Source of the DNA: Longimicrobium sp.
GTDB taxonomy: Bacteria > Gemmatimonadota > Gemmatimonadetes > Longimicrobiales > Longimicrobiaceae
Assembly: GCA_036387335.1 (NCBI GenBank)
Contig: DASVTZ010000181.1
Span: 1 to 57,599, forward strand
Direction of reading: 5' to 3'
Length of the DNA: 57,599 nt
This document shows positions 1 to 57,599 of this stretch, piece after piece. The first letter of the stretch is position 1, and each line of letters opens with the position of its first letter. The notes beneath the pieces were generated by a model. That model did no database searches. It had not been told where the DNA came from and was given only the letters and a program-made list of their open reading frames with translations. A program made the position numbers and the translations under genes.

Positions 1-88
1 GCGTTAGTGCGTTAGTGCGTTAGTGCGTTAGTGCGTTAGTGCGTTAGTGCGTTAGTGCGTTAGTGCGTTAGTGCGTTGGTGCGTTGGT
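1..88. repeat. 8-bp tandem repeat array, 11 copies, cut by window edge
   Basis: Nine perfect copies of GCGTTAGT are followed by two of GCGTTGGT. The array begins at the first base of the window, so it probably continues to the left. The same octamer occurs inverted at 424-457. Confidence 0.97.
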
Positions 89-423
89 GCGCCGGCTCGA
101 CACCGGCGGTTGAAACCGCTGCAACAACGGCGGGAAGCCTGCCTTCGCAGGCTCCGCGGGGGCGGGACCGGTGCGGAGGCGGGCACGGGGTCGGCGGCGC
201 GGTCGCCGGGGGCTAAAGCCCCCGGCTGGAACCACGCGAAGACGGCTGAAGCCAGCTCGAGAAACGCTGGTTCCGCGTAACGACGTACATCGGGCCCCGG
301 CGCGCGTAAAGCGTGTGCCGGGGCTCGTTTCGTTGGCGCGGCGAATCCCTCCACGCTCCCCCGCCGTACCCCATGAAGAGCCCGGGCGCGCATCCGGGTC
401 CGTTGCGTGCACAGAGGCAGTGA
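89..423. repeat. intergenic composite of short palindromes
   Basis: No gene is supported here. The stretch is a chain of small hairpins: AGCCTGC-CTTC-GCAGGCT at 136-153, CCGGGGGCT-AA-AGCCCCCGG at 206-225, and GCCCCGG/CCGGGGC at 294-300 and 318-324. The pattern resembles the dispersed intergenic repeats of large GC-rich soil genomes. It lies between two inverted arrays of the GCGTTAGT octamer. Confidence 0.6.
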
Positions 424-457
424 ACGCACTCACGCACTTACGCACTCACGCACTTAC
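424..457. repeat. inverted copy of the 8-bp repeat, 4 copies
   Basis: Four units of ACGCACTY (424-455) are the reverse complement of the 1-88 octamer family. The array ends four bases before the ATG of the AAA+ ATPase, so it occupies the position where a ribosome-binding site would be. Confidence 0.9.
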
Positions 458-461
458 ATCC

Positions 462-1655
462 ATGGCCAACCCCTTCCGCGATCTCTTCTTCCCCGGCGGC
501 CGTCCCGACGAGCTGGTGGAAGCGCTCGTCCCGCGGCGCACGTTCGCGGACGTGGTGCTGCCGCCGGCTACCCGGCGCGCGCTGGACAACGCGCTCGTGC
601 AGATCCAGAAGCACGACGTGATCTTTGGCGAATGGGGGCTGGGAGAGCGGCACGCTACGGGGCTGGCGCTGGCCTTCAACTTCGCCGGGCCGCCGGGGAC
701 GGGAAAGACGATATGCGCGGAGGCGGTGGCGCACGCGCTCGGGAAGCGCCTCCTCGTGGTGCGCCACGCCGAGCTGGAGAGCCAGTGGGCCGGCGCCACG
801 GCCAAGAACGTCGCCGCGGTGTTCCTTTCCGCGCGCGAGCAGGACGCGGTGCTCTTCTTCGACGAGGCGGATGCCATCGCGGGACGCCGCTTCACCTCGG
901 TGGACCAGGGCTACCAGCGCGAGGCCAACGCTGTCGTCAACGTCCTGCTGCGCGAGCTGGAGGAGTTTCCCGGCGTGGTGATCTTTGCCACCAACCTCGC
1001 GGCCAACTTCGATCCCGCGTTCGAGCGGCGCATCCGCACGCACATCCTCTTCGAGATGCCAGGGGCGGAGGAGCGCGAGCGGATCTGGCGCGCGCAGATC
1101 CACGCCCGCAAGACGCCGCTGGCAGACGACGTGGACTTCCAGGCGCTCGCCAACCTGTACCCCGCCAGCGGCGGCGACATCAAGAACGCCGTCCTCAAGG
1201 GCGCGCAGATGGCCATTGGCGAGCCGGGCCCCGACACGGAGAAGAAGATCGCCCAGCGCCACTTCGCGGAGGCGATGCAGGAGGTGGTCGCGGCCAAGCG
1301 CGTCATGGAGCAGTCGCTCTTCTCCGACCCCGCCATGGCCGCGATGGCCGGCAGCGCCCTCACCGCATCGGACGGCGTGCGCGACGAGGTAGACGCGCTG
1401 GCGGTGCGCCTGGTGGAGGTGGAGGACGCCGTCGTCCCGGTGAGCGAGTCGCTGCGCCGCGTGGAGGCGTCGCAGGCCGAAACGCGCCGCCGCCTGGACG
1501 AGGTGCACGCCGCCCTGGCCGCCCAGCGCGAGTCCACCGAGGAGTCACTCCGGCAGACGGGAGTCGTCCTCGGCGGGCGGCTGCGCACCCTCTTCTGGGT
1601 CTCCGGCAGCGCCCTCGCCGCCGCCGTCGCCGCGCTTGCGGCCGCGCTCTGGTAG
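462..1655 (+). CDS. AAA+ ATPase with C-terminal coiled coil and membrane anchor
   Basis: This is a 397-residue ATPase of the classic AAA (FtsH/spastin-like) type. Walker A GPPGTGKT is at residues 76-83, Walker B LFFDEAD at 131-137, the sensor-1 Asn near 178, and the RR pair at 189-190 is the likely arginine finger. Residues about 300-370 are heptad-like (coiled coil) and the last 22 are a hydrophobic tail (TLFWVSGSALAAAVAAL), so the ATPase is probably tethered to the inner membrane by its C terminus. There is no protease domain. I chose ATG 462 because the frame upstream of it only translates repeat DNA. No Shine-Dalgarno is visible. The substrate is unknown. Confidence 0.85.
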   Translation: MANPFRDLFFPGGRPDELVEALVPRRTFADVVLPPATRRALDNALVQIQKHDVIFGEWGLGERHATGLALAFNFAGPPGTGKTICAEAVAHALGKRLLVVRHAELESQWAGATAKNVAAVFLSAREQDAVLFFDEADAIAGRRFTSVDQGYQREANAVVNVLLRELEEFPGVVIFATNLAANFDPAFERRIRTHILFEMPGAEERERIWRAQIHARKTPLADDVDFQALANLYPASGGDIKNAVLKGAQMAIGEPGPDTEKKIAQRHFAEAMQEVVAAKRVMEQSLFSDPAMAAMAGSALTASDGVRDEVDALAVRLVEVEDAVVPVSESLRRVEASQAETRRRLDEVHAALAAQRESTEESLRQTGVVLGGRLRTLFWVSGSALAAAVAALAAALW

Positions 1656-1662
1656 GCGCGGT

Positions 1663-2721
1663 TCAGGTCGCGTCCATCGACGGGAGATCGCCGGGGCGCG
1701 CCAGGTAGCGTCCGTGCACCCAGCCGCGCAGCCCGTCGCGGCCCCCGATGCTGTCCAGCACGTCCACCCGGCGCCAGGCGTCGCTTTCCTCCCGCACCTC
1801 CAGGCGCGTCCCGGCCGGCAGCGTGGCGACGAGCGGCTGCTGTGCGCCGGGGCCCTCGCGCAGGTTCAGCTCTTCGCGGTTGATCAAAACGTCCCGCTGC
1901 TCTTCGGACGGCGCCAGGTAGCGGCCGTGCACCCAGCCGCGCAGCTCGTTTCGCCCGTGGACGCTGTCCTGCACGACGACGCGGCGCCAGCTCCCGTTTT
2001 CCTCGACGACTTCCACGCGCGTCCCCATCGGGAGCGCCTCGACGAGCGGATGCTGCGCGCCGGGGCCGCCGCGGAGGTTGAGCTCCTCGGTGGTGGTGAA
2101 GGTGGCGGGCTCTTCATCGCCCCCGCCCATCACCTTCTTGCGAAAGGATGCCATCGGGAAGCACGGCCCCGGGTCCTGCTTGCGGCCGGGGGAGATGTCT
2201 TCGTGGCCGACCACGTCCTTGATGCCGTAGGTGCGCACGAGGAGCCTGGACAGCTCCAGCGCGGCGTCGAGCTGCTTCGGCGCGTACTCGTGCCAGCCGC
2301 GCGGCGTCTCCTCGTTCTTGTGCTGCGCCTCGCGCACTTCCGCATCCGGGTACGCGCCGCCGAAGCAGGAGATCCACTTTCCGTTGGCCCCGCGCTTCAT
2401 CCACCCGGCGTTGTCCAGCTCGATCCCCAGCGAGTAGGCGTTCAGCCCCACGAGCCCCTGCCACTTGCTCTTCCCCGCATGCCAGGCCGCGCGATCGAAC
2501 GGCACCATCTGCGTGATCGCCCCATCCCGCCCGATCACGATGTGCGCCGACGCCTTCGCCTTCAGCGTCGCCAGGAAACTGATCGACTCGCGCGCGTTGC
2601 GCCCCGCCGTGTAGTGGATCACCAGATACCGCGGGTCCACCTTCTTGCCCACGTTCGGCGAGCTGACGAACGGGTAAGGTGTGCCGTCGTCTTTGACCAG
2701 ACGGTGGTTGACGATCTTCAT
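1663..2721 (-). CDS. N-acetylmuramoyl-L-alanine amidase (Amidase_2) with two SH3 domains
   Basis: This 352-residue protein probably cleaves the amide bond between MurNAc and L-Ala in peptidoglycan. The Amidase_2 fold spans about residues 25-195. The expected zinc ligands are visible: H36 in VIHYTAG, H173 and D183 in GHEDISPGRKQDPGP. Two SH3-like repeats follow (about 208-270 and 285-345); each starts with EELNLR and ends with RGWVHGRYLA, and they probably bind the cell wall. No signal peptide is seen, as in phage-type lysins, so export would need a holin or a non-classical route. It is convergent with the ATPase gene and 7 bp from its end. Confidence 0.9.
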   Translation of the reverse strand: MKIVNHRLVKDDGTPYPFVSSPNVGKKVDPRYLVIHYTAGRNARESISFLATLKAKASAHIVIGRDGAITQMVPFDRAAWHAGKSKWQGLVGLNAYSLGIELDNAGWMKRGANGKWISCFGGAYPDAEVREAQHKNEETPRGWHEYAPKQLDAALELSRLLVRTYGIKDVVGHEDISPGRKQDPGPCFPMASFRKKVMGGGDEEPATFTTTEELNLRGGPGAQHPLVEALPMGTRVEVVEENGSWRRVVVQDSVHGRNELRGWVHGRYLAPSEEQRDVLINREELNLREGPGAQQPLVATLPAGTRLEVREESDAWRRVDVLDSIGGRDGLRGWVHGRYLARPGDLPSMDAT

Positions 2722-2885
2722 GGGTGGGCCGGTGTGCGGGGAGGTGCGGGGCTCGGAGGGATGCAGATAGATGCCTCACCAGCATCCGAAACGCAACGTG
2801 CGCGAAACGGCTCAACCGCGAAGGAGGCGATCCGGGGTATCTCGTTAGGTACGCACGCTCCTAACGGCCCTCACGATCTCCCCTC

Positions 2886-3506
2886 ATGCCCTACTACCCC
2901 GACCAGCACCACCGCCGCTCCATACGCCTGCGCGACTATGACTACAGCATGCCCGGCGCCTACTTCGTCACCATCTGCGTCGAAGGGCGGCGGTGTCTCT
3001 TCGGCCAGATCCACGACGCCACGCTGATCCCGAATGACGCGGGGCACATGGTTCATTACTGGTGCGACGAGGTGGCGAACCGCTTCAACGGCGTACGCGT
3101 GGGAGAACGCGTGATCATGCCGAATCACCTCCACGCGATTCTGTATCTCGGCACCGATGCGGTGGATTGCGTAGGGGCAGACCTGCGTGTCTGCCCACCC
3201 TCTCCCCCGCCCCGATGTCCGCCTGACGCACGACAAAATCCGTTGCCACACCCAGGCACCTGTGCGGACGCGGCGGAGGGCGCACACGCAGGTGCGCCCC
3301 TACCAAGGGTCGTGCAATGGTTCAAGACGATGACGACGAACGCGTACATACGCGGGGCGCGGGACCACGGGTGGGCGCGGTTCGATGGGCGGCTGTGGCA
3401 GCGCAACTACTACGAACGGGTGCTGCGGGACGACGATCGGCTGGCGCGGGCGAGGAGGTATGTGGCGGAGAACCCGGTGCGGTGGAGGGATGACCCGGAG
3501 CGGTGA
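2886..3506 (+). CDS. REP-associated tyrosine transposase (RAYT, Y1/HUH family)
   Basis: This is a 206-residue member of the TnpA-REP family of single-strand HUH nucleases. The N-terminal block YFVTICVEGRRCLFG, the HUH motif in PNHLHAIL (H81, H83) and the C-terminal WQRNYYERVLRDD with candidate nucleophile Y175/Y176 are all present. Residues about 96-140, between the HUH block and the FKTMTTNAYI block, are low-complexity and are encoded by a pair of inverted REP hairpins (3171-3303). The reading frame stays open through them. The gene is flanked by non-coding DNA rather than IS ends, as usual for domesticated RAYTs. Confidence 0.9.
   Translation: MPYYPDQHHRRSIRLRDYDYSMPGAYFVTICVEGRRCLFGQIHDATLIPNDAGHMVHYWCDEVANRFNGVRVGERVIMPNHLHAILYLGTDAVDCVGADLRVCPPSPPPRCPPDARQNPLPHPGTCADAAEGAHAGAPLPRVVQWFKTMTTNAYIRGARDHGWARFDGRLWQRNYYERVLRDDDRLARARRYVAENPVRWRDDPER
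3171..3303. repeat. REPIN (two inverted REP hairpins) inside the RAYT gene
   Basis: Two 26-bp arms, 3171-3196 and 3278-3303, are inverted relative to each other. Each begins or ends with GTAGGGGC and folds on its own: GGGCAGAC-CTGC-GTGTCTGCCC in the first, and GGGCGCAC with GTGCGCCC (read on the opposite strand) in the second. The arms differ only at stem positions, and the changes are compensatory, so pairing is kept while the CTGCGT loop region is identical. Confidence 0.85.
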
Positions 3507-3825
3507 TGGGCCGCGCGTGTTCCGCCCCTGGCATCCTTTCTGCGCCCCGTGCCATGTCCCGCGGGGGCTGTGCGTGCCCGGCGGGGAACAAGATGGGACC
3601 CCCACGATGGTGGCGAACATGTACACGTCACGAGACGAAAACGACCGGCGCGACGCCCCGCGCGGCGACCGCCCCTACGGTCGGCGGATCGACTGCGCGG
3701 AAGACGGCACGCGCGCCGTCGCCGCCACACCCGCGCGTGGCGGCGGCCGACCCGCGCCCGAAGCATGGGCCGCCCACGACTCGCGTAGCTGAGCCCACAC
3801 ACCCCGCCCTGACCGTACAAGCTTA
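3507..3825. other. intergenic region before the cyanophycin operon
   Basis: No convincing gene is seen in this 319-bp stretch. It contains the hairpin CGCCGCCAC/GTGGCGGCG (3720-3728 and 3737-3745) and presumably the promoter of the cyanophycin operon. I could not pick out a promoter with confidence. Confidence 0.5.
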
Positions 3826-6486
3826 ATGGCTGAAGCCCAACTCCAGGCCGCGGCCGTGGACCCGGACCAGCTCCGCGTCTCGCGGCTGCGCGCCGTTCGC
3901 GGCCCCAACTTCTGGCGCCTCGCCCCCGTCATCGCGTGCGACGTGCGGCTGGGGACGCTGGAAGACGTACCCTCCAGCCAGTTCCCCGGCTTCGCCGAGC
4001 GGCTGGTGGCGGCCCTCCCCACGCTGCGCGAGCACCCGTGCTCCCGCGGCACCGAGGGCGGCTTCGTGGCGCGCCTGGAAGAGGGGACCCACCTCCCCCA
4101 CATCCTGGAGCACGTGTCGCTCGAGCTGCAGACGCTCGCCGGCTCCGACGTGTCGTTCGGGCGCGTGGTGGCGTCGGGCGACGAGGGGGTGTGGTGGCTG
4201 ATCGTGGAGTACGAGGAGGAGGACGTGGGGCTGCAGTCCGTGCGCGAGGCCGTGCGGCTGGTGAAGGCGTGCATGACCGGCGAGGAGATCGACGTCGAGG
4301 AGATGATCGAGGACCTCCACGACCTGCTGGAGAGCGTCCGCCTGGGGCCCTCCACGGCGGCAATCGTGGAGGAGGCGCGCCGGCGCGGCATCCCCGTGCG
4401 GCGCCTCAACTCGTACTCGCTGGTGCAGCTGGGGCTGGGGAAGAACCTGCGCCGCGTGCAGGCCGCCATGTCGGACTACACCAGCGCCATCGCGGTTGAG
4501 ATCGCGCAGGACAAGGACGACACGCGGCGCGTGCTGGGCAACATCGGCCTTCCCGTGCCGCAGGGCGGGATCGCGAGTAGCGTGGAGCGCGCCATCGAGC
4601 TTGCGGAGGAGATCGGCTATCCGCTCATCCTCAAGCCGCTTGACGCGTCGCACGGCCGCGGCATCAGCGGGCGGCTGGACGACCACGATGGGCTGCGCCG
4701 CGCCTGGGAGGCCAACAAGGACATGGGGCGCAGGATGGTGATCGAGCGCTTCGTGACCGGCCGCGACCACCGCGTGCTGGTGGTGGACGGCAGGGTGGCG
4801 GCGGTGGCCGAGCGCGTCCCCGCCCACGTGATCGGCGACGGCGCCAGCACGGTGCGCGAGCTGATCCGCAAGGCCAACGAGGACCCGCGCCGCGGCCGCG
4901 GGCACACCAAGGTCCTCACCCACCTGCCGGACGACCGGCAGACGGACGCCTTCCTGGAGAAGAGCGGGCTGAGCGTGGAGCACGTGCCGGCCGAGGGAGA
5001 GCAGGTGCTGCTGCGCGCCACGGCCAACCTCTCCACCGGCGGCACCTCGGTGGACCGGACGGACGAGATGCACCCCGACAACGTGACGGCGTGCGAGATG
5101 GCCGCGGGGATCGTCGGGCTGGACATCGCGGGGATCGACGTGCTCTCGCCGGACATCTCGGTGCCGTTCCGCGAGAACGGGGCGGTGATCATCGAGGTCA
5201 ACGCCGCGCCGGGGCTGCGCATGCACTCGCACCCCAGCGAGGGAACGCCGCGCAACGTGGGCGCGCCCATCATCGACATGCTGTACCCGCCGGGCACGCC
5301 GTTCACCATCCCCGTGATCGCCATCACCGGCACGAACGGAAAGACGACGACCACGCGCCTCACCGCGCACCTCTTCCGCCAGACGGGGAAGACGGTCGGC
5401 TTCACGACGACGGACGGTGTCTACCTGCAGAACCGGCAGGTGATGGAGGGGGACATGACGGGCCCCTTCTCGGCCAACATCATCCTCAGCAACCCCACCG
5501 TGGAGGTGGCGGTGCTGGAGACGGCGCGCGGCGGGCTGCTGCGCGCGGGGCTGGGCTTCGACGAGGCGGACGTGGGCGTGGTCCTCAACGTCTCGGCCGA
5601 CCACCTGGGGCTGCGCGGCATCCACACCGTGGAGCAGCTCGCCGAGGTGAAGGCGGTGATCGCGGCGGTGGTGAAGCGCGAGGGACACGCCGTGCTCAAC
5701 GCGGACGAGCCGCTCGTCTACGCCATGCGCGACAAGACGGGGGCGGACATCGTCCTCTTCTCCACGCAGCAGCCGGGGGAGAACCGGCAGTTCGAGGACC
5801 ACATCACGCGCGGCGGGATCGGGGTGCGGATCGAGGACAGCGAGTTCGTGATCCGGCGCGGGCGGCTGCGCATCCCCATCGCGCGCATCACCGAGGTTCC
5901 GCTGATGGTGGGCGGGGCCGCGCGCTTCCAGCAGGGCAACATCCTGGCGGCCATCGCCACGGCGTACGTGCAGGGGGTGCGGTACGACACGATCCGCGCG
6001 GGGCTGCTGTCGTTCTTCCCATCGCCGTCCATGACGCCGGGCCGGCTCAACATCATCCGCGTGGGCGAGGCGCGCGTGCTGGTGGACTACGCGCACAACG
6101 CCGCGGCGCTCGAAGGGCTGATGGAGATGGTGGCCAACATCCCGGCCCGCCGCCGCATCGGCCTGATCACCGCCCCCGGCGACCGCCGCGACGAGGACAT
6201 CCGCGCCGTGGGCCGCATCTGCGCCGGCCTGGACCTGGCGGTGGTCAAGGAAGACGAGAATCCGCGCGGCCGCGGCAACCTGGAGATCACCGGCCTCATC
6301 GTCGACGGCCTGCGCGAGGGCGGCATGACCCCCGACCGCATCGAGCAGATCGTGGACGAGATGGAGGCCCTGGAGCACGGCCTGGAGATGCTGGAGAAAG
6401 ACGACCTGATGGTGGTTCTGGCCGACGACGTGCCGGGCGTGCTGGCGGCGGTGCAGGCCCGGGTCGGCGAGCCGGCGGCGGCGTGA
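3826..6486 (+). CDS. cphA: cyanophycin synthetase
   Basis: Cyanophycin synthetase polymerises Asp and Arg into multi-L-arginyl-poly-L-aspartate, a nitrogen reserve, using ATP. The 886 residues match the usual CphA1 length. The order is an N-terminal CphA domain (about 1-160), an ATP-grasp domain that adds Asp (about 170-480; YPLILKPLDASHGRGI and EVNAAPGLRMH are recognisable), and a Mur-ligase-like domain that adds Arg, with P-loop ITGTNGKTTTT near residue 500, ETARGGLLRAGLGF, and DYAHNAAALEGL in its C-terminal lobe. It starts at ATG 3826. It is the first gene of a three-gene operon that ends with cyanophycinase. Confidence 0.95.
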   Translation: MAEAQLQAAAVDPDQLRVSRLRAVRGPNFWRLAPVIACDVRLGTLEDVPSSQFPGFAERLVAALPTLREHPCSRGTEGGFVARLEEGTHLPHILEHVSLELQTLAGSDVSFGRVVASGDEGVWWLIVEYEEEDVGLQSVREAVRLVKACMTGEEIDVEEMIEDLHDLLESVRLGPSTAAIVEEARRRGIPVRRLNSYSLVQLGLGKNLRRVQAAMSDYTSAIAVEIAQDKDDTRRVLGNIGLPVPQGGIASSVERAIELAEEIGYPLILKPLDASHGRGISGRLDDHDGLRRAWEANKDMGRRMVIERFVTGRDHRVLVVDGRVAAVAERVPAHVIGDGASTVRELIRKANEDPRRGRGHTKVLTHLPDDRQTDAFLEKSGLSVEHVPAEGEQVLLRATANLSTGGTSVDRTDEMHPDNVTACEMAAGIVGLDIAGIDVLSPDISVPFRENGAVIIEVNAAPGLRMHSHPSEGTPRNVGAPIIDMLYPPGTPFTIPVIAITGTNGKTTTTRLTAHLFRQTGKTVGFTTTDGVYLQNRQVMEGDMTGPFSANIILSNPTVEVAVLETARGGLLRAGLGFDEADVGVVLNVSADHLGLRGIHTVEQLAEVKAVIAAVVKREGHAVLNADEPLVYAMRDKTGADIVLFSTQQPGENRQFEDHITRGGIGVRIEDSEFVIRRGRLRIPIARITEVPLMVGGAARFQQGNILAAIATAYVQGVRYDTIRAGLLSFFPSPSMTPGRLNIIRVGEARVLVDYAHNAAALEGLMEMVANIPARRRIGLITAPGDRRDEDIRAVGRICAGLDLAVVKEDENPRGRGNLEITGLIVDGLREGGMTPDRIEQIVDEMEALEHGLEMLEKDDLMVVLADDVPGVLAAVQARVGEPAAA

Positions 6487-6521
6487 TGCTGGGTTCGGAG
6501 CGCGGGCTGGCGGCGGTGGGT

Positions 6522-6774
6522 GGGGGAATGGGGACTGGGGAATGGGGAATGGGTGAACTGCCCGCGGTGCCGGGCTTCGCGGCGGAAGGCACGCCCCGGA
6601 GCCGCGCGCGCGCGTGCCTGGCCTCCGCCCACGGACCCGGGCCTCTGTCCGCTTCCGTGCGATTCCCCATTCCCCATTCCCCATTCCCCGGCTTCCCGCG
6701 GTTCCCCAGTCCCCATTCCTCATTCCCCGCTTTCCCGCGGTTCCCCATTCCCCATTCCCCATTCCCGGCAGTCC
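6522..6774. repeat. inverted GGGGAAT minisatellite between the two CphA genes
   Basis: GGGGAATG/GGGGACTG units run over about 6522-6553. Their complement (CCCCATT/CCCCAGT, interspersed with GGCTTCCCGCGGTT) runs over 6661-6774. The two blocks could pair into a long hairpin, and each has runs of four or five G on one strand that could form quadruplexes. The right block ends one or two bases before the next gene's GTG start. Confidence 0.9.
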
Positions 6775-6775
6775 C

Positions 6776-7822
6776 GTGACTCGCCCGGACCCCTATGCCG
6801 AGATCCGCCTGGTCTCGCTGCGGTCGCTGCGCGGCGCCAACTTCTGGTCCACGCGCCCGATCACGCGGCTGGACGTGGCGGTGGGCGAGTACGATGAGAT
6901 CTCCTCCGCCGAAGTCCCCGGCTTCACCGACGCGCTGGTGAAGGCGCTCCCCGGCCTGCGCGAGCACCGCTGCAGCATCGGCGAGCGCGGCGGCTTCATC
7001 ACGCGCCTGCGCCGGGGTACGTACGCGCCGCACATCGCCGAGCACGTGGGGCTGGAGCTGCAGACGATGGTTGGGCACGACGTCGGCTTCGGCCGCGCCC
7101 GCGGCGGCGACCGCGAGGGGGAGTACACCGTCGTCTTCGAGCACCTCCACGCCGAGGTCGGCACGCGCTCCGCCGCCCTCGCGCTGGAGGTGGTGCAGCG
7201 CGCCTTCGCCGGCGAGCTGGAGACGGTGGACTACGCCATCGCCGAGCTGGAGTCGCTCACCACGACGCCGGACATCCCCGCGCTCCACCAGTCGGTGCTC
7301 TGCGGCATCACCGGCGGCGACGGCCGCGCCGAGGTGCGCGACGAGATGGCCCGCCGCGGCATCGGCGGCGACGAGCTGGTGGTGGACGTGGCCCCCGCCT
7401 ACATCCTCAACGCCGGCCTCCCGTACGACCGCTCCGAGCTGGCCATCGTGCTCGACTCGGACCCCGTGGACGTCCCCGAGCGCTACCGCGAAAAGGATCG
7501 CGCGCGGCAGCTCGTCTCCGTGCTGGCGGACGGGGTGCGGCGCGGCGGCGTGGTGGTGTGCCCCGCGCGCGAGTGGGAGGTGCAGGACCGCGCCCGTGAC
7601 GCCGGGTGCCTCGTGGCCGTCTTCGCCACCGACGACCGGGTGCGCCCGCGCGACACCCGCGTGGCCCACTCCGTCGCCCTCGTGCGCGACGGCCACATCC
7701 TGGTGGACATGGGCGGCGAGACGATGGATGACGGCGAGCTCCTCCCCGACGTGCCCGTCGCGGCGCAGGTGGCGGCGGCGCTGGCCGTGCGCTCGCTGCG
7801 GCAGCTCAAAGGGGAAAGCTGA
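6776..7822 (+). CDS. truncated CphA-like paralogue lacking ATP-grasp domain and P-loop
   Basis: This 348-residue protein aligns with the neighbouring CphA in two places. Residues about 10-110 (LRSLRGANFW, VPGFTDALVKALPGLREH, HIAEHVGLELQT) match the CphA N-terminal domain. Residues about 205-285 (GLPYDRSELAIVLDSDP, then VLADGVRRGGVVVC) match the central part of the CphA Mur-ligase domain (GLGFDEADVGVVLN). The ATP-grasp domain and the Mur-ligase P-loop are absent, so it is unlikely to be a synthetase; a structural or regulatory subunit is possible. GTG 6776 is chosen because the frame upstream translates only the minisatellite. Its stop overlaps the start of cphB by one base (TGATG). Confidence 0.8.
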   Translation: MTRPDPYAEIRLVSLRSLRGANFWSTRPITRLDVAVGEYDEISSAEVPGFTDALVKALPGLREHRCSIGERGGFITRLRRGTYAPHIAEHVGLELQTMVGHDVGFGRARGGDREGEYTVVFEHLHAEVGTRSAALALEVVQRAFAGELETVDYAIAELESLTTTPDIPALHQSVLCGITGGDGRAEVRDEMARRGIGGDELVVDVAPAYILNAGLPYDRSELAIVLDSDPVDVPERYREKDRARQLVSVLADGVRRGGVVVCPAREWEVQDRARDAGCLVAVFATDDRVRPRDTRVAHSVALVRDGHILVDMGGETMDDGELLPDVPVAAQVAAALAVRSLRQLKGES

Positions 7823-8751
7823 TGTCGGTTGAAGTTTCGGAAGACAACGAGAGCTCGCAGCCGGAGATCCCCACCCGCCGGCGCACGGACCGCCACACGG
7901 GCGTCCTGGTGCTCATCGGCGGCGCGTGCGATCCCGAGGGAGCGGCGTTCAAGTCGTTCATCGACCTGTGCCGCTCGCGTCCGGGTGGCGGAAGCAAGAT
8001 CGTCGGCCTCACCACCGCCTCGCACGAGCCGGTGGAGTCTGCCAACGACTGGATACAGGCCTTCGCCACCGCCGGCGTGCGGGACGTGGCCATCCCCATC
8101 GTCGACTCCCGCGACCGCGCGCAGGACCGCACCGTCGCGCGCATGATCTCCGAGGCCGACGGCGTCTTCCTGGGCGGCGGCGACCAGGTGCACCTGGTGA
8201 CGACGCTGGCCGGCTCGCGCGTGGGCCACGCCATCAACGACCTGTACGGGTGCGGCGGCGTCATCTGCGGCACCAGCGCCGGCGCCGCCGCCCTCACCGA
8301 GACCATCCTCGCCGGCGGCGAGCCGGACGAGTACGGCCAGATGCAGCAGCTTCACCTGGGCCCCGGCTTCGGGCTGCTGGGCTTCCGCGCCGTCATCGAC
8401 ACGCACTTCACGCAGCGCCGACGCCTGCAGCGCCTCTTCATGGTCATCGCCCGCAACGCCGAGCTCATGGGCCTGGGCATCGACGAGGACACCGGCATCA
8501 TCATCCGCGGCCACCTGGGCGAAGTCGTCGGCCGCGGCTCCGTGACCTTCGTCGACGGCCGCGGCGTCCGCTTCGACAACGCCGACCAGTGCATGGAGGG
8601 CGTCCCCCTCACCCTCAGCTACCTGCGCGTTGGCATCGTCGGCGCCGGCTACACCTTCAACCTCCGCGAGCGCGAGCTGGAAACCCTCCTCGAGGCCCGC
8701 ACCGCCAACACCGCCACCGAGGTGCTGCGGGGGGACGGGGCGGCGGGGTAG
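7822..8751 (+). CDS. cphB: cyanophycinase
   Basis: Cyanophycinase is a serine exopeptidase that releases beta-Asp-Arg dipeptides from cyanophycin. The 309-residue protein has the S51-family nucleophile elbow GTSAGAAA (Ser near 152), the preceding FLGGGDQVHLV and the following DTHFTQRRRLQRL typical of CphB. It overlaps the stop of the CphA-like gene (ATG 7822), implying translational coupling. No signal peptide is seen, so it should act on intracellular granules. Together with cphA it allows both storage and recovery of nitrogen. Confidence 0.95.
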   Translation: MSVEVSEDNESSQPEIPTRRRTDRHTGVLVLIGGACDPEGAAFKSFIDLCRSRPGGGSKIVGLTTASHEPVESANDWIQAFATAGVRDVAIPIVDSRDRAQDRTVARMISEADGVFLGGGDQVHLVTTLAGSRVGHAINDLYGCGGVICGTSAGAAALTETILAGGEPDEYGQMQQLHLGPGFGLLGFRAVIDTHFTQRRRLQRLFMVIARNAELMGLGIDEDTGIIIRGHLGEVVGRGSVTFVDGRGVRFDNADQCMEGVPLTLSYLRVGIVGAGYTFNLRERELETLLEARTANTATEVLRGDGAAG

Positions 8752-9274
8752 CGGCACAAGAGCGTACAGCGGGGAGAGGACCGCTCGACGGGCCCTTGCC
8801 CTGCGGGGCTCGCGCACTTTGAACCATTCGCGTACACCGCGTTTGGCGGGGGATGTCGGTCAGCGCCCATGTTCTCAAGCTTCGTCGCTCGGCGGCGTCC
8901 CGGTGGGAAGAAGACGCTGGTGGAGATAGCGCGCACTCGGGGAAAAGAAACCCGGGAGCGCGCAGATGCCGCTGAGGCACTTGCCAAGGGACTCAGAGGC
9001 TGGCAGTTGTCTGCCGCCGGTGCAGCGGCTGACAATCGGCTGCACGGGATACGCGCCCATCCGTGCATTCGCCGGACGAGCGACTGCCGTGGCACCGCAC
9101 TCCTAACCCTTGCTCGGTTAAGCCGTTGTGCGCAGGTATCGCGTTGCCTACTTCTCTCCACGCAAGTACTGCGTAGCGAAGATCTCAGACGCTGCGATTG
9201 AATAAAGAAACGGCCGTTGCCGAGTTCCGAGTCCTGCGAGACAAATATGCGAGGCGACTAAAGTTGTTGGTTGC
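8752..9274. other. intergenic region with the first attC-like site
   Basis: No well-supported gene is seen. A frame from ATG 8869 is open up to and through the attC-like site at 9026-9125 and could be a short cassette gene, but it has no ribosome-binding site and no recognisable family. Base composition drops sharply to the right of about 9.1 kb. Confidence 0.4.
9026..9125 (+). repeat. attC-like site 1 (degenerate stem)
   Basis: The left end GGCTGACAATCGGCTGCA and right end CCTAACCCTTG...GGTTAAGCCG match the other sites in the window. The central stem (GGGATACGCG against CACCGCACTCC) pairs poorly. Confidence 0.6.
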
Positions 9275-10423
9275 TCAAATAGTGAGCTTGCAATCTGGAC
9301 GGACCCGTGCGAGATAATCGCGAATATGCCCAATTAGCAGTTTCAGATCTGTGCAGTATACGGACGGTTGGGCAAAGCCCAAGCTAGAACTATACCTATT
9401 GATAGGGCTTCCACCCCCACAGACTGGAAAGTATTCGCAGCGGATACATTCTTCACACGCCCCGCTGCCTTTATCGCGGAACGATCTTGCTAATGGAAGT
9501 TGTTCAACGCTGCGCACTGGGGAATCGAAGACGCTCATCCCGGTCCTGCTGGCGCCCTCGAAAGTAGTCTTCAGCGCGTCAGCAATGTGGTAAGAGCCGT
9601 CCGTTTCAATCGCGAGTGCACCCACGGTGTGGGCGCCAAATTGATCTGTACCCCGCTGCCCCCCAAGAAGGAGGTCGATTAGCAGTAAAAACGTTCTAAT
9701 GTATATTGAGCCTTCACGCTCGCTCCACGCATTAAACAGTTTAATTAACCACGTTCCTGTCTCGCCAGCTTGAATACCAGAATTGCCCATCGTGTCATGG
9801 TTTAGTTCGGGAAGCAAGAAGTCGCCCCGTTCGACGCCGAGTGATTCAATCGCGTCCAGTATCTCGGTGGGGTTAGTTCGGGGATTAATTACAGACAGAA
9901 TGCTTCCAACCAACTCCGGCGCGCTGTTCCGCATAAGATTCAGCCCCTGAACAACCTTGTCGTAGCTTCCCTCCCCGCTATGCAAAACACGAATGCGGTC
10001 GTGAGTTTCACGCGTTCCATCCACGCTGAACCCAACCCCTACATTATATTTTTGAAGGATGGAGATTTTGTCAGATGTCAACAAAGTCCCGTTCGTTTGC
10101 AGCGCAAAACCCACATGGCGACTCTTAACACTTCGCGATATCTCGCCAAAAAAGAAATCAAGGTCCGGATGCAATAGCGGTTCACCCCCATGTGCAATTA
10201 CCAATAGACTTTGCGAGCGCATAGTGCGGGCATGTTCCTCCAACCGGTACGCGACGGCGCGGATCGTGTCGCGGGAGATGAGCTTCGGTTGCTGCCGCCA
10301 TGATTGATCCGCGTGTTGATACATATAGCAATATGAGCATGCGAGATTGCAGCGGCTCGCAACCTTGATTACGAAGATTTCGGTCCACCCTGGATCTTCA
10401 AGTCTGTCGCATGCCTGATCCAT
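9275..10423 (-). CDS. radical SAM/SPASM peptide maturase, FxsB-like
   Basis: This 382-residue radical SAM enzyme has the cluster motif CNLACSYC (C25, C29, C32) in the context RCNLACSYCYMYQHADQSW. That context is close to FxsB-type maturases, which make three-residue cyclophanes in peptides. The SAM-binding HGGEPLLHPDL and LQTNGTLL blocks follow, and a C-terminal SPASM region has clustered cysteines (CEECIRCEYFPVCGG and a later C) for auxiliary Fe-S clusters. It lies 113 bp downstream of a 65-codon candidate precursor gene on the same strand. GC content is clearly lower than in the cyanophycin operon, suggesting transfer. Product and target are inferred, not shown. Confidence 0.85.
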   Translation of the reverse strand: MDQACDRLEDPGWTEIFVIKVASRCNLACSYCYMYQHADQSWRQQPKLISRDTIRAVAYRLEEHARTMRSQSLLVIAHGGEPLLHPDLDFFFGEISRSVKSRHVGFALQTNGTLLTSDKISILQKYNVGVGFSVDGTRETHDRIRVLHSGEGSYDKVVQGLNLMRNSAPELVGSILSVINPRTNPTEILDAIESLGVERGDFLLPELNHDTMGNSGIQAGETGTWLIKLFNAWSEREGSIYIRTFLLLIDLLLGGQRGTDQFGAHTVGALAIETDGSYHIADALKTTFEGASRTGMSVFDSPVRSVEQLPLARSFRDKGSGACEECIRCEYFPVCGGGSPINRYSSSLGFAQPSVYCTDLKLLIGHIRDYLARVRPDCKLTI

Positions 10424-10484
10424 TTTAGCTCAATCGACTTAGATACGAGGTGAGGCTAGTGACGCGAGAGTAAACAGAAATGCT

Positions 10485-10510
10485 CAGGCGCATCCGGTCT
10501 GAGGCGCCTG
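10485..10510 (-). terminator. hairpin between precursor gene and maturase
   Basis: CAGGCGC at 10485-10491 pairs with GCGCCTG at 10504-10510. It sits in the 113-bp gap between the candidate precursor and the radical SAM gene. It could be an attenuator or mRNA-processing hairpin that lowers maturase expression relative to precursor. Confidence 0.4.
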
Positions 10511-10536
10511 TTCGGTTAGCCTCCGTGATGATGGGG

Positions 10537-10734
10537 TCAGCGACGGCGGTCTGCCTTCCCCCACGCCTTCCAAGCTTCGAACGCCGATCTTGAATCCGTA
10601 CAGCCGGCAGCAAACGCGGCAAGGGCTTCGCGCACATGTAAATTAACGACTCTGTCCATGCGCGAACTCGCACGGTCATCGAAGAATGGCCCAGGACCGG
10701 GGACATCGATGTCTGTTGAGTTTGGACCAGTCAT
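10537..10734 (-). CDS. candidate RiPP precursor peptide (65 aa)
   Basis: This short gene lies immediately upstream of the radical SAM maturase on the same strand, with a Shine-Dalgarno GGAG six bases before its ATG. The 65-residue product has an acidic, Pro/Gly-rich N-terminal part (TDIDVPGPGPFFDD) and an alpha-helical middle (LHVREALAAFAAG). It ends in AFEAWKAWGKADRRR, which contains three consecutive aromatic-x-x triplets: FEA, WKA, WGK. Such triplets are the substrates of cyclophane-forming radical SAM enzymes, and W-x-K is the carbon-carbon link motif in darobactin. The RRR tail could be a follower or cleavage signal. I know of no named family for it; the role is inferred from context and the C-terminal motif. 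Confidence 0.65.
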   Translation of the reverse strand: MTGPNSTDIDVPGPGPFFDDRASSRMDRVVNLHVREALAAFAAGCTDSRSAFEAWKAWGKADRRR

Positions 10735-10758
10735 TTAGGTCTCCAAAAGGTTTCGGGC

Positions 10759-11520
10759 TTATTCCTCACTCAGCATCTCGCTGGGGGAGATGAGTTCCAG
10801 AGTGGGGTACAAGGCTTCCCTCTGCACGACGTGCTCCGGGAGTGTGGCTAGAAACGGAAGAGCCTTAACATACCGATCTCCCATAGTATCTACAACTCGT
10901 ATCGAGAATGCAAGATATTTGATGAAAATGAGAGCTTCAGGCGCGAAGGCAGCGAATTCAAACCCCTCAGTCGGCTGCTTAACGATTCCCAAGGGGGTAC
11001 CAGGTGTTATATGCTCTAGGTGAAAATCTAGGTTGCCCCGCAACCGGCATCTACCGAGGAGCGATATCACGTCTTGCAGAGATCCATCAATGATCTCGCC
11101 GTCACCCATCGCGCTGTGTACTTGTAACGAATACCAAATGCCATCGACGTAGGCCAAGCCTGGCCCAACATTGGCTATGTGGACACACCACGCGGACTTA
11201 TCCAGCACACGGCTCCGACATTGTTCCGAAGAGAACAGTAGATTCGGGCGGAGTGCCCTAGCATATTGTTCCCTAGCAATAATTAAGCTGGTGAAGAGTC
11301 CGCATAACGCCGCAGTGGGACCCACTCCGAGAAACGTTAGACACCAAGGCCATTCAGTCCCAGAAACATTAATGCGCACTACCTCCCAGATCAGCAACAG
11401 CAACAAAATACATAATGCACACATCGGGGCTAGGGAGAACCGCCAGTTCCGGCTTACGCGGCGCTGGCGAGATAGTGTCGCGATCTCGTCGGGGTGTGCT
11501 TTCAAGTTTGAACCCAACAT
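10759..11520 (-). CDS. two-TM protein of unknown function, upstream of the RiPP genes
   Basis: This 253-residue protein is not recognised. It has two membrane segments near residues 30-50 (APMCALCILLLLLIWEVV) and 60-85 (GVGPTAALCGLFTSLII), followed by a soluble domain of about 165 residues. It ends 24 bp before the candidate precursor start, so the three minus-strand genes may form one transcript. The frame is open 91 codons further upstream, but ATG 11520 directly precedes the first conserved-looking segment. An accessory, export or immunity role is possible but unproven. Confidence 0.6.
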   Translation of the reverse strand: MLGSNLKAHPDEIATLSRQRRVSRNWRFSLAPMCALCILLLLLIWEVVRINVSGTEWPWCLTFLGVGPTAALCGLFTSLIIAREQYARALRPNLLFSSEQCRSRVLDKSAWCVHIANVGPGLAYVDGIWYSLQVHSAMGDGEIIDGSLQDVISLLGRCRLRGNLDFHLEHITPGTPLGIVKQPTEGFEFAAFAPEALIFIKYLAFSIRVVDTMGDRYVKALPFLATLPEHVVQREALYPTLELISPSEMLSEE

Positions 11521-12082
11521 CTTCGAGATTCTTGCGGGTATTTGCCTTAATGTATGCCTAGATTCTGCCTGATTGCAAGATTGCCGTAGTTGGCTCGGGT
11601 CGGTTAATCGGTTGCGGAGCCGGACACAGGAGTAGAGGACACCAGCCGTTCCGGGTGTTCGGGCACTAGCCTCTAGCGCCCGATGGCTAGCAGAAGGGCA
11701 TCTCCACGCCGGAACAAAGCGGCTGAAAGCAGACGCGTCCTTCCTATGAGGCGCCGTGGGCGTGTCGTACCTTGGTCCCAAAGGGGCAGACATCGCTGGC
11801 TACACGGGTGTGCCGCGAAGCTCTGAGTGTTTACTGGGCTGCGGCGTTTCCACGAAACATTGTGGCCGGCGCAGCAGTGGTGGCGGGGTGCCAATAACCC
11901 AATATAGCCCCACGCGTGCAAACCCGGACCCCGCCCACTTAGGAAGTCGTTAGGCAGGTGTCCGGTATCGGCGTAGGGGGCCTTTTAGGTTCAGGTAATC
12001 TTAGTTCTCTTGCGCGCATTACTCGAGCGACCCATAGTTTTATCGTCCTCAGACGGCTGCTCACTTCTCCCTGGAGCTGATC
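11521..12082. other. intergenic region between divergent blocks
   Basis: No gene is supported. A palindrome GTGGCGGGGT/ACCCCGCCCAC (about 11880-11936) followed by GTTAGGC (11949-11955) looks like a decayed attC-like site. The start of the minus-strand block and the promoter of the following plus-strand gene must lie in this stretch. Confidence 0.4.
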
Positions 12083-13357
12083 ATGTCGAAACCCCTCCCT
12101 CGTACGATTCTGCTCGGAGCGGCGCTGGCTACACTCGCGCCTAATCCAGGATCTGCACAAGCAATCCACCTGCCGCCTATGTACACCAATCCTATACCGG
12201 GCGGTACCCCATTGCTTACCTTTAGGAACATAGATCCCTCAGAGTTCCCCGCTGGGACCCAGATCGTCATCGATGATGACCGACTTGTACTTATGATTCC
12301 TAGTAAAGGAGACGAAGTCTATCCGCTCAGTAATACGACTCTCAATCAACTCGCCGACGCGATTCGAGCACGCCACCCTAACAAGATCGAAATCATTGTC
12401 GCTTATCCCTTCCGCCCTGCGACTAATCTAACGCCCAATCCCAAGCCAACTGCTATCACAGTACCGTTATCGGCAGCCACGCCAGGGCCTTATGTCGGTT
12501 TGGGGTTCGGCGTCGTTTTTGCAATGACCGATGCGGACGATGACTCCGAGGATGATGATGGCCTTCTCGGCCAGACTGGGTTCCAACTTGATTTGATAGG
12601 CTCGCACCAACTCTTAGGTCCTCGCAACAACAATAAGCCACTTTCCGGGTTCTTCGGTAATGACATCTATGCGCAGGTTCGTCTTGGCCTGAACTCAGAT
12701 CAGCGCCTGAACGTCGTCACTTCGCAGACAAATGTTGAAAATCCTGCCTCGGACCAGTTTGAAACTGCCATCGGCCAAGCCGACCAAGTCGCACTCACTG
12801 GTCAGCTAGAATTCGTCTGGCCCCTAAAGGGCCAGCCGGTAGAGGTTTCCATAGTACCTGAATATGGAGTTGCGTGGACGCAACTGGAGCCATTCGCGTT
12901 CCCCGCACTGCCCCGAGTTCTCGGTGGAGACCCGGAGCCCTCGGAAGGGTTTTTTGACGAGGACATCCGAAGGCCCGTGGTCCGCGCGCTCAATCAGACG
13001 CTTCCGCTCGGGGCCGGTGGTGTATCCGCGGTCTTCCGGTTCCGGCGCAGTGATCGGTTATCGTTTTATGTTGGTGGTGGGCCACTCTGGAAAGAAACGG
13101 TCGAACGCGGAATCCGCTATCAGCGTCGGCCACCCAACCAGGAGATCGCTCGGACTATTCTAAGCCCCGTGATCAGCACGCCCGTAAGTAAGTTTTGGCG
13201 GGCGCAATTCGGAGCGCGTATGGCAGGCACAGTCGACCTGCGGGTAGACGCTGTCGGACCTCTGAGTCGGGACATTGTACCTGGGGAGTCAAACCGCAAG
13301 AGCTTTCCCCCTATTCTGCGCCTGGTATTGGTGCGCAATTTTCCGATCACGCGCTGA
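12083..13357 (+). CDS. secreted protein, probable outer-membrane beta-barrel
   Basis: This 424-residue protein starts with a signal peptide (TILLGAALATLAPNPGSAQA). A proline-rich N-terminal domain (about 30-145) is followed by a Gly/aromatic-rich region with alternating short strands and acidic loops (TDADDDSEDDDG). The strands include VGLGFGVVFAM, GFQLDLIGSHQ, YAQVRLGLN, LSFYVGGG and LRLVLVRNF at the extreme C terminus, which fits an outer-membrane barrel. No named family is recognised. A GGAG ribosome-binding site precedes ATG 12083. Base composition is lower in GC than the flanks. Confidence 0.7.
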   Translation: MSKPLPRTILLGAALATLAPNPGSAQAIHLPPMYTNPIPGGTPLLTFRNIDPSEFPAGTQIVIDDDRLVLMIPSKGDEVYPLSNTTLNQLADAIRARHPNKIEIIVAYPFRPATNLTPNPKPTAITVPLSAATPGPYVGLGFGVVFAMTDADDDSEDDDGLLGQTGFQLDLIGSHQLLGPRNNNKPLSGFFGNDIYAQVRLGLNSDQRLNVVTSQTNVENPASDQFETAIGQADQVALTGQLEFVWPLKGQPVEVSIVPEYGVAWTQLEPFAFPALPRVLGGDPEPSEGFFDEDIRRPVVRALNQTLPLGAGGVSAVFRFRRSDRLSFYVGGGPLWKETVERGIRYQRRPPNQEIARTILSPVISTPVSKFWRAQFGARMAGTVDLRVDAVGPLSRDIVPGESNRKSFPPILRLVLVRNFPITR

Positions 13358-13359
13358 TC

Positions 13360-13650
13360 CTATGGAATACGGCTACTATCGTATCCCTGTCGCTTGCCGA
13401 CCAGCTTGCCGACTACGGTTTTTGCCCGCTCCCCGCGGCGGCTCACCGGCAGTTCGAAGCGTGCCCTGGCCCGGTCGATCTCCCGCTGCACCGCCTCCAG
13501 ATCCCGCGCGGCAACCTCCCGATGTCGAGGTTGTTGACCCAGCCCGGTGCTGAAGGCCATCTTCCACTTCGAGGCACCGAGCTCGAACGCGATGCAGAGC
13601 ACGAGATCGAGAACGGCAGTGACAGCGTTGGGGGTCGTTGCGGTTGCCAT
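13360..13650 (-). pseudogene. IS110-family transposase, N-terminal fragment
   Basis: The first about 60 residues (AFELGASKWKMAFSTGLGQ, then REVAARDLEAVQREIDRARARFELP) match the start of the IS110 DEDD transposase domain, including the first Asp/Glu-containing strand. A good ribosome-binding site (GGAGGAG) precedes the ATG. After RFELP the frame continues as unrelated sequence and stops, so the rest of the gene is deleted. It begins 69 bp left of an attC-like site. Confidence 0.75.
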
Positions 13651-13718
13651 GGGCTCCTCCTGGTTGAGTGATGACCTTCCACGGAGAGCTTAACCGCGGC
13701 GGCCCCCTCTTCCATAGG

Positions 13719-13818
13719 ATCTAACAATCGGCTGCAGGGGATGCGGGGCCTTGCATGCTTTCGGGCGGAGGTAAGTCTTGCGAGCGGCCCCGCACCCCTA
13801 ACCCTTGTGTCGTTAGGC
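13719..13818 (+). repeat. attC-like site 2 (best-formed)
   Basis: Left box ATCTAAC (13719-13725) and right box GTTAGGC (13812-13818) frame a stem in which GGGGATGCGGGGCC pairs with GGCCCCGCACCCC, leaving one bulged A on the left arm. The unpaired spacer TCGGCTGCA / TAACCCTTGTGTC and the variable central loop match the attC layout (R''-L''-L'-R'). Confidence 0.85.
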
Positions 13819-13948
13819 CGCTCGGCAAGCATCGCGGCAGCCGCAGGTGAATCGTCTTCACGAGTCTTGGTTGGGACTTGGGGGCCGTAGACGCTTTCGC
13901 GCGACGCACGCGCCCCACACCGGCCTCGCACGCTCACGCTTGGTGCTT

Positions 13949-14653
13949 ATGAATCCGTCGCAGTGGTTGCTTCGCGGACGCCAATTGTTCGGCTTCCTTG
14001 TCCCTGGCGCGGTTTGGGTGCTTTCGGGCGTATTACTCATGAACTTCCCTTCTGACCCAGTAGAACTCATCTCAGAGATGCGGCCAAGCTGGGTTGAAGC
14101 GACGGCCTTCTTTGGGTTGAGCTACGTTGCCGGATTCGCCATGCGAGAATTCTCATCGAGGTTCGCGGAGTGGACGAGCAAGGCGTTCGCGTGGCTTACT
14201 GATGCTTCATTGATCCGACGGACCGAGGATCTCGAAAAACGAGTACTCCAGATCGTTGATCATCGTTACGGAACGATCGCTGAGTACGTCGGCCCGAGCA
14301 GTGACCGAGTCTTCGGGTTCTGCAAGCGGATTTTGCGGGGTTCAGCGCCAGAATTGTATCGACATCTAGATATCTACGAAGAAGAGATCAATCTACTTGG
14401 GTTGATACCTCTCCCTATGATTGTCTTCTGCGTTGCGTGGCTCGCGAGTTGGTACTACGGCTTGCGGCCCGGTTTTGAAAAATGCAGTGTGTGTCTCATG
14501 GTCGCGCTCACGATACCCGCTACTGCTATCTTCTGCCTCGCTCAGTTCCGCCCACTTCGCCAAGCAGAGCGCAAAGAGGTGTTTGAAAGCTTTATTGCAT
14601 TCCACTTCGAACAGACGGTTGCGTCAATGCTTGCGAAGTCCCGGGTGTTCTAG
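13949..14653 (+). CDS. four-TM membrane protein, cassette gene
   Basis: This 234-residue protein has four likely membrane segments: FLVPGAVWVLSGVLLM near residue 20, AFFGLSYVAGFAM near 55, GLIPLPMIVFCVAWLASWYYG near 155 and LMVALTIPATAIFCLA near 190. A cytoplasmic loop of about 85 residues lies between the second and third. It is not assigned to a family. It sits between attC-like sites 2 and 3 on the plus strand, as expected for an integron cassette. An in-frame extension to 13847 is possible, but ATG 13949 begins the hydrophobic protein cleanly. Confidence 0.7.
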   Translation: MNPSQWLLRGRQLFGFLVPGAVWVLSGVLLMNFPSDPVELISEMRPSWVEATAFFGLSYVAGFAMREFSSRFAEWTSKAFAWLTDASLIRRTEDLEKRVLQIVDHRYGTIAEYVGPSSDRVFGFCKRILRGSAPELYRHLDIYEEEINLLGLIPLPMIVFCVAWLASWYYGLRPGFEKCSVCLMVALTIPATAIFCLAQFRPLRQAERKEVFESFIAFHFEQTVASMLAKSRVF

Positions 14654-14704
14654 GCCAGGTGGCTGCGACCGCGGAGACGAGCTATAAGAGGGCGTCGGTG
14701 GCGC

Positions 14705-14806
14705 GGCCTAAAAATCGGCTGCGCGGATGCGGGGCCGTGCCTGCTTTCAGCCGAGGAAAGTCTTGCGCGTCAGCCCCGCAACCCTGACCCTCGTGTTGTT
14801 TGACGG
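14705..14806 (+). repeat. attC-like site 3
   Basis: Left box GCCTAAA at 14706 and right box GTTTGAC ending at 14804 enclose the stem GCGGATGCGGGG / CCCCGCAACC with the same bulged A. The internal sequence GAAAGTCTTGCGCG is shared with sites 6, 7 and 10. Confidence 0.8.
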
Positions 14807-14824
14807 CTTACTTCCACGAACATC

Positions 14825-15229
14825 ATGACTCCGATGGCTACTTCGGCGACGCGGCCGCAGCTGACGTCCCTCGCGCCCCAGTTTTTGGTGGATGACCTGG
14901 CGCGCTCGATGGCGTACTACCAGAAGCTCGGCTTCGCGTTCGGCGAGCCGTGGAACGGGTTCTACGCGATCGGGGAGCTGGACGGGCTGGAGCTGCACCT
15001 GAAGCAGGCGAAGAAGTATGACGCGGAGCGCCGCCACCGGCGTGAGCACGAGCACCTGGACGCCGCGGCGGGTGTGGCTGGCATCGAGGCGTTCTACGCG
15101 CGCTGTGTCGCGAACGAAGTGACGGTACTCCGGCCGCTGGCTGCGACGGCGTGGGGCACGAAGGACTTCTACGTCGAGGATCCAGATGGATACGTGATCG
15201 CGTTCGGGGGTCGGCCCGCCGAAGGGTGA
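14825..15229 (+). CDS. VOC-family (glyoxalase/bleomycin-resistance-like) protein
   Basis: This 134-residue protein has one VOC module pair. It opens with APQFLVDDLARSMAYYQKLGF and closes with DFYVEDPDGYVIAFG, where the Glu/Asp of the last strand is typical of metal-binding VOC proteins. It may bind or detoxify a small molecule, or act as an immunity-type binding protein; the substrate cannot be told. It starts 19 bp after attC-like site 3, so it is the gene of the next cassette. Confidence 0.85.
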   Translation: MTPMATSATRPQLTSLAPQFLVDDLARSMAYYQKLGFAFGEPWNGFYAIGELDGLELHLKQAKKYDAERRHRREHEHLDAAAGVAGIEAFYARCVANEVTVLRPLAATAWGTKDFYVEDPDGYVIAFGGRPAEG

Positions 15230-15386
15230 CCGGAGCGCCGGACGCGCCCGGCCGCCATCTAACGCGCGCAGCGTCCCAACCGAGGGCATAGCTCCAGCCC
15301 CGCGCGCTTGCAGCTTCGCTCGAGCGTCAGGACTCCCCGCCCGCATCCACCAGTCTCCACCATCCGGTGCTACATCGCGAAGGTGC

Positions 15387-16985
15387 GTGCCTGGAATCTC
15401 GTTATCTTCTCACTTCAGCGACGAATTGTCCCTGCTCGATCCCGCCGCCCTTCTCGCTACTCGCGCTAGATTGCCTACCGGTGCATCCAGGGCATTGCTT
15501 CGGCGTGCCGTCCGAAGCGACACGACGACCGATCTCACGCTGACCCGCTCCGCGTCTGGCCGCGAGCTCCTGCGTCTCGAGATCACCGCACCCGTGCAGG
15601 TAGTCCTTGCAGTCGCGGCGGGTGCGTTGCTGAGCGCCGGTTACGCCCTTCATCCGGTGTGGTGGGCACCGTGGTTCGCACCTGTCCCGTTGCTCATGGC
15701 AGCCTCGGGTTCGCGCCTCTCGGCGCGTTCTATCGGCGCCATTGCCGGGGCGGTGGCGATGACGAGCCTGTTGTCCTACTACGTTGAGTTGATTGGCTGG
15801 CCGGGCACACTGCTGACCACCGTCCTCCGAGCAGCCTCGTGGATGCTCGCGATCCGGTTGACGGTCGTAGCCGCCCGGTATCTATCGCTGGCGGGAGCAG
15901 TGTTCGTTCTCCCGGCCACCATCGCAGCCTGCGAGCTGATGGCGCTGCAACTGTCGCCGCACGGCGCGGCAGGGAGCCTGGCGTACAGTCAGATGGACGT
16001 GCCGGGAGTGGTTCAGATCGCGGCGCTCGGCGGGGTGTGTGCGGTGGTCTTCCTTGTGTTGCTCCCGGGTTCGCTGGTGGGCCTTTGCCTCTCCAGGCGC
16101 TTCCCTCGCGCGGAGCATCGTTCGGCGGGCGCTCTGGTAAGCGTGATCATCCTTGCCATCGCGCTATTCTCCGTTGCGCGGCTCCGTACCCCGCATTCGG
16201 GAAACACCGTGCCGGTCACTCTCATCTCGACGAACCAGTTCGATCGTGTCCGGGCTGATTGGGAGGATGTGTGGAGGACGTACCGCCCGGCAGTCATCGG
16301 GTCTGCCACGTCCGGCGGGCTCGTGGTGCTGCCCGAGAAACTCGTCCTGCTCGATCAGGAGGATGCGGCCCGTGCCGCCCAGGACGTCATCGAGGCAGCC
16401 CGCGTGACCGGCGCCGCGATCATCGTGGGTGTCGAGACTCGCGACCGCAGAGTCTACCATAATCGCGCGTTGCTGGCGGCGCCGGATGGGCACGCTACGT
16501 GGTATGACAAGCAACGGCTCGTTCCCGGGTGGGAAGATCGCGATACCCCCGGCGAGTCACCGGTTTTTCTTGGGGTGATGGATACGCGGGTGGGCATTGC
16601 CATCTGCAAAGACATGCACATCCCGGCGATTGGTCGACAGTACGCGGGAAATGCGGCGATCATGGTCGTACCGGCCTACGACTTTGGCCGGGATGGGTGG
16701 ATGGGGGCACGAATGACCGCAATGCGAACCGTAGAGAACGGCTACGCAGTCGCGCGCAGCGCGCGGAACGGACTGGTGAGCGCGTACGATCGAACGGGTC
16801 GCGTGCTCGTTGAGTTTCCGGTGGGCGATAGCATCACGGTTGCGACGACGACGCTCCCAGCCGATGGATCATCCACCCTCTATGGGCGTGTGGGGAACGT
16901 GTTCGGGTGGCTCTGCTTGGGTGGAACCGTGGTGCTGTGGATCTGGCTCTCGCTGGCCCAGCGACGGGAGAACAGCCGCGGTTAA
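15387..16985 (+). CDS. membrane carbon-nitrogen hydrolase, Lnt-like
   Basis: This 532-residue protein has six to seven TM segments (about residues 70-255) followed by a periplasmic nitrilase-fold domain, the architecture of apolipoprotein N-acyltransferase. The Glu-Lys-Cys catalytic triad is visible: E317 in VLPEKLVLL, K375 in WYDKQRLVPGWE and C407 in IAICKDMH. One further TM (VFGWLCLGGTVVLWIWLSLAQ) ends the protein. Sequence outside the triad is divergent, so it may be a paralogue acting on another amide rather than the housekeeping Lnt. The start is GTG 15387; no strong ribosome-binding site is seen. Confidence 0.75.
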   Translation: MPGISLSSHFSDELSLLDPAALLATRARLPTGASRALLRRAVRSDTTTDLTLTRSASGRELLRLEITAPVQVVLAVAAGALLSAGYALHPVWWAPWFAPVPLLMAASGSRLSARSIGAIAGAVAMTSLLSYYVELIGWPGTLLTTVLRAASWMLAIRLTVVAARYLSLAGAVFVLPATIAACELMALQLSPHGAAGSLAYSQMDVPGVVQIAALGGVCAVVFLVLLPGSLVGLCLSRRFPRAEHRSAGALVSVIILAIALFSVARLRTPHSGNTVPVTLISTNQFDRVRADWEDVWRTYRPAVIGSATSGGLVVLPEKLVLLDQEDAARAAQDVIEAARVTGAAIIVGVETRDRRVYHNRALLAAPDGHATWYDKQRLVPGWEDRDTPGESPVFLGVMDTRVGIAICKDMHIPAIGRQYAGNAAIMVVPAYDFGRDGWMGARMTAMRTVENGYAVARSARNGLVSAYDRTGRVLVEFPVGDSITVATTTLPADGSSTLYGRVGNVFGWLCLGGTVVLWIWLSLAQRRENSRG

Positions 16986-17328
16986 CGAACGGTGAAGCGT
17001 TCATTCGTCGTGCATCCGGCTCGACGATGTGGCCGATGTATCTGCCGCGCTCAGCCCTGCTCTGCACCGCCACATTGCGAGCCACTTCCTCTCAGGCGCC
17101 GGGGCTCGGGTGCCCCTCGGTCCACCTTCTATCCGTGTCAGCTCAAAGGCCGATCACCTCATGCGCGTAGTTGCCCGTTGGGCGAGTCCAAGGGAAGCGC
17201 GGAGCGAGGTACCCCATCTAACAACAGTCGGCCATCCGAGCCCAACCGGCAGCAGCGAGGGCCCTCGCACCCGCGCGTGCGCTGCCACGCAGCCCCTACC
17301 TGCTCACGAAGCCTGAGCGTGCCCACCT
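16986..17328. other. intergenic region without recognised gene
   Basis: No gene is supported. ATCTAACAACAGTCGGCC near 17217 resembles the left end of an attC-like site, but no right half was found. Confidence 0.4.
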
Positions 17329-17766
17329 TCAGGATGGCGCCCGCCGGCGGCGTGCCGTCTCCAGGTACTTCCAGAACTCGACGAGGAGCTTCCTCGCCAG
17401 CGCGACGATGCCGATCTCGCGCAGCTGTGTGCCGCCATGTCCGAATCGTCGCTCATACCATCGGCTGAGCGCGCCCTGCGGCTGGTAGCGCAACCAGCCC
17501 CACGCGATCTCGATGGTGATCAGGCGGATCCAGCGGTTGCCGGCCTTGCAGATCCCCTGCTCGCGTGAGTCGTTACCGCTCTGATACGGCGTGGGCGTGA
17601 AGCCCGCCAGTACACCGACCTCCCTTCGGTTGCAGAACTTCCGCCAGGAGTAGAACTCGAGCGCGAAGAGCCAGGCCGACTCGGGGCCGATGGCACTAAG
17701 GCGGCCACCTCCCCAAAGCTTGAGTGCGAATCGTCGCGCCCGAGTCCGACTAGAAGGACAGTTCAC
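17329..17766 (-). pseudogene. IS110-family transposase, C-terminal fragment
   Basis: The frame encodes the C-terminal Transposase_20 region of an IS110-family element: ESAWLFALEFYSWRKFCNRR, GVLAGFTPTPYQSG, SREQGICKAGNRWIR, then ALSRWYERRFG and a conserved IVALARKLLVEFWKYLE tail. The N-terminal DEDD domain is missing. It is not the other half of the 13360-13650 fragment, because on the minus strand the N terminus would have to lie to the right. Confidence 0.85.
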
Positions 17767-17802
17767 TGTACGTGGTGCCTACTTCAGATCTGGAGGTGCT
17801 GG

Positions 17803-18021
17803 ATGGCTACGGAGAAAAAGAGCTATTACGTGAACGACAACGCGCAGACGAACGGAGATCATGAAGTGCATCGGGAAGGGTGTCAGTACCTCCCGACACC
17901 CGCGAATAGGACATACCTCGGCTCGTTCGACAATTGTAGCGACGCAGTTACCGCCGCTAAGAAGCACTACAAGCAGGTGAACGGTTGCTACACCTGCTCG
18001 CGTGCGTGTCACACGTCATAG
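17803..18021 (+). CDS. small Cys/His-rich protein (72 aa)
   Basis: This 72-residue soluble protein is probably metal-binding. It has H and C in HEVHREGCQYLP, a Cys in SFDNCSDAV, and a C-terminal CYTCSRACHTS. The preceding GGAGG is well placed for ATG 17803. I do not recognise a named domain. It ends about 125 bp before attC-like site 4, so it is probably a cassette gene. Confidence 0.75.
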   Translation: MATEKKSYYVNDNAQTNGDHEVHREGCQYLPTPANRTYLGSFDNCSDAVTAAKKHYKQVNGCYTCSRACHTS

Positions 18022-18147
18022 AACGACCGAACCTCGGGGAGAACGCCCCCGGTATCGGTGTGATCAAGATCAGACGCCGCGGCAGCACGGTTTGGATCTA
18101 CACGAACACTGAAGCGATCCGACGCTGACGAGAAAGGCCGCGCCGTC

Positions 18148-18235
18148 AGTCTGACAATCGGCTGCTGGGATGCGGGCCTTCGTCTGCTTTCAGCGGAACG
18201 GCCCCGCACCCTTGCCCATGTGTAGTGATTCGGGC
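18148..18235 (+). repeat. attC-like site 4
   Basis: Left end AGTCTGACAATCGGCTGC is followed by the stem GGGATGCGGGCC / GGCCCCGCACCC. The right box is degenerate (TGATTCGGGC). Confidence 0.7.
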
Positions 18236-18280
18236 TCTCCAGGCAGTCGATTCCTACACGCGAGATTGGAGCAGAAACGC

Positions 18281-18871
18281 ATGGCGATGACGCGCTGCAA
18301 AGAGTGCGGTACCGAAATCGGCACCAAAGCGGAGGCGTGTCCCAATTGTGGGGCGAAGGTCGCACGGACGAGTGTGGCAAGCTTGGGATGCCTGGGGATC
18401 GTCGCGCTCATCCTTGTATCGGCGGTAATTGGCGGGAGTGATCGCGGCGGATCTTCTCCTTCCCGAGCTTCTTCAGCGATGTCGACTGCGCCGACAGGGG
18501 GTACGGAGGCAACCGCCGGTGCTGCGGCTGCCCCTTCAGCCTCCGACCGGGACGGCAACCTTACAGCGGCCCAGCGGAATGCCCTCCGTTCAGCAAAGTC
18601 CTACTTGGCGATGTCCGGATTCTCACGTCAAGGTCTGATCGACCAACTATCCTCGGAATACGGCGAGAAGTTCAGCGTGGCGGACGCGACCGCCGCCGTC
18701 GACAACCTGAACGTCGACTGGAAAGCTCAGGCAGCGAGGTCTGCCGCAGCGTATCTGGAGATGTCCGGGTTCTCATGCCGGGGCTTGATCGACCAACTTT
18801 CGTCGCCGAGTGGAGAGCAGTTCACCGTCGAACAAGCGACCTATGGCGCGGGCCGCGCGGGCATCTGCTGA
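18281..18871 (+). CDS. zinc-ribbon membrane protein with two Ltp-type repeats
   Basis: This 196-residue protein has an N-terminal zinc ribbon (CKECGTEIGTKAEACPNCG), one TM segment (CLGIVALILVSAVIGG), a Ser/Thr/Ala-rich linker, and two tandem 45-residue repeats of the Ltp (host cell surface-exposed lipoprotein) type. The repeats run AKSYLAMSGFSRQGLIDQLS and AAAYLEMSGFSCRGLIDQLS, each ending in a FSV/FTVE...AT block. Ltp repeats are best known from phage superinfection-exclusion proteins and actinobacterial surface proteins. Here they would face the periplasm. ATG 18281 is the start that opens the zinc ribbon. Confidence 0.8.
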   Translation: MAMTRCKECGTEIGTKAEACPNCGAKVARTSVASLGCLGIVALILVSAVIGGSDRGGSSPSRASSAMSTAPTGGTEATAGAAAAPSASDRDGNLTAAQRNALRSAKSYLAMSGFSRQGLIDQLSSEYGEKFSVADATAAVDNLNVDWKAQAARSAAAYLEMSGFSCRGLIDQLSSPSGEQFTVEQATYGAGRAGIC

Positions 18872-18976
18872 GCAAACGTCACGTCTGGCCGACGATCTAC
18901 GCCGCCCTGCACCGGCCCGTCGCGACTGAGCTGGTAGCGCTCACATCGGTTCCGCATCGCCTTGCGCAGCACTCCC

Positions 18977-19026
18977 GTAATCAGATCCCGCCACCGCGCT
19001 TGCGCGTGATGGCGGGATCTGATTAC
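18977..19026. terminator. perfect 17-bp hairpin upstream of mtnA
   Basis: GTAATCAGATCCCGCCA (18977-18993) is exactly complementary to TGGCGGGATCTGATTAC (19010-19026). The 16-nt loop itself contains CGCGC/GCGCG. There is no T-run. It ends 49 bp before the mtnA start and may terminate the upstream gene or control mtnA. Confidence 0.6.
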
Positions 19027-19074
19027 GCTTAGGTTATCCCCCGACCGCGGTCCCCCACCCCCCGAGCTCTTTCG

Positions 19075-20154
19075 ATGCGCGTAGACGGTACGCCGTACCA
19101 GACCGTCTGGATGGACGGCGCGACGGTCTGGATGATCGAGCAGAACCGCCTCCCGTTCGAGTTCGCCGTGATCTCCTGCCCGGACCACCGCGCCACGGCC
19201 GAGGCGATCCGGGTGATGACCGTGCGCGGCGCCCCCGCCATCGGCGCGGCGGCGGGGTTCGCGCTGGCGCAGGCGTTCACCGAGGCGCCGGCGGGCGATC
19301 CCTGGGGCTACGCCCGCGCCGCCCGCGCCTTTATCGAAGGCACGCGCCCCACCGCCCGCGACCTCTTCCACGCCACCGAGCGCGTCTGGGCCGCCGCCGA
19401 GACCGCCGTGCACCCCACCGGCGCCGCGGACGCGGCGGTGGAGGCGGCGCGCGCGCTGGCGGCGGAGAGCGTGTCCAGCTGCCGCGCGCTGGGCGGCCAC
19501 GGCGCGGCGCTGGTAGGCGACGGCGCGCGGGTGCTGACGCACTGCAACGCCGGGTGGCTGGCGACGGTGGACTACGGGACGGCGCTGGCGCCCGTCTACG
19601 TGGCCGCGGGCGCGGGGAAGCGGGTGCACGTGTGGGTGGACGAGACGCGCCCCCGCGCGCAGGGCGCCCGCCTGACGGCCTGGGAGCTGGGCCGCGAGGG
19701 CATCCCCCACGCCGTCATCGCGGACAACGCCGCCGCCTATCTGATGAGCCGCGGCGAGGTGGACCTGGTCATCGTGGGGGCGGACCGCGTGGCGGCCAAC
19801 GGCGACGTGGTCAACAAGGTGGGGACGCTCGCCAAGGCCGTGTGCGCCAGGGAGTTCGGCATCCCGTTCTACGTCGCCGTCCCGCCCTCCACCTTCGACG
19901 CGGCGGTGCCGGACGGCCCCAGCATCCCCATCGAGGAGCGCTCGGCGGACGAGGTGCATTACCAGACGGGCCCGGACGAGGCGGGGGTGATGCGCCGCGT
20001 GCGCGTCACCGCCCCGGGCTCCGCCGCCCGCAACCCCGCGTTCGACGTCACCCCCGCGCGCTTCGTCACCGGCTACGTCACCGAGCGCGGCGTCTTCGGC
20101 CCCGGCGACCTCCCGGCGTGCGTCTTTCCCGCCCAGGCCGTCATGACCCAATGA
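19075..20154 (+). CDS. mtnA: S-methyl-5-thioribose-1-phosphate isomerase
   Basis: MtnA converts 5-methylthioribose-1-phosphate to 5-methylthioribulose-1-phosphate in methionine salvage; relatives also isomerise 5-deoxyribose-1-phosphate. The 359-residue length is normal. The family signature VRGAPAIGAAAG, the catalytic Cys157 in HCNAGWLATVDYGTA and Asp237 in VGADRVAANGDVVNKVGT are all present. Its stop overlaps the start of the aldolase/dehydrogenase gene (ATGA at 20151-20154), implying a coupled pathway. GC content is high, like the cyanophycin operon and unlike the cassettes on either side. Confidence 0.95.
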   Translation: MRVDGTPYQTVWMDGATVWMIEQNRLPFEFAVISCPDHRATAEAIRVMTVRGAPAIGAAAGFALAQAFTEAPAGDPWGYARAARAFIEGTRPTARDLFHATERVWAAAETAVHPTGAADAAVEAARALAAESVSSCRALGGHGAALVGDGARVLTHCNAGWLATVDYGTALAPVYVAAGAGKRVHVWVDETRPRAQGARLTAWELGREGIPHAVIADNAAAYLMSRGEVDLVIVGADRVAANGDVVNKVGTLAKAVCAREFGIPFYVAVPPSTFDAAVPDGPSIPIEERSADEVHYQTGPDEAGVMRRVRVTAPGSAARNPAFDVTPARFVTGYVTERGVFGPGDLPACVFPAQAVMTQ

Positions 20155-22214
20155 GCATCGCCACACCCGGATCCGTGCGCGCGTCGAGTCCGTCCGCAGC
20201 CGACCCGATCGACGAGCTGGTGCGCTTCTCCCGGATGGTGGGGGCGGACCCGTCGCTGGTGCTGCGCGGCGGCGGCAACACCTCGGTGAAGGTGGAGGAG
20301 CCCGACGTGCTGGGGCGGCCGACGCGCGTCCTCCGAGTGAAGGGGAGCGGATCGGACCTGGCGTCCATGAAGCGCTCCGACTTCTCGGGCGTGCGGCTGG
20401 ACGACGTGCTCCCGCTCTTCGACCGCGCGGACATGACGGACGAGGAGATGGTGGCGTACCTGGCGCGCTGCCTCACCGATCCGGCCTCGCCCCGGCCGTC
20501 GATCGAGACGCTGCTGCACGCCTTCATCCCCGCCGCGTCCGTCTTCCACTCGCACGCGGACGCGGTGCTGGCGCTGGTCAACACGCCCGATCCGAACCGC
20601 GTGCTGGACGAGGCGTTCGGCGACTCCGTGCTGCGCATCCCCTACCATCGCCCGGGCTTCCTCCTCTCGCGCGAGGTGGGCGAGGCGGTGCGGGCGCGGC
20701 CGGACGCGCTCGGCCTCGTCCTCCTCAACCACGGCGCCGTCACCTGGGGCGCGACGCCGGCGGAGGCGTACGAACGGCACCTGGAGATGGTGGAGCGCGC
20801 CCGCGAGTTCGTCGCGGCGCGCTCGGGGGCGGCGGTGTTCGTCTCGGAGCCGCGGCTGCGGCTGGATGGCGATGCGCGCCGCCGCGTGGCCGCCGCGCTG
20901 GCGCCGGCGATTCGCGGAGCGCTCTCGGGCGAGCGGCGAGTGATCGCGAGGTACACGGACTCGCCGGAGGTGCTGGAGTTCGTGGGATCGGAGCGCGCGC
21001 GCGCCGCCTCGGCCGCGGGCGCGGCGACGCCTGACCACATCCTGACCACCAAGCGGCTCCCGCTCTGGGTGGACGTCCGCGATCCGTCGGACGTGGAGGA
21101 GGTGGCGGCGCGATTCGGCGAGGCGCTGGACCGCTGGCGCGCGGACTACCTCGCCTACGTGGAGCGCTGGCGCACGGACGAGCCGGTGCTGGAGGCCGCG
21201 CCGCGCGTCGTCCTGGTGCCGGGGATCGGGATGTGGACCGCCGGCCCGAACCCGCGCGCGGCCACGCTGGCGCGCGACATCTATCTCCACACCATGGGGA
21301 TCATGGCGGGGGCGGAGTCGCTGGGGGGCTACCGCTCGCTGGATGAGGGGGAGGGTTTCCGCGCGGAATACTGGCCGCTGGAGCTGTACAAGCTCACCCT
21401 GGCGCCTCCGCCACGCGAGCTGGCCGGCCGCGTCGCGGTGGTGACGGGCGGCGCGCGCGGGCTTGGACGCGAAACCGCGCTCCGGCTCGCGGCCGCGGGC
21501 GCGCAGGTGGTGGCGGCGGACCTGGACGGCGCGGGCGCCGAGGAGACGGCCGCCTCCATCCTGGAGCGAGAGGGTGCGGGCGCGGCGATGGCGTTTCCGC
21601 TGGACGTGACGCGCGAGGCGGAGGTGGACGCGGCGATGGAGCACGCGTGCCTGGAGTTCGGTGGTGTGGACGTCGTCGTCTCCAACGCGGGAATCGCGCA
21701 CTGCGCGGCCATCGAGCGGCTGGAGCTGCGCGACTGGGAGCGCAGCCTGGCGGTGAACGCCACGGGACACTTCCTGGTGACGCGCGCGGCGCTGCGGCTC
21801 TTCCGGCGGCAGGGGATCGGCGGAAGCATGGTGTTCGTGGCCACCAAGAACGTGACGTCGCCGGGAAAGGACTTCGCCGCGTACAGCGCGTCCAAGGCGG
21901 CGGAGGCGCAGCTGGCGCGGGTGGCGGCCATCGAGGGGGCCGAGATGGGGGTGCGGGTGAACGTGGTGAACCCGGACGCCATCTTCGGCACCGGCCTCTG
22001 GTCGCCTGAGATCCGCGAACAGCGCGCCCGCGCGCACGGCATCGATCCCGCGCAGGTGGAGGAGTTCTACCGCAAGCGCAATCTGCTGGGCGTGGAGGTC
22101 CGCGCCGAGGACGTCGCCGAGGCCGTCCTGTTTCTCGCCTCCGACCGCTCCTCGCGCACCACCGGCGCCATGATCGCCGTAGACGGCGGCATCCGCGACG
22201 CCTTCGTGCGGTAG
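20151..22214 (+). CDS. class II aldolase / short-chain dehydrogenase fusion
   Basis: This 687-residue bifunctional enzyme has an N-terminal zinc class II (L-fuculose/rhamnulose-phosphate type) aldolase. LVLRGGGNTSVK, zinc ligands H133 and H135 in VFHSHAD, and H194 in LNHGAVTWG are visible. The C-terminal SDR dehydrogenase has TGGARGLG at 432-439 and Y578/K582 in AYSASKAAE. The architecture is that of RhaEW-type rhamnulose-phosphate aldolase/lactaldehyde dehydrogenases. Overlap with mtnA suggests the sugar phosphate is instead methylthioribulose-1-phosphate or 5-deoxyribulose-1-phosphate, cleaved to DHAP plus an aldehyde that the SDR then converts. That assignment is an inference from context. 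Confidence 0.9.
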   Translation: MSIATPGSVRASSPSAADPIDELVRFSRMVGADPSLVLRGGGNTSVKVEEPDVLGRPTRVLRVKGSGSDLASMKRSDFSGVRLDDVLPLFDRADMTDEEMVAYLARCLTDPASPRPSIETLLHAFIPAASVFHSHADAVLALVNTPDPNRVLDEAFGDSVLRIPYHRPGFLLSREVGEAVRARPDALGLVLLNHGAVTWGATPAEAYERHLEMVERAREFVAARSGAAVFVSEPRLRLDGDARRRVAAALAPAIRGALSGERRVIARYTDSPEVLEFVGSERARAASAAGAATPDHILTTKRLPLWVDVRDPSDVEEVAARFGEALDRWRADYLAYVERWRTDEPVLEAAPRVVLVPGIGMWTAGPNPRAATLARDIYLHTMGIMAGAESLGGYRSLDEGEGFRAEYWPLELYKLTLAPPPRELAGRVAVVTGGARGLGRETALRLAAAGAQVVAADLDGAGAEETAASILEREGAGAAMAFPLDVTREAEVDAAMEHACLEFGGVDVVVSNAGIAHCAAIERLELRDWERSLAVNATGHFLVTRAALRLFRRQGIGGSMVFVATKNVTSPGKDFAAYSASKAAEAQLARVAAIEGAEMGVRVNVVNPDAIFGTGLWSPEIREQRARAHGIDPAQVEEFYRKRNLLGVEVRAEDVAEAVLFLASDRSSRTTGAMIAVDGGIRDAFVR

Positions 22215-22316
22215 CCGGGCCGGTTCGATTCGCCGGAACGACTCTGGGATCGGCAGATGCGACAGGTAGCGCCGCGAATCCTCCTCCACCCTCGGCTAGT
22301 CTCGTCAGGTCGCCCC

Positions 22317-22586
22317 ATGAGCAAACTCCAGGAGATTCTGGTGCGTGCGACGACGGATCTCGCGCCGTGCCAATCGATTCCGCGTGACCGCTGGAAGGGG
22401 ATTGCCGCGGAGTGTGGGCCAGACGAAGTCAACGAGATTCACGAGCGAATGGAGGCGCTCCGTTCAGAGTTGAACTCCGTGGAGTCGTGGGATGGCGATA
22501 CAAGCGACGACATCCATCGAGCTTTGGAGTTCTTTGCAGAGCTTCTCGCGCTGAAACAAGGCACAAGCGGGCACTCACCCTCCTGA
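22317..22586 (+). CDS. small helical protein of unknown function (89 aa), cassette gene
   Basis: This 89-residue, acidic, predicted all-helical protein (EVNEIHERMEALRSELNSVE, then DIHRALEFFAELLALKQG) has no recognised domain. Its TGA stop (22584-22586) lies inside the left box of attC-like site 5, the compact layout common in integron cassettes. Start ATG 22317 is preferred; an in-frame ATG at 22257 would add 20 residues. Confidence 0.65.
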   Translation: MSKLQEILVRATTDLAPCQSIPRDRWKGIAAECGPDEVNEIHERMEALRSELNSVESWDGDTSDDIHRALEFFAELLALKQGTSGHSPS

Positions 22587-22684
22587 ACAATCGACTGGAG
22601 GGAATGCGGGGCCTCGCATGCTTTCGGGCGAACTAGAGCCTTGCGTACCGGCCCCGCACCCCTGACCCTTGTGTTCGGTAGGTC
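22582..22684 (+). repeat. attC-like site 5
   Basis: Left end CCTGAACAATCGACTGGAGG, stem GGGAATGCGGGGCC / GGCCCCGCACCCC, and right end CCCTTGTGTTCGGTAGGTCGC. The left box contains the stop codon of the upstream gene. Confidence 0.8.
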
Positions 22685-22827
22685 GCTGGACAAGAATTGC
22701 GGCAGCCGCAGATCATCTCTCCTCGAGTGCCTTAGCCAAGCTTAGGCGGCTTGCCGCCTCACCACCGTTTCCGCGCCACGACGAGCTGGTCCGCTCGGGT
22801 CCAGAGTCCCCTCCGCCAAGGCATTCC

Positions 22828-23535
22828 ATGCCTCTGATTGAGTTAATCGTCACGGGATTGCTGTTCGTACTCTCCTCCGGAATCCTTTTCAACGACCAAC
22901 ATCGCCGCAACAAGTTGCTGGTGGGGATTGCCGCCGTTCTCACCATCGGCTCCACGATCTCACTCCTTGCGGCGCTTAGCAACCGCCGGTCCAACGACAC
23001 GTCCACTGACAGTGTCAGCGTGAACACTGATACCACTGCTCCGCGACTGATCTCCTCCACGCACGCCCCTGAGGTACGAGCCCTCGCCAACGGCGACTAC
23101 ACGCTGGCTCTTCCACAGCCGCTCTGGGACGCCGTGAATGCCTACTTGCGACCGCGAGACGCCATCCGGCTCGCGACCTGGTCAGACGCGAGCAAGGATG
23201 GGAAGGCCGCGATGCGGCAAGGACAGCTACAATATCCGTTCGCGCTCTGGCGAGACCTGGATGGCGACGGTGACCTGGATATCGCACTCGTCTTCGTCTC
23301 GGAGAAACGTACGAATTCGTTCGCGTGGCGCGACTGGAACGTTGTGGTGTTCCGCCAGTGGCCTGACGGGAGGTTCCAGGACTTGCCGGTTACGACTATG
23401 AATGGCTCGTGTTTCGATGGGATGATCTATGTCCCGGAGTTTGACCACGTCGAATACGGATGCTTCGAGGTAGCCGTCGGTTCGTTCCGATGGGCCGGGC
23501 ATGGGTTCTTCATCGACGGCGGGATCGGCGACTGA
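22828..23535 (+). CDS. membrane-anchored protein with a Ca-binding-like DxDGDGDxD motif
   Basis: This 235-residue protein has two adjacent TM segments (LIVTGLLFVLSSGILF and LLVGIAAVLTIGSTISLLAAL, residues 5-55), a Thr/Ser-rich linker, and a soluble domain of about 140 residues. That domain contains DLDGDGDLDIALVF, a calcium-binding motif of FG-GAP/dockerin-like loops, with aromatic-rich strands after it. The family is unknown. It lies between attC-like sites 5 and 6 and is the likely gene of that cassette. ATG 22828 starts just before the first TM. Confidence 0.65.
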   Translation: MPLIELIVTGLLFVLSSGILFNDQHRRNKLLVGIAAVLTIGSTISLLAALSNRRSNDTSTDSVSVNTDTTAPRLISSTHAPEVRALANGDYTLALPQPLWDAVNAYLRPRDAIRLATWSDASKDGKAAMRQGQLQYPFALWRDLDGDGDLDIALVFVSEKRTNSFAWRDWNVVVFRQWPDGRFQDLPVTTMNGSCFDGMIYVPEFDHVEYGCFEVAVGSFRWAGHGFFIDGGIGD

Positions 23536-23578
23536 AGAGTTGCACAAGTAGCATAGCCCTTTGCCTTGTCATGGCGCG

Positions 23579-23625
23579 GGCTAACAATCGCCTTCAGGGA
23601 GTGCGGGACCGTCCATGATTTCGCC
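23579..23625 (+). repeat. attC-like remnant, internally deleted
   Basis: The left end GGCTAACAATCGCCTTCAGG and right end CGTCAGGCCGCT are present, but only about 47 bp remain and the GC stem is lost (only GTGCGGGACC is left). It directly follows the preceding cassette gene. Confidence 0.6.
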
Positions 23626-24083
23626 GTCAGGCCGCTCGCGGACGATCAGCCGTCCCTCGTGGTCACCGGAGACGATCCTCGATCCGGCGAAAAGGCGGGG
23701 GCTTGATCCATCCACCGTGTCCACCTACAGTCTCGCCCTGAACGATGCGCATCGCGTCTCCAGAGGTGTGGTCCATGCCGGCGTCTCACCGATGTTCATC
23801 CCCGCACTCCCCGCCGGAGCGCCCGTCCACCGAACGCCCCGGCGTGTGCAAGCTCACTCGGCAGGCAGTTCCGCCACCGCCGCCGAACCAGCTTTGCAGC
23901 GGACAAGGGGCCTGGGCTACAGTATCTTCACGAGTACCATCGCGGCCCCCTGCGGCTGAACCGGGTGCTCCGCCGCTCTCTCGGACGTGCGGCCAGTCAC
24001 CTCGTAAAGTACGATATGTGCCGGGCCGCACGCGTCTGGACCCTGGTTGTACAGGTGGCAATCACCCTCCCGATGGATGTGGA
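23626..24083. other. region without recognised gene
   Basis: Several open frames cross this stretch, but none has a ribosome-binding site, a family match by eye or a convincing codon pattern. It may hold the decayed gene of a broken cassette. Confidence 0.35.
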
Positions 24084-24398
24084 ATGGCACGAATGATCGT
24101 GATCTACCGGACGCCGAAAGATCCGGCGGCGTTCGACGCCCACTATTTCGGAGTGCATGTGCCGCTCGCCAAGCGACTGCCCGGCCTTCGGAAGTACGAG
24201 GTAAGTCGACGGCCGATCCTCACGCCTGCCGGTGATCCCGAACCATACCTCGTGGGGACGCTCTACTTCGACGACCTGGAGGCCATCCGCCACGCCTTCA
24301 CGACGCCCGAGGGGCAGGCTTGTGCGGCAGATCGGCGCGCGCTGGCGCCCGAGGATGACGATGTGCAGATGTATCTGTTCGACGTTGCCGAGGTGTAG
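24084..24398 (+). CDS. EthD-family dimeric alpha/beta barrel protein
   Basis: This 104-residue protein matches the EthD fold: MIVIYRTPKDPAAFDAHYFG, the HVPLAKRLPGLRKYEV helix-strand, and a C-terminal strand DDDVQMYLFDVAEV. EthD proteins are small ferredoxin-like dimers, some needed for ether degradation, most of unknown role. ATG 24084 gives a full-length domain; upstream codons do not extend it. It is followed by attC-like site 6 and fits a cassette. Confidence 0.8.
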   Translation: MARMIVIYRTPKDPAAFDAHYFGVHVPLAKRLPGLRKYEVSRRPILTPAGDPEPYLVGTLYFDDLEAIRHAFTTPEGQACAADRRALAPEDDDVQMYLFDVAEV

Positions 24399-24475
24399 CA
24401 TGCGGCGCAGCCGCGTGAACGAGAGCGATTCGGCGCGGAGCGCGGCCCGCAGGTTCTTGTCTCGCGCGCAGGGCG

Positions 24476-24576
24476 GCCTAACAATCGTCCGCAGGGGGTG
24501 CGAGGCAACGCATGCTTTCGCGCGGATGAAAGTCTTGCGCGGCGGCCCCGCACCCCAAACCCTTGTGTCGTTCGCC
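24476..24576 (+). repeat. attC-like site 6
   Basis: Left box GCCTAAC (24476-24482), right box GTTCGCC (24570-24576). The right arm reads GGCCCCGCACCCC; the left arm GGGGGTGCGAGGC pairs less well. The shared GAAAGTCTTGCGCGGCGG is present. Confidence 0.8.
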
Positions 24577-24670
24577 GGCTGCCTGCAGACTATCGGGTGT
24601 CTTCGTCACGCTGCTGGTCCTCCGCCGCAAACTGTCCATCCCTATTCGCGCCTCCTCGATAGCTCCGGGT

Positions 24671-25546
24671 ATGCTGCTTCGCGCTTTGGCGCCGCTCGCG
24701 CTGATCCTGCTGCACACACACTCTGTGGAGGCGCAACGAGGTGGACGCTTCCGCATTTCGGGGGATGGGTACGCCACCACGGCTCGCCTGCTGCCCGACA
24801 ATGGCGACCCAGCCGGCGAGCTGAGCTGGTACTGCAGCAGCGGCCAGGAGGTGGAGGTGCGGCTCGGACCGGAGGGCGACCGCCGTCCACTGGTGTCCTA
24901 CGTGATCTGGCGATTCGACGGGCTGAAGGCGGATACCGCCTTCCTGATCCGCTCCACCCTGCGCCGCGGAGACCGCCTCCACTTCACCTCGCGCGCGGCG
25001 ACCGCTGCGCGACTCACGATCCGGCTGCTGGGCACCGATCCGGGTCAGCCAGGCGTGGAGTACGGCTACGGCCTGGCCTCGGCGGGAAAAGTGCTCAGCC
25101 GGCTGCCCTGCGCCCCTGGCCTGGACTCTCCTCCCCGCGAGCGTAGCGCAAACTGGCCGCCTCCGGAGGGGCTGGTGCCCAATCCGCCTGACTCAATCTC
25201 GCGGGGGACCGCCAGGAACTCGTCAACGGGGGGCGTTGAGCTGAGCCAGGTGGAGGAAGCGCCCGCGGTGATCAACGCGGCAGAGATGCTGCGGCAGCTG
25301 TCGCGGCTCTACCCGGTGGCGCTGCGCGATGCGGGGGTGACCGGGCAGGTCGTGGCGCGGTTCCTGATCCTGGAAGACGGGCGGGTGGATCCGGCCAGCA
25401 TCACCATCAGGTCCGCGCCCCACGAGGGGTTCAGGTCGCCTGTCCTCGAGCTGCTCCCGGTCCTCCACTTCCGCCCGGCGCGGATCAAGGGACGCCCCGT
25501 GAAGGTCTGGGTCGAGCAGCCCATCATCTTCGCCCTCCCGGTGTAG
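24671..25546 (+). CDS. secreted protein with TonB C-terminal domain
   Basis: This 291-residue protein starts with a signal peptide (LLRALAPLALILLHTHSVEA) and a first domain of about 130 residues that contains two cysteines. It ends in a TonB C-terminal-type domain of about 85 residues (YPVALRDAGVTGQVVARFLI, then VLELLPVLHFRPARIKG). There is no N-terminal TM anchor or long Pro-rich spacer, so it is not a normal TonB; such proteins are common in this kind of genome and of unclear role. It follows attC-like site 6. ATG 24671 is the start directly before the signal peptide. Confidence 0.75.
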   Translation: MLLRALAPLALILLHTHSVEAQRGGRFRISGDGYATTARLLPDNGDPAGELSWYCSSGQEVEVRLGPEGDRRPLVSYVIWRFDGLKADTAFLIRSTLRRGDRLHFTSRAATAARLTIRLLGTDPGQPGVEYGYGLASAGKVLSRLPCAPGLDSPPRERSANWPPPEGLVPNPPDSISRGTARNSSTGGVELSQVEEAPAVINAAEMLRQLSRLYPVALRDAGVTGQVVARFLILEDGRVDPASITIRSAPHEGFRSPVLELLPVLHFRPARIKGRPVKVWVEQPIIFALPV

Positions 25547-25679
25547 AGCAAGCCGGGGCAACCGCAGTGGTCGACTCTCGCGTCTACGGTTCGGATCGAA
25601 TCGCGGGTGTTGACTTGTGGCACCGTTAGGAGAGGCGCCAGTCTGGCCGAGACGATCCGGATTGCCACAGTGACAAGCG

Positions 25680-26108
25680 ATGAGCACACTCGAACGGGCG
25701 ATCGCGATCGCGGCCGAGGCGCACATGGGGCAGGTGGACAAGGCGGGCGCGCCGTACATCCTGCATCCGATGCGCGTGATGCTGCGCGTCGAGACGCCGG
25801 TCGAGCGGATCGCCGCGGTGCTCCACGACGTGGTAGAGGACACGGCGTGGACGCTGGAGGGGCTCGCGACCGAGGGGTTCGCGCCGGAGGTGGTGGCCGC
25901 CGTGGATGCGCTCACGCGACGCGAAGGGGAGAGCTACGAGGCGTTTGTCGCGCGCGCCGGCGCGGACCCGGTAGCCCGTGTGGTGAAGCTGGCCGACCTC
26001 GCGGAGAACATGGACCTGGGGCGGATCGCGTCGCCCACGGCGCCGGACATCGCTCGCCTCGACCGCTATCGCCGCGCCGTCGCGCAACTGACGGGCGAGC
26101 CCGCGTGA
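25680..26108 (+). CDS. HD-domain phosphohydrolase, SpoT/MESH1-like
   Basis: This 142-residue single HD domain resembles the hydrolase half of RelA/SpoT and stand-alone MESH1-type enzymes. AIAIAAEAHMGQVDKAGAPY is followed by LHPMRVML, the metal-binding HD in AAVLHDVVEDT, and DLAENMDLGRI. It could hydrolyse (p)ppGpp or another nucleotide; no synthetase domain is present. The small size and position just before attC-like site 7 make it a cassette gene. Base composition is high GC. Confidence 0.8.
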   Translation: MSTLERAIAIAAEAHMGQVDKAGAPYILHPMRVMLRVETPVERIAAVLHDVVEDTAWTLEGLATEGFAPEVVAAVDALTRREGESYEAFVARAGADPVARVVKLADLAENMDLGRIASPTAPDIARLDRYRRAVAQLTGEPA

Positions 26109-26143
26109 CGGAGCAAACCTCCTCTACGGCCGTGTAGCAGCGG

Positions 26144-26240
26144 GTGGCGATCGGCTGCAGAGGATGCGGGTCCGAGCACCTTTCGGCCCAACGAAAGTCT
26201 TGCACTCAGGCCCCGCACCCTGACCTTTGAGACGTTTGGC
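26144..26240 (+). repeat. attC-like site 7
   Basis: CGATCGGCTGCAGAGGATGCGG at the left pairs with CCCCGCACCCTGACC at the right, again with a bulged A. The right box is GTTTGGC (26234-26240) and the left box is degenerate (GTGGCGA). Confidence 0.75.
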
Positions 26241-26269
26241 CGCTCCCGTTGGTCCGACCAGAGGTGGGG

Positions 26270-26674
26270 ATGAATCCAGCGCGACGCACAGACTGGAAGA
26301 CACTGGAGATGCCCGCGGAAAGGGGGCACCTCGAGATCGACCGCGTGTTCTCGAACGACGACTTTGCCAGGCTCTGCTTCGGGGTCGTGCCCGGCTCGAT
26401 GGAAGACAAGTGGTTCGTCTTTTACGAGCGCCCGTGGCTGAACCTCCACCGCAGCTGGACCGGGGAGTGCATTTACCGAGTCCGGTTCGAGCGCCGCGGC
26501 GGGGGTGTGGCGATCGTCGAGACGGTCGTCAGCCGTGCAGGCGATCCGCGGGCAGTACCCGATCCGGGCGGCGACGCACGGCGACTGCTCGACCTGTTCG
26601 AGAGCATCGTGCGCCGGAATTTCCGGTATGGCAACGTGCGCCTGTTTCCCGTCCTTCCCGTGCCCCCTGAGTGA
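26270..26674 (+). CDS. conserved hypothetical protein (134 aa), cassette gene
   Basis: This 134-residue soluble protein has a distinctive aromatic core (KWFVFYERPWLNLHRSWTG) followed by strands CIYRVRFERR and VAIVETVV and a C-terminal helix. I do not know a named domain for it. GAGGTGGGG immediately upstream supports ATG 26270. It starts 29 bp after attC-like site 7 on the plus strand. Confidence 0.7.
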   Translation: MNPARRTDWKTLEMPAERGHLEIDRVFSNDDFARLCFGVVPGSMEDKWFVFYERPWLNLHRSWTGECIYRVRFERRGGGVAIVETVVSRAGDPRAVPDPGGDARRLLDLFESIVRRNFRYGNVRLFPVLPVPPE

Positions 26675-26710
26675 TGCGGCGGCCGCGAGCTCTCCTCCAG
26701 CTCAGGGGCG

Positions 26711-27217
26711 ATGCGGGCGCTTCGCGGCCTGGATGCTCCAGTCTTCCAATTGAGCGTGTCACGCATTCCCACAGGACTGCATCCTAACTTGAGCGATTCA
26801 ACGTCGGATCAACCTGCGGGTGCCGTCCTCCATAGCGAGAGACTGCGCGGCCTGCGCAGCGAATGTCCCGCCTGCGGTGAATGGGAGCACAGCACCGGTT
26901 GGCTCCTGTCCCGGGAGGGTGATCCTCACCGCTGGTACGTCGAGTTGAAATGCACCGGCTGCCTTGCCCGCGGGGCGACGTGGAAGCGCGAGTGGATGCC
27001 ACTGATCGAAGAAGTCCTCGAGGCCGAGCGGGGATCGTTCACGGCGGCTGCGGCAAAACCCTGCACCGATTGCGAAGGCGCGGGTACATGCAGTGCATGT
27101 GGCGGGTCAGGGATCGACGTCGGTGTGGCGGTGCTGTCCGGGTACGAAGGGAATTGCGAGAAGTGCGGCGGGACGGGCGCGTGTCCGGCTTGTGGTGGAT
27201 CAGGTGAAGTTCGGTGA
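26711..27217 (+). CDS. zinc-finger protein with DnaJ-type CxxCxGxG motifs
   Basis: This 168-residue protein has an N-terminal zinc site (CPAC about residue 53, CTGC about 81). Its C-terminal half has two DnaJ-like cysteine repeats: CTDCEGAGTCSACGGSG and CEKCGGTGACPACGGSGEV. There is no J domain. Such zinc hairpins bind peptides or assist folding in DnaJ, but the role here is unknown. The true start may be TTG 26789, since the first 26 codons read from sequence resembling the edge of a decayed attC-like site. Confidence 0.65.
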   Translation: MRALRGLDAPVFQLSVSRIPTGLHPNLSDSTSDQPAGAVLHSERLRGLRSECPACGEWEHSTGWLLSREGDPHRWYVELKCTGCLARGATWKREWMPLIEEVLEAERGSFTAAAAKPCTDCEGAGTCSACGGSGIDVGVAVLSGYEGNCEKCGGTGACPACGGSGEVR

Positions 27218-27282
27218 GATCTTACGAGGCCGGGTATCCTGGCGCGCGGGGGATGCCTCTGCTGTTGTAGGGGTGTGACGAA

Positions 27283-27321
27283 CGCCCCTGGTCCTCGATG
27301 AAACGTCGAGGGCCAGGGGCG
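27283..27321. terminator. bidirectional terminator hairpin
   Basis: CGCCCCTGGTCCTCGA (27283-27298) pairs with TCGAGGGCCAGGGGCG (27306-27321), with one G-T wobble and a 7-nt loop. It lies between two convergent genes. Confidence 0.8.
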
Positions 27322-27340
27322 CTTACTGGAAGGACGGGCG

Positions 27341-27592
27341 CTACTTCTTCTTGCTGCCGGTTTTCTGCGAAAGGGCGCTGCCTGCCGCGGACTTGGATGC
27401 CGCGCTCGTGCGGCCGTCCCGGAGCGTCTTCGACGCGGCGGTCGCGGCTTTGCTCGACGTCGTCTCTGCCGGAGAGTTGCGCTGCGTGAGCGCGCTTCCC
27501 GCGGCCGACTTGGACGCCTTGCTGGTGGATTCGCTAGACAGCGTCTTTGAAGCCTTCGATGCGGCGGCTTTGCCAGTCTGCTTACCAGCCAT
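27341..27592 (-). CDS. small Ala/Ser/Lys-rich repeat protein (83 aa)
   Basis: This 83-residue, basic, low-complexity protein is built of two related units of about 37 residues, each ending TSKASKSAAGSALTQ or TSAASKSAAGSALSQ, with a KTGSKKK tail. It resembles small lysine/alanine-rich repeat proteins annotated as hypothetical in many soil bacteria; DNA binding or stress protection is a guess. A strong GGAGG ribosome-binding site precedes the ATG. It is the only intact minus-strand gene between about 11.5 and 39.6 kb. Confidence 0.75.
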   Translation of the reverse strand: MAGKQTGKAAASKASKTLSSESTSKASKSAAGSALTQRNSPAETTSSKAATAASKTLRDGRTSAASKSAAGSALSQKTGSKKK

Positions 27593-27661
27593 ATACGCCT
27601 CCTGTAAGGGTTCACCGAGGATCGTCGAAAATCCCGTGCCGGTGGCTTACCCAGAGGACAG

Positions 27662-28543
27662 ATGAACCTTTTCGGTTGGTTGTGGCGGCCAGCGCGCGTG
27701 CCCGCCCGGACCGACCCGCCGATCCCTGAAGGCTGGACGGCCGATATGTCCATCAGCCTTGCGCCTCACCATAGCATCGAGGATGTAGTCGACTTCATCC
27801 TCCGCGCAGAGGTTCGCCATGTTGGCTCGGAATCGATCACCGGCGAGCTGACGACTCGCTTTGGATTATCTGACGAGGATGCTGCGCTCGCCTGGGATCG
27901 TACCCTTGGCGGTCTTACGCGAGCAGCAACGGGCAATCCAGCGAACTGCCCCGTCCGCGACAAGGATCCTGTAGCGTGGGCAAGCTACCGGCGATGTTCT
28001 GACGATCCGGCTCTGATCGCGGCGATCAGGCCGCAATACGAAGCCGGGGGCACGTCCTTTGACTTGCTTCAACACGCGTATGGCTTGGCCGATGACATTC
28101 CGGCTCTTCTTGAGCGCGCCCGCAACGCACCGGCGCCCGAGACGTACCGTGACGAGCCGTGGTTCAGCCTCTGGAGTTCGTTGTGCCACCAGGGCAACGT
28201 ATACACGGCGTCGTACGCTGCAGTCCCGGAACTCATCGAGATCGCCGTTGCGCGCGCGGCTGAAACGCGGGTAGCTTGGGCGTGCCTTCTGCTGGCGGGC
28301 ACCATCGAGTTGGAACGTGCGCTGCCCGAGGGTGCAGCTCCGCCAGCGATGCCGTCAGACCTGGCGCGGGAGTATGCCGCCGCGCTTCACCGAGGGGCAG
28401 AGCTGGCTTCAAGGCAACTCGCGGGGACATCGGACCGGGAGCTTCAGCGCGGGTTTGCGATCAGTTACGCCGCCTTTCGTGGCGACGTCGCGGAGGCAAG
28501 GCGCCTCACGAACGACGCGGAGGACGCAGAGAACACGGAGTAG
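27662..28543 (+). CDS. conserved hypothetical protein (293 aa), alpha-helical repeat-like
   Basis: This 293-residue soluble protein has three parts: an N-terminal domain with a Trp-rich start, a middle with CPVRDKDPVAWASYRRC, and a C-terminal half with SLCHQGNVYTASYAAVPELI and helical pairs. The latter resembles HEAT-like proteins sometimes found near immunity genes. No named domain is certain. It starts 69 bp from the divergent repeat-protein gene and ends 31 bp before attC-like site 8. Confidence 0.65.
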   Translation: MNLFGWLWRPARVPARTDPPIPEGWTADMSISLAPHHSIEDVVDFILRAEVRHVGSESITGELTTRFGLSDEDAALAWDRTLGGLTRAATGNPANCPVRDKDPVAWASYRRCSDDPALIAAIRPQYEAGGTSFDLLQHAYGLADDIPALLERARNAPAPETYRDEPWFSLWSSLCHQGNVYTASYAAVPELIEIAVARAAETRVAWACLLLAGTIELERALPEGAAPPAMPSDLAREYAAALHRGAELASRQLAGTSDRELQRGFAISYAAFRGDVAEARRLTNDAEDAENTE

Positions 28544-28574
28544 CAGCGACTCTCCACTGCTGAATAACCGCTGC

Positions 28575-28673
28575 GCCCGACAATTCGCTGCAAGGGGTGC
28601 GCTGCCATCCATGGTTCGCGAGATGAAAACTCTTGCGCGCCAGCCCCGCACCCTGACGCTTGTGTCGTTAGCA
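28575..28673 (+). repeat. attC-like site 8
   Basis: Left box GCCCGAC, then AATTCGCTGCAAGGGGTGCG. The right arm CCCCGCACCCTGACGCTTGTG is followed by right box GTTAGCA (28667-28673). Confidence 0.75.
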
Positions 28674-28694
28674 TCCACTCTTTTGAGAGGCATT

Positions 28695-29605
28695 ATGGCC
28701 GGAAAGCGAGTCGTGGTGTTGGCCAACAAGTGGTGGGAAGCGGACCCCCTGTGTGCCGTACTGATTCACGACAGAGCGCGGCCTCGCGGCTTTGCCAACT
28801 TCACCTACCCACACTATCCAGCGGCCCGACCCGTCAAGCCGGCTCAAGGTGCCCCTCGCCCTGCTGATCCTACTCCGACTCCGAGACTCACGTTTGACTG
28901 TAATGGGGACACCATCGAGGTATGGTGCCTCGAGGAACTCATGAACCCGGCCGAAAGCTCATCGTCTTCGCTGGAGAAATCGCGCGTCCTGCCGGGTGTT
29001 ATCGCCTACGGTGCCGCGCCTGCCCTCGTGATCGCATTTGGAACGGCGGGGATCCGTGAGGGGGTGAGCGCGAACGGCGGCGTGGTGGTCGGCCGGCGCA
29101 CCTTTGTTCATGACCCGCTCGCATCAAAGTCGAATCGCCAAGGCTTGTGGAGCCCGCCCAGCCCAGACCAGCTGGTCGACTCTGCTTTCCAGTGGCGAAG
29201 CTCGGACAGCTCGATGAACAGGCGAGACATGCCGCTGAATCCCGATTCCTCAGAGCACCTGTCGCACCCTCTGAACCACCGATGTTATACATAGGGAACG
29301 GCTTTGCTTCGCTCGGCGTGGTCAACATCACCAATTATGACGATTACGTTTGGGCGGATCGGAGTGCCGTGGAGGCTTTTAGCAAATCAGGCGCACCGGC
29401 CCAGATCGCCTCGATCGAAACGACCCACGGTATCATTCGGAGTGCTTCAAACTCCCCGTTCCTATACATCTCAGGGATCACCGACACAGAAGGTCAGTTT
29501 GACTTTCAGGTCACGCCGCGAGTGTATGCTCAGAATACTGTGGCCGCCCACAACGCTGGAGTAGCGATTGCGTGGCTGCTCCCGAGCATTCTCGCCGCGC
29601 TGTGA
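28695..29605 (+). pseudogene. phosphorylase-superfamily-like gene with a frameshift
   Basis: The 5' frame (from ATG 28695) encodes VVVLANKWWEADPLCAVLI and later ALVIAFGTAGIREGVSANGG. After about 29190-29200 the homologous-looking reading continues in another frame with VVNITNYDDYVWADRSAVEA, IASIETTHGIIRS and SGITDTEGQFDF, ending at 29605. IAFGTAG and the ETTHG...ITDTEG pair suggest a nucleoside-phosphorylase/MTAN-like fold. A one-base shift is needed to join the halves, so the gene is broken, or the base calls are wrong there. It fills the space between attC-like sites 8 and 9. Confidence 0.6.
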
Positions 29606-29661
29606 CCAGTGCGCCAGCTTCGGCTCAGGTGCAACTTGCAGTAGGACTTGGACTTCGCACC

Positions 29662-29750
29662 GCCCAACACCCGCTGCGGGATGCGGGGCCGCCCAGGCTT
29701 TCGGGAGAGCCTCGTGCCCGCCCGCACCCCTGACCATTGTCTCGTTCGGC
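29662..29750 (+). repeat. attC-like site 9
   Basis: Left box GCCCAAC (29662-29668), stem GGGATGCGGG / CCCGCACCCC with the bulged A, right box GTTCGGC (29744-29750). Confidence 0.8.
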
Positions 29751-29966
29751 GGCTTACCGCTCCTACGAGCACCGGAGCACTTTGATCTTTGTGACGCCCT
29801 CAGCGTGCTGTCGGCGCCCTCGGCACTTGCCAGCACCGGACACTACAGGGCGCCGAACCGGCGCGGCAGCGTACGCTACTGAACGAGGCTGGATGACACG
29901 ACCCCACGCACCCGAAAGCCCTGCCGTGGCCGCCTTGCTCAAAGCTGGCGAACCGAGGGATTGCCG

Positions 29967-30284
29967 ATGATCCCGCGCTGGGTGGAGCGCCTCGCCGGGC
30001 TCGGGATGATCGTGCTCGGGGCGTGGCTCGTCACCGCCTCGTGGCGCGCGGCTCATACCGCCGAGCGCTTCCTGGTTGTCGGCCCGGCGTTTGGTCCTTT
30101 CGCGGTCGGTGTCGGGCTCGGACTCCTTCTCTTCCCGAGCCCGCGTTCCATGGTCGCCTCGCGCGGGGGAGATCCCTCGAAGATCGGGTGGTCCGACCTG
30201 ACGCTGGGGTGGAAGATCCTCGCCGGCGGTGGGGGCGCGCTGGGCATCGCGTACCTCCTCATGCTCATGAGCGGCCTCGTCTGA
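29967..30284 (+). CDS. small membrane protein (105 aa), three TM
   Basis: This 105-residue protein has hydrophobic segments at about 8-27 (LAGLGMIVLGAWLVTA), 38-55 (GPFAVGVGLGLLLF) and 82-103 (LAGGGGALGIAYLLMLMSGLV). The family is unknown. It is the first plus-strand gene after attC-like site 9. From here to 38.6 kb no further attC-like site is found, although the gene style is the same. Confidence 0.7.
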   Translation: MIPRWVERLAGLGMIVLGAWLVTASWRAAHTAERFLVVGPAFGPFAVGVGLGLLLFPSPRSMVASRGGDPSKIGWSDLTLGWKILAGGGGALGIAYLLMLMSGLV

Positions 30285-30356
30285 GGCTGGAGCCCCGGCG
30301 TCCATTCGGTCCCCACCAGCGACCAACGCCGCCGGGCCACCTACGTGACTGGCTGA

Positions 30357-30764
30357 ATGCAGATCCCCGGTCCATTCTGGCCCTTCTACCTTCGAGCCGG
30401 CGTCGCGCTCGTCGTCCTGGTCCTGCTGATTCGGGCCGGGTGGATCGCGGGGAGACGAACGAGATCGGGCGCGCAAGCCGCGGCTGCTATTGCGGCGCTC
30501 GTCACGGTTACGGCAGCGTTCTGGTTGCTGGTTCCACACACGTGTACCCTTGGCTGGAGACTGGGCATAGAGCTCCCGGGCTGCGACTGGGAGTACTCCC
30601 CGCCTCCTGATGGTGCCGGAGCGCTCACGACGTGGATTCTGGCCGGCGGGGTTTTTCAGGTGGTCACATTGGGCTTGCCTCTCGTAACCGCTGCCGTGGC
30701 GGCGGGAGCTGCTCGAGCCGCGTGGATGAGGCGGAGGGAAGCAGTCGCCGCGGTTGGACCGTGA
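30357..30764 (+). CDS. membrane protein (135 aa)
   Basis: This 135-residue protein has three to four TM segments (LRAGVALVVLVLLIRAGWI; AAAAIAALVTVTAAFWLLV; TTWILAGGVFQVVTLGLPLV) and two Cys in an exported loop (CTLGWRLGIELPGC) that may form a disulphide. It overlaps the next gene by four bases (GTGA), so the two are co-translated. Confidence 0.7.
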   Translation: MQIPGPFWPFYLRAGVALVVLVLLIRAGWIAGRRTRSGAQAAAAIAALVTVTAAFWLLVPHTCTLGWRLGIELPGCDWEYSPPPDGAGALTTWILAGGVFQVVTLGLPLVTAAVAAGAARAAWMRRREAVAAVGP

Positions 30765-31195
30765 AGCCGAGGCAGATCCGCAGCCCGGATCGCGAGCAGC
30801 TCTGGCAGCGTCTATCCGCCACGTGGGGTGTGGGCGGCGGATACTGGCACCCTCTCGCTGAAGCGCCGCGGCGGGACGTCCTGGCTTTCCAGGCGCCCTA
30901 CTTCAATCAGGCCCTGGTAGCGGGCGGGAGACTGCACGCCATCCTCGATGCTCGCAAAGTTGAGCGCGTCTTTGAGCTCCGGGAAGACGGTAGTGCGTAC
31001 GAGACTCGCCTCGCTGATCTGGACCCTGTGTACACGGGTGACGAAGGCTTCTGGTGCTCGGAGGTGATGGACTGGGTGCTGTACGCCTCGCACGAGAACT
31101 CGCTCACCGTGGGAGGAGAATGGCTCATCGTCGCGGTGAAGTCCGCATGGCCTGAATGGGCCCAGCATGTATGGACCAATCCATTCTTCGAGTAG
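30761..31195 (+). CDS. conserved hypothetical protein (144 aa)
   Basis: This 144-residue soluble protein is rich in Trp and acidic residues (GGGYWHPLAEAPRRDVLAF, FELREDGSAYE, GFWCSEVMDWVLYASHENS). No domain is recognised. GTG 30761 overlaps the preceding stop, which fixes the start and implies coupling with the membrane protein upstream. Confidence 0.65.
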   Translation: MKPRQIRSPDREQLWQRLSATWGVGGGYWHPLAEAPRRDVLAFQAPYFNQALVAGGRLHAILDARKVERVFELREDGSAYETRLADLDPVYTGDEGFWCSEVMDWVLYASHENSLTVGGEWLIVAVKSAWPEWAQHVWTNPFFE

Positions 31196-31256
31196 CGCCA
31201 GGGCGGCGGGTCTCCGCCAAATGCAGGTGGGTGCGGCCGCGCCCTCGCCACCCAGG

Positions 31257-31619
31257 ATGGGCATGAGGTCAGCTTCAGAGTTCCTGCTGGCGCCTCTAAC
31301 CTTCGCGGTCCTCGCGGTGCTCACGCACCGCGTGCTGGGCCGGCGTGGGGTCGTCGCGCTCGCGGTGGCGTGGACCGCGGCTCTCTCTGCCTACATCTGC
31401 GCCTCGGTACCGGGCCCGGAGGTTGCGCTCCATTCCTTCGAACGCACGCTGCTTCCGGCGATCATCGCGACGATCAGCGGCACTCTCGCCGCAACGACCC
31501 TGCTGCTTCGCGGCCCAAGCAGCAGGCCCTGGCCTGCTTCCCTGGCTGCCATGACGGGCGTTTATCTGCTCGTAGCCGTACCGGTGAGCGCCCTGGTACT
31601 CCTCTGGGAAATGAGCTAG
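31257..31619 (+). CDS. four-TM membrane protein (120 aa)
   Basis: This 120-residue protein is almost entirely hydrophobic with four likely TM segments (LLAPLTFAVLAVLTHRVLG; VALAVAWTAALSAYICA; IIATISGTLAATTLLL; MTGVYLLVAVPVSALVLLW). The family is unknown. ATG 31257 follows CAGG. The frame runs further upstream but only through the previous gene's end. Confidence 0.65.
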   Translation: MGMRSASEFLLAPLTFAVLAVLTHRVLGRRGVVALAVAWTAALSAYICASVPGPEVALHSFERTLLPAIIATISGTLAATTLLLRGPSSRPWPASLAAMTGVYLLVAVPVSALVLLWEMS

Positions 31620-31795
31620 AGGGCACGCATGCAACGCTTCGCATGGTGCCGCACACGTTCTGGCTCGCCATTCTCGCCGCTGCCCTCCTCTCGTCGTGGT
31701 TCCGGTGCTCCGCAGCGTGCTGCGCGCCAACTCGGTCCGCGCTCAGCTGGAGAGCACGGACCTCTGCCACATCTTACTTGAGAGAACGGTAAAGA

Positions 31796-32698
31796 ATGAT
31801 CTGGCTCGGCGAATCACGCGGGCATCTGAGCGATTACGTCACCCAGCGCTGGGTCGAGGTGACCGGCAGGTCCGTCGATCTCGGCGAGCATCCATGGCTC
31901 GCGGGGCCGGTCGGGGACGTGCGCGGGATCGGGCGCGAGTTCTTTGCGGAGCTCGCGCGTCGCGAGGGTCTCGAGCTTCGGCAGGGCGCGGATTCCGGCG
32001 AACGGGGGCTCATCGTCGACTTCGCGGCGCTCGCCGCTCCCGACTTCGATCCCGGGCAGGTCGATCCGTCGGTCATCGACTTCTACGCGCGCACGTCCGC
32101 CTACGAGCTCGATGCATGGGCGGAGTGGCACGGCGCCTTTCGGCCCTTTGGGCGCCTGCTCGGGCATCTCTTCAGCCGAAGACTTCAGCAGCTCAACGTG
32201 CCGCTTTCGTCGCTGGATACCAGCCGCGGGGTCACCAGCGACGTGATTCAGCTCGTGGAGCCGGCCACCGGCAAGGTGCGCCGCACGGCGTGGGTGCGCG
32301 TGCTGCTCGGCACGGGCAACGTCCTGTACGCGGGCGAGTATTCGCTCGCGGCGGCGCCGGGGCGGCGGGGGCAGTGCTTGAAGGTGGTCTTCCCGCTGCC
32401 CAACGGGAACGCCATCTTGCTGATGCGCCCCGAGGCACACGCGGACGGTTCGCTCTCGGTGGTCTCGGAAGGTGAGGGGTTCGGGGAGTCCGGCTTCTAC
32501 TTCACCGTCCACGACCGTCGCGGGCGGGTCCGCGCGCGCTACGTGCGCGCGATGCAGGAGCGCATCCGGGTGTACCCGGCCGAGCACGGCGCAGTGCGGG
32601 CGGACCACGTGCTGACGCTCTGGGGCGCGACGTTCCTGCGCCTGCATTACCGGCTGCGCAGAAAGGCGCCCGCAGCGGAGGTGCTTGCGGCATCCTGA
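31796..32698 (+). CDS. conserved hypothetical protein (300 aa)
   Basis: This 300-residue soluble protein is not recognised. A helical N-terminal half (DFYARTSAYELDAWAEWHGAF, GRLLGHLFSRRLQQLN) is followed by a beta-rich C-terminal half (GVTSDVIQL, VRRTAWVRVLLGTGNVLYAG, YSLAAAPGRRGQCLKVVFPL) that ends with HVLTLWGATFLRLHYRLRR. No signal peptide is seen. The length and unbroken high-GC codon pattern support a real gene. Confidence 0.7.
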   Translation: MIWLGESRGHLSDYVTQRWVEVTGRSVDLGEHPWLAGPVGDVRGIGREFFAELARREGLELRQGADSGERGLIVDFAALAAPDFDPGQVDPSVIDFYARTSAYELDAWAEWHGAFRPFGRLLGHLFSRRLQQLNVPLSSLDTSRGVTSDVIQLVEPATGKVRRTAWVRVLLGTGNVLYAGEYSLAAAPGRRGQCLKVVFPLPNGNAILLMRPEAHADGSLSVVSEGEGFGESGFYFTVHDRRGRVRARYVRAMQERIRVYPAEHGAVRADHVLTLWGATFLRLHYRLRRKAPAAEVLAAS

Positions 32699-32942
32699 GG
32701 TGCGGCATCCCGCCGGAAACCTTCTCCGGAGAAACATCCCTCGCCGTTTTGTCGTTGCGGGAAATGGATCAGGCTTGCGCGTATCGAGGTTTGTTTAAAT
32801 TTTTGGCGTACACTCCAGATGTTTCGCGGACGCTTCGAACGCGTCCGTTGCCGCACGTGGGGGCGCGAGGTATCCGTACTCGCCGCCCACCGGAAGCTCC
32901 CTTCATCTGATTCTCCCGCTTATCCCTGTGCAATTCGTTACG

Positions 32943-35453
32943 ATGCGAATGAAGAGCCTCGCGCGCCTGCTGATCCCCATCTCCATACTCCTCGCGGCCG
33001 GGTGCGGAAAGGATGGAACCGGAACGGGGGGCGGCCAACAAAAGCCGGTCGAGCCCAGCTTCGTGGAGATCGCCAGCGACCCGGGCGACTTCATCGGGGG
33101 AGGGCGATCGTACCGCTACACCAAGGCGGACGCCGAGCTGACGGTGCAGGCCACCGGCGGCCACATCTCGGTGCGGATCACGGGGGACCAGCGGTGGGAG
33201 GGAGATTTCGTGCTCCCCAGCAGCCACGCAAAGGTCGTCGCGGGCAGCTACACCGGCCTGCGCCGCTATCCGTTCCACGATCCGGTCGCCGGCGGGCTGA
33301 GCTGGTCGGGAGAGGGGCGTGGCTGCAACGCGCTCTCGGCCACCTTCACGGTGGAGCGCGCCACGTACGAGGCGGCCCAGCTCACCGCGCTCGACCTGCG
33401 CTTCGAGCAGCATTGCGAGGGGGGTGCGCCCGCCCTGCGCGGCAGGATCCAGTGGTCGGCCGCGGACCCGACCCTCCCGCCCGGTCCCGTGAACCCGCCT
33501 CCGGGCACGCTCTGGCGCGCGAACGCCGGCTCGCTCCCCGCCACCGGCAACTACGCGGTTCTGCAGAGCGATGCCGGGGACTACATCGCGGGGGGGAGGT
33601 CGTACACGTACACGGGCAGCGCGCTGTCCGTGACCGCCGCGGGGGGCATGCTGACGGTGGGCGTCGCCGCCAACGAATCGTGGCGCGGCGATTTCAAGGC
33701 GATGAGCAGCCTCGGCGAGCTGAAGCCCGGCTACTACGGAGACCTTCGCCGCTACCCCTTCCACAACCCGTTGAAGGGCGGCCTGTCGTGGAGCGGGCAG
33801 GGGCGCGGGTGCAACTCGCTCACCGGCTGGTTCGTCGTGGACCGGGTCACCTACACCGGCGGGAACCTCAGCGCGATCGAGCTGCGGTTCGAGCAGCACT
33901 GCGAGGGTGGCGGCCCCGCGCTTCGCGGCCAGATCCGCTGGTCCGCGGCGGACGTCCCCCCGCTCCCCGAGCCGGTGAACCCGCCGCCCAGCACGCTCTG
34001 GCGCGCGGACGCCGGCGCCGTGCCGGCCAGCGGCAGCTACGTGTACCTGAAGAGCGACGCGGGCGACTTCATCGGAGGAGGGAGGACGCACCTCTACCAG
34101 ACCGGCGCGTTCTCCACGAGCGCCAACGGCGGCCTCCTGACCGTCAACGTCGCCGCGGACGAGAACTGGCGGGGCGAGTTCAAGGCGATGAACCACCTGA
34201 CCGAGCTGAAGCCGGGGTACTACGGCGACCTCCGCCGCTATCCCTTCCACACCTCGCTGGCGGGCGGCCTGTCGTGGAGCGGAGAGGGGCGCGGGTGCAA
34301 CACGCTCGCGGGCTGGTTCGTCGTCGATCGCGTGGTTTACACCGGCGGCAGCCTGACCGAGATCGAGCTTCGGTTCGAGCAGCACTGCGAAGGCGGCGGT
34401 CCCGCGTTGCGCGGCCAGATCCGCTGGTCCGCGGCCGACGTCGCCACGCCGCCCGAGCCCGTGAACCCGCCGCCGGGCACGCTCTGGCGCGCGGATGCCG
34501 GCGCGGTCCCGGCCAGCGGCAGCTACGTGTATCTCAAGAGCGACGCGGGCGACTTCATCGGCGCGGGAAGGACGTACCTGTACCAGACGGGTGCCTTCAC
34601 CGCCACCGGCAACGGCGGCCTCCTGAGCGTCAACGTCACCGCGGACGAGAACTGGCGGGGCGACTTCAAGGCGATGAACAACCTGGGCGAGCTGAAGCCC
34701 GGCTACTATGGCGACCTCCGCCGCTACCCCTTCCACAATCCGCTGAAGGGGGGCCTATCGTGGGGTGGCCAGGGCCGCGGGTGCAACTCGCTCACCGGCT
34801 GGTTCGTCGTCGATCGGGTCACCTACACCAGCGGGGCTCTGACCGCGATCGAGCTGCGGTTCGAGCAGCACTGCGAGGGTGGCGGCCCCGCGCTGCGCGG
34901 CCAGATCCGCTGGTCCGCATCGGACGTCGCCACGCAGCCGGAGCCGGTGAACCCGCCGCCGGGCACGCTATGGCGCGCGGATCCGGGCGCCGTCCCAGCC
35001 AGCGGCAGCTACGTGTATCTCAAGAGCGACGCGGGCGACTACATCGGCGCCGGAAAGACGTACCTCTACCAGGGCGGCGCAATCTCCGTCAGCGGCAACG
35101 GCGGGCTCCTGACCGTCAACGTCAACTCGACCGAGAGCTGGTGGGGCGACTTCAAGGCGATGAACAACCTGGGGGAGCTGAAGCCCGGCTACTATGGCGA
35201 CCTCCGCCGCTACCCGTTCCACAACCCGCTGAAGGGCGGCCTGTCGTGGAGCGGGCAGGGGAGTGGGTGCAACACCCTCGCGGGCTGGTTCGTCGTAGAC
35301 CGCGTCGTCTACACAGCGGGCAAGGTGAGCGAGATCGAGCTGCGCTTCGAGCAGCACTGCGAGGGGGGCGAGCCCGCCCTGCGCGGCCAGATCCGCTGGA
35401 CCGCCCCGGCCGCGATACGCACTTCCCGCAGCGCCGCCGCCAAGCGGGGGTGA
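32943..35453 (+). CDS. lipoprotein with five tandem 162-residue repeats
   Basis: This 836-residue protein has a lipoprotein signal (LLIPISILLAAGC). Five repeats follow, spaced 162 residues (486 bp) apart, the first slightly longer and most divergent. Each contains SDAGDFIGGG(R)-type, LKPGYYGDLRRYPFH, GGLSWSGQGRGCN, ELRFEQHCEGG and PALRGQIRWSA blocks, joined by PVNPPPGTLWRADAG linkers. Each repeat has two conserved Cys (GRGCN and QHCEGG). Repeats 2-5 are nearly identical in DNA, implying recent duplication. The function is unknown; the fold is presumably a beta-sandwich displayed at the surface or in the periplasm. Confidence 0.9.
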   Translation: MRMKSLARLLIPISILLAAGCGKDGTGTGGGQQKPVEPSFVEIASDPGDFIGGGRSYRYTKADAELTVQATGGHISVRITGDQRWEGDFVLPSSHAKVVAGSYTGLRRYPFHDPVAGGLSWSGEGRGCNALSATFTVERATYEAAQLTALDLRFEQHCEGGAPALRGRIQWSAADPTLPPGPVNPPPGTLWRANAGSLPATGNYAVLQSDAGDYIAGGRSYTYTGSALSVTAAGGMLTVGVAANESWRGDFKAMSSLGELKPGYYGDLRRYPFHNPLKGGLSWSGQGRGCNSLTGWFVVDRVTYTGGNLSAIELRFEQHCEGGGPALRGQIRWSAADVPPLPEPVNPPPSTLWRADAGAVPASGSYVYLKSDAGDFIGGGRTHLYQTGAFSTSANGGLLTVNVAADENWRGEFKAMNHLTELKPGYYGDLRRYPFHTSLAGGLSWSGEGRGCNTLAGWFVVDRVVYTGGSLTEIELRFEQHCEGGGPALRGQIRWSAADVATPPEPVNPPPGTLWRADAGAVPASGSYVYLKSDAGDFIGAGRTYLYQTGAFTATGNGGLLSVNVTADENWRGDFKAMNNLGELKPGYYGDLRRYPFHNPLKGGLSWGGQGRGCNSLTGWFVVDRVTYTSGALTAIELRFEQHCEGGGPALRGQIRWSASDVATQPEPVNPPPGTLWRADPGAVPASGSYVYLKSDAGDYIGAGKTYLYQGGAISVSGNGGLLTVNVNSTESWWGDFKAMNNLGELKPGYYGDLRRYPFHNPLKGGLSWSGQGSGCNTLAGWFVVDRVVYTAGKVSEIELRFEQHCEGGEPALRGQIRWTAPAAIRTSRSAAAKRG

Positions 35454-35491
35454 TAGGCCTCGGCATCGACGAGACACCGGCGCCATCATCC

Positions 35492-35527
35492 GCGGCCCGC
35501 CACGCTAAGTGGTGGGCCGCAGCCCTT
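35492..35527 (+). terminator. terminator after the repeat lipoprotein
   Basis: GCGGCCCGCCAC (35492-35503) pairs with GTGGTGGGCCGC (35509-35520), with one wobble and a 5-nt loop, followed by AGCCCTTTT. Confidence 0.7.
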
Positions 35528-35998
35528 TTCACCTTCGTCGAGGCCGCGGCGTCTTCTTGGACAGCGCCGACGCGCACACGGGAGGCGTCCCCGTTGCGCT
35601 CAGACCACCTGCGCGTAGGGATCGTCACGCCCACTACGCCCAACCTCCGCGAGCCCGGATCTAGACACTCCTCGGAGCCTCCGCAAACACGGCCAACTAG
35701 ACGCCGCGGGCAAACCGGGCGGCGGGATAGCGTGCAAGGAGGGAGGGCTCACCCGATAAGAAAACTCTTGTAGAATGCGCTCCGATGGAGCAGCTTCTTC
35801 ATGCATCGTTCTGCCCGCCGTACACCCTTCCAGACGCCGACATCGCTATAAGCATTCTCGCCACAGCAGTGGACGCCGGAATCCATCCGGCGGTAGCGTC
35901 GTTGGACTTCACCAAGCTCGATGGAAGCTGACGCGCGCAAGGAGAGCGGATTCCTTTATTGGGAGCTCGTAATCTCACCCTCGCCAAAGGAGGTTGTC
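35528..35998. other. intergenic region before the beta-glucanase
   Basis: No firm gene is seen. A 48-codon frame from ATG 35785 to 35931 (MEQLLHASFCPPY...) is open but has no ribosome-binding site. The GC content falls towards the right. Confidence 0.4.
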
Positions 35999-36637
35999 AT
36001 GCCGACTCTGGGCTTCGGTAATACGAACTGGCAAAAGGCAGATTGGGCGAATCACAACGTATTCAACGTAGGTTTTCGTCCGGACCATGTGAGACTGGAT
36101 CAACAGCGAATCACTCTGACGTTGGATGATCAGGATTCACACGGTTATCCGTTTACCTCTGGAGAGTACCGTACTCTCAAGGTATTTGGTTATGGTCGGT
36201 ACCAGGTTCGGATGAAGGTCCCTCGCGGGTCCGGTATCGTCTCCAGCTTTTTTGTCTACACCGGTCCGTCCGAGGGTACGCCGCATGACGAGATTGATAT
36301 CGAGTTCCTTGGACGTGACACCACCAAGGTCCAATTCAACTATTGGACGAACGGCAAAGGCGGCAACGAGAAGATGCACAAACTTGGCTTTGATGCCGCA
36401 GCCGACTTCCATGAGTACGGGTTCGAGTGGCGACCCGATTACATCGCCTGGTTCGTTGACGGCGTCGAGGTTCATCGGCTTACCAAGGCGATCACGGGTG
36501 TCCCGATCCCGACGCACCAGGGTAAGATCATGATGAACCTCTGGACGGGCACCCCGGAAGTTGAGGATTGGCTTGGACCGTTCAAGTTCGAGAAGCCTTT
36601 GAAGGCCCATTACGAAGACGTTCGGTTCACCTCGTAG
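35999..36637 (+). CDS. GH16 beta-1,3-1,4-glucanase (lichenase-like), no signal peptide
   Basis: This 212-residue glycoside hydrolase of family 16 should cleave mixed-linkage beta-glucans. The active-site strand DEIDIEFLG (nucleophile E98, D100, acid/base E102) is intact. NHNVFNVGFRPDHVRLDQ, SGEYRTLKVFGYGRYQVRMK and FHEYGFEWRPDYIAWFVDG match Bacillus-type lichenases. An unusually strong ribosome-binding site (AAAGGAGG) fixes ATG 35999. Lichenases are normally secreted, but there is no signal sequence here and the upstream in-frame codons do not supply one. GC is lower than in the neighbours, so recent transfer with loss of the leader is likely. Confidence 0.9.
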   Translation: MPTLGFGNTNWQKADWANHNVFNVGFRPDHVRLDQQRITLTLDDQDSHGYPFTSGEYRTLKVFGYGRYQVRMKVPRGSGIVSSFFVYTGPSEGTPHDEIDIEFLGRDTTKVQFNYWTNGKGGNEKMHKLGFDAAADFHEYGFEWRPDYIAWFVDGVEVHRLTKAITGVPIPTHQGKIMMNLWTGTPEVEDWLGPFKFEKPLKAHYEDVRFTS

Positions 36638-36736
36638 CCACAAGGGCTGACGAGATCCCGCCGCCGTCCTTCTGTTCGATTTGCGCAAGGGAGGGGTACT
36701 CCTCCGCGGCGATACCGCTCGGCAGACAAACTTCCA

Positions 36737-37303
36737 GTGCGCCCGACGATTCCATTGGCAGCCTGGCGCATAGCGGTCGATCTGGGGGCCGTGCGCTTAC
36801 TCGCATCCCACGTCCCGGACCCGCCCTGCGGCCGCGGGTGTCCGATGTGCCGCAACTGGACAGCGGCGGCCGACGAGACGCTCCCGCCCGAACTGCAGGG
36901 GCAACTGGCGCGGCTCGGAATCGATCCCGCGGCGCCTTCCGATCTGTACGGCAGTGGAAGCGCCCCAGGCGTCTACCGGTACCGCATCACCTACCACACG
37001 GCGGGCCGCATCCTGAGTGGTCCACACAGCATCTTCCGTATCCCGCGCGGCATCCATCGGCACTACCACACGATTCGTGAGACCCCCTGGCTCGGCCTCT
37101 CCGTCGCGTACGAGCATCTCGTCCACGGGCAGGTGGACTGGAGGCCGACGGGGACGTCATCGGTCGTGCAAGTAGACCTTCGCCTGGATGTGCCGTGGTG
37201 CCTGTCCGAAGCCGGTCCAGCGGACTTCATAGCGTCCGATGCGCCGACGTGGCGCGACACTCCCTGGGCGCGTGCATACCGCCGAGCCGGGCGCCGCGGG
37301 TGA
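36737..37303 (+). CDS. conserved hypothetical protein (188 aa)
   Basis: This 188-residue soluble protein has four Cys near the N terminus arranged CGRGCPMC plus single ones later, then YRYRITYHTAGRILSGPH and IHRHYHTIRETPWLGLSVAY. A metal site is possible. The family is not recognised. The start is GTG 36737, with no strong ribosome-binding site. Confidence 0.55.
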   Translation: MRPTIPLAAWRIAVDLGAVRLLASHVPDPPCGRGCPMCRNWTAAADETLPPELQGQLARLGIDPAAPSDLYGSGSAPGVYRYRITYHTAGRILSGPHSIFRIPRGIHRHYHTIRETPWLGLSVAYEHLVHGQVDWRPTGTSSVVQVDLRLDVPWCLSEAGPADFIASDAPTWRDTPWARAYRRAGRRG

Positions 37304-37346
37304 CACCGGGCCGTGCTGTGGTGCGACCGCTGCGAAAGGAACAGGA

Positions 37347-38060
37347 ATGCGTCACCAATACGTACATCTGCTCCATCGCTCCCCTGACCCGGTCCGCCGC
37401 ACTCCCCCGGTCTTCGCCGTGCGGCTGCGGCAGCTGCTCTTCATCGGAGTCCTTGCCGCCGCCGGATGCAGCGACGACGACGGATCGGTGGGTGCGCCGG
37501 AGCACTTCAGCCCGATGGTTGTCGATTCGCCGGTCGGGCCGCTGCGCCTGCAGCTCTCCATCTGGCCGAAGAACGTGGTGTTCCGCCGTCCGAACTTGAT
37601 CATGATCCACTACCGGATGGTCAACCCGGGTCCGGGCGATCATGCCTATCGGGACGCCGCGGAATACTACCACTTCCGCGTGGTCCGCCCGAATGGGCAG
37701 CGGCTCTATCCCAGAGTCGTGTCGGCGACGGAGGGTATGGGCGAGGCACAACGAATCTTGCTATACCCTGGTGAAGCAGGGGAAACGCATACGATCAACC
37801 TTGCCTGCATGCCGTACCACGCATACTCCTTTGAGCCCCTCTTCCGGGCACCCGACCGATACGGCTGCGAAGCCTCCTTTCAGTTTCGGGAAGCAGGAGT
37901 GTACCAGGTAATCGGCCAGCGAGTCCCGCCGCCCGCTTTTGGGCCGGAGGATGATTGGACGCCCGAGGCTCGCCGCGCCAAAGGCGAGGATACGCTGCCC
38001 TCCCGCGCGGATACGCTCGAAATCAATTTCCAGCCCTCAAGCCGCTGGTGGCCATGGTAG
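37347..38060 (+). CDS. lipoprotein of unknown function (237 aa)
   Basis: This 237-residue lipoprotein has a long n-region, a hydrophobic core and lipobox (LRQLLFIGVLAAAGC). The mature part contains VGPLRLQLSIWPKNVVFRRP and HYRMVNPGPGDHAYRDAAEYYHF, an immunoglobulin-like strand pattern, two Cys and a Trp-rich end (SSRWWPW). AAAGGAACAGGA precedes ATG 37347. No family is recognised. Confidence 0.75.
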   Translation: MRHQYVHLLHRSPDPVRRTPPVFAVRLRQLLFIGVLAAAGCSDDDGSVGAPEHFSPMVVDSPVGPLRLQLSIWPKNVVFRRPNLIMIHYRMVNPGPGDHAYRDAAEYYHFRVVRPNGQRLYPRVVSATEGMGEAQRILLYPGEAGETHTINLACMPYHAYSFEPLFRAPDRYGCEASFQFREAGVYQVIGQRVPPPAFGPEDDWTPEARRAKGEDTLPSRADTLEINFQPSSRWWPW

Positions 38061-38103
38061 TCTCCTCGCGAGCCTGCGCACGTCCCTCCTGGCACAGCGC
38101 CCC

Positions 38104-38367
38104 ATGAGACCTCCGCCTGAGATGGACACTCCAGGCAAATCCTCGAATCGGTTCGGCCGCGGGCTTGGCGTGCTCCTGGTGCTGATCGGCATCGGGATAC
38201 TGGCGGGTGGGATCGTGTTCCGAGCCCTCAACACCGCCCTCCTCGGCGGCGCGGTGGTAATGAGCGGGCTCATGACCGCCACGGATCCGAAGCGCAACCT
38301 GCCTCGCCGCCTCGCTTTCGCCGCCGTGGGCGTGCTGCTGATGGGCCTGTACATGCTCAACCGCTAG
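38104..38367 (+). CDS. small membrane protein (87 aa)
   Basis: This 87-residue protein has two to three TM segments (GLGVLLVLIGIGILAGGIVF; ALLGGAVVMSGLMTA; LAFAAVGVLLMGLYML). The family is unknown. ATG 38104 begins shortly before the first TM; the longer frame upstream overlaps the preceding lipoprotein gene and is not used. Confidence 0.65.
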   Translation: MRPPPEMDTPGKSSNRFGRGLGVLLVLIGIGILAGGIVFRALNTALLGGAVVMSGLMTATDPKRNLPRRLAFAAVGVLLMGLYMLNR

Positions 38368-38376
38368 AGCCGCGGA

Positions 38377-39474
38377 ATGGACATTGATTCGATCGCTGAG
38401 ATCACCATCGACGGGGACGGGCGCCTCTGTGTCAGGCCGGCGACCGTGGTCCTGCCGTACATCTGGCGGGAGGCGATGCAGGTCCAGTGGGACGATCAGA
38501 AGGGCTGCCTCTACTCTCCCAAGCCGCGTGAATGGAGCTACGCAGACTGGTACCGGCAGATCCTGGCCGCGGCTCGTGAGCAGGGCTGCGATCTGCGCAT
38601 CACGAGCGACACGGTCTGGACCGACGTTCCGGAGGGTGTACGGGAGGCGATTCTCACGGCGGGCCGGCTGACAATCGGTGGACCGGCCTTGCTCTCGCGC
38701 GACGAAAGTCTTGCGTGGCGGCCCCGCAGGTCCAACCCTGGTGCCGCTCGGCGGTCTGTCGTCAGAACCCCGCCGGGCACCGCCTCCCCCTCCTCCGCTG
38801 GCCTGGCCCGGCCTCGCCGCTTCCCTTCACCGCGTACCCTCATGACCCGCATCGCATCCTGGCGTCCCCTCCTGTTCGCAGCCGGCGTCCTGATGATCGC
38901 GGGCTCCGCGACGCACCCGCGCGATCCGTCCATGCAGCAGATGCTGATGAACCCGATCTGGGTGCCGTCGCACGCGCTGATGCTCGCCGGCTACGTGTCG
39001 CTGCTGGCGAGCCTGTGGCTGCTGCACCGCTCCGGCGGCGGGCCCGCGGGACGGTGGATGCAGATCGCCCTCGCGGGGACGGCGCTGCAGACGCTGGAGG
39101 CGTTCTTCCACCTGATCGCGGTGGTGGATGCGGATCGCATGCAGGCGGGGCACGCCACTCCCGTGTACACGGTGCACATGCTGCTGGGCGCGGTGGGGTA
39201 CCCCGTGTTCGCGCTGGTGGCGATGGCGCTGGTCGTCGCCGGTGCCCGCACCCGTACGCTGGGCAGGTGGTGGATCGCGCCGCTGGGCGTGTTGGGCGCG
39301 CTGCTCCCCGGCCTCGCGGCCGTCTTCGTGATCTGGATGGGGGCCGATGTGGGGGTGCTGTTCGCGGGGATCGCCTTCTTTGGGCTGTGGGAGATCGTGG
39401 CCTCGCTGCTCCCCATACGGGTCGCGGCGGAGTCCTCGGCGGCGCCGCGGAGCGCCGCGCTGGCCGGCGCCTGA
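38377..39474 (+). CDS. cassette protein read through an attC-like site into a membrane protein
   Basis: One frame of 365 codons joins two unlike parts. Codons 1 to about 97 encode a small soluble protein (EITIDGDGRLCVRPATVVLP, CLYSPKPREWSYADWYRQIL). Codons about 97-125 are translated attC-like site 10 (38666-38752). From ATG 38842 (codon 156) a 210-residue membrane protein with six TM begins (ASWRPLLFAAGVLMIAGSA; HALMLAGYVSLLASLWLL; and others). The likeliest reading is two genes whose separating stop was lost, with the membrane protein also startable at 38842. A true fusion cannot be excluded. Confidence 0.6.
   Translation: MDIDSIAEITIDGDGRLCVRPATVVLPYIWREAMQVQWDDQKGCLYSPKPREWSYADWYRQILAAAREQGCDLRITSDTVWTDVPEGVREAILTAGRLTIGGPALLSRDESLAWRPRRSNPGAARRSVVRTPPGTASPSSAGLARPRRFPSPRTLMTRIASWRPLLFAAGVLMIAGSATHPRDPSMQQMLMNPIWVPSHALMLAGYVSLLASLWLLHRSGGGPAGRWMQIALAGTALQTLEAFFHLIAVVDADRMQAGHATPVYTVHMLLGAVGYPVFALVAMALVVAGARTRTLGRWWIAPLGVLGALLPGLAAVFVIWMGADVGVLFAGIAFFGLWEIVASLLPIRVAAESSAAPRSAALAGA
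38666..38752 (+). repeat. attC-like site 10, inside an open frame
   Basis: Left end GGCTGACAATCGGTGGACC, internal GACGAAAGTCTTGCGTGGCG, right arm GGCCCCGCAGGTCC, right box GCTCGGC. Here GGACC pairs with GGTCC in place of the usual GGGG/CCCC, a compensatory change. Confidence 0.75.
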
Positions 39475-39494
39475 CCACTTTCGGCGGGAGAAAA

Positions 39495-39583
39495 GCATCA
39501 CACAGAGACACGGAGGGGAACGGAAAGGGCGCAGAAAACCCTTCTGCTGTTCTCTCCGTTGCCTCTGTGGCTCTGTGTGATGC
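39495..39583. repeat. 89-bp imperfect palindrome between convergent genes
   Basis: Left arm 39495-39516 (GCATCACACAGAGACACGGAGG in outline) and right arm 39562-39583 match in inverted orientation at 20 of 22 positions, with further pairing inside (AACGGA/TCCGTT). It may act as a bidirectional terminator. The arm recurs at 43609-43630. Confidence 0.75.
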
Positions 39584-39602
39584 CATCTGTTCAGCGTCTG
39601 CG

Positions 39603-40544
39603 TCAGAGGACCACGACGACCTTTCCTCGGGTCCGCCCGGTTTCCACCTGCTGGTGAGCGGCCGCCAGATCGTCAAAGGAAAATTCCCGCGCGATTTCGG
39701 GGCGGATCACGCCGCTCTCGAGCAGCCCCGCCAGGTGCCGCATGTCCGTCCCGCTCGATTGCACCAGGTACGTCGATGCGGAGACGCCTCTGGCCGAGGC
39801 TTCCGCTTTCACTTCGTCCGTGACGCCGCCGGCGATCGCCACGAGCCGGCCGCCGCTTTTCAGCACGTCCAGCGCCCGCCGGGGCAGGTCGCCACCCACG
39901 GCGTCGAATACCACGTCCACGTCCTTGATCACCGTCTCAAAGGGCGCCGCATGGTAATCGACGTACATGGACGCGCCCAGACCTCTGACGAATTCCTCGT
40001 TGGCCGCCGAGCCGGTGCCGATGACCACGGCACCCAGGTGCCTCGCCACCTGAACGCCGAAGTGGCCCACGCCTCCGGCGGCCGCCTGCATCAACACCGT
40101 CTCGCCTTCGCGAACGTTCGCCGGCCCCACGAGCACCTGCCAGGCGGTCAGGAGCGCGAGAGTCGAGGCGGCGGCCGCGCTGTGGGACAGCCCCGCCGGC
40201 TTGTGCGCCAGGTGCGTGGCCGGGGCAGTCACGTATTCCGCGTAGGCCTTTCCGTGCCCGGGAAAGCGGACCATGCCGAATACCGCATCGCCCACATTGA
40301 ACTCCGTCACACCATCGCCGACCCCCGTGACCACGCCGGATACGTCCCAGCCCAGGACAACCGGCGGCTGCTCATTCAGGCTGTTGTAGAGGGCGAGGCC
40401 TTTTCTGGTTTTGACGTCCACCGGGTTGATGCTGATCGCGCTCACCCGCACCAACACCTCGCCCGGCTGCGGCTCGGGGACGGGCAGCTCCTCCATCACC
40501 AGTTGCTCAGTACCGCCCGCTGCTTTCAGGATGATTGCTTTCAT
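39603..40544 (-). CDS. NADP-dependent zinc-free alcohol dehydrogenase-like oxidoreductase (MDR/quinone oxidoreductase)
   Basis: This 313-residue medium-chain reductase resembles quinone oxidoreductases. The N-terminal GroES-like domain (SINPVDVKTRKG, GWDVSGVVTGVGDGV) lacks structural-zinc cysteines. The Rossmann motif AAAGGVGHFGVQVARHLGA and C-terminal GRTRGKVVVVL are typical. It probably reduces quinones or enones with NADPH. It is divergent from a marR gene with 158 bp between starts, so it is a plausible target of that regulator. The start MKAIILKAAGG at 40544 matches the family start. Confidence 0.9.
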   Translation of the reverse strand: MKAIILKAAGGTEQLVMEELPVPEPQPGEVLVRVSAISINPVDVKTRKGLALYNSLNEQPPVVLGWDVSGVVTGVGDGVTEFNVGDAVFGMVRFPGHGKAYAEYVTAPATHLAHKPAGLSHSAAAASTLALLTAWQVLVGPANVREGETVLMQAAAGGVGHFGVQVARHLGAVVIGTGSAANEEFVRGLGASMYVDYHAAPFETVIKDVDVVFDAVGGDLPRRALDVLKSGGRLVAIAGGVTDEVKAEASARGVSASTYLVQSSGTDMRHLAGLLESGVIRPEIAREFSFDDLAAAHQQVETGRTRGKVVVVL

Positions 40545-40702
40545 CGTTCGATCCCTGTTCGACGTTCGTTTGTCCGAGGCAAGGTACGCGGCCCGGTGAA
40601 ATTCGCCAGTTGCTCGCGCTGGCGATGTGCGGCCTGCATTGCTCCAGGGTAGATTACGGCTCCCGCTCCCAGACCGCGACGTACGGGTTAGGTTTCCAGA
40701 CA

Positions 40703-41206
40703 ATGAGCGACTCGACCACGGACGCGGCTCCACCATCTCACGAAGACCCGGACGCGCTGGACCGCGCTGCCGCGCTACGGCTGCTCGTGGTGATGAGCCG
40801 GGCGCTGCGGGCGGTCACCGAGCCGGCGCGCCACCAAGCGAAGCAGTGGGACCTCTCGTCTACCGAGCTGGGGGTGATGGAGGCGCTGTACCACAAGGGG
40901 CCGCTCCCCCTGAGCGCGCTGGCCGAGCGCATCCTCCTGACGGGCGCCAGCACCACGTACACGGTGAAGCGCCTGGAGCAACGCGGACTCATGCGCCGCC
41001 GGACGTCCACCGAGGACCAGCGGTTCGTCTTCGGCGAGCTGACGGAGGCCGGGCGGGCGCTCATCGAGGAGATCTTTCCCATACACGCGGAGCAGATCCG
41101 GCGCACCATGCAGGGGCTCACGCTCGAGGAGAAGCACCAGGCGGCCGAGCTGCTCAAGAGGCTCGGACGCGCCGCGGTGGCCGGCGACGAGCATCGGGAT
41201 CGCTAG
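40703..41206 (+). CDS. MarR-family transcriptional regulator
   Basis: This 167-residue winged-helix repressor has the dimerisation helices (AAALRLLVVMSRALRAVTEP), DNA-recognition region (SALAERILLTGASTTYTVKR) and wing (RRRTSTEDQRFVFGELTEAG) in order. It has no redox Cys in the N-terminal helix. It probably controls the divergent oxidoreductase gene and the downstream DoxX gene, before which lies a strong palindrome (41235-41277). Confidence 0.9.
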   Translation: MSDSTTDAAPPSHEDPDALDRAAALRLLVVMSRALRAVTEPARHQAKQWDLSSTELGVMEALYHKGPLPLSALAERILLTGASTTYTVKRLEQRGLMRRRTSTEDQRFVFGELTEAGRALIEEIFPIHAEQIRRTMQGLTLEEKHQAAELLKRLGRAAVAGDEHRDR

Positions 41207-41234
41207 GCGCGCCGTCCGGCAGATCGAAGGCGGG

Positions 41235-41277
41235 AGTACTTCCATTTCTAAGTATCTACGCTTAGAATTCAAAGTAC
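41235..41277. promoter_or_regulatory. palindromic operator, probable MarR site
   Basis: Nested inverted repeats GTACTT (41235-41240) / AAGTAC (41272-41277) and TTCTAAG (41246-41252) / CTTAGAA (41261-41267) share one centre. TAGAAT at 41263 could be a -10 box, so a bound repressor would block the promoter of the DoxX gene at 41324. Confidence 0.6.
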
Positions 41278-41323
41278 CTCTTGACGATCTGTAAGATCGC
41301 CGATCCATCGCCCCGGAGACGCC

Positions 41324-41731
41324 ATGTCGAGCCACGCCACCGCCATCCCCGCCCTTCCCGCCCCAGCGCGCGGACGCGCGGCCACCGTCGCACTGTGGGC
41401 GCTCCAGATCGCTCTCGCCGCCGCAATCGGAGCGGCCGGGGCGGCCAAGCTCGCGGGGGCACCGGAGATGGTGCAGCTCTTCGACGCCATCGGAATCGGG
41501 CAGTGGTTCCGCTATGTTACCGGAGCGCTCGAAGTGCCCGGCGCCCTCCTGCTGCTCGTGCCGGCCCTCGCCGGGCGCGGCGCGCTGCTCCTGGCGGGCG
41601 TGATGTGCGGCGCCGTTGTGGCGCACCTGCTCGTGCTCCACACCTCCCCCGCGGCGCCACTCTCGCTCCTCGCGGGGCTCGCCGTCGTCATCTATGCCCG
41701 CCGTGCGGAGATCGCGCGCGTCCGTGGGTGA
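41324..41731 (+). CDS. DoxX-like membrane protein
   Basis: This 135-residue protein with four TM segments shows the DoxX pattern: LQIALAAAIGAAGAAKLAG, WFRYVTGALEVPGALLLL, LLLAGVMCGAVVAHLLVL and LLAGLAVVIYARR. DoxX proteins are small quinone-reductase-associated or oxidative-stress membrane proteins. It follows a marR gene and its probable operator, a frequent pairing. Confidence 0.8.
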   Translation: MSSHATAIPALPAPARGRAATVALWALQIALAAAIGAAGAAKLAGAPEMVQLFDAIGIGQWFRYVTGALEVPGALLLLVPALAGRGALLLAGVMCGAVVAHLLVLHTSPAAPLSLLAGLAVVIYARRAEIARVRG

Positions 41732-41818
41732 ATCGTGCGCTGAACGCGATCCCACGCCATCCAAGGCACACATGACCGCGCACCTGGACCGCGACAACGA
41801 CACCGCTGGCGCCGTACG

Positions 41819-42370
41819 ATGCCGGTGAGCCTCGGCTGGATCCATACCGTCGCGGCGGTCGGCGCGCTGGTGGCCGGCGCGGCGGTGCTCCTGACCCGCA
41901 AGGGCACGCGGCGCCATCGGCAGCTCGGGTGGGCCTACGTCGTGAGCATGCTCCTGCTGAATGGCACGGCGCTCCTGATCTACCGCCTGCTGGGGCGCTT
42001 CGGGCCCTTTCACGTGGGCGCCGTCTTCAGCTTCGTGACGGTCGTGGCGGGCACCGCCGCGGCGATCGGGGCACGCCGGGCGCGAGCGCGGCGCGACGCG
42101 GTGGAGCGTGCGCGTGCTCTCCATCGCCACTACCAGTGGATGACGTGGTCGTACGTCGGGCTCGCCGCGGCGGCCGTGTCGGAGACGGCGACCCGGGTCC
42201 CCGCGCTGCGGCCGCGGCCGGACCAGGTGCTGGCGTTCGGGGTCACGGTGGCCGTGGCTACGCTCCTGGTCCTCGTGGTTGGGGCGCGGCTGATCCGGCG
42301 TTACCGATCCGCGCTCCTTGCGCCCTATCGGACGGCGGCGGAGCGAACTCCGCGCGGCTCCGCTGTCTGA
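41819..42370 (+). CDS. membrane protein, DUF2306-like
   Basis: This 183-residue protein has four TM segments: LGWIHTVAAVGALVAGAAVLL, GWAYVVSMLLLNGTALLIY, FSFVTVVAGTAAAIGA and a C-terminal pair. The HRQLGWAY and HYQWMTWSYVGLAAA blocks with conserved His are typical of the DUF2306 group of predicted heme/quinone-associated membrane proteins. The start is ATG 41819, 88 bp after the DoxX gene. Confidence 0.75.
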   Translation: MPVSLGWIHTVAAVGALVAGAAVLLTRKGTRRHRQLGWAYVVSMLLLNGTALLIYRLLGRFGPFHVGAVFSFVTVVAGTAAAIGARRARARRDAVERARALHRHYQWMTWSYVGLAAAAVSETATRVPALRPRPDQVLAFGVTVAVATLLVLVVGARLIRRYRSALLAPYRTAAERTPRGSAV

Positions 42371-42400
42371 CCTGGACGTCGCACGTTATCTACCGCAATC

Positions 42401-42453
42401 GCTCAACAGCCTTGCGCGGCGGCCCCGCGCCTCTGACCTTGGTGCCGTTCGGC
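42401..42453 (+). repeat. attC-like remnant, internally shortened
   Basis: Left box GCTCAAC (42401-42407), then the right half CTTGCGCGGCGGCCCCGCGC CTCTGACCTTGGTGCC and right box GTTCGGC (42447-42453). The left stem is lost. Confidence 0.6.
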
Positions 42454-42492
42454 GACCCCGGTCTGCTTGCGGATCCGTGCTCCAGAGGCGCC

Positions 42493-43056
42493 ATGCGGCT
42501 TCCGTGCATCCTCGCGTTCGTGGTGCCGCTGTTCGCCGCGGATGCCGCACACGCTCAGCATTGCTGGCCCATCGAGGTGCGGGTAGAGGTGAGAGACTCG
42601 GCCGGCCGCCGCATCAGCCCGGTCGTTCTCGACAGCGTCGTCGCAGTCGTAGCTCGAGGCTCCAACGAGGTCCCGGTTCGATCGCGCATGGACCTTCCGC
42701 GCGACGGGACGGCATCCGATACGAGCGGCACGCTCCAGTGGCTGACCGCCGCGTGCCGCCTGCGGCTGCAGCGGGCGACGCTCTACGCCTCCGGGCGCGC
42801 GCTGCACCTGGACTTCAACATCGACATCAACACCTTTGAGAGGCCGGGTCCCTCCGCCTTTCTGATCGAAGCACCTCCCCTCCAGTCCGCCGCATTCAGA
42901 TTGCGCTTCGATCCTGAGCTACGAGGCGGCCATTCATCCGCTCCACGCCGGCTCGACGCGAGCTGGTGGGAGCGCGCCTCGAACGCGAAAGGCGCCGCCC
43001 CAGACGCGCCACGGAGCCGTTGCACCCGGCACCGGCCAGGTTGTTCGCGGGCCTGA
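42493..43056 (+). CDS. secreted protein of unknown function (187 aa)
   Basis: This 187-residue protein has a clear signal peptide (CILAFVVPLFAADAAHA). The mature domain begins QHCWPIEVRVEVRDSAGRR and looks like a beta-sandwich (transthyretin-like) with two Cys. Its C-terminal 45 residues are Arg-rich and may be out of register with the original end. It starts 40 bp after an attC-like remnant. Confidence 0.65.
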   Translation: MRLPCILAFVVPLFAADAAHAQHCWPIEVRVEVRDSAGRRISPVVLDSVVAVVARGSNEVPVRSRMDLPRDGTASDTSGTLQWLTAACRLRLQRATLYASGRALHLDFNIDINTFERPGPSAFLIEAPPLQSAAFRLRFDPELRGGHSSAPRRLDASWWERASNAKGAAPDAPRSRCTRHRPGCSRA

Positions 43057-43109
43057 AAAACCACTCGGCGTGGCGTACGCCGGGCTCACAATCCAATGGA
43101 GAACCCAGG

Positions 43110-43595
43110 ATGGCGAAGCCGGCAAAAAACACGATCTGCCTATGGTACGATGGCGGCGCGGAGGAAGCGGCGCGGTTCTACGCCGAAACCTTTCCCGATT
43201 CATCGGTCGACGCGGTGCACCGCGCCCCGGGCGACTTCCCGTCCGGGAAGGAGGGCGACGTGTTGACGGTCGAGTTCACCGTCATGGGCATTCCCTGCCT
43301 GGGGCTGAACGGCGGCCCCGCGTTCAAGCACGATGAAGCCTTCTCGTTCCAGGTCGCGACCGAGGACCAGGCCGAGACGGATCGGTACTGGAACGCGATC
43401 GTCGGCAATGGCGGGCAGGAGAGCGCCTGCGGGTGGTGCAAGGACAGGTGGGGACTGTCGTGGCAGATCACGCCCGTCGCCCTGACGCAGGCGATCACCA
43501 ACCCGGATCCCGCCGTCGCCAAACGGGCGTTCAATGCGATGATGCAGATGCACAAGATCGACGTCGCGGCGATCGAGGCGGCGGTCCGCGGCTGA
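43110..43595 (+). CDS. VOC-family PhnB-like protein
   Basis: This 161-residue protein matches the PhnB/3-dmu-9_3-mt branch of the VOC superfamily. It opens with TICLWYDGGAEEAARFYAE, has TVEFTVMGIPCLGLNGGP and AFSFQVATEDQAETDRYWN in the middle, and CGWCKDRWGLSWQITP near the end. The substrate is unknown. It is the first of several VOC/DoxX genes in a row that may share a stress-response or detoxification role. Confidence 0.85.
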   Translation: MAKPAKNTICLWYDGGAEEAARFYAETFPDSSVDAVHRAPGDFPSGKEGDVLTVEFTVMGIPCLGLNGGPAFKHDEAFSFQVATEDQAETDRYWNAIVGNGGQESACGWCKDRWGLSWQITPVALTQAITNPDPAVAKRAFNAMMQMHKIDVAAIEAAVRG

Positions 43596-43608
43596 ATCCC
43601 GCACGGCC

Positions 43609-43630
43609 TCACACAGAGCCACAGAGGAAC
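43609..43630. repeat. second copy of the 39.5-kb palindrome arm
   Basis: TCACACAGAGCCACAGAGG is identical to the complement of the right arm at 39562-39583. It lies in the 89-bp gap between two VOC genes. Confidence 0.7.
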
Positions 43631-43684
43631 CCGCGAGAACGACGAAGAAGGTTCTCTCTGGTGACATCCACACGCGGAGATCCA

Positions 43685-44089
43685 GTGAAGCTCGACGTTT
43701 ACCTGAACTACGCCGGCACCTGCGAAGAGGCGTTCCGCTTCTACGAGCAGCACCTGGGAGGCAGGATCACGGGCATGCGCCGCCACGGCGACCAGCCGAA
43801 CGGCAGGATGCCGGAAGGGTGGAAGGACGCGATCCTCCACGCGCGCATCGAGATCGGGAACACGGTGATCATGGGTGCGGACATCCCGGGCGCCGAGCCC
43901 ATGCGGAGCGCGTACCTGGCACTGACGCTGGACAGCGCCGAGGAGGCGGAGCGCGTCTACGCTCTGCTCTCCGAGGGCGGGCAGATCTTCATGAAGATGG
44001 AGGAGACCTTTTTCGCCTCCCGCTTCGCCCAGCTGCGAGACCGGTTCGGCACTTCGTGGATGCTGCTGCACGAGCGTGGCGCCGCCTGA
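43685..44089 (+). CDS. VOC-family protein (glyoxalase/PhnB-like)
   Basis: This 134-residue VOC protein begins KLDVYLNYAGTCEEAFRFYE and has GGRITGMRR, ARIEIGNTVIMGADIPG and FGTSWMLLHERGAA. It resembles the YjdN/PhnB group. GTG 43685 is the start; upstream codons are the repeat-containing gap. It precedes a DoxX gene. Confidence 0.85.
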   Translation: MKLDVYLNYAGTCEEAFRFYEQHLGGRITGMRRHGDQPNGRMPEGWKDAILHARIEIGNTVIMGADIPGAEPMRSAYLALTLDSAEEAERVYALLSEGGQIFMKMEETFFASRFAQLRDRFGTSWMLLHERGAA

Positions 44090-44172
44090 CCCAGCGCCGC
44101 GGACGAAGCAGGTCGCTGGGCCCGGAGCTGGGATCGAGCAGGCTGACACGCAAACCGCTGAGGAGGCAAACG

Positions 44173-44544
44173 ATGAACACCCTGTTGTGGGTGCTGCAGG
44201 GCCTCGCCGCTCTCGTTTACGGGGCGTCCGGCATCATGAAGGTCTTCATGTTCGACAAGATCAAGGAAGGGGTGCCGTCCTTTGGCGCGCTGCCGCGGGG
44301 GGCCTGGCTGGCGCTCGGCATCGTCGAGCTCGTCTGCGTGGTGGGGCTGATCGTCCCGGGCGCAACGGGGTGGCGGCCGGGGCTCACGGCGGTGGCCGCG
44401 GCGGTGCTGGCGGTCGAGAGCCTCGTGTTCATCGGGGTGCACGTCACGTACAACGAGGTGGGGTCCATCGTCATGAGCGCCGTGCTCGGCCTCCTCATGG
44501 CGTTCATCGCGTACGGCCGCATGGTGCTGAAGCCGTTCGTCTGA
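44173..44544 (+). CDS. DoxX-family membrane protein
   Basis: This 123-residue protein with four TM segments has the DoxX pattern: LQGLAALVYGASGIMKVFMF, WLALGIVELVCVVGLIVPG, VAAAVLAVESLVFIGVHV and IVMSAVLGLLMAFIAYGRM. GAGGAGG before ATG 44173 is a good ribosome-binding site. It is the second DoxX-type gene in the window and lies directly after two VOC genes. Confidence 0.85.
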   Translation: MNTLLWVLQGLAALVYGASGIMKVFMFDKIKEGVPSFGALPRGAWLALGIVELVCVVGLIVPGATGWRPGLTAVAAAVLAVESLVFIGVHVTYNEVGSIVMSAVLGLLMAFIAYGRMVLKPFV

Positions 44545-44583
44545 CCTGTCCTGGCCGGTCCTCCTCGAACTCGCGCGCAACCG

Positions 44584-45009
44584 TTGATCTCTTCCATCGT
44601 CACGCGCACCAGTGCCGCGGCCCTGCTGGCCGGCGGGCTGGCGCTGCTCTTCGCCTCGGACGTGTTGCTGCCCGTCCTTGTGCCCGGGTTCCCGGCGGCG
44701 GGCGCGTGGCTCGGGCAGCTGCTGGGCGCCGCGTGGCTCGGGGTGGCCGCGCTCAACTGGCTGCATCGCGGCGCGCTGCTGGGCGGGATCTACGGGCGGC
44801 CGGTGGTGCTCGCCAACCTCGTGCTGTACTTCGTAGGCGCGCTGTCGCTGCTGCGGGCGCTCGTGGGGCCTGGCGTGCCCCGCGCGCTATGGGGACTCGC
44901 GGTACCGCTCGCGCTGCTGGCGGTGGTATACGGCGTGCTGCTCCTGCGCGGGCCGCTCGACCCACTGGACCCCGAGCGGGTGCGCGGCGCGTCCGGCACT
45001 TCGAGATAA
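44584..45009 (+). CDS. membrane protein (141 aa), four TM
   Basis: This 141-residue hydrophobic protein has four TM segments (AAALLAGGLALLFASDVLLP; LGQLLGAAWLGVAALNWLHR; VVLANLVLYFVGALSLLRAL; LWGLAVPLALLAVVYGVLLL). NWLHRG and YGRPVV recall small membrane proteins of unknown function. The start is taken as TTG 44584, which is uncertain. Confidence 0.65.
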   Translation: MISSIVTRTSAAALLAGGLALLFASDVLLPVLVPGFPAAGAWLGQLLGAAWLGVAALNWLHRGALLGGIYGRPVVLANLVLYFVGALSLLRALVGPGVPRALWGLAVPLALLAVVYGVLLLRGPLDPLDPERVRGASGTSR

Positions 45010-45015
45010 GTCCAC

Positions 45016-45948
45016 GTGCATCAACAGCTCGCGCACGTCGCGCTGGTCGTCCGCGACTACGACGAAGCCATCGACTTCTACACGAAGAAGCTCGGCTTCA
45101 CGCTGGTCGAAGACACGTATCAGCCGGAGCAGGACAAGCGCTGGGTGCTCGTGGCGCCTCCCGGACCGCCCGGAACCTCGCTCCTGCTCGCGCGGGCTTC
45201 CACGCCGGAGCAGGCGCGCTTCATCGGCGACCAGGCCGGCGGGCGGGTGTTCCTCTTCCTGAGCACGGACGACTTCTGGCGCGACTACGACCGCATGCTC
45301 GCCGCGGGCATCCGCTTCGTTCGCGACCCGGCCGTGCAGCCGTACGGCACCGTCGCCGTGTTCGAGGACCTGTACGGCAACCGGTGGGACCTGGTCCAGT
45401 TCGCCGCCGCCTCCGTCGCGGCGACCGCGCAGCCTGTCGAACTGCGCGTCCCCAGAGCCATTCTCGACCAGCGCGACCCCGCAAAGCTGGCCTGGGCCGC
45501 GATCGAACCGGTGTGGGATGCCGTCGATCTGAGCGCCGAGCCAGGTGCAGTCGACGACCAGCTCTCGAGGCTTTCCAGGGGCCAGAAAGCGTTGCTGGCG
45601 ATCCACTGGTGCGTGGCGGAGGTGTCGAACGGCGGGTTTGAGCAGTTCTTCGCGAACCCGGCCGGGGTGCTCACGCGCGAAGCACGGGAAGGGTTCGCGC
45701 TGGTCGGTGACCAGGCACTCGCGTCCGTTGTCGACCAGGTCGCCGCCCTCTTCCCCGACGAGTGGCCCGCACGTGAGCGCAGCGTGCGCAACTTCCAGCT
45801 TCGGCGGCTCCGCGGGCCCGATGCGGAGCGTGTAGCCGCCTTCGAGCCCTACGACAGAGCCTTCGGCGATTGCCTGGGCTTGGAGGGGCTGCCTGGCCGC
45901 TGTGCTGCCTACGTGATCGAAAACCCCACTGACTTCGTCCGTGACTGA
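45016..45948 (+). CDS. fusion of a VOC domain and a DUF4375 (DMP19-like) domain
   Basis: In this 310-residue protein, residues 1-130 are a VOC domain (HVALVVRDYDEAIDFYTKKL ... AVFEDLYGNRWDLVQF). Residues about 165-300 are a helical DUF4375-type domain (LSRGQKALLAIHWCVAEVSN, GGFEQFFANPAG, CAAYVIENPTDFV). DUF4375 includes Neisseria DMP19, a DNA-mimic protein; acidic helices here fit the family, but DNA mimicry is not shown. GTG 45016 follows the previous stop by 6 bp. I saw no stop or frameshift at the junction. Confidence 0.8.
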   Translation: MHQQLAHVALVVRDYDEAIDFYTKKLGFTLVEDTYQPEQDKRWVLVAPPGPPGTSLLLARASTPEQARFIGDQAGGRVFLFLSTDDFWRDYDRMLAAGIRFVRDPAVQPYGTVAVFEDLYGNRWDLVQFAAASVAATAQPVELRVPRAILDQRDPAKLAWAAIEPVWDAVDLSAEPGAVDDQLSRLSRGQKALLAIHWCVAEVSNGGFEQFFANPAGVLTREAREGFALVGDQALASVVDQVAALFPDEWPARERSVRNFQLRRLRGPDAERVAAFEPYDRAFGDCLGLEGLPGRCAAYVIENPTDFVRD

Positions 45949-46065
45949 ACGGGCGAGGTCGTGGCAGACGGTTGGCGATGGGGCCGGCTGTTTGTCTCGA
46001 AGGTTGTAGCTCGGCGGCTCACCCTTCGGTTCACCCCAGCGTCCGAATCTTTTCGTAGCCAACCG

Positions 46066-46502
46066 ATGGAGCCGGTCACGATCTTGCGCGATCCCGCCGC
46101 CCTGAGGGCACAGCCTACATCGAGCTGCTGCCGGGCGGGTACCGCGACTCCTGCTGGAACGAGGGCTCGGTGTTCCTCACCGAGGAGGTGTTTGGGTACT
46201 TCGAGCGAATCATCGCGCGGCACGAGCCAAGGTTCGACCACTTCGCCTTCATGGACGTGGAGCGCGCGACGTGGAACGCGATCCTAGATGACATGGCCGG
46301 CGTCGCGCGGGCACTTCGCGCAGCCGCCACCATCGACGACGTTCCGCCGATCGTAGGCTTCTACTACCTGGGGACGAAGCGGGAATTCGCGGCCTCGTTC
46401 CGCGAAAATGCGGACGCGCTGGCTGCGCTGCTCGATGAGCTCGGCGCATGGCTGCGGGAGCAGCTGTCCCGCGAAGAGGTGGTAGCGGTACTGGGCATGT
46501 AG
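46066..46502 (+). pseudogene. conserved hypothetical gene with probable 5' frameshift
   Basis: The frame from ATG 46066 (MEPVTILRDPAALR) breaks near 46105. The adjacent frame continues as PEGTAYIELLPGGYRDSCWNEG and then VFLTEEVFGYFERIIARHEP to 46502. That frame has no good start of its own before GTG 46170, which would delete the apparent N terminus. A single-base indel explains the picture; sequencing error or real inactivation cannot be told apart. The family is unknown. Confidence 0.5.
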
Positions 46503-46544
46503 CCGCAGCCGAAATCCAGGCACACTCAACCCATCTGAGGCCGC

Positions 46545-46883
46545 ATGAGCGAGGCGACTGGGACCAGCGAGGGCGTGTTCACCCAGGCGTGGCTCCTGAA
46601 GGGGCTCACCCGAAACGTGCCGGGAGTTCTCGGCCTGGACCAGGGCCACCTCCTCTTCGTCACGCACGACGAGGAGACGATCTTCGACGCGCCGCTCTCC
46701 CGCGTCGGCGACGTAAAGGTGCCGTGGTACTACTTCGGCGGCGGCCTCAAGCTCAGAGTCGGCGACGAGCGCTACCGTCTCTCCTTCGTTCCCCCGACCG
46801 CGGTCGGCGGCGGCATCGCGGACATTCCCGAAGGACGCGCGAACTGCAAGATGTGGCTGTCGCTGCTCGCGGGAACCGCCTGA
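46545..46883 (+). CDS. GRAM/PH-like domain protein (112 aa)
   Basis: This 112-residue protein has an all-beta pattern (GVLGLDQGHLLFVTHDEETI, FDAPLSRVGDVKVPWYYFGG, GLKLRVGDERYRLSFVPP) and a C-terminal helix. That is how bacterial GRAM/PH-like modules look, but I am not certain. No signal peptide is seen. The start is ATG 46545. Confidence 0.6.
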   Translation: MSEATGTSEGVFTQAWLLKGLTRNVPGVLGLDQGHLLFVTHDEETIFDAPLSRVGDVKVPWYYFGGGLKLRVGDERYRLSFVPPTAVGGGIADIPEGRANCKMWLSLLAGTA

Positions 46884-46935
46884 GCAGCGCGCGGGAGCAC
46901 TGCACCGACCGCTCACTCTCAACGATCCCCGCGCC

Positions 46936-47406
46936 TTGTACCTGCTCAACCCGCTCGCCTTCGCCCGGGACCTGAGGGACGACCGTGTACCCGAAAGCGT
47001 GAAGGCGCAGTACATGGTGCTCGGCGGAATCGTGCAGTACGCTCATTACGCGTGGCGCTCGCATTACCCCGCAGAACCCGCGTCATCATTCGGCTTCGCG
47101 ATGCTCGTGGCGGTCTGGATCGCGGGCGTGTACGTGTGCTATCGCGCGAACGCCGCCGGCGACGACAGGCGTTTCATCGAGCGGTTCATCTGCCTGGCGG
47201 TACCGCTCACCGTCTGGACGTCCCTCGCGGGAATCGCCGTTGCCGCCGCGATGTACTACGGGCTCGGTCTTCGGGGTGAGGAGTACGGCGCCATGCGAGG
47301 TGGCATCACGCTTCTGATGTGGATCGCCTACGTCGCGGCCCTGCGCTGGCTGATCATCCACGCGTCGAAGCGCGACGGTCCACCGCCCCTGCCCCGAGCC
47401 CCCTGA
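46936..47406 (+). CDS. membrane protein (156 aa), four TM
   Basis: This 156-residue protein has TM segments at FGFAMLVAVWIAGVYVCYRA, VPLTVWTSLAGIAVAAAMYYG and GITLLMWIAYVAALRWLII, plus a weaker one near residue 30. The family is unknown. The start is TTG 46936, 52 bp after the preceding gene. Confidence 0.6.
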   Translation: MYLLNPLAFARDLRDDRVPESVKAQYMVLGGIVQYAHYAWRSHYPAEPASSFGFAMLVAVWIAGVYVCYRANAAGDDRRFIERFICLAVPLTVWTSLAGIAVAAAMYYGLGLRGEEYGAMRGGITLLMWIAYVAALRWLIIHASKRDGPPPLPRAP

Positions 47407-47459
47407 CCCCCACCTGCGTTGCAAGTTGGTGGGGCGCCAGTCGTGAAGAGGTTCCCAGG

Positions 47460-47936
47460 ATGAGCAAAGAGTACACGCTGGAGAAGTGGGTCTGGACCGA
47501 CGCTGATTTCGAGCAGATGGGCTGGCACGATGCGCCGATCCACGCCATGGCGTACCTCTCCGAGACGTTCGAGATCGCCTTCGACATCGACTACATCCTG
47601 AAGTGGGTGCATCCTGGTCCGGACGAGACTCACTTCAGCTTCTGGATCGCTCCAGCTACGATCATCTTCCAGAACGTCACCGACCTCCAACTCGATCTGG
47701 AATCGTTCGGAGGCATCACCGTGCAGGACCTCGACAGAACAGACCCGCAGCCCTCACGTCCAGGCTTCGAAGGACCGGAAGCGAGCTGGCTCTGGACTTT
47801 CAACTGCCTGGAAGGGGCGATCCAATTCCGCGCGACGGGTTTCCGCCAGACGATCCGCCGTGCTCCGACGCACCAGGCCGAGCAGACGATTCCTCTGAGG
47901 GCCCGAGGCGGAATCTCCTTCAGCGAGAGTCGCTGA
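47460..47936 (+). CDS. conserved hypothetical protein (158 aa)
   Basis: This 158-residue soluble protein is marked by WVWTDADFEQMGWHDAPIHA near the N terminus and IDYILKWVHPGPDETHFSFW after it, with a beta-rich rest. I recall such proteins as unassigned hypotheticals in many bacteria. CCCAGG precedes ATG 47460. No signal peptide is seen. Confidence 0.7.
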   Translation: MSKEYTLEKWVWTDADFEQMGWHDAPIHAMAYLSETFEIAFDIDYILKWVHPGPDETHFSFWIAPATIIFQNVTDLQLDLESFGGITVQDLDRTDPQPSRPGFEGPEASWLWTFNCLEGAIQFRATGFRQTIRRAPTHQAEQTIPLRARGGISFSESR

Positions 47937-48131
47937 CACCCGCCGCCAACCATGCACCGCACCAGCGCGCGTGCGCCCTGTCGAGGCATCGAAGCTGGCG
48001 GAGCGCACCGGCGTCGCACCGCCGTGAGGGCAAGATCGTGCGCATCGTCTCTACCGTACCCGCGGGGCCGGGCTTAGCTTAGCGGCTGCCCAGGCATCCC
48101 GGTTGGGCTCTCAACCCCGTTCGGAGGAACG

Positions 48132-48521
48132 ATGCGAATCCTGATCGCCACTGCCGCCCTGCTTTTCACCGCCGCCTCGGCCAGCGCCCAGAGCGCGCCC
48201 ATCTTGCGGGTCGACTCTCTCGAACAGGCCGCGCGTCGCGCGCGGAACGACAACGACCGTGCCGCCGCCGCCAGTGCCCTGGGGTTGGCCTATGCGGATC
48301 TGGCCGCCGACTCCGCCGCCTCGCGGCTCTTCGTTGGGGTGACGGTCGCGGGATTCGTCGATCAGCGCGACCGTGCACAGGGTGCGGTGCAGGTCTCGCA
48401 GCTGGCGGATGAGGCCCTCCTTCGCCTCGCGGCGATCGAGGCGGCCCAGCGTGCCATCATCGTCCAGCAGAACGCCCGTATCATCGAGCTCCTCGGCCAG
48501 CTGGTGAGACAGCCGAGGTAA
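48132..48521 (+). CDS. secreted helical protein (129 aa)
   Basis: This 129-residue protein has a signal peptide (ILIATAALLFTAASASAQS) followed by an all-helical mature part rich in Ala, Arg and Gln (EQAARRARNDNDRAAAASAL, QRAIIVQQNARIIELLGQLV), probably a coiled coil. CGGAGG precedes ATG 48132. It ends before a strong terminator at 48582. The function is unknown. Confidence 0.75.
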   Translation: MRILIATAALLFTAASASAQSAPILRVDSLEQAARRARNDNDRAAAASALGLAYADLAADSAASRLFVGVTVAGFVDQRDRAQGAVQVSQLADEALLRLAAIEAAQRAIIVQQNARIIELLGQLVRQPR

Positions 48522-48581
48522 GCCGGCGGGTGAAATCGCACGGCTCGCTGCCGCCGCAGGGGTTGTTCCGAGGCACATCTT

Positions 48582-48617
48582 GAGCGGCCGAGCATCTGAG
48601 TTGATGCTCGGCCGCTC
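48582..48617. terminator. terminator hairpin, 15 bp perfect
   Basis: GAGCGGCCGAGCATC (48582-48596) pairs perfectly with GATGCTCGGCCGCTC (48603-48617) around a 6-nt loop. Confidence 0.8.
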
Positions 48618-48827
48618 GCCGATTCACCTTCGTGGCGAAGTGCGAATTTGCGCCTCGTTCCTGATCCCGCCGGCTGGCGCCTCAGCGATCAGCGTGCGGA
48701 CGTGCATTGGGGCTTGCATCGTTTTCAGACTTTAAATAGGATAGATGTCAGGGTGGGCGTGCGGCGGGAGCCTGGTCGATCCCCCTCGTACACTTGTAAA
48801 ACAACCGACCATCAGGAGGATGGCACG

Positions 48828-49937
48828 ATGTGGAATCGCAGTCTGTTTGTGGCCATCGGGTGCAGCACGCTGCTGGTGGCGGCGTGCGGTGACAATCCCA
48901 CCGAGCAGCGGGCGGAAACGCCGGACGCGGTGGTGGAGGCGGTCCGTGCGATGGGCTTCCGCACCGACATGATCGAGGATCACGGGAGCTACCTGCTGGT
49001 GGAGGGCGACATCTACCTCCCCAAGGCGGAAATCGGCGCAGGGGGCCCGCTCGCTCCCGGGAAGCCGCGCTACCAGTACACCACCACCAACCTCGTTTCG
49101 TCCACCAAGATCAACCAGATCACGGTCGATCTCTCCGGGCTCAACTCGCAGCCGGCGTGGCAGACCGCGGCGCGCACCGCGATGTCGCACTGGAGCGGGA
49201 TCACCGACGCCAACGTGACAATGGTGGAGGGCTCCCCGGCAGACATCACCGTGAGCACCACCTGCACGTCGTCGAACGTGGCCGCGTCCGCCTCGTTCCC
49301 GGGTAGCGGCAATCCGGGGAGCACCGTCTACGTGAACACCTGCTTCGGGTATTCCACCAGCAGCGCCCAGAAAGTGCACAACATGGTGCACGAGCTCGGG
49401 CACACGATCGGCTTCCGGCACAGCAACTACGCGCAGCTGGGCGAGAGCGCCGGGACGGTGGGCGCCAACCACGTCTACGGCACGCCGACCAGCGGCAACG
49501 CCACCGGCTCGGTGATGAACGGCGGAACGGCGCTCAACTCGTGGGCGGGCTTCGCTTCGTCCGACCTGACGGCGGTTCGTTCGCGCTATCCGCTGCCGGG
49601 GCCGTCGGGGCTCTCCGTCACCGATTCCAACGGGACTCCGCTGGTCAGCTGGAACGCGGCGAGCGGCGCCACCAGCTACACCGTGTCGCTGATCACCTTC
49701 AATACACAGAACGGGAGCTACACGAACCACTACTACACTACGCTCGGCACCACGACCGGCACGTCGTACCTGGATTCCGGCAACACGTACACGGGCGTGT
49801 ACGAGTGCAACTACGACTGGGGATGGGACGGTGGAACGCAGGGCGCCTGGTACGAGTACGCCGTCCAGGCCACGTACGCCAAGGGTACCAGCCCCATCCT
49901 GTACTCGCGCATCTACGCACCGGTCGCGCAGTGCTAG
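48828..49937 (+). CDS. zinc metalloprotease lipoprotein (M57/HEIGH type)
   Basis: This 369-residue lipoprotein (LFVAIGCSTLLVAACGD lipobox) has a metzincin-like protease domain. HELGHTIGFRH at residues 188-198 supplies three zinc His and the catalytic Glu, as in dual-action HEIGH (M57) metalloproteases. The N-terminal part (DHGSYLLVEGDIYLPKAEI) is the usual pro-region of this group. The last about 110 residues form an Fn3-like domain (VSWNAASGATSYTVSL). It is probably an extracytoplasmic protease. AGGAGG precedes ATG 48828. Confidence 0.85.
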   Translation: MWNRSLFVAIGCSTLLVAACGDNPTEQRAETPDAVVEAVRAMGFRTDMIEDHGSYLLVEGDIYLPKAEIGAGGPLAPGKPRYQYTTTNLVSSTKINQITVDLSGLNSQPAWQTAARTAMSHWSGITDANVTMVEGSPADITVSTTCTSSNVAASASFPGSGNPGSTVYVNTCFGYSTSSAQKVHNMVHELGHTIGFRHSNYAQLGESAGTVGANHVYGTPTSGNATGSVMNGGTALNSWAGFASSDLTAVRSRYPLPGPSGLSVTDSNGTPLVSWNAASGATSYTVSLITFNTQNGSYTNHYYTTLGTTTGTSYLDSGNTYTGVYECNYDWGWDGGTQGAWYEYAVQATYAKGTSPILYSRIYAPVAQC

Positions 49938-49963
49938 GCTGAGCGGGGCTTTGAAGGTGAAGC

Positions 49964-50000
49964 AAAGGGCCGGTCTCCCCGCGCGCGAGACCGGCCCTTT
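49964..50000. terminator. terminator hairpin after the metalloprotease
   Basis: AAAGGGCCGGTCTC (49964-49977) pairs perfectly with GAGACCGGCCCTTT (49987-50000) around a 9-nt loop. Confidence 0.85.
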
Positions 50001-50356
50001 CATACGTGTGGCTTGCGTCCATACCGAAAACCCATCTACTTGCGGGGTGTTCGGCGGCGCACCTTTCGATGCTCACGCGCGCGGCAGCAGGGCGCACGCG
50101 ATGAGCGGAATCGCCACGCCCGCCCTTGCTTGCAGGCATGCTCTAGCGAGTTCGCTTCGTACCCCTGCTATCCTCGCCGCTTAACGTCTTCCGGGCGCGC
50201 TGTCCAACACTGAGCGCGCGGTGAGGGACTACGTACCGGGCGTCCACCTGGACACCCCCATTTCGCCGGTGTACCAACGCTAAGACTCCCCCAGCGCCCT
50301 CTGCCCAGCGTACCCATTGGGCTGAGCCCGGGAATGACAGCCATCGGAGGAGACGC
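50001..50356. other. intergenic region without recognised gene
   Basis: No gene is supported. The promoter of the following membrane-protein gene must lie here; I could not place it. GC falls to the right, towards two lower-GC genes. Confidence 0.4.
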
Positions 50357-50800
50357 ATGACTGACGAAGAGATCATGAAGGAGTGGCGATCGCGCGCCCA
50401 AGATCAGAGGTCGAGTGTCATTAACCATTTCTTGAGTTACGCGGTCGCACTCCTCGGACTCCTTTCGTCGGTTCTACTTGGCTCTGACCGTGCTCCAGTT
50501 GGATCACCGGTATTCTTCTGCGCGTCTGGACTTTGTGCCTTGCTTTCGGTGACAGTCGGCTGCGGTCTAGTACTGATCCGGCTCAGAGAGGCGCGTCTTC
50601 GTGCTCGGATCCCACGCCTCCGGACGGAAACGCGCGCCAAGCGGGAGATCGCGTTGATTGATGATGAAGTTAATGGACTGAAATCGTGGACCGAGAGGTT
50701 GATCACGGCTCAGGTAGTATTGTTCACTCTCGCTCTAGTTGCATTGCTGGCCTGGCTGATCATAGCTCATGGGGAGAAACTCAGTTTGAGTAGCGGCTGA
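50357..50800 (+). CDS. membrane protein (147 aa)
   Basis: This 147-residue protein has three TM segments (LSYAVALLGLLSSVLLG; FFCASGLCALLSVTVGCGLVL; AQVVLFTLALVALLAWLIIA). A basic cytoplasmic helix of about 45 residues lies between the second and third. The family is unknown. CGGAGGAGACGC before ATG 50357 is a good ribosome-binding site. Lower GC than its neighbours suggests acquisition. Confidence 0.75.
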   Translation: MTDEEIMKEWRSRAQDQRSSVINHFLSYAVALLGLLSSVLLGSDRAPVGSPVFFCASGLCALLSVTVGCGLVLIRLREARLRARIPRLRTETRAKREIALIDDEVNGLKSWTERLITAQVVLFTLALVALLAWLIIAHGEKLSLSSG

Positions 50801-51052
50801 ATCGGGTCAGCTGAAGGTCTACCCGCAAACGGGAGCGCACGAGAACTCCTGCGCGTTTGGCCACCTCCTGCGAGAGACGCCACGCGTCGAACCGGAGACC
50901 TTCTTCAGGCGCGATTGCCTTATGCGTTATCGTAGGGGCATGATGTACGAACAATCCTGCCCAAATCCCCCCGGCCAGACCGGGTAAAGTATGGTTTGTT
51001 TAGAAGGTGATGCCAGCTCGCCAACAGACTCCAAGGCTTTATAGGATCTGCG

Positions 51053-52174
51053 ATGTTCGAGAGAATGCCCAGTGCGGAAACAGAGTGGCTGATCCAGTAC
51101 ACACCGCCTGTATCTCGCTCAAGTCTGGATCGTGTGCAGGCCATCCTTCGTACGCATCAGCCTTTCGTGCCGGGTCCGTTCCTGGCAGATCCGTACGATG
51201 TCGTCACCTACCTACCCCGACAGCTGATCCATCGTGAGGAGTACTGCCTCTTAGTCGACCGCAACATAGTCACACGATGGATTGGAGCAGTCCGCGGGGG
51301 CAAGATTACACCAGCCCATCGCGCCGCGGCGGCCGTGATGGCCTTTGCCCAATGTGCCGACCTTCTGATCGAACCTACGATTGCATTCCATGAAGTCGTC
51401 GGCCGCATGAGTGACGCGGAAATTGGCCAGGAAATCGAGTTATTCTACACTGCCGAAGAAATCTTGCCGACCGCTTGGACCAAGCTCGCGCTGGGCCAAG
51501 AGAACTCACTTCCCGAGCCTGCACCCGAGACCCGACGCGAGCGAATATCCCATGATTTGAGCATGCCGCTTTATCGCTGGCGCCGCAGCTATGTCCTAGC
51601 TCTCAAGATCGCGGATCTTCAACTCGCCGGCGGTAAACCCGAGGCCCTCATGCGCCTCCTCATTGAGTGGATGTACTCCGATTTTCTAATTGGTGCGGCC
51701 GCTGTGCAGTTAGCCTCCCACTACTTCGCTCCTGGAGCGCCGCGATCTGGGTTGCTGAAAGCACTCTACTCGCCGGATCGTCAGAGGGCTATCGAGGGAG
51801 TACGGAATGCTGCTTGGGATCTCACGCTAATCGGAGAGTGGCTCCGTCGAGCACGGCAACAACTTGAAAACCCCGGAGAGAATCGTCGATGGATTCTGTG
51901 CACCCTTGATAGATCAGTGAGGAATATGGCCGATGGCATGCTATCATACGACGAATCAGAGGACGATCTATCTGATTTGATAGTGCTCTTTTCACGGGTT
52001 TGGCGCCCAGAGGTGGCACAAAGACTGGCAACTTTTTTGTACAAATGCCAGTTGGATGCGGCGAACCCGAGCCGGTACCTGAATCAAGATCCAAAGGCGG
52101 AGGCCATCGACGCGTTGATTTTGGAAGGCGAGGAGCGCGTCAGAAGTTGGACCTCAAGCGGGCACCGTTCCTAA
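51053..52174 (+). CDS. hypothetical protein (373 aa), acquired-looking
   Basis: This 373-residue soluble protein is not recognised. The N-terminal third has YCLLVDRNIVTRWIGAVRGG followed by helices (AAAAVMAFAQCADLLIEPTI), a pattern that recalls PIN-like nucleases, but the full acidic set is not evident. The rest is helical (RWRRSYVLALKIADLQLAGG, LIEWMYSDFLIGAAAVQLAS). It has lower GC than the flanks and its own terminator at 52197, so it may be a mobile or defence-related single gene. Confidence 0.7.
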   Translation: MFERMPSAETEWLIQYTPPVSRSSLDRVQAILRTHQPFVPGPFLADPYDVVTYLPRQLIHREEYCLLVDRNIVTRWIGAVRGGKITPAHRAAAAVMAFAQCADLLIEPTIAFHEVVGRMSDAEIGQEIELFYTAEEILPTAWTKLALGQENSLPEPAPETRRERISHDLSMPLYRWRRSYVLALKIADLQLAGGKPEALMRLLIEWMYSDFLIGAAAVQLASHYFAPGAPRSGLLKALYSPDRQRAIEGVRNAAWDLTLIGEWLRRARQQLENPGENRRWILCTLDRSVRNMADGMLSYDESEDDLSDLIVLFSRVWRPEVAQRLATFLYKCQLDAANPSRYLNQDPKAEAIDALILEGEERVRSWTSSGHRS

Positions 52175-52196
52175 ATCCTACCGCGGTTAGGTTTGA

Positions 52197-52246
52197 AATA
52201 CTCAGCAGCCGCGGACGACGTAGTCCGCGGCTGCTGAGTATTTTCA
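52197..52246. terminator. strong terminator, 20-bp stem
   Basis: AATACTCAGCAGCCGCGGAC (52197-52216) pairs perfectly with its complement at 52223-52242 around the loop GACGTA, followed by TTTC. It separates two convergent genes. Confidence 0.9.
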
Positions 52247-52263
52247 TCACCCCAAGCCGCGCC

Positions 52264-53739
52264 TCAGTGGGCGGCGTGCGGCGGCGCGCTGGTGAACATC
52301 GCGTTGCACTTCTGGCGGCCGTTGGGGTCCGCGGGGTCGTAGACGCAGACGTTGTGCATCATCCCCTCGTCCTCGTGCTGCAGGACGTGGCAGTGGAAGA
52401 CGAACGGGCCCGCCGCGATCGGCTCGAACACGAAGCGGATCACCACCGTGTCGCCCACCGTGTTCCCAGACGCGTCGCGGTGCACGCCGATGGGGATGTT
52501 GTCGCGCAGGCGCCCCTCGTTGGCCGGCCGCCCGTTCACCGTCATCACCGCGAAGTCGGTCTGGTGGATGTGAAAGGTGTGGAGGTTCTTCGTCTGGTTG
52601 ATGATGGTCCACTCCTGCACCTGGTGCCACGGCATGGCCACCGGCGGGTGGTTCGGGGCGTAGATGGTGTCGTTCACCCCCGCGCTGTCGCCCACGAACT
52701 GGTAGGTGAAGGTGTGCCGGTTCACCTCGCGCGCCTCGGTGAGGAAGCGCAGCGTGTCCATGACGGCGTCGTCGCGCCCGGCGGGCACGGGGCGTTCCAC
52801 CCGGCGCGCCGAGCGCGAGGGCATGCCCACCAGGTACCCCAGCCTGGCGGGGCGCGCGTTGGGGAAGATGGTGTCCGTGTACAGCTCCACCCGCCTCCCC
52901 ACCGGGGGCCCGGTGACGATCACCTCGGCGCGGCTCCCGGGCGGCAGGTACAGCGAGTCGACCGTCTCGGCGCGTGCCAGCGGGTTGCCGTCGAGCGCCA
53001 GGAGCGTCCACTGCATCCCGCGCAGCTTGAGGTTCAGGAAGTGGTTCGCGCCGAAGTTGCCGATGTGCCACAGCTGCTTCTCGCCGGGGGCCACCGGGAG
53101 CAGCGCGCAGGTGCTGCCGTTGATGTTGAACACCGTCCGCGACGCGAAGGTGAACGACATGTCGCGTACGAGCAGCGTCCTTTCCCGCACGCCGCGGTAC
53201 TGCGGGAAGTACTTGAGGATGGAGCCGATCATCAGCGCCCCGCTCAGCCCGCCGGCCACCTGCGATCCCGTAAGCCCGTGCGGGTGGGGATGATACCAGA
53301 ACATCCCCTCGGTGTGGTAGCTGGGAATGGGAAAGTCGTAGCGCCGGGCCGGCGCGCCGGTGGGGATGGCCACGTGCGTGACGTTGTCGCCGCCGTTCGG
53401 CCGGGGGGTCACCACGAGGCCGTGGTAGTGGTAGTTGGTGAACGCCACGTCCGCCGCCGTCTGGTCCTTGGTGGGGCGCATCGCGTTCACCACCGACATG
53501 TCCACCGTGTGCCCTGGCGAGATGAGGAGCGTGGGCGCCACGAACTGCCCGTTGTAGACGTTCGTGGTGTACGTGGTGTCGCCGATCCGGTAAGTCGCCG
53601 GCGCCATCCGCATGATGGTGCCCTGCAGGTCCCTCTGCACGGGGTCCTTCACCGGCCCGCACTGCTGTGCGGCGGCGTACTGCGCGGAAAGCCCCACCGC
53701 GAGCAGCGGGGGGATGATACGGGGGAGTAGCGGGCGCAT
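52264..53739 (-). CDS. multicopper oxidase
   Basis: This 491-residue periplasmic oxidase oxidises a substrate (metal ion or phenol) and reduces oxygen to water. It has a signal peptide (PLLPRIIPPLLAVGLSAQYA) and all four copper-binding blocks: NYHYHGL and WYHPHPHG for the trinuclear site, LHTFHIHQTDF, and HCHVLQHEDEGMM with the type-1 Cys-type block HCH and an axial Met. Three cupredoxin domains fit the length. It is convergent with the gene to its left across a strong terminator. The start at 53739 is the one directly before the signal peptide. Confidence 0.93.
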   Translation of the reverse strand: MRPLLPRIIPPLLAVGLSAQYAAAQQCGPVKDPVQRDLQGTIMRMAPATYRIGDTTYTTNVYNGQFVAPTLLISPGHTVDMSVVNAMRPTKDQTAADVAFTNYHYHGLVVTPRPNGGDNVTHVAIPTGAPARRYDFPIPSYHTEGMFWYHPHPHGLTGSQVAGGLSGALMIGSILKYFPQYRGVRERTLLVRDMSFTFASRTVFNINGSTCALLPVAPGEKQLWHIGNFGANHFLNLKLRGMQWTLLALDGNPLARAETVDSLYLPPGSRAEVIVTGPPVGRRVELYTDTIFPNARPARLGYLVGMPSRSARRVERPVPAGRDDAVMDTLRFLTEAREVNRHTFTYQFVGDSAGVNDTIYAPNHPPVAMPWHQVQEWTIINQTKNLHTFHIHQTDFAVMTVNGRPANEGRLRDNIPIGVHRDASGNTVGDTVVIRFVFEPIAAGPFVFHCHVLQHEDEGMMHNVCVYDPADPNGRQKCNAMFTSAPPHAAH

Positions 53740-53910
53740 GTTCGTCCGGTGGATCAAAAGGTGTGACTGCGGGACCCGCGGGAAGGGTGGACGTGGAGGA
53801 ATTTCGGCGCTGAAAGCCGGCGGGGGACACCGGCCCAATCCACGAACCGTCGCATAATACGAAGCACGATCGCGCCGTGCAATGACTCCGCGCCGCCGCG
53901 TGGGAAGGCG

Positions 53911-54480
53911 CTACCGCAGCTCCAGCCGCATCAGCACGCGCGGAAATCCGTTGATCACCGACGTGGTGTCCGCCGCCTTGCGAAACCCGGCCTTCTCAAA
54001 GAGCGCGCGCGTCCCGACGTACGCCATCGTGAGATCCACCTTGCCGCCCTGGTTGTCGACCGGGTATCCCTCGATGGCCGGCGCGCCCCGCGACCGCGCG
54101 TACTCGACCGCGCCCGCGAGCAGCGAATGCGAGATCCCTCGCCCGCGGTGTCCCGGCCTCACGCGGATGCACCACACCGCCCACACGTCCGCGTCATCGA
54201 CGTGCGGGATGGCGCGGGCGCGCGCAAAGGTGGTCTCCGCGCGCGGCGCGACCGCCGCCCACCCCACGACCTCGTCGCCATCGTACGCGAGCACGCCGAT
54301 GGGCCCGCGCTCCATGAGCTCGGCCACCCTGGCGCCGCGCGCGGGACCCTGCAGCGAAACGTTCTCCTTCGATGGGATGCGGTAGCTCAGGCACCAGCAC
54401 ACGTTCGCGTCCGGCCGCTTCGGCCCCACCATCGTCCTGACGTCTTCGAACACCGTCGCCGGCCGAACCTCGATCGCCAT
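53911..54480 (-). CDS. GNAT-family N-acetyltransferase
   Basis: This 189-residue acetyltransferase has the acetyl-CoA-binding motif A in WCIRVRPGHRGRGISHSLL, followed by VEYARSRGAPAIEGYPVD and the C-terminal YVGTRALFEKAGFRKAADT. The N-terminal part has CWCLSYR, seen in a subgroup with a Cys/Trp-rich start. The substrate is unknown. It lies upstream of and in the same direction as the multicopper oxidase, with 171 bp between them. Confidence 0.9.
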   Translation of the reverse strand: MAIEVRPATVFEDVRTMVGPKRPDANVCWCLSYRIPSKENVSLQGPARGARVAELMERGPIGVLAYDGDEVVGWAAVAPRAETTFARARAIPHVDDADVWAVWCIRVRPGHRGRGISHSLLAGAVEYARSRGAPAIEGYPVDNQGGKVDLTMAYVGTRALFEKAGFRKAADTTSVINGFPRVLMRLELR

Positions 54481-54661
54481 GCGTTAGGATCCCAGAGGAG
54501 GGGGAGAAGATCAGCCCCTGTAAGAGACACGCGAGGCCAGGACGGCGTCAAGTTCGCTGCCCGCGGGCCGAACGAACGCTTGCAGGCGCCGCGCGGGCGG
54601 GCAACATTGCGGGTGTCCAGCTCGCCTCGCCCGCACATCCTTCAGACCAGGGCGACCCCTC

Positions 54662-55045
54662 GTGACTCCGTTCGCGCGAGTCGTTCTCTTCGCGGCGGCT
54701 ACCGTGCTCCTGTACGACGCCGTGGCCGCGACTGCATCCCGCGCTCTTGGCTTTCCGTACGGGTCGGCGAGCGTAGGTTCGTGGCTCATCTATGCAGGCG
54801 CGGCATTCTTTGCCACGCGCGCGACCGGGAGCCCGTGGATGGGGGTCCTGGCGGCGGCCGCCGCGGGACTGGTGGACTCCACGGCCGGCTGGCTGATCTC
54901 TGCCTGGATCGGTCCAGGGCGGCCGGCGCCGGGTACGTCGCCAGGTGCCATCGCGACCACCGTCGTCCTCGTCCCGCTGATGGCCGGCGCGGTCGGGTTG
55001 GTGGGGGCCTTTGCCGCTCGCCTGCTCGGGCAACGCCCCCTTTGA
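54662..55045 (+). CDS. membrane protein (127 aa)
   Basis: This 127-residue protein has four TM segments (VVLFAAATVLLYDAVAATAS; SWLIYAGAAFFATRATG; MGVLAAAAAGLVDSTAGWLI; VVLVPLMAGAVGLVGAFAA). The family is unknown. The start is GTG 54662. It is divergent from the GNAT gene. Confidence 0.7.
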   Translation: MTPFARVVLFAAATVLLYDAVAATASRALGFPYGSASVGSWLIYAGAAFFATRATGSPWMGVLAAAAAGLVDSTAGWLISAWIGPGRPAPGTSPGAIATTVVLVPLMAGAVGLVGAFAARLLGQRPL

Positions 55046-55168
55046 CCGAACGGTTCGACCCAGTCGATCATGGAGCCGCGCGAGCTGCCCAACGAACGCG
55101 GCCTCACCAGGTCGCCGGCGTGCACTGTGTCGGCGGCAACTACGGATCTCGTGTCCCCACTTAGCACC

Positions 55169-55939
55169 ATGCCGAGGAGATTCCGCGCCGCGCGCCCGGG
55201 GGCGCTGCTGGGATTGTACCCGGCCGGGATTTTTGTCGGCGGGCTGCTGGGGACTGCGAGCTTCGGTGCGGATTGGTCCTTTGACCGCCTCGGGGTCGCC
55301 GCAGCCGTCGCGTTGCTGAGCGCCGCCCTGTACTTGTACGAGCAGCGGTTGGCGGCCATCGGGATTCTCGCGGGAATCACAGTCGGCACGGTTGAAGTGG
55401 TTGGAAACGCGGTGAGTATACCGGAGGCAATCGCGTATGTACTCTGGGATGACCTCGTCGCGTTCGACCGCCACTTCTACCTCTACCTGGCTTCGGCAGT
55501 CGTAGCGCTGATCACCGGGATCTGTGCGTTGTGGTCGGCCGCGGTGTTGTTAGGACGGTATCGCCGCGATCCATCGGTGCGTCCTCTTTTCCTTATGCTC
55601 CGTGTAGCGGGTGCAGTAGAGTGCGGGATCATGCTGCTCATTGCACACTTCGGCCTGGGCGGCTTTCAGCAGAGCCGAATTCAGCTTGCTCTACTTCTCA
55701 CCCAGTTCCCCTCGGCCTGGTTGCTTGGGTGGATGGGGTGGTGCTGTGGAATCGAAGGCGGGCTGGTTTTTACGGACGTCCTCGATCACCACTGGGGAGG
55801 GTTGACCATGATCGGCATTCCGATCTTGCTGGTGGTCAACTCTGCGCTGATTGCGCTGGGCCTCCTTGCGATCCGGGCATCGGTAATCCTCTTTCGGGAG
55901 TGGGAGGCCGGGCGCGATGCGAAAGCACCTCTCGGTTGA
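55169..55939 (+). CDS. multi-TM membrane protein (256 aa)
   Basis: This 256-residue protein has about seven TM segments, including LLGLYPAGIFVGGLLG, LGVAAAVALLSAALYLYE, LAAIGILAGITVGTVEVVG, YLYLASAVVALITGICALW and LTMIGIPILLVVNSALIALG. It has no recognised catalytic motif or family. ATG 55169 follows a short gap after the previous membrane-protein gene. The open frame further upstream is not hydrophobic and is left out. Confidence 0.7.
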   Translation: MPRRFRAARPGALLGLYPAGIFVGGLLGTASFGADWSFDRLGVAAAVALLSAALYLYEQRLAAIGILAGITVGTVEVVGNAVSIPEAIAYVLWDDLVAFDRHFYLYLASAVVALITGICALWSAAVLLGRYRRDPSVRPLFLMLRVAGAVECGIMLLIAHFGLGGFQQSRIQLALLLTQFPSAWLLGWMGWCCGIEGGLVFTDVLDHHWGGLTMIGIPILLVVNSALIALGLLAIRASVILFREWEAGRDAKAPLG

Positions 55940-56169
55940 TCATCGTAGGCGTCTGTTCTGAGTACGGGAGCGCGATTACGGCAGTGGTGTCACGTGCTGC
56001 AGTCGGACGGCGCGGCCCGGCGCGATGCGGAGCGCTAGGGTCCGCGGACAGGACGCTTGCGTGTATAACCGGAACCCAGCTAGTTGCAGGATAGTCCGGT
56101 GGCCACTCGCCATACGGCGCCCCGGTGGCTGAACCTGGTGTTCGGCGGCCCCCACTGCTGCCCAGGAAG

Positions 56170-56628
56170 ATGGACGCAATCGACACGCGCGTCGGACCGC
56201 TGCCAAGCGACGCGGTTGTTCAGGCATACCGCGGCTTTCAGAAGCGGCTTGCCTCGGGCGGAGTTGCTTCGCCGCCGGATCCGGATGACTCTGAGGAGGC
56301 CGGGCACGACGCATTCGAGGGTGCAATCTGGGACGGCCCCGCCCAGACGGCCTGGCGCCTCGTGCTGGAGCTCCTTCGTACCGCACCCGATGACGACCTC
56401 GGGTTCTATGCTGCCGGCCCTCTCGAGGATCTGGTTCGCCTGCACGGCGCCGAGCTCATCGAGGATGTCGAGGCGGAGGCGCGCCGCGACTCCCGGTTCC
56501 GATGGGCGCTCGGCTGCATCTGGCTGTCGCACGGGGAGTTGCCTGCCGACATCCTCGCCCGCATAGTGCGCGCAAGCGGCGACCAGATCAAGCCGCTGCC
56601 TCCCCTGAATGAGCTGGACCACGCGTAG
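56170..56628 (+). CDS. DUF6869-like protein (152 aa)
   Basis: This 152-residue acidic helical protein has the core LVLELLRTAPDDDLGFYAAG followed by PLEDLVRLHG and FRWALGCIWLSHGELPADIL, which I associate with the DUF6869 group found near polymorphic-toxin immunity genes; the assignment is tentative. No signal peptide is seen. ATG 56170 is preferred over in-frame codons upstream. Confidence 0.65.
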   Translation: MDAIDTRVGPLPSDAVVQAYRGFQKRLASGGVASPPDPDDSEEAGHDAFEGAIWDGPAQTAWRLVLELLRTAPDDDLGFYAAGPLEDLVRLHGAELIEDVEAEARRDSRFRWALGCIWLSHGELPADILARIVRASGDQIKPLPPLNELDHA

Positions 56629-56706
56629 GATGACGGTGCAGCCGAGTTCCGACTGCTGGCAGCTTGCCGCACCGCACAGCACCTCGATTCCAGGACCCAT
56701 CGACCA

Positions 56707-57462
56707 GTGAGCTCCATCATGCGCCGAATCCTTTGCATCGCCATGCTGATGATGGCCACCCCGATCCCCGGTACGGCCCAGACTCCGCAGCGATCCCCCG
56801 CGGAAGAGGCCACGCAGGCCGCACGCGCGCTCTTTCTCGCCGTGGCCGAGGCGCGGTGGGCAGATGCCGCGGCGCTCGTCCATCCCGCAACGCTGGAAGA
56901 GACACGCCTGCGGCATCTGGAGCACGCGCGGCGCGCGCCCGAGCTGGAGCGCCCCGAGACCGCCGAAGAGCTGATGCGGAGCGACCCGGCGATGCCACGC
57001 GTGGTGGCGGAGTACCAGGCGAGCCGCTCGGCCGAGATGCGCAGGAGGTTCCCGCCCCCGCGGCTGTCCGACGGGTTCGCGCGCGTGGAGACGCTCGCGG
57101 AGCTGGAGGCGCTCTCCGCGAAGGAAATGTTCGCCCGCTTCCTGGAGGCCACGGACTGGCGCAGCCTCGCGGCGCGGCAGATCGAGCGGGGCGGAGGCAC
57201 GATCACTCCAGAGGGACGCGCGGCCCTGCCGAGAAACCGCCACGAGGTGCTCGGTGCCGTTCCCGACGGGCCCGACGCGGCCTACGTCGTGTACCGCATC
57301 ATCCACGTGGGCGACGGTCCGCGCGAGGTCCAGACGCTACGGATGGAGCGCACCCCCGAGGGCTGGCTTGCGCGGAACATCTACTTCGCCGGCCATGGCG
57401 GCGTCGGCATGCAGATCGTGGAGTGGGAAGGACGGCCACTCACCACTCCGGGAAACCCATGA
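56707..57462 (+). CDS. secreted protein of unknown function (251 aa)
   Basis: This 251-residue protein has a signal peptide (RILCIAMLMMATPIPGTAQ). The mature part begins with a helical segment resembling NTF2/DUF4878-like secreted domains (AARALFLAVAEARWADAAAL) and ends with a beta region (DAAYVVYRIIHVGDGPREVQ, WLARNIYFAGHGGVGMQ). The start is GTG 56707, or ATG 56719. Its stop overlaps the start of the next gene (ATGA), so the two are co-translated. Confidence 0.75.
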   Translation: MSSIMRRILCIAMLMMATPIPGTAQTPQRSPAEEATQAARALFLAVAEARWADAAALVHPATLEETRLRHLEHARRAPELERPETAEELMRSDPAMPRVVAEYQASRSAEMRRRFPPPRLSDGFARVETLAELEALSAKEMFARFLEATDWRSLAARQIERGGGTITPEGRAALPRNRHEVLGAVPDGPDAAYVVYRIIHVGDGPREVQTLRMERTPEGWLARNIYFAGHGGVGMQIVEWEGRPLTTPGNP

Positions 57463-57599
57463 GCGATCCGTCCGCGCCAGAGAGGCGAATGCAGCGGACG
57501 CGCGGCGCGACCGGGCCTGGCTCTCGACCGTATTCCCGGCCCCGGATGAGCCCGCTAGGGAAGGTCGGGTTGGCGGTCGCGCTGGTGGCCGCGGTGGGG
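57459..57599 (+). CDS. partial gene at window end, N-terminal part of a membrane protein
   Basis: ATG 57459 overlaps the preceding stop. The 47 codons in view encode an Arg/Pro-rich start followed by the beginning of a TM segment (KVGLAVALVAAVG). The rest is outside the window. Confidence 0.6.
   Translation, partial: MSDPSAPERRMQRTRGATGPGSRPYSRPRMSPLGKVGLAVALVAAVG

Follow-up and report, generated by a model that had tools for sequence, protein, structure and literature searches.

Gene content of the locus

The window analysed here, a 57,599-nucleotide stretch of a Longimicrobium sp. genome (contig DASVTZ010000181.1), carries on its minus strand three genes that form an apparent operon. In order of transcription these encode a two-TM protein of 253 aa (11520–10759), a 65-aa peptide (10734–10537) and a radical SAM/SPASM maturase of 382 aa (10423–9275), with 24 bases between the first two genes and 113 bases between the second and third. 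The low GC ascribed to the block in an initial annotation of this DNA is borne out, with values of 0.522 in the two-TM gene, 0.581 in the 65-codon gene and 0.517 in the maturase gene, versus 0.713 in the flanking cyanophycinase gene. The DNA adjoining the operon showed no gene for a protease, a transporter or tailoring.

The two-TM protein, the product of the first gene, had no match in Pfam, NCBIfam or PADLOC; the predicted fold is of too low confidence for use (pLDDT 41). Its homologues occur on Streptomyces plasmids, none of them beside an annotated maturase, and because they lie away from such genes the role in a peptide system suggested by its inclusion in the block is unsupported. Transcribed divergently from the operon is a gene for an exported protein [12083–13357(+)], with a weak Pfam match to the outer-membrane barrel family OMP_b-brl (E 0.14), which shares with the operon a single attC-to-attC interval (see below). 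A 96-codon ORF elsewhere in the window, at 13360–13650 on the minus strand (ASKWKMAFSTGLGQQPRHREVAARDLEAVQREIDRARARFELP), has a good Shine-Dalgarno site and no Pfam match, and is reminiscent of the start of a transposase.

An integron cassette array around the operon

Repeats of ~105 nt, first detected near 9026, 13716 and 14704, formed the basis of a covariance model, and the covariance models R1 and R2 place one site on either side of the unit that holds the operon, at 9025–9128(+) on the maturase side and at 13717–13823(+) on the other. Nine such sites occur in the window, all in one orientation (9025, 13717, 14704, 18147, 22580, 24474, 26140, 28573 and 29659); they are imperfectly palindromic, have CTAAC...GTTAGGC ends and lie between genes. 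The alignment contains 64 matches across the window and the genus loci, and matches to the covariance model were found in nine of 10 genomes of the genus, the source genome counted. A strict RYYYAAC/GTTRRRY scan gave no matches, even at sites later found by the covariance models; since it missed these, its rules were too strict and the covariance models were used instead. A further candidate at 11890–11957 was rejected, having no hairpin (z +1.5) and scoring 2.4 bits with the 64-sequence model.

The same sites are found on contig C97 of a congeneric genome (G009), from 5807(+) onwards, in an array that starts 1.35 kb past an integron integrase [IntI, split frame, 3602–4457(−)] and runs in the opposite orientation to it. 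An integrase followed by an oppositely oriented attC array is the canonical layout of an integron. Because the repeats follow an integron integrase in this congener, we read them as attC sites, and the window as an array without an integrase. The integrase in G009 is split by a frame change, and that integron is possibly inactive. No integron integrase scored over the cut-off in the window's own genome, where the best TIGR02249 match was XerD-like.

The operon is antisense to the array, within the 4.6-kb interval 9129–13716. The initial annotation had placed an attC-like site beside the block and proposed that the block might travel as a cassette; the site in question is 9025–9128(+), one of nine copies, and with these and the congeneric integrase the context is stronger than was claimed. 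In the closest relative (G013) synteny stops directly after the cyanophycinase stop codon, and the interval is therefore strain-variable DNA.

Other units of the array (14704–29755) encode glyoxalase-like, apolipoprotein N-acyltransferase-like, Ltp-like lipoprotein, EthD-domain and HD-domain proteins. The end of the cyanophycinase gene (window 8470–8753) is itself repeated, at 94% and 92% identity, in the variable region of G013 (L300), as partial copies at C65 18559–18276 and 16821–16615, and there is a weaker copy (75%) at 35437–35731 of the window. Each copy stops at a similar GGCGGG(G/A)TAGC boundary, which looks like the mark of an island insertion site at the gene's 3′ terminus.

A divergent maturase of the triceptide-forming clade

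The maturase ORF is intact, with no stop or frameshift across its 382 codons. As initially annotated, it carries the radical SAM motif CNLACSYC (C25, C29 and C32 of a CxxxCxxC pattern) and SPASM cysteines (C326, C329, C335 and C357); both sets are invariant in a 22-sequence alignment, in which every residue invariant among the 21 relatives is also kept in this protein. The best NCBIfam profile is YhhB (NF041707; 344.5 bits, E 6e-103), followed by FxsB (TIGR04269, the family of MscB and relatives; 327.7 bits, E 9e-98), each score lying below the curated cut-off (445 and 370 respectively). The earlier label ‘FxsB-like’ needs qualifying, the score being under the FxsB cut-off and YhhB being the slightly better profile. 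The best solved relative is ChlB, a YhhB-like cyclophane synthase (PDB 9gm3 and 9gmc; E 4e-67 to 9gm3), and the AlphaFold model of the maturase (pLDDT 88.5) has as its clear best fold match ChlB co-crystallised with its precursor (TM 0.89).

In a maximum-likelihood tree of 31 sequences the maturase shares a supported fork (96/94) with ChlB, YhhB, HaaB and FxsB, as a weak sister of YhhB/ChlB (88/84) on a long and isolated branch (1.41). Grouping with enzymes that act on a distant substrate had been raised initially as a ground for doubt; instead, the maturase groups with YhhB, FxsB and HaaB, whose substrates are adjacent upstream peptides. Its highest identity to any relative found is 38%. Relatives were absent at 1e-40 from the nine other genomes of the genus, a phylum sample of 395 genomes added a single genome with a relative at 1e-45, and a pattern search of 84,980 species genomes returned no close ones. 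Because of this low identity and the near absence of relatives from the genus and phylum sample, we regard the maturase as a divergent and sporadically occurring member of the enzymes that form triceptides (3-CyFEs).

With YhhB/ChlB the locus shares the radical SAM/SPASM fold, the conserved residues and a short candidate precursor gene directly upstream, but the maturase is 34–38% identical to the closer members and has no fused or adjacent HExxH domain. The AP-ATPase/TPR or HExxH partner of FxsA/FxsB systems was not found near it. HaaB belongs to the same clade, yet is only about 31–33% identical and is accompanied by HaaT and HaaN. In the tree, XyeB and the maturase of a phage-contig locus (L087) branch together outside this clade with good support (99/97), and the darobactin and dynobactin models score far lower (DarW 84 bits, DynA 121 bits).

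The candidate precursor

The 65-codon gene begins at ATG 10734, the sole ATG after an in-frame stop, and has its own ribosome-binding site, as had been proposed, in the form of a GGAG Shine-Dalgarno site at 10741–10744(−). Its product ends AFEAWKAWGKADRRR and can be divided into a leader (about residues 1–51) and a core (about residues 52–60), FEA-WKA-WGK, encoded at 10555–10581(−). The three consecutive aromatic-x-x triplets noticed at the outset are indeed rare: among the 432 mechanical ORFs of 30–120 aa in the window, the 65-mer is by inspection the only one with three consecutive [FW]-x-x triplets within its last 20 residues, and the same criterion selected one of 1494 ORFs in loci of related genomes. 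Across the first part of the gene, codon scoring ranks the 65-codon frame highest, though the score is only weakly positive. The Shine-Dalgarno site, codon score, rare motif and position just upstream of the maturase gene suggest that the 65-mer is likely a triceptide precursor.

Searches by tblastn of plasmids and of the source genome gave no convincing homologue of the 65-mer, none was recognisable outside that genome, and the NCBIfam precursor models did not match. It differs from YhhA/ChlA precursors in having neither their conserved leader motif PALxRLxxxL nor a YDRxHxRHNRS core; a YhhA-type YDR/YNR...HNR core is absent from the ORF upstream of the maturase, which ends FEAWKAWGKADRRR. Nor does it have the FxSxx C-terminus of FxsB precursors, in agreement with the initial annotation. 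In local alignments against nine known or candidate precursors the lowest shuffle p values, uncorrected for the nine comparisons, were for the L087 peptide (0.012), HaaA (0.022) and a Nocardia FxsA-like peptide (0.036). The last has a brief match to the 65-mer, ALA...T.SRSA, ahead of the core, which is FEAWKAWGK here as opposed to FxS. HaaA has a Trp near its end (IWTWPL), but its core is His-x-Ala.

Trp-x-Lys in the last triplet had invited comparison with the carbon–carbon link of darobactin. The analogy is not supported: although the triplet is shared, the enzyme is not close to the DarW and DynA models, and the two Trp residues are three apart rather than two, a spacing that misfits the darobactin ether bicycle.

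Peptides upstream of related maturases

Inspecting by eye the DNA that precedes 27 related maturase genes, we found a short ORF with aromatic-x-x triplets at about 21; four loci were ambiguous and two had no obvious short triplet ORF. YhhA types end SYDRMHHRHNRS, FxsA types have FNSF, YNSF or repeated FSSY/FSSH, and others include HDQTHSEG repeats and YTK/YTR repeats; the cores of the nearest sister maturases are Tyr/His-x-Arg. The initial interpretation is supported as to the family of the maturase, the position of the precursor, the logic of the triplets and the cassette setting. A homologous short gene before related maturases, whose absence was to have counted against the proposal, was found only in part: most have a triplet gene, yet no product of these is clearly homologous in sequence to the 65-mer.

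The closest core is that of L087, whose upstream ORF ends DFDAWISWTKSF. Its FDAWISWTKSF has in common with FEAWKAWGK the pattern F-[DE]-A-W-x-[AS]-W-x-K, and both have the cadence F-x-x-W-x-K that is also seen in XyeA (FARWDK). This core, FxAWx[AS]WxK, recurs once, directly upstream of the L087 maturase, which belongs to the XyeB group; since that is another subgroup, the likeness may be convergence or chance. The Phe/Trp-rich core of the 65-mer was found beside no other maturase of such close kinship. In viral contigs the FxAWxAWxK DNA pattern matched 93 stretches, none beside a maturase; the pattern cannot catch L087, which has Ser.

A probable minimal triceptide operon and its alternatives

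The block probably constitutes a minimal operon for a triceptide (a three-residue cyclophane RiPP), borne on a chromosomal array of integron cassettes, with the 65-mer as precursor. The family, intact motifs and fold of the enzyme, the order of the genes, the rarity of the triplet motif and the attC array are computed results; the 65-mer as substrate and the choice of reacting triplets are inferred. The initial description of the locus as undescribed is fair for the core sequence but not to the class of chemistry, which is that of known triceptides. Several observations weigh against this interpretation: the 65-mer has no recognisable homologue beyond its source genome and no NCBIfam precursor match, it is missing the PALxRLxxxL leader motif while sister maturases use Tyr/His-x-Arg cores, its codon score is weakly positive and its shuffle p values are uncorrected, and the long maturase branch could mean relaxed constraint.

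In the links made by 3-CyFEs, an aromatic residue (i) is bonded to the beta-carbon two positions on (i+2; review PMC11002830). By analogy with this chemistry, the maturase would bind the N-terminal leader of the 65-mer, and a [4Fe-4S] cluster at C25/C29/C32 would cleave SAM to yield a 5′-deoxyadenosyl radical, which in each triplet would abstract a beta-hydrogen from the residue in third place (A54, A57 and K60). The carbon radical so formed would add to the ring of the aromatic residue in first place (F52, W55 and W58), giving predicted links F52-A54, W55-A57 and W58-K60, each with a loss of 2 Da. Leader removal and export would need to come from elsewhere, and any activity of the product is conjectural.

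We put forward tentatively a fuller version, in which the maturase represents a deep sister lineage of YhhB that makes a Phe/Trp triceptide from the core FxAWx[AS]WxK, with contiguous crosslinks in all three triplets and Ala as acceptor in two, the whole operon being mobile as a unit of the integron array. If true, triceptide chemistry in the YhhB/FxsB/HaaB clade would come to include Trp and Phe linked to Ala, and an operon for a natural product would have been found within an integron array. Such arrays are better known for single-gene cassettes, and we found no paper in the open-licence literature on RiPP operons as integron cassettes.

A variant compatible with the triceptide operon, doubtful on balance, is that W58-G59-K60 alone is crosslinked and that FEA and WKA serve as a spacer. 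For the 3-CyFEs characterised so far the acceptors listed are in most cases Asn, Asp, Arg and Ser, and because an Ala acceptor is reported for HaaB on His only (PMC11002830), modification of WGK alone is a real possibility. The endings of XyeA (FARWDKAI) and L087 (WTKSF) fit it as well; the Trp-Lys link would be as in darobactin and perhaps as in XyeA-type WxK. HaaB nonetheless shows that Ala can be an acceptor, and in both the 65-mer and L087 the triplets are contiguous and in register.

An unlikely explanation, yet the main rival to the 65-mer, is a longer precursor of 102 aa with Tyr-x-Arg/Tyr-x-Ser cores, interrupted by a frameshift through assembly error or natural mutation. Translation would run from ATG 10734 and pass near a GGGGG run into an overlapping 93-codon frame [10425–10706(−)], ending ...SVYSRVTSLTSYLSRLS at a TAA that a single base separates from the maturase ATG. 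We considered this because the YSR and YLS of the tail (YSR...YLSRLS) resemble YhhA and FxsA cores; the sister YhhB substrates use YDR/YNR. The frame is open up to the maturase start, forming a coupled TAAaATG junction (compare yhhA–yhhB gaps of 4–15 bases), and beyond the 65-mer stop it mostly has the best codon score of the three frames. Over the overlap, however, its score is negative and in the tail near zero (shuffle fraction 0.14), and it shows no likeness to known precursors (all p above 0.1) and no family match. Nor does the 113-base gap need repair, since precursor and maturase are separated by 100–215 bases in four relatives (L062, L063, L068 and L075).

Decay offers a still poorer account, and we think it quite improbable: the maturase would be an orphan or degenerating, its true substrate elsewhere or lost, and the 65-mer an unrelated or chance ORF. 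The long branch, the want of close relatives in the 84,980 species genomes (pattern search) and in the genus, and the absence of tailoring and export genes beside the maturase would all suit an orphan, but the uninterrupted 382 codons, intact invariant catalytic residues, confident fold and rare triplet motif at the expected place upstream argue otherwise. That the enzyme acts on a protein, like an anaerobic sulfatase maturase, rather than on a RiPP is most improbable, for despite some likeness to anSME (TM about 0.79; TIGR03942, 139 bits) the YhhB and FxsB profiles each reach more than double that score, the fold is clearly closest to ChlB and no sulfatase was seen among the array proteins tested.

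Other triceptide-type loci occur in the same genome and lineage. The source genome has a second maturase of this type (L002; G000:C71:8659–9741); the ORF before it, about 115 aa long, contains YDK, YVE, YNR, YTR, YSR and YDR repeats and likely encodes a multi-core precursor. Genomes from the same family and class contain YhhA/YhhB-like pairs (L056 in G003 and L059 in G259), with the cores AYNRMHNRHNR and AYNRTHNRHNR respectively.
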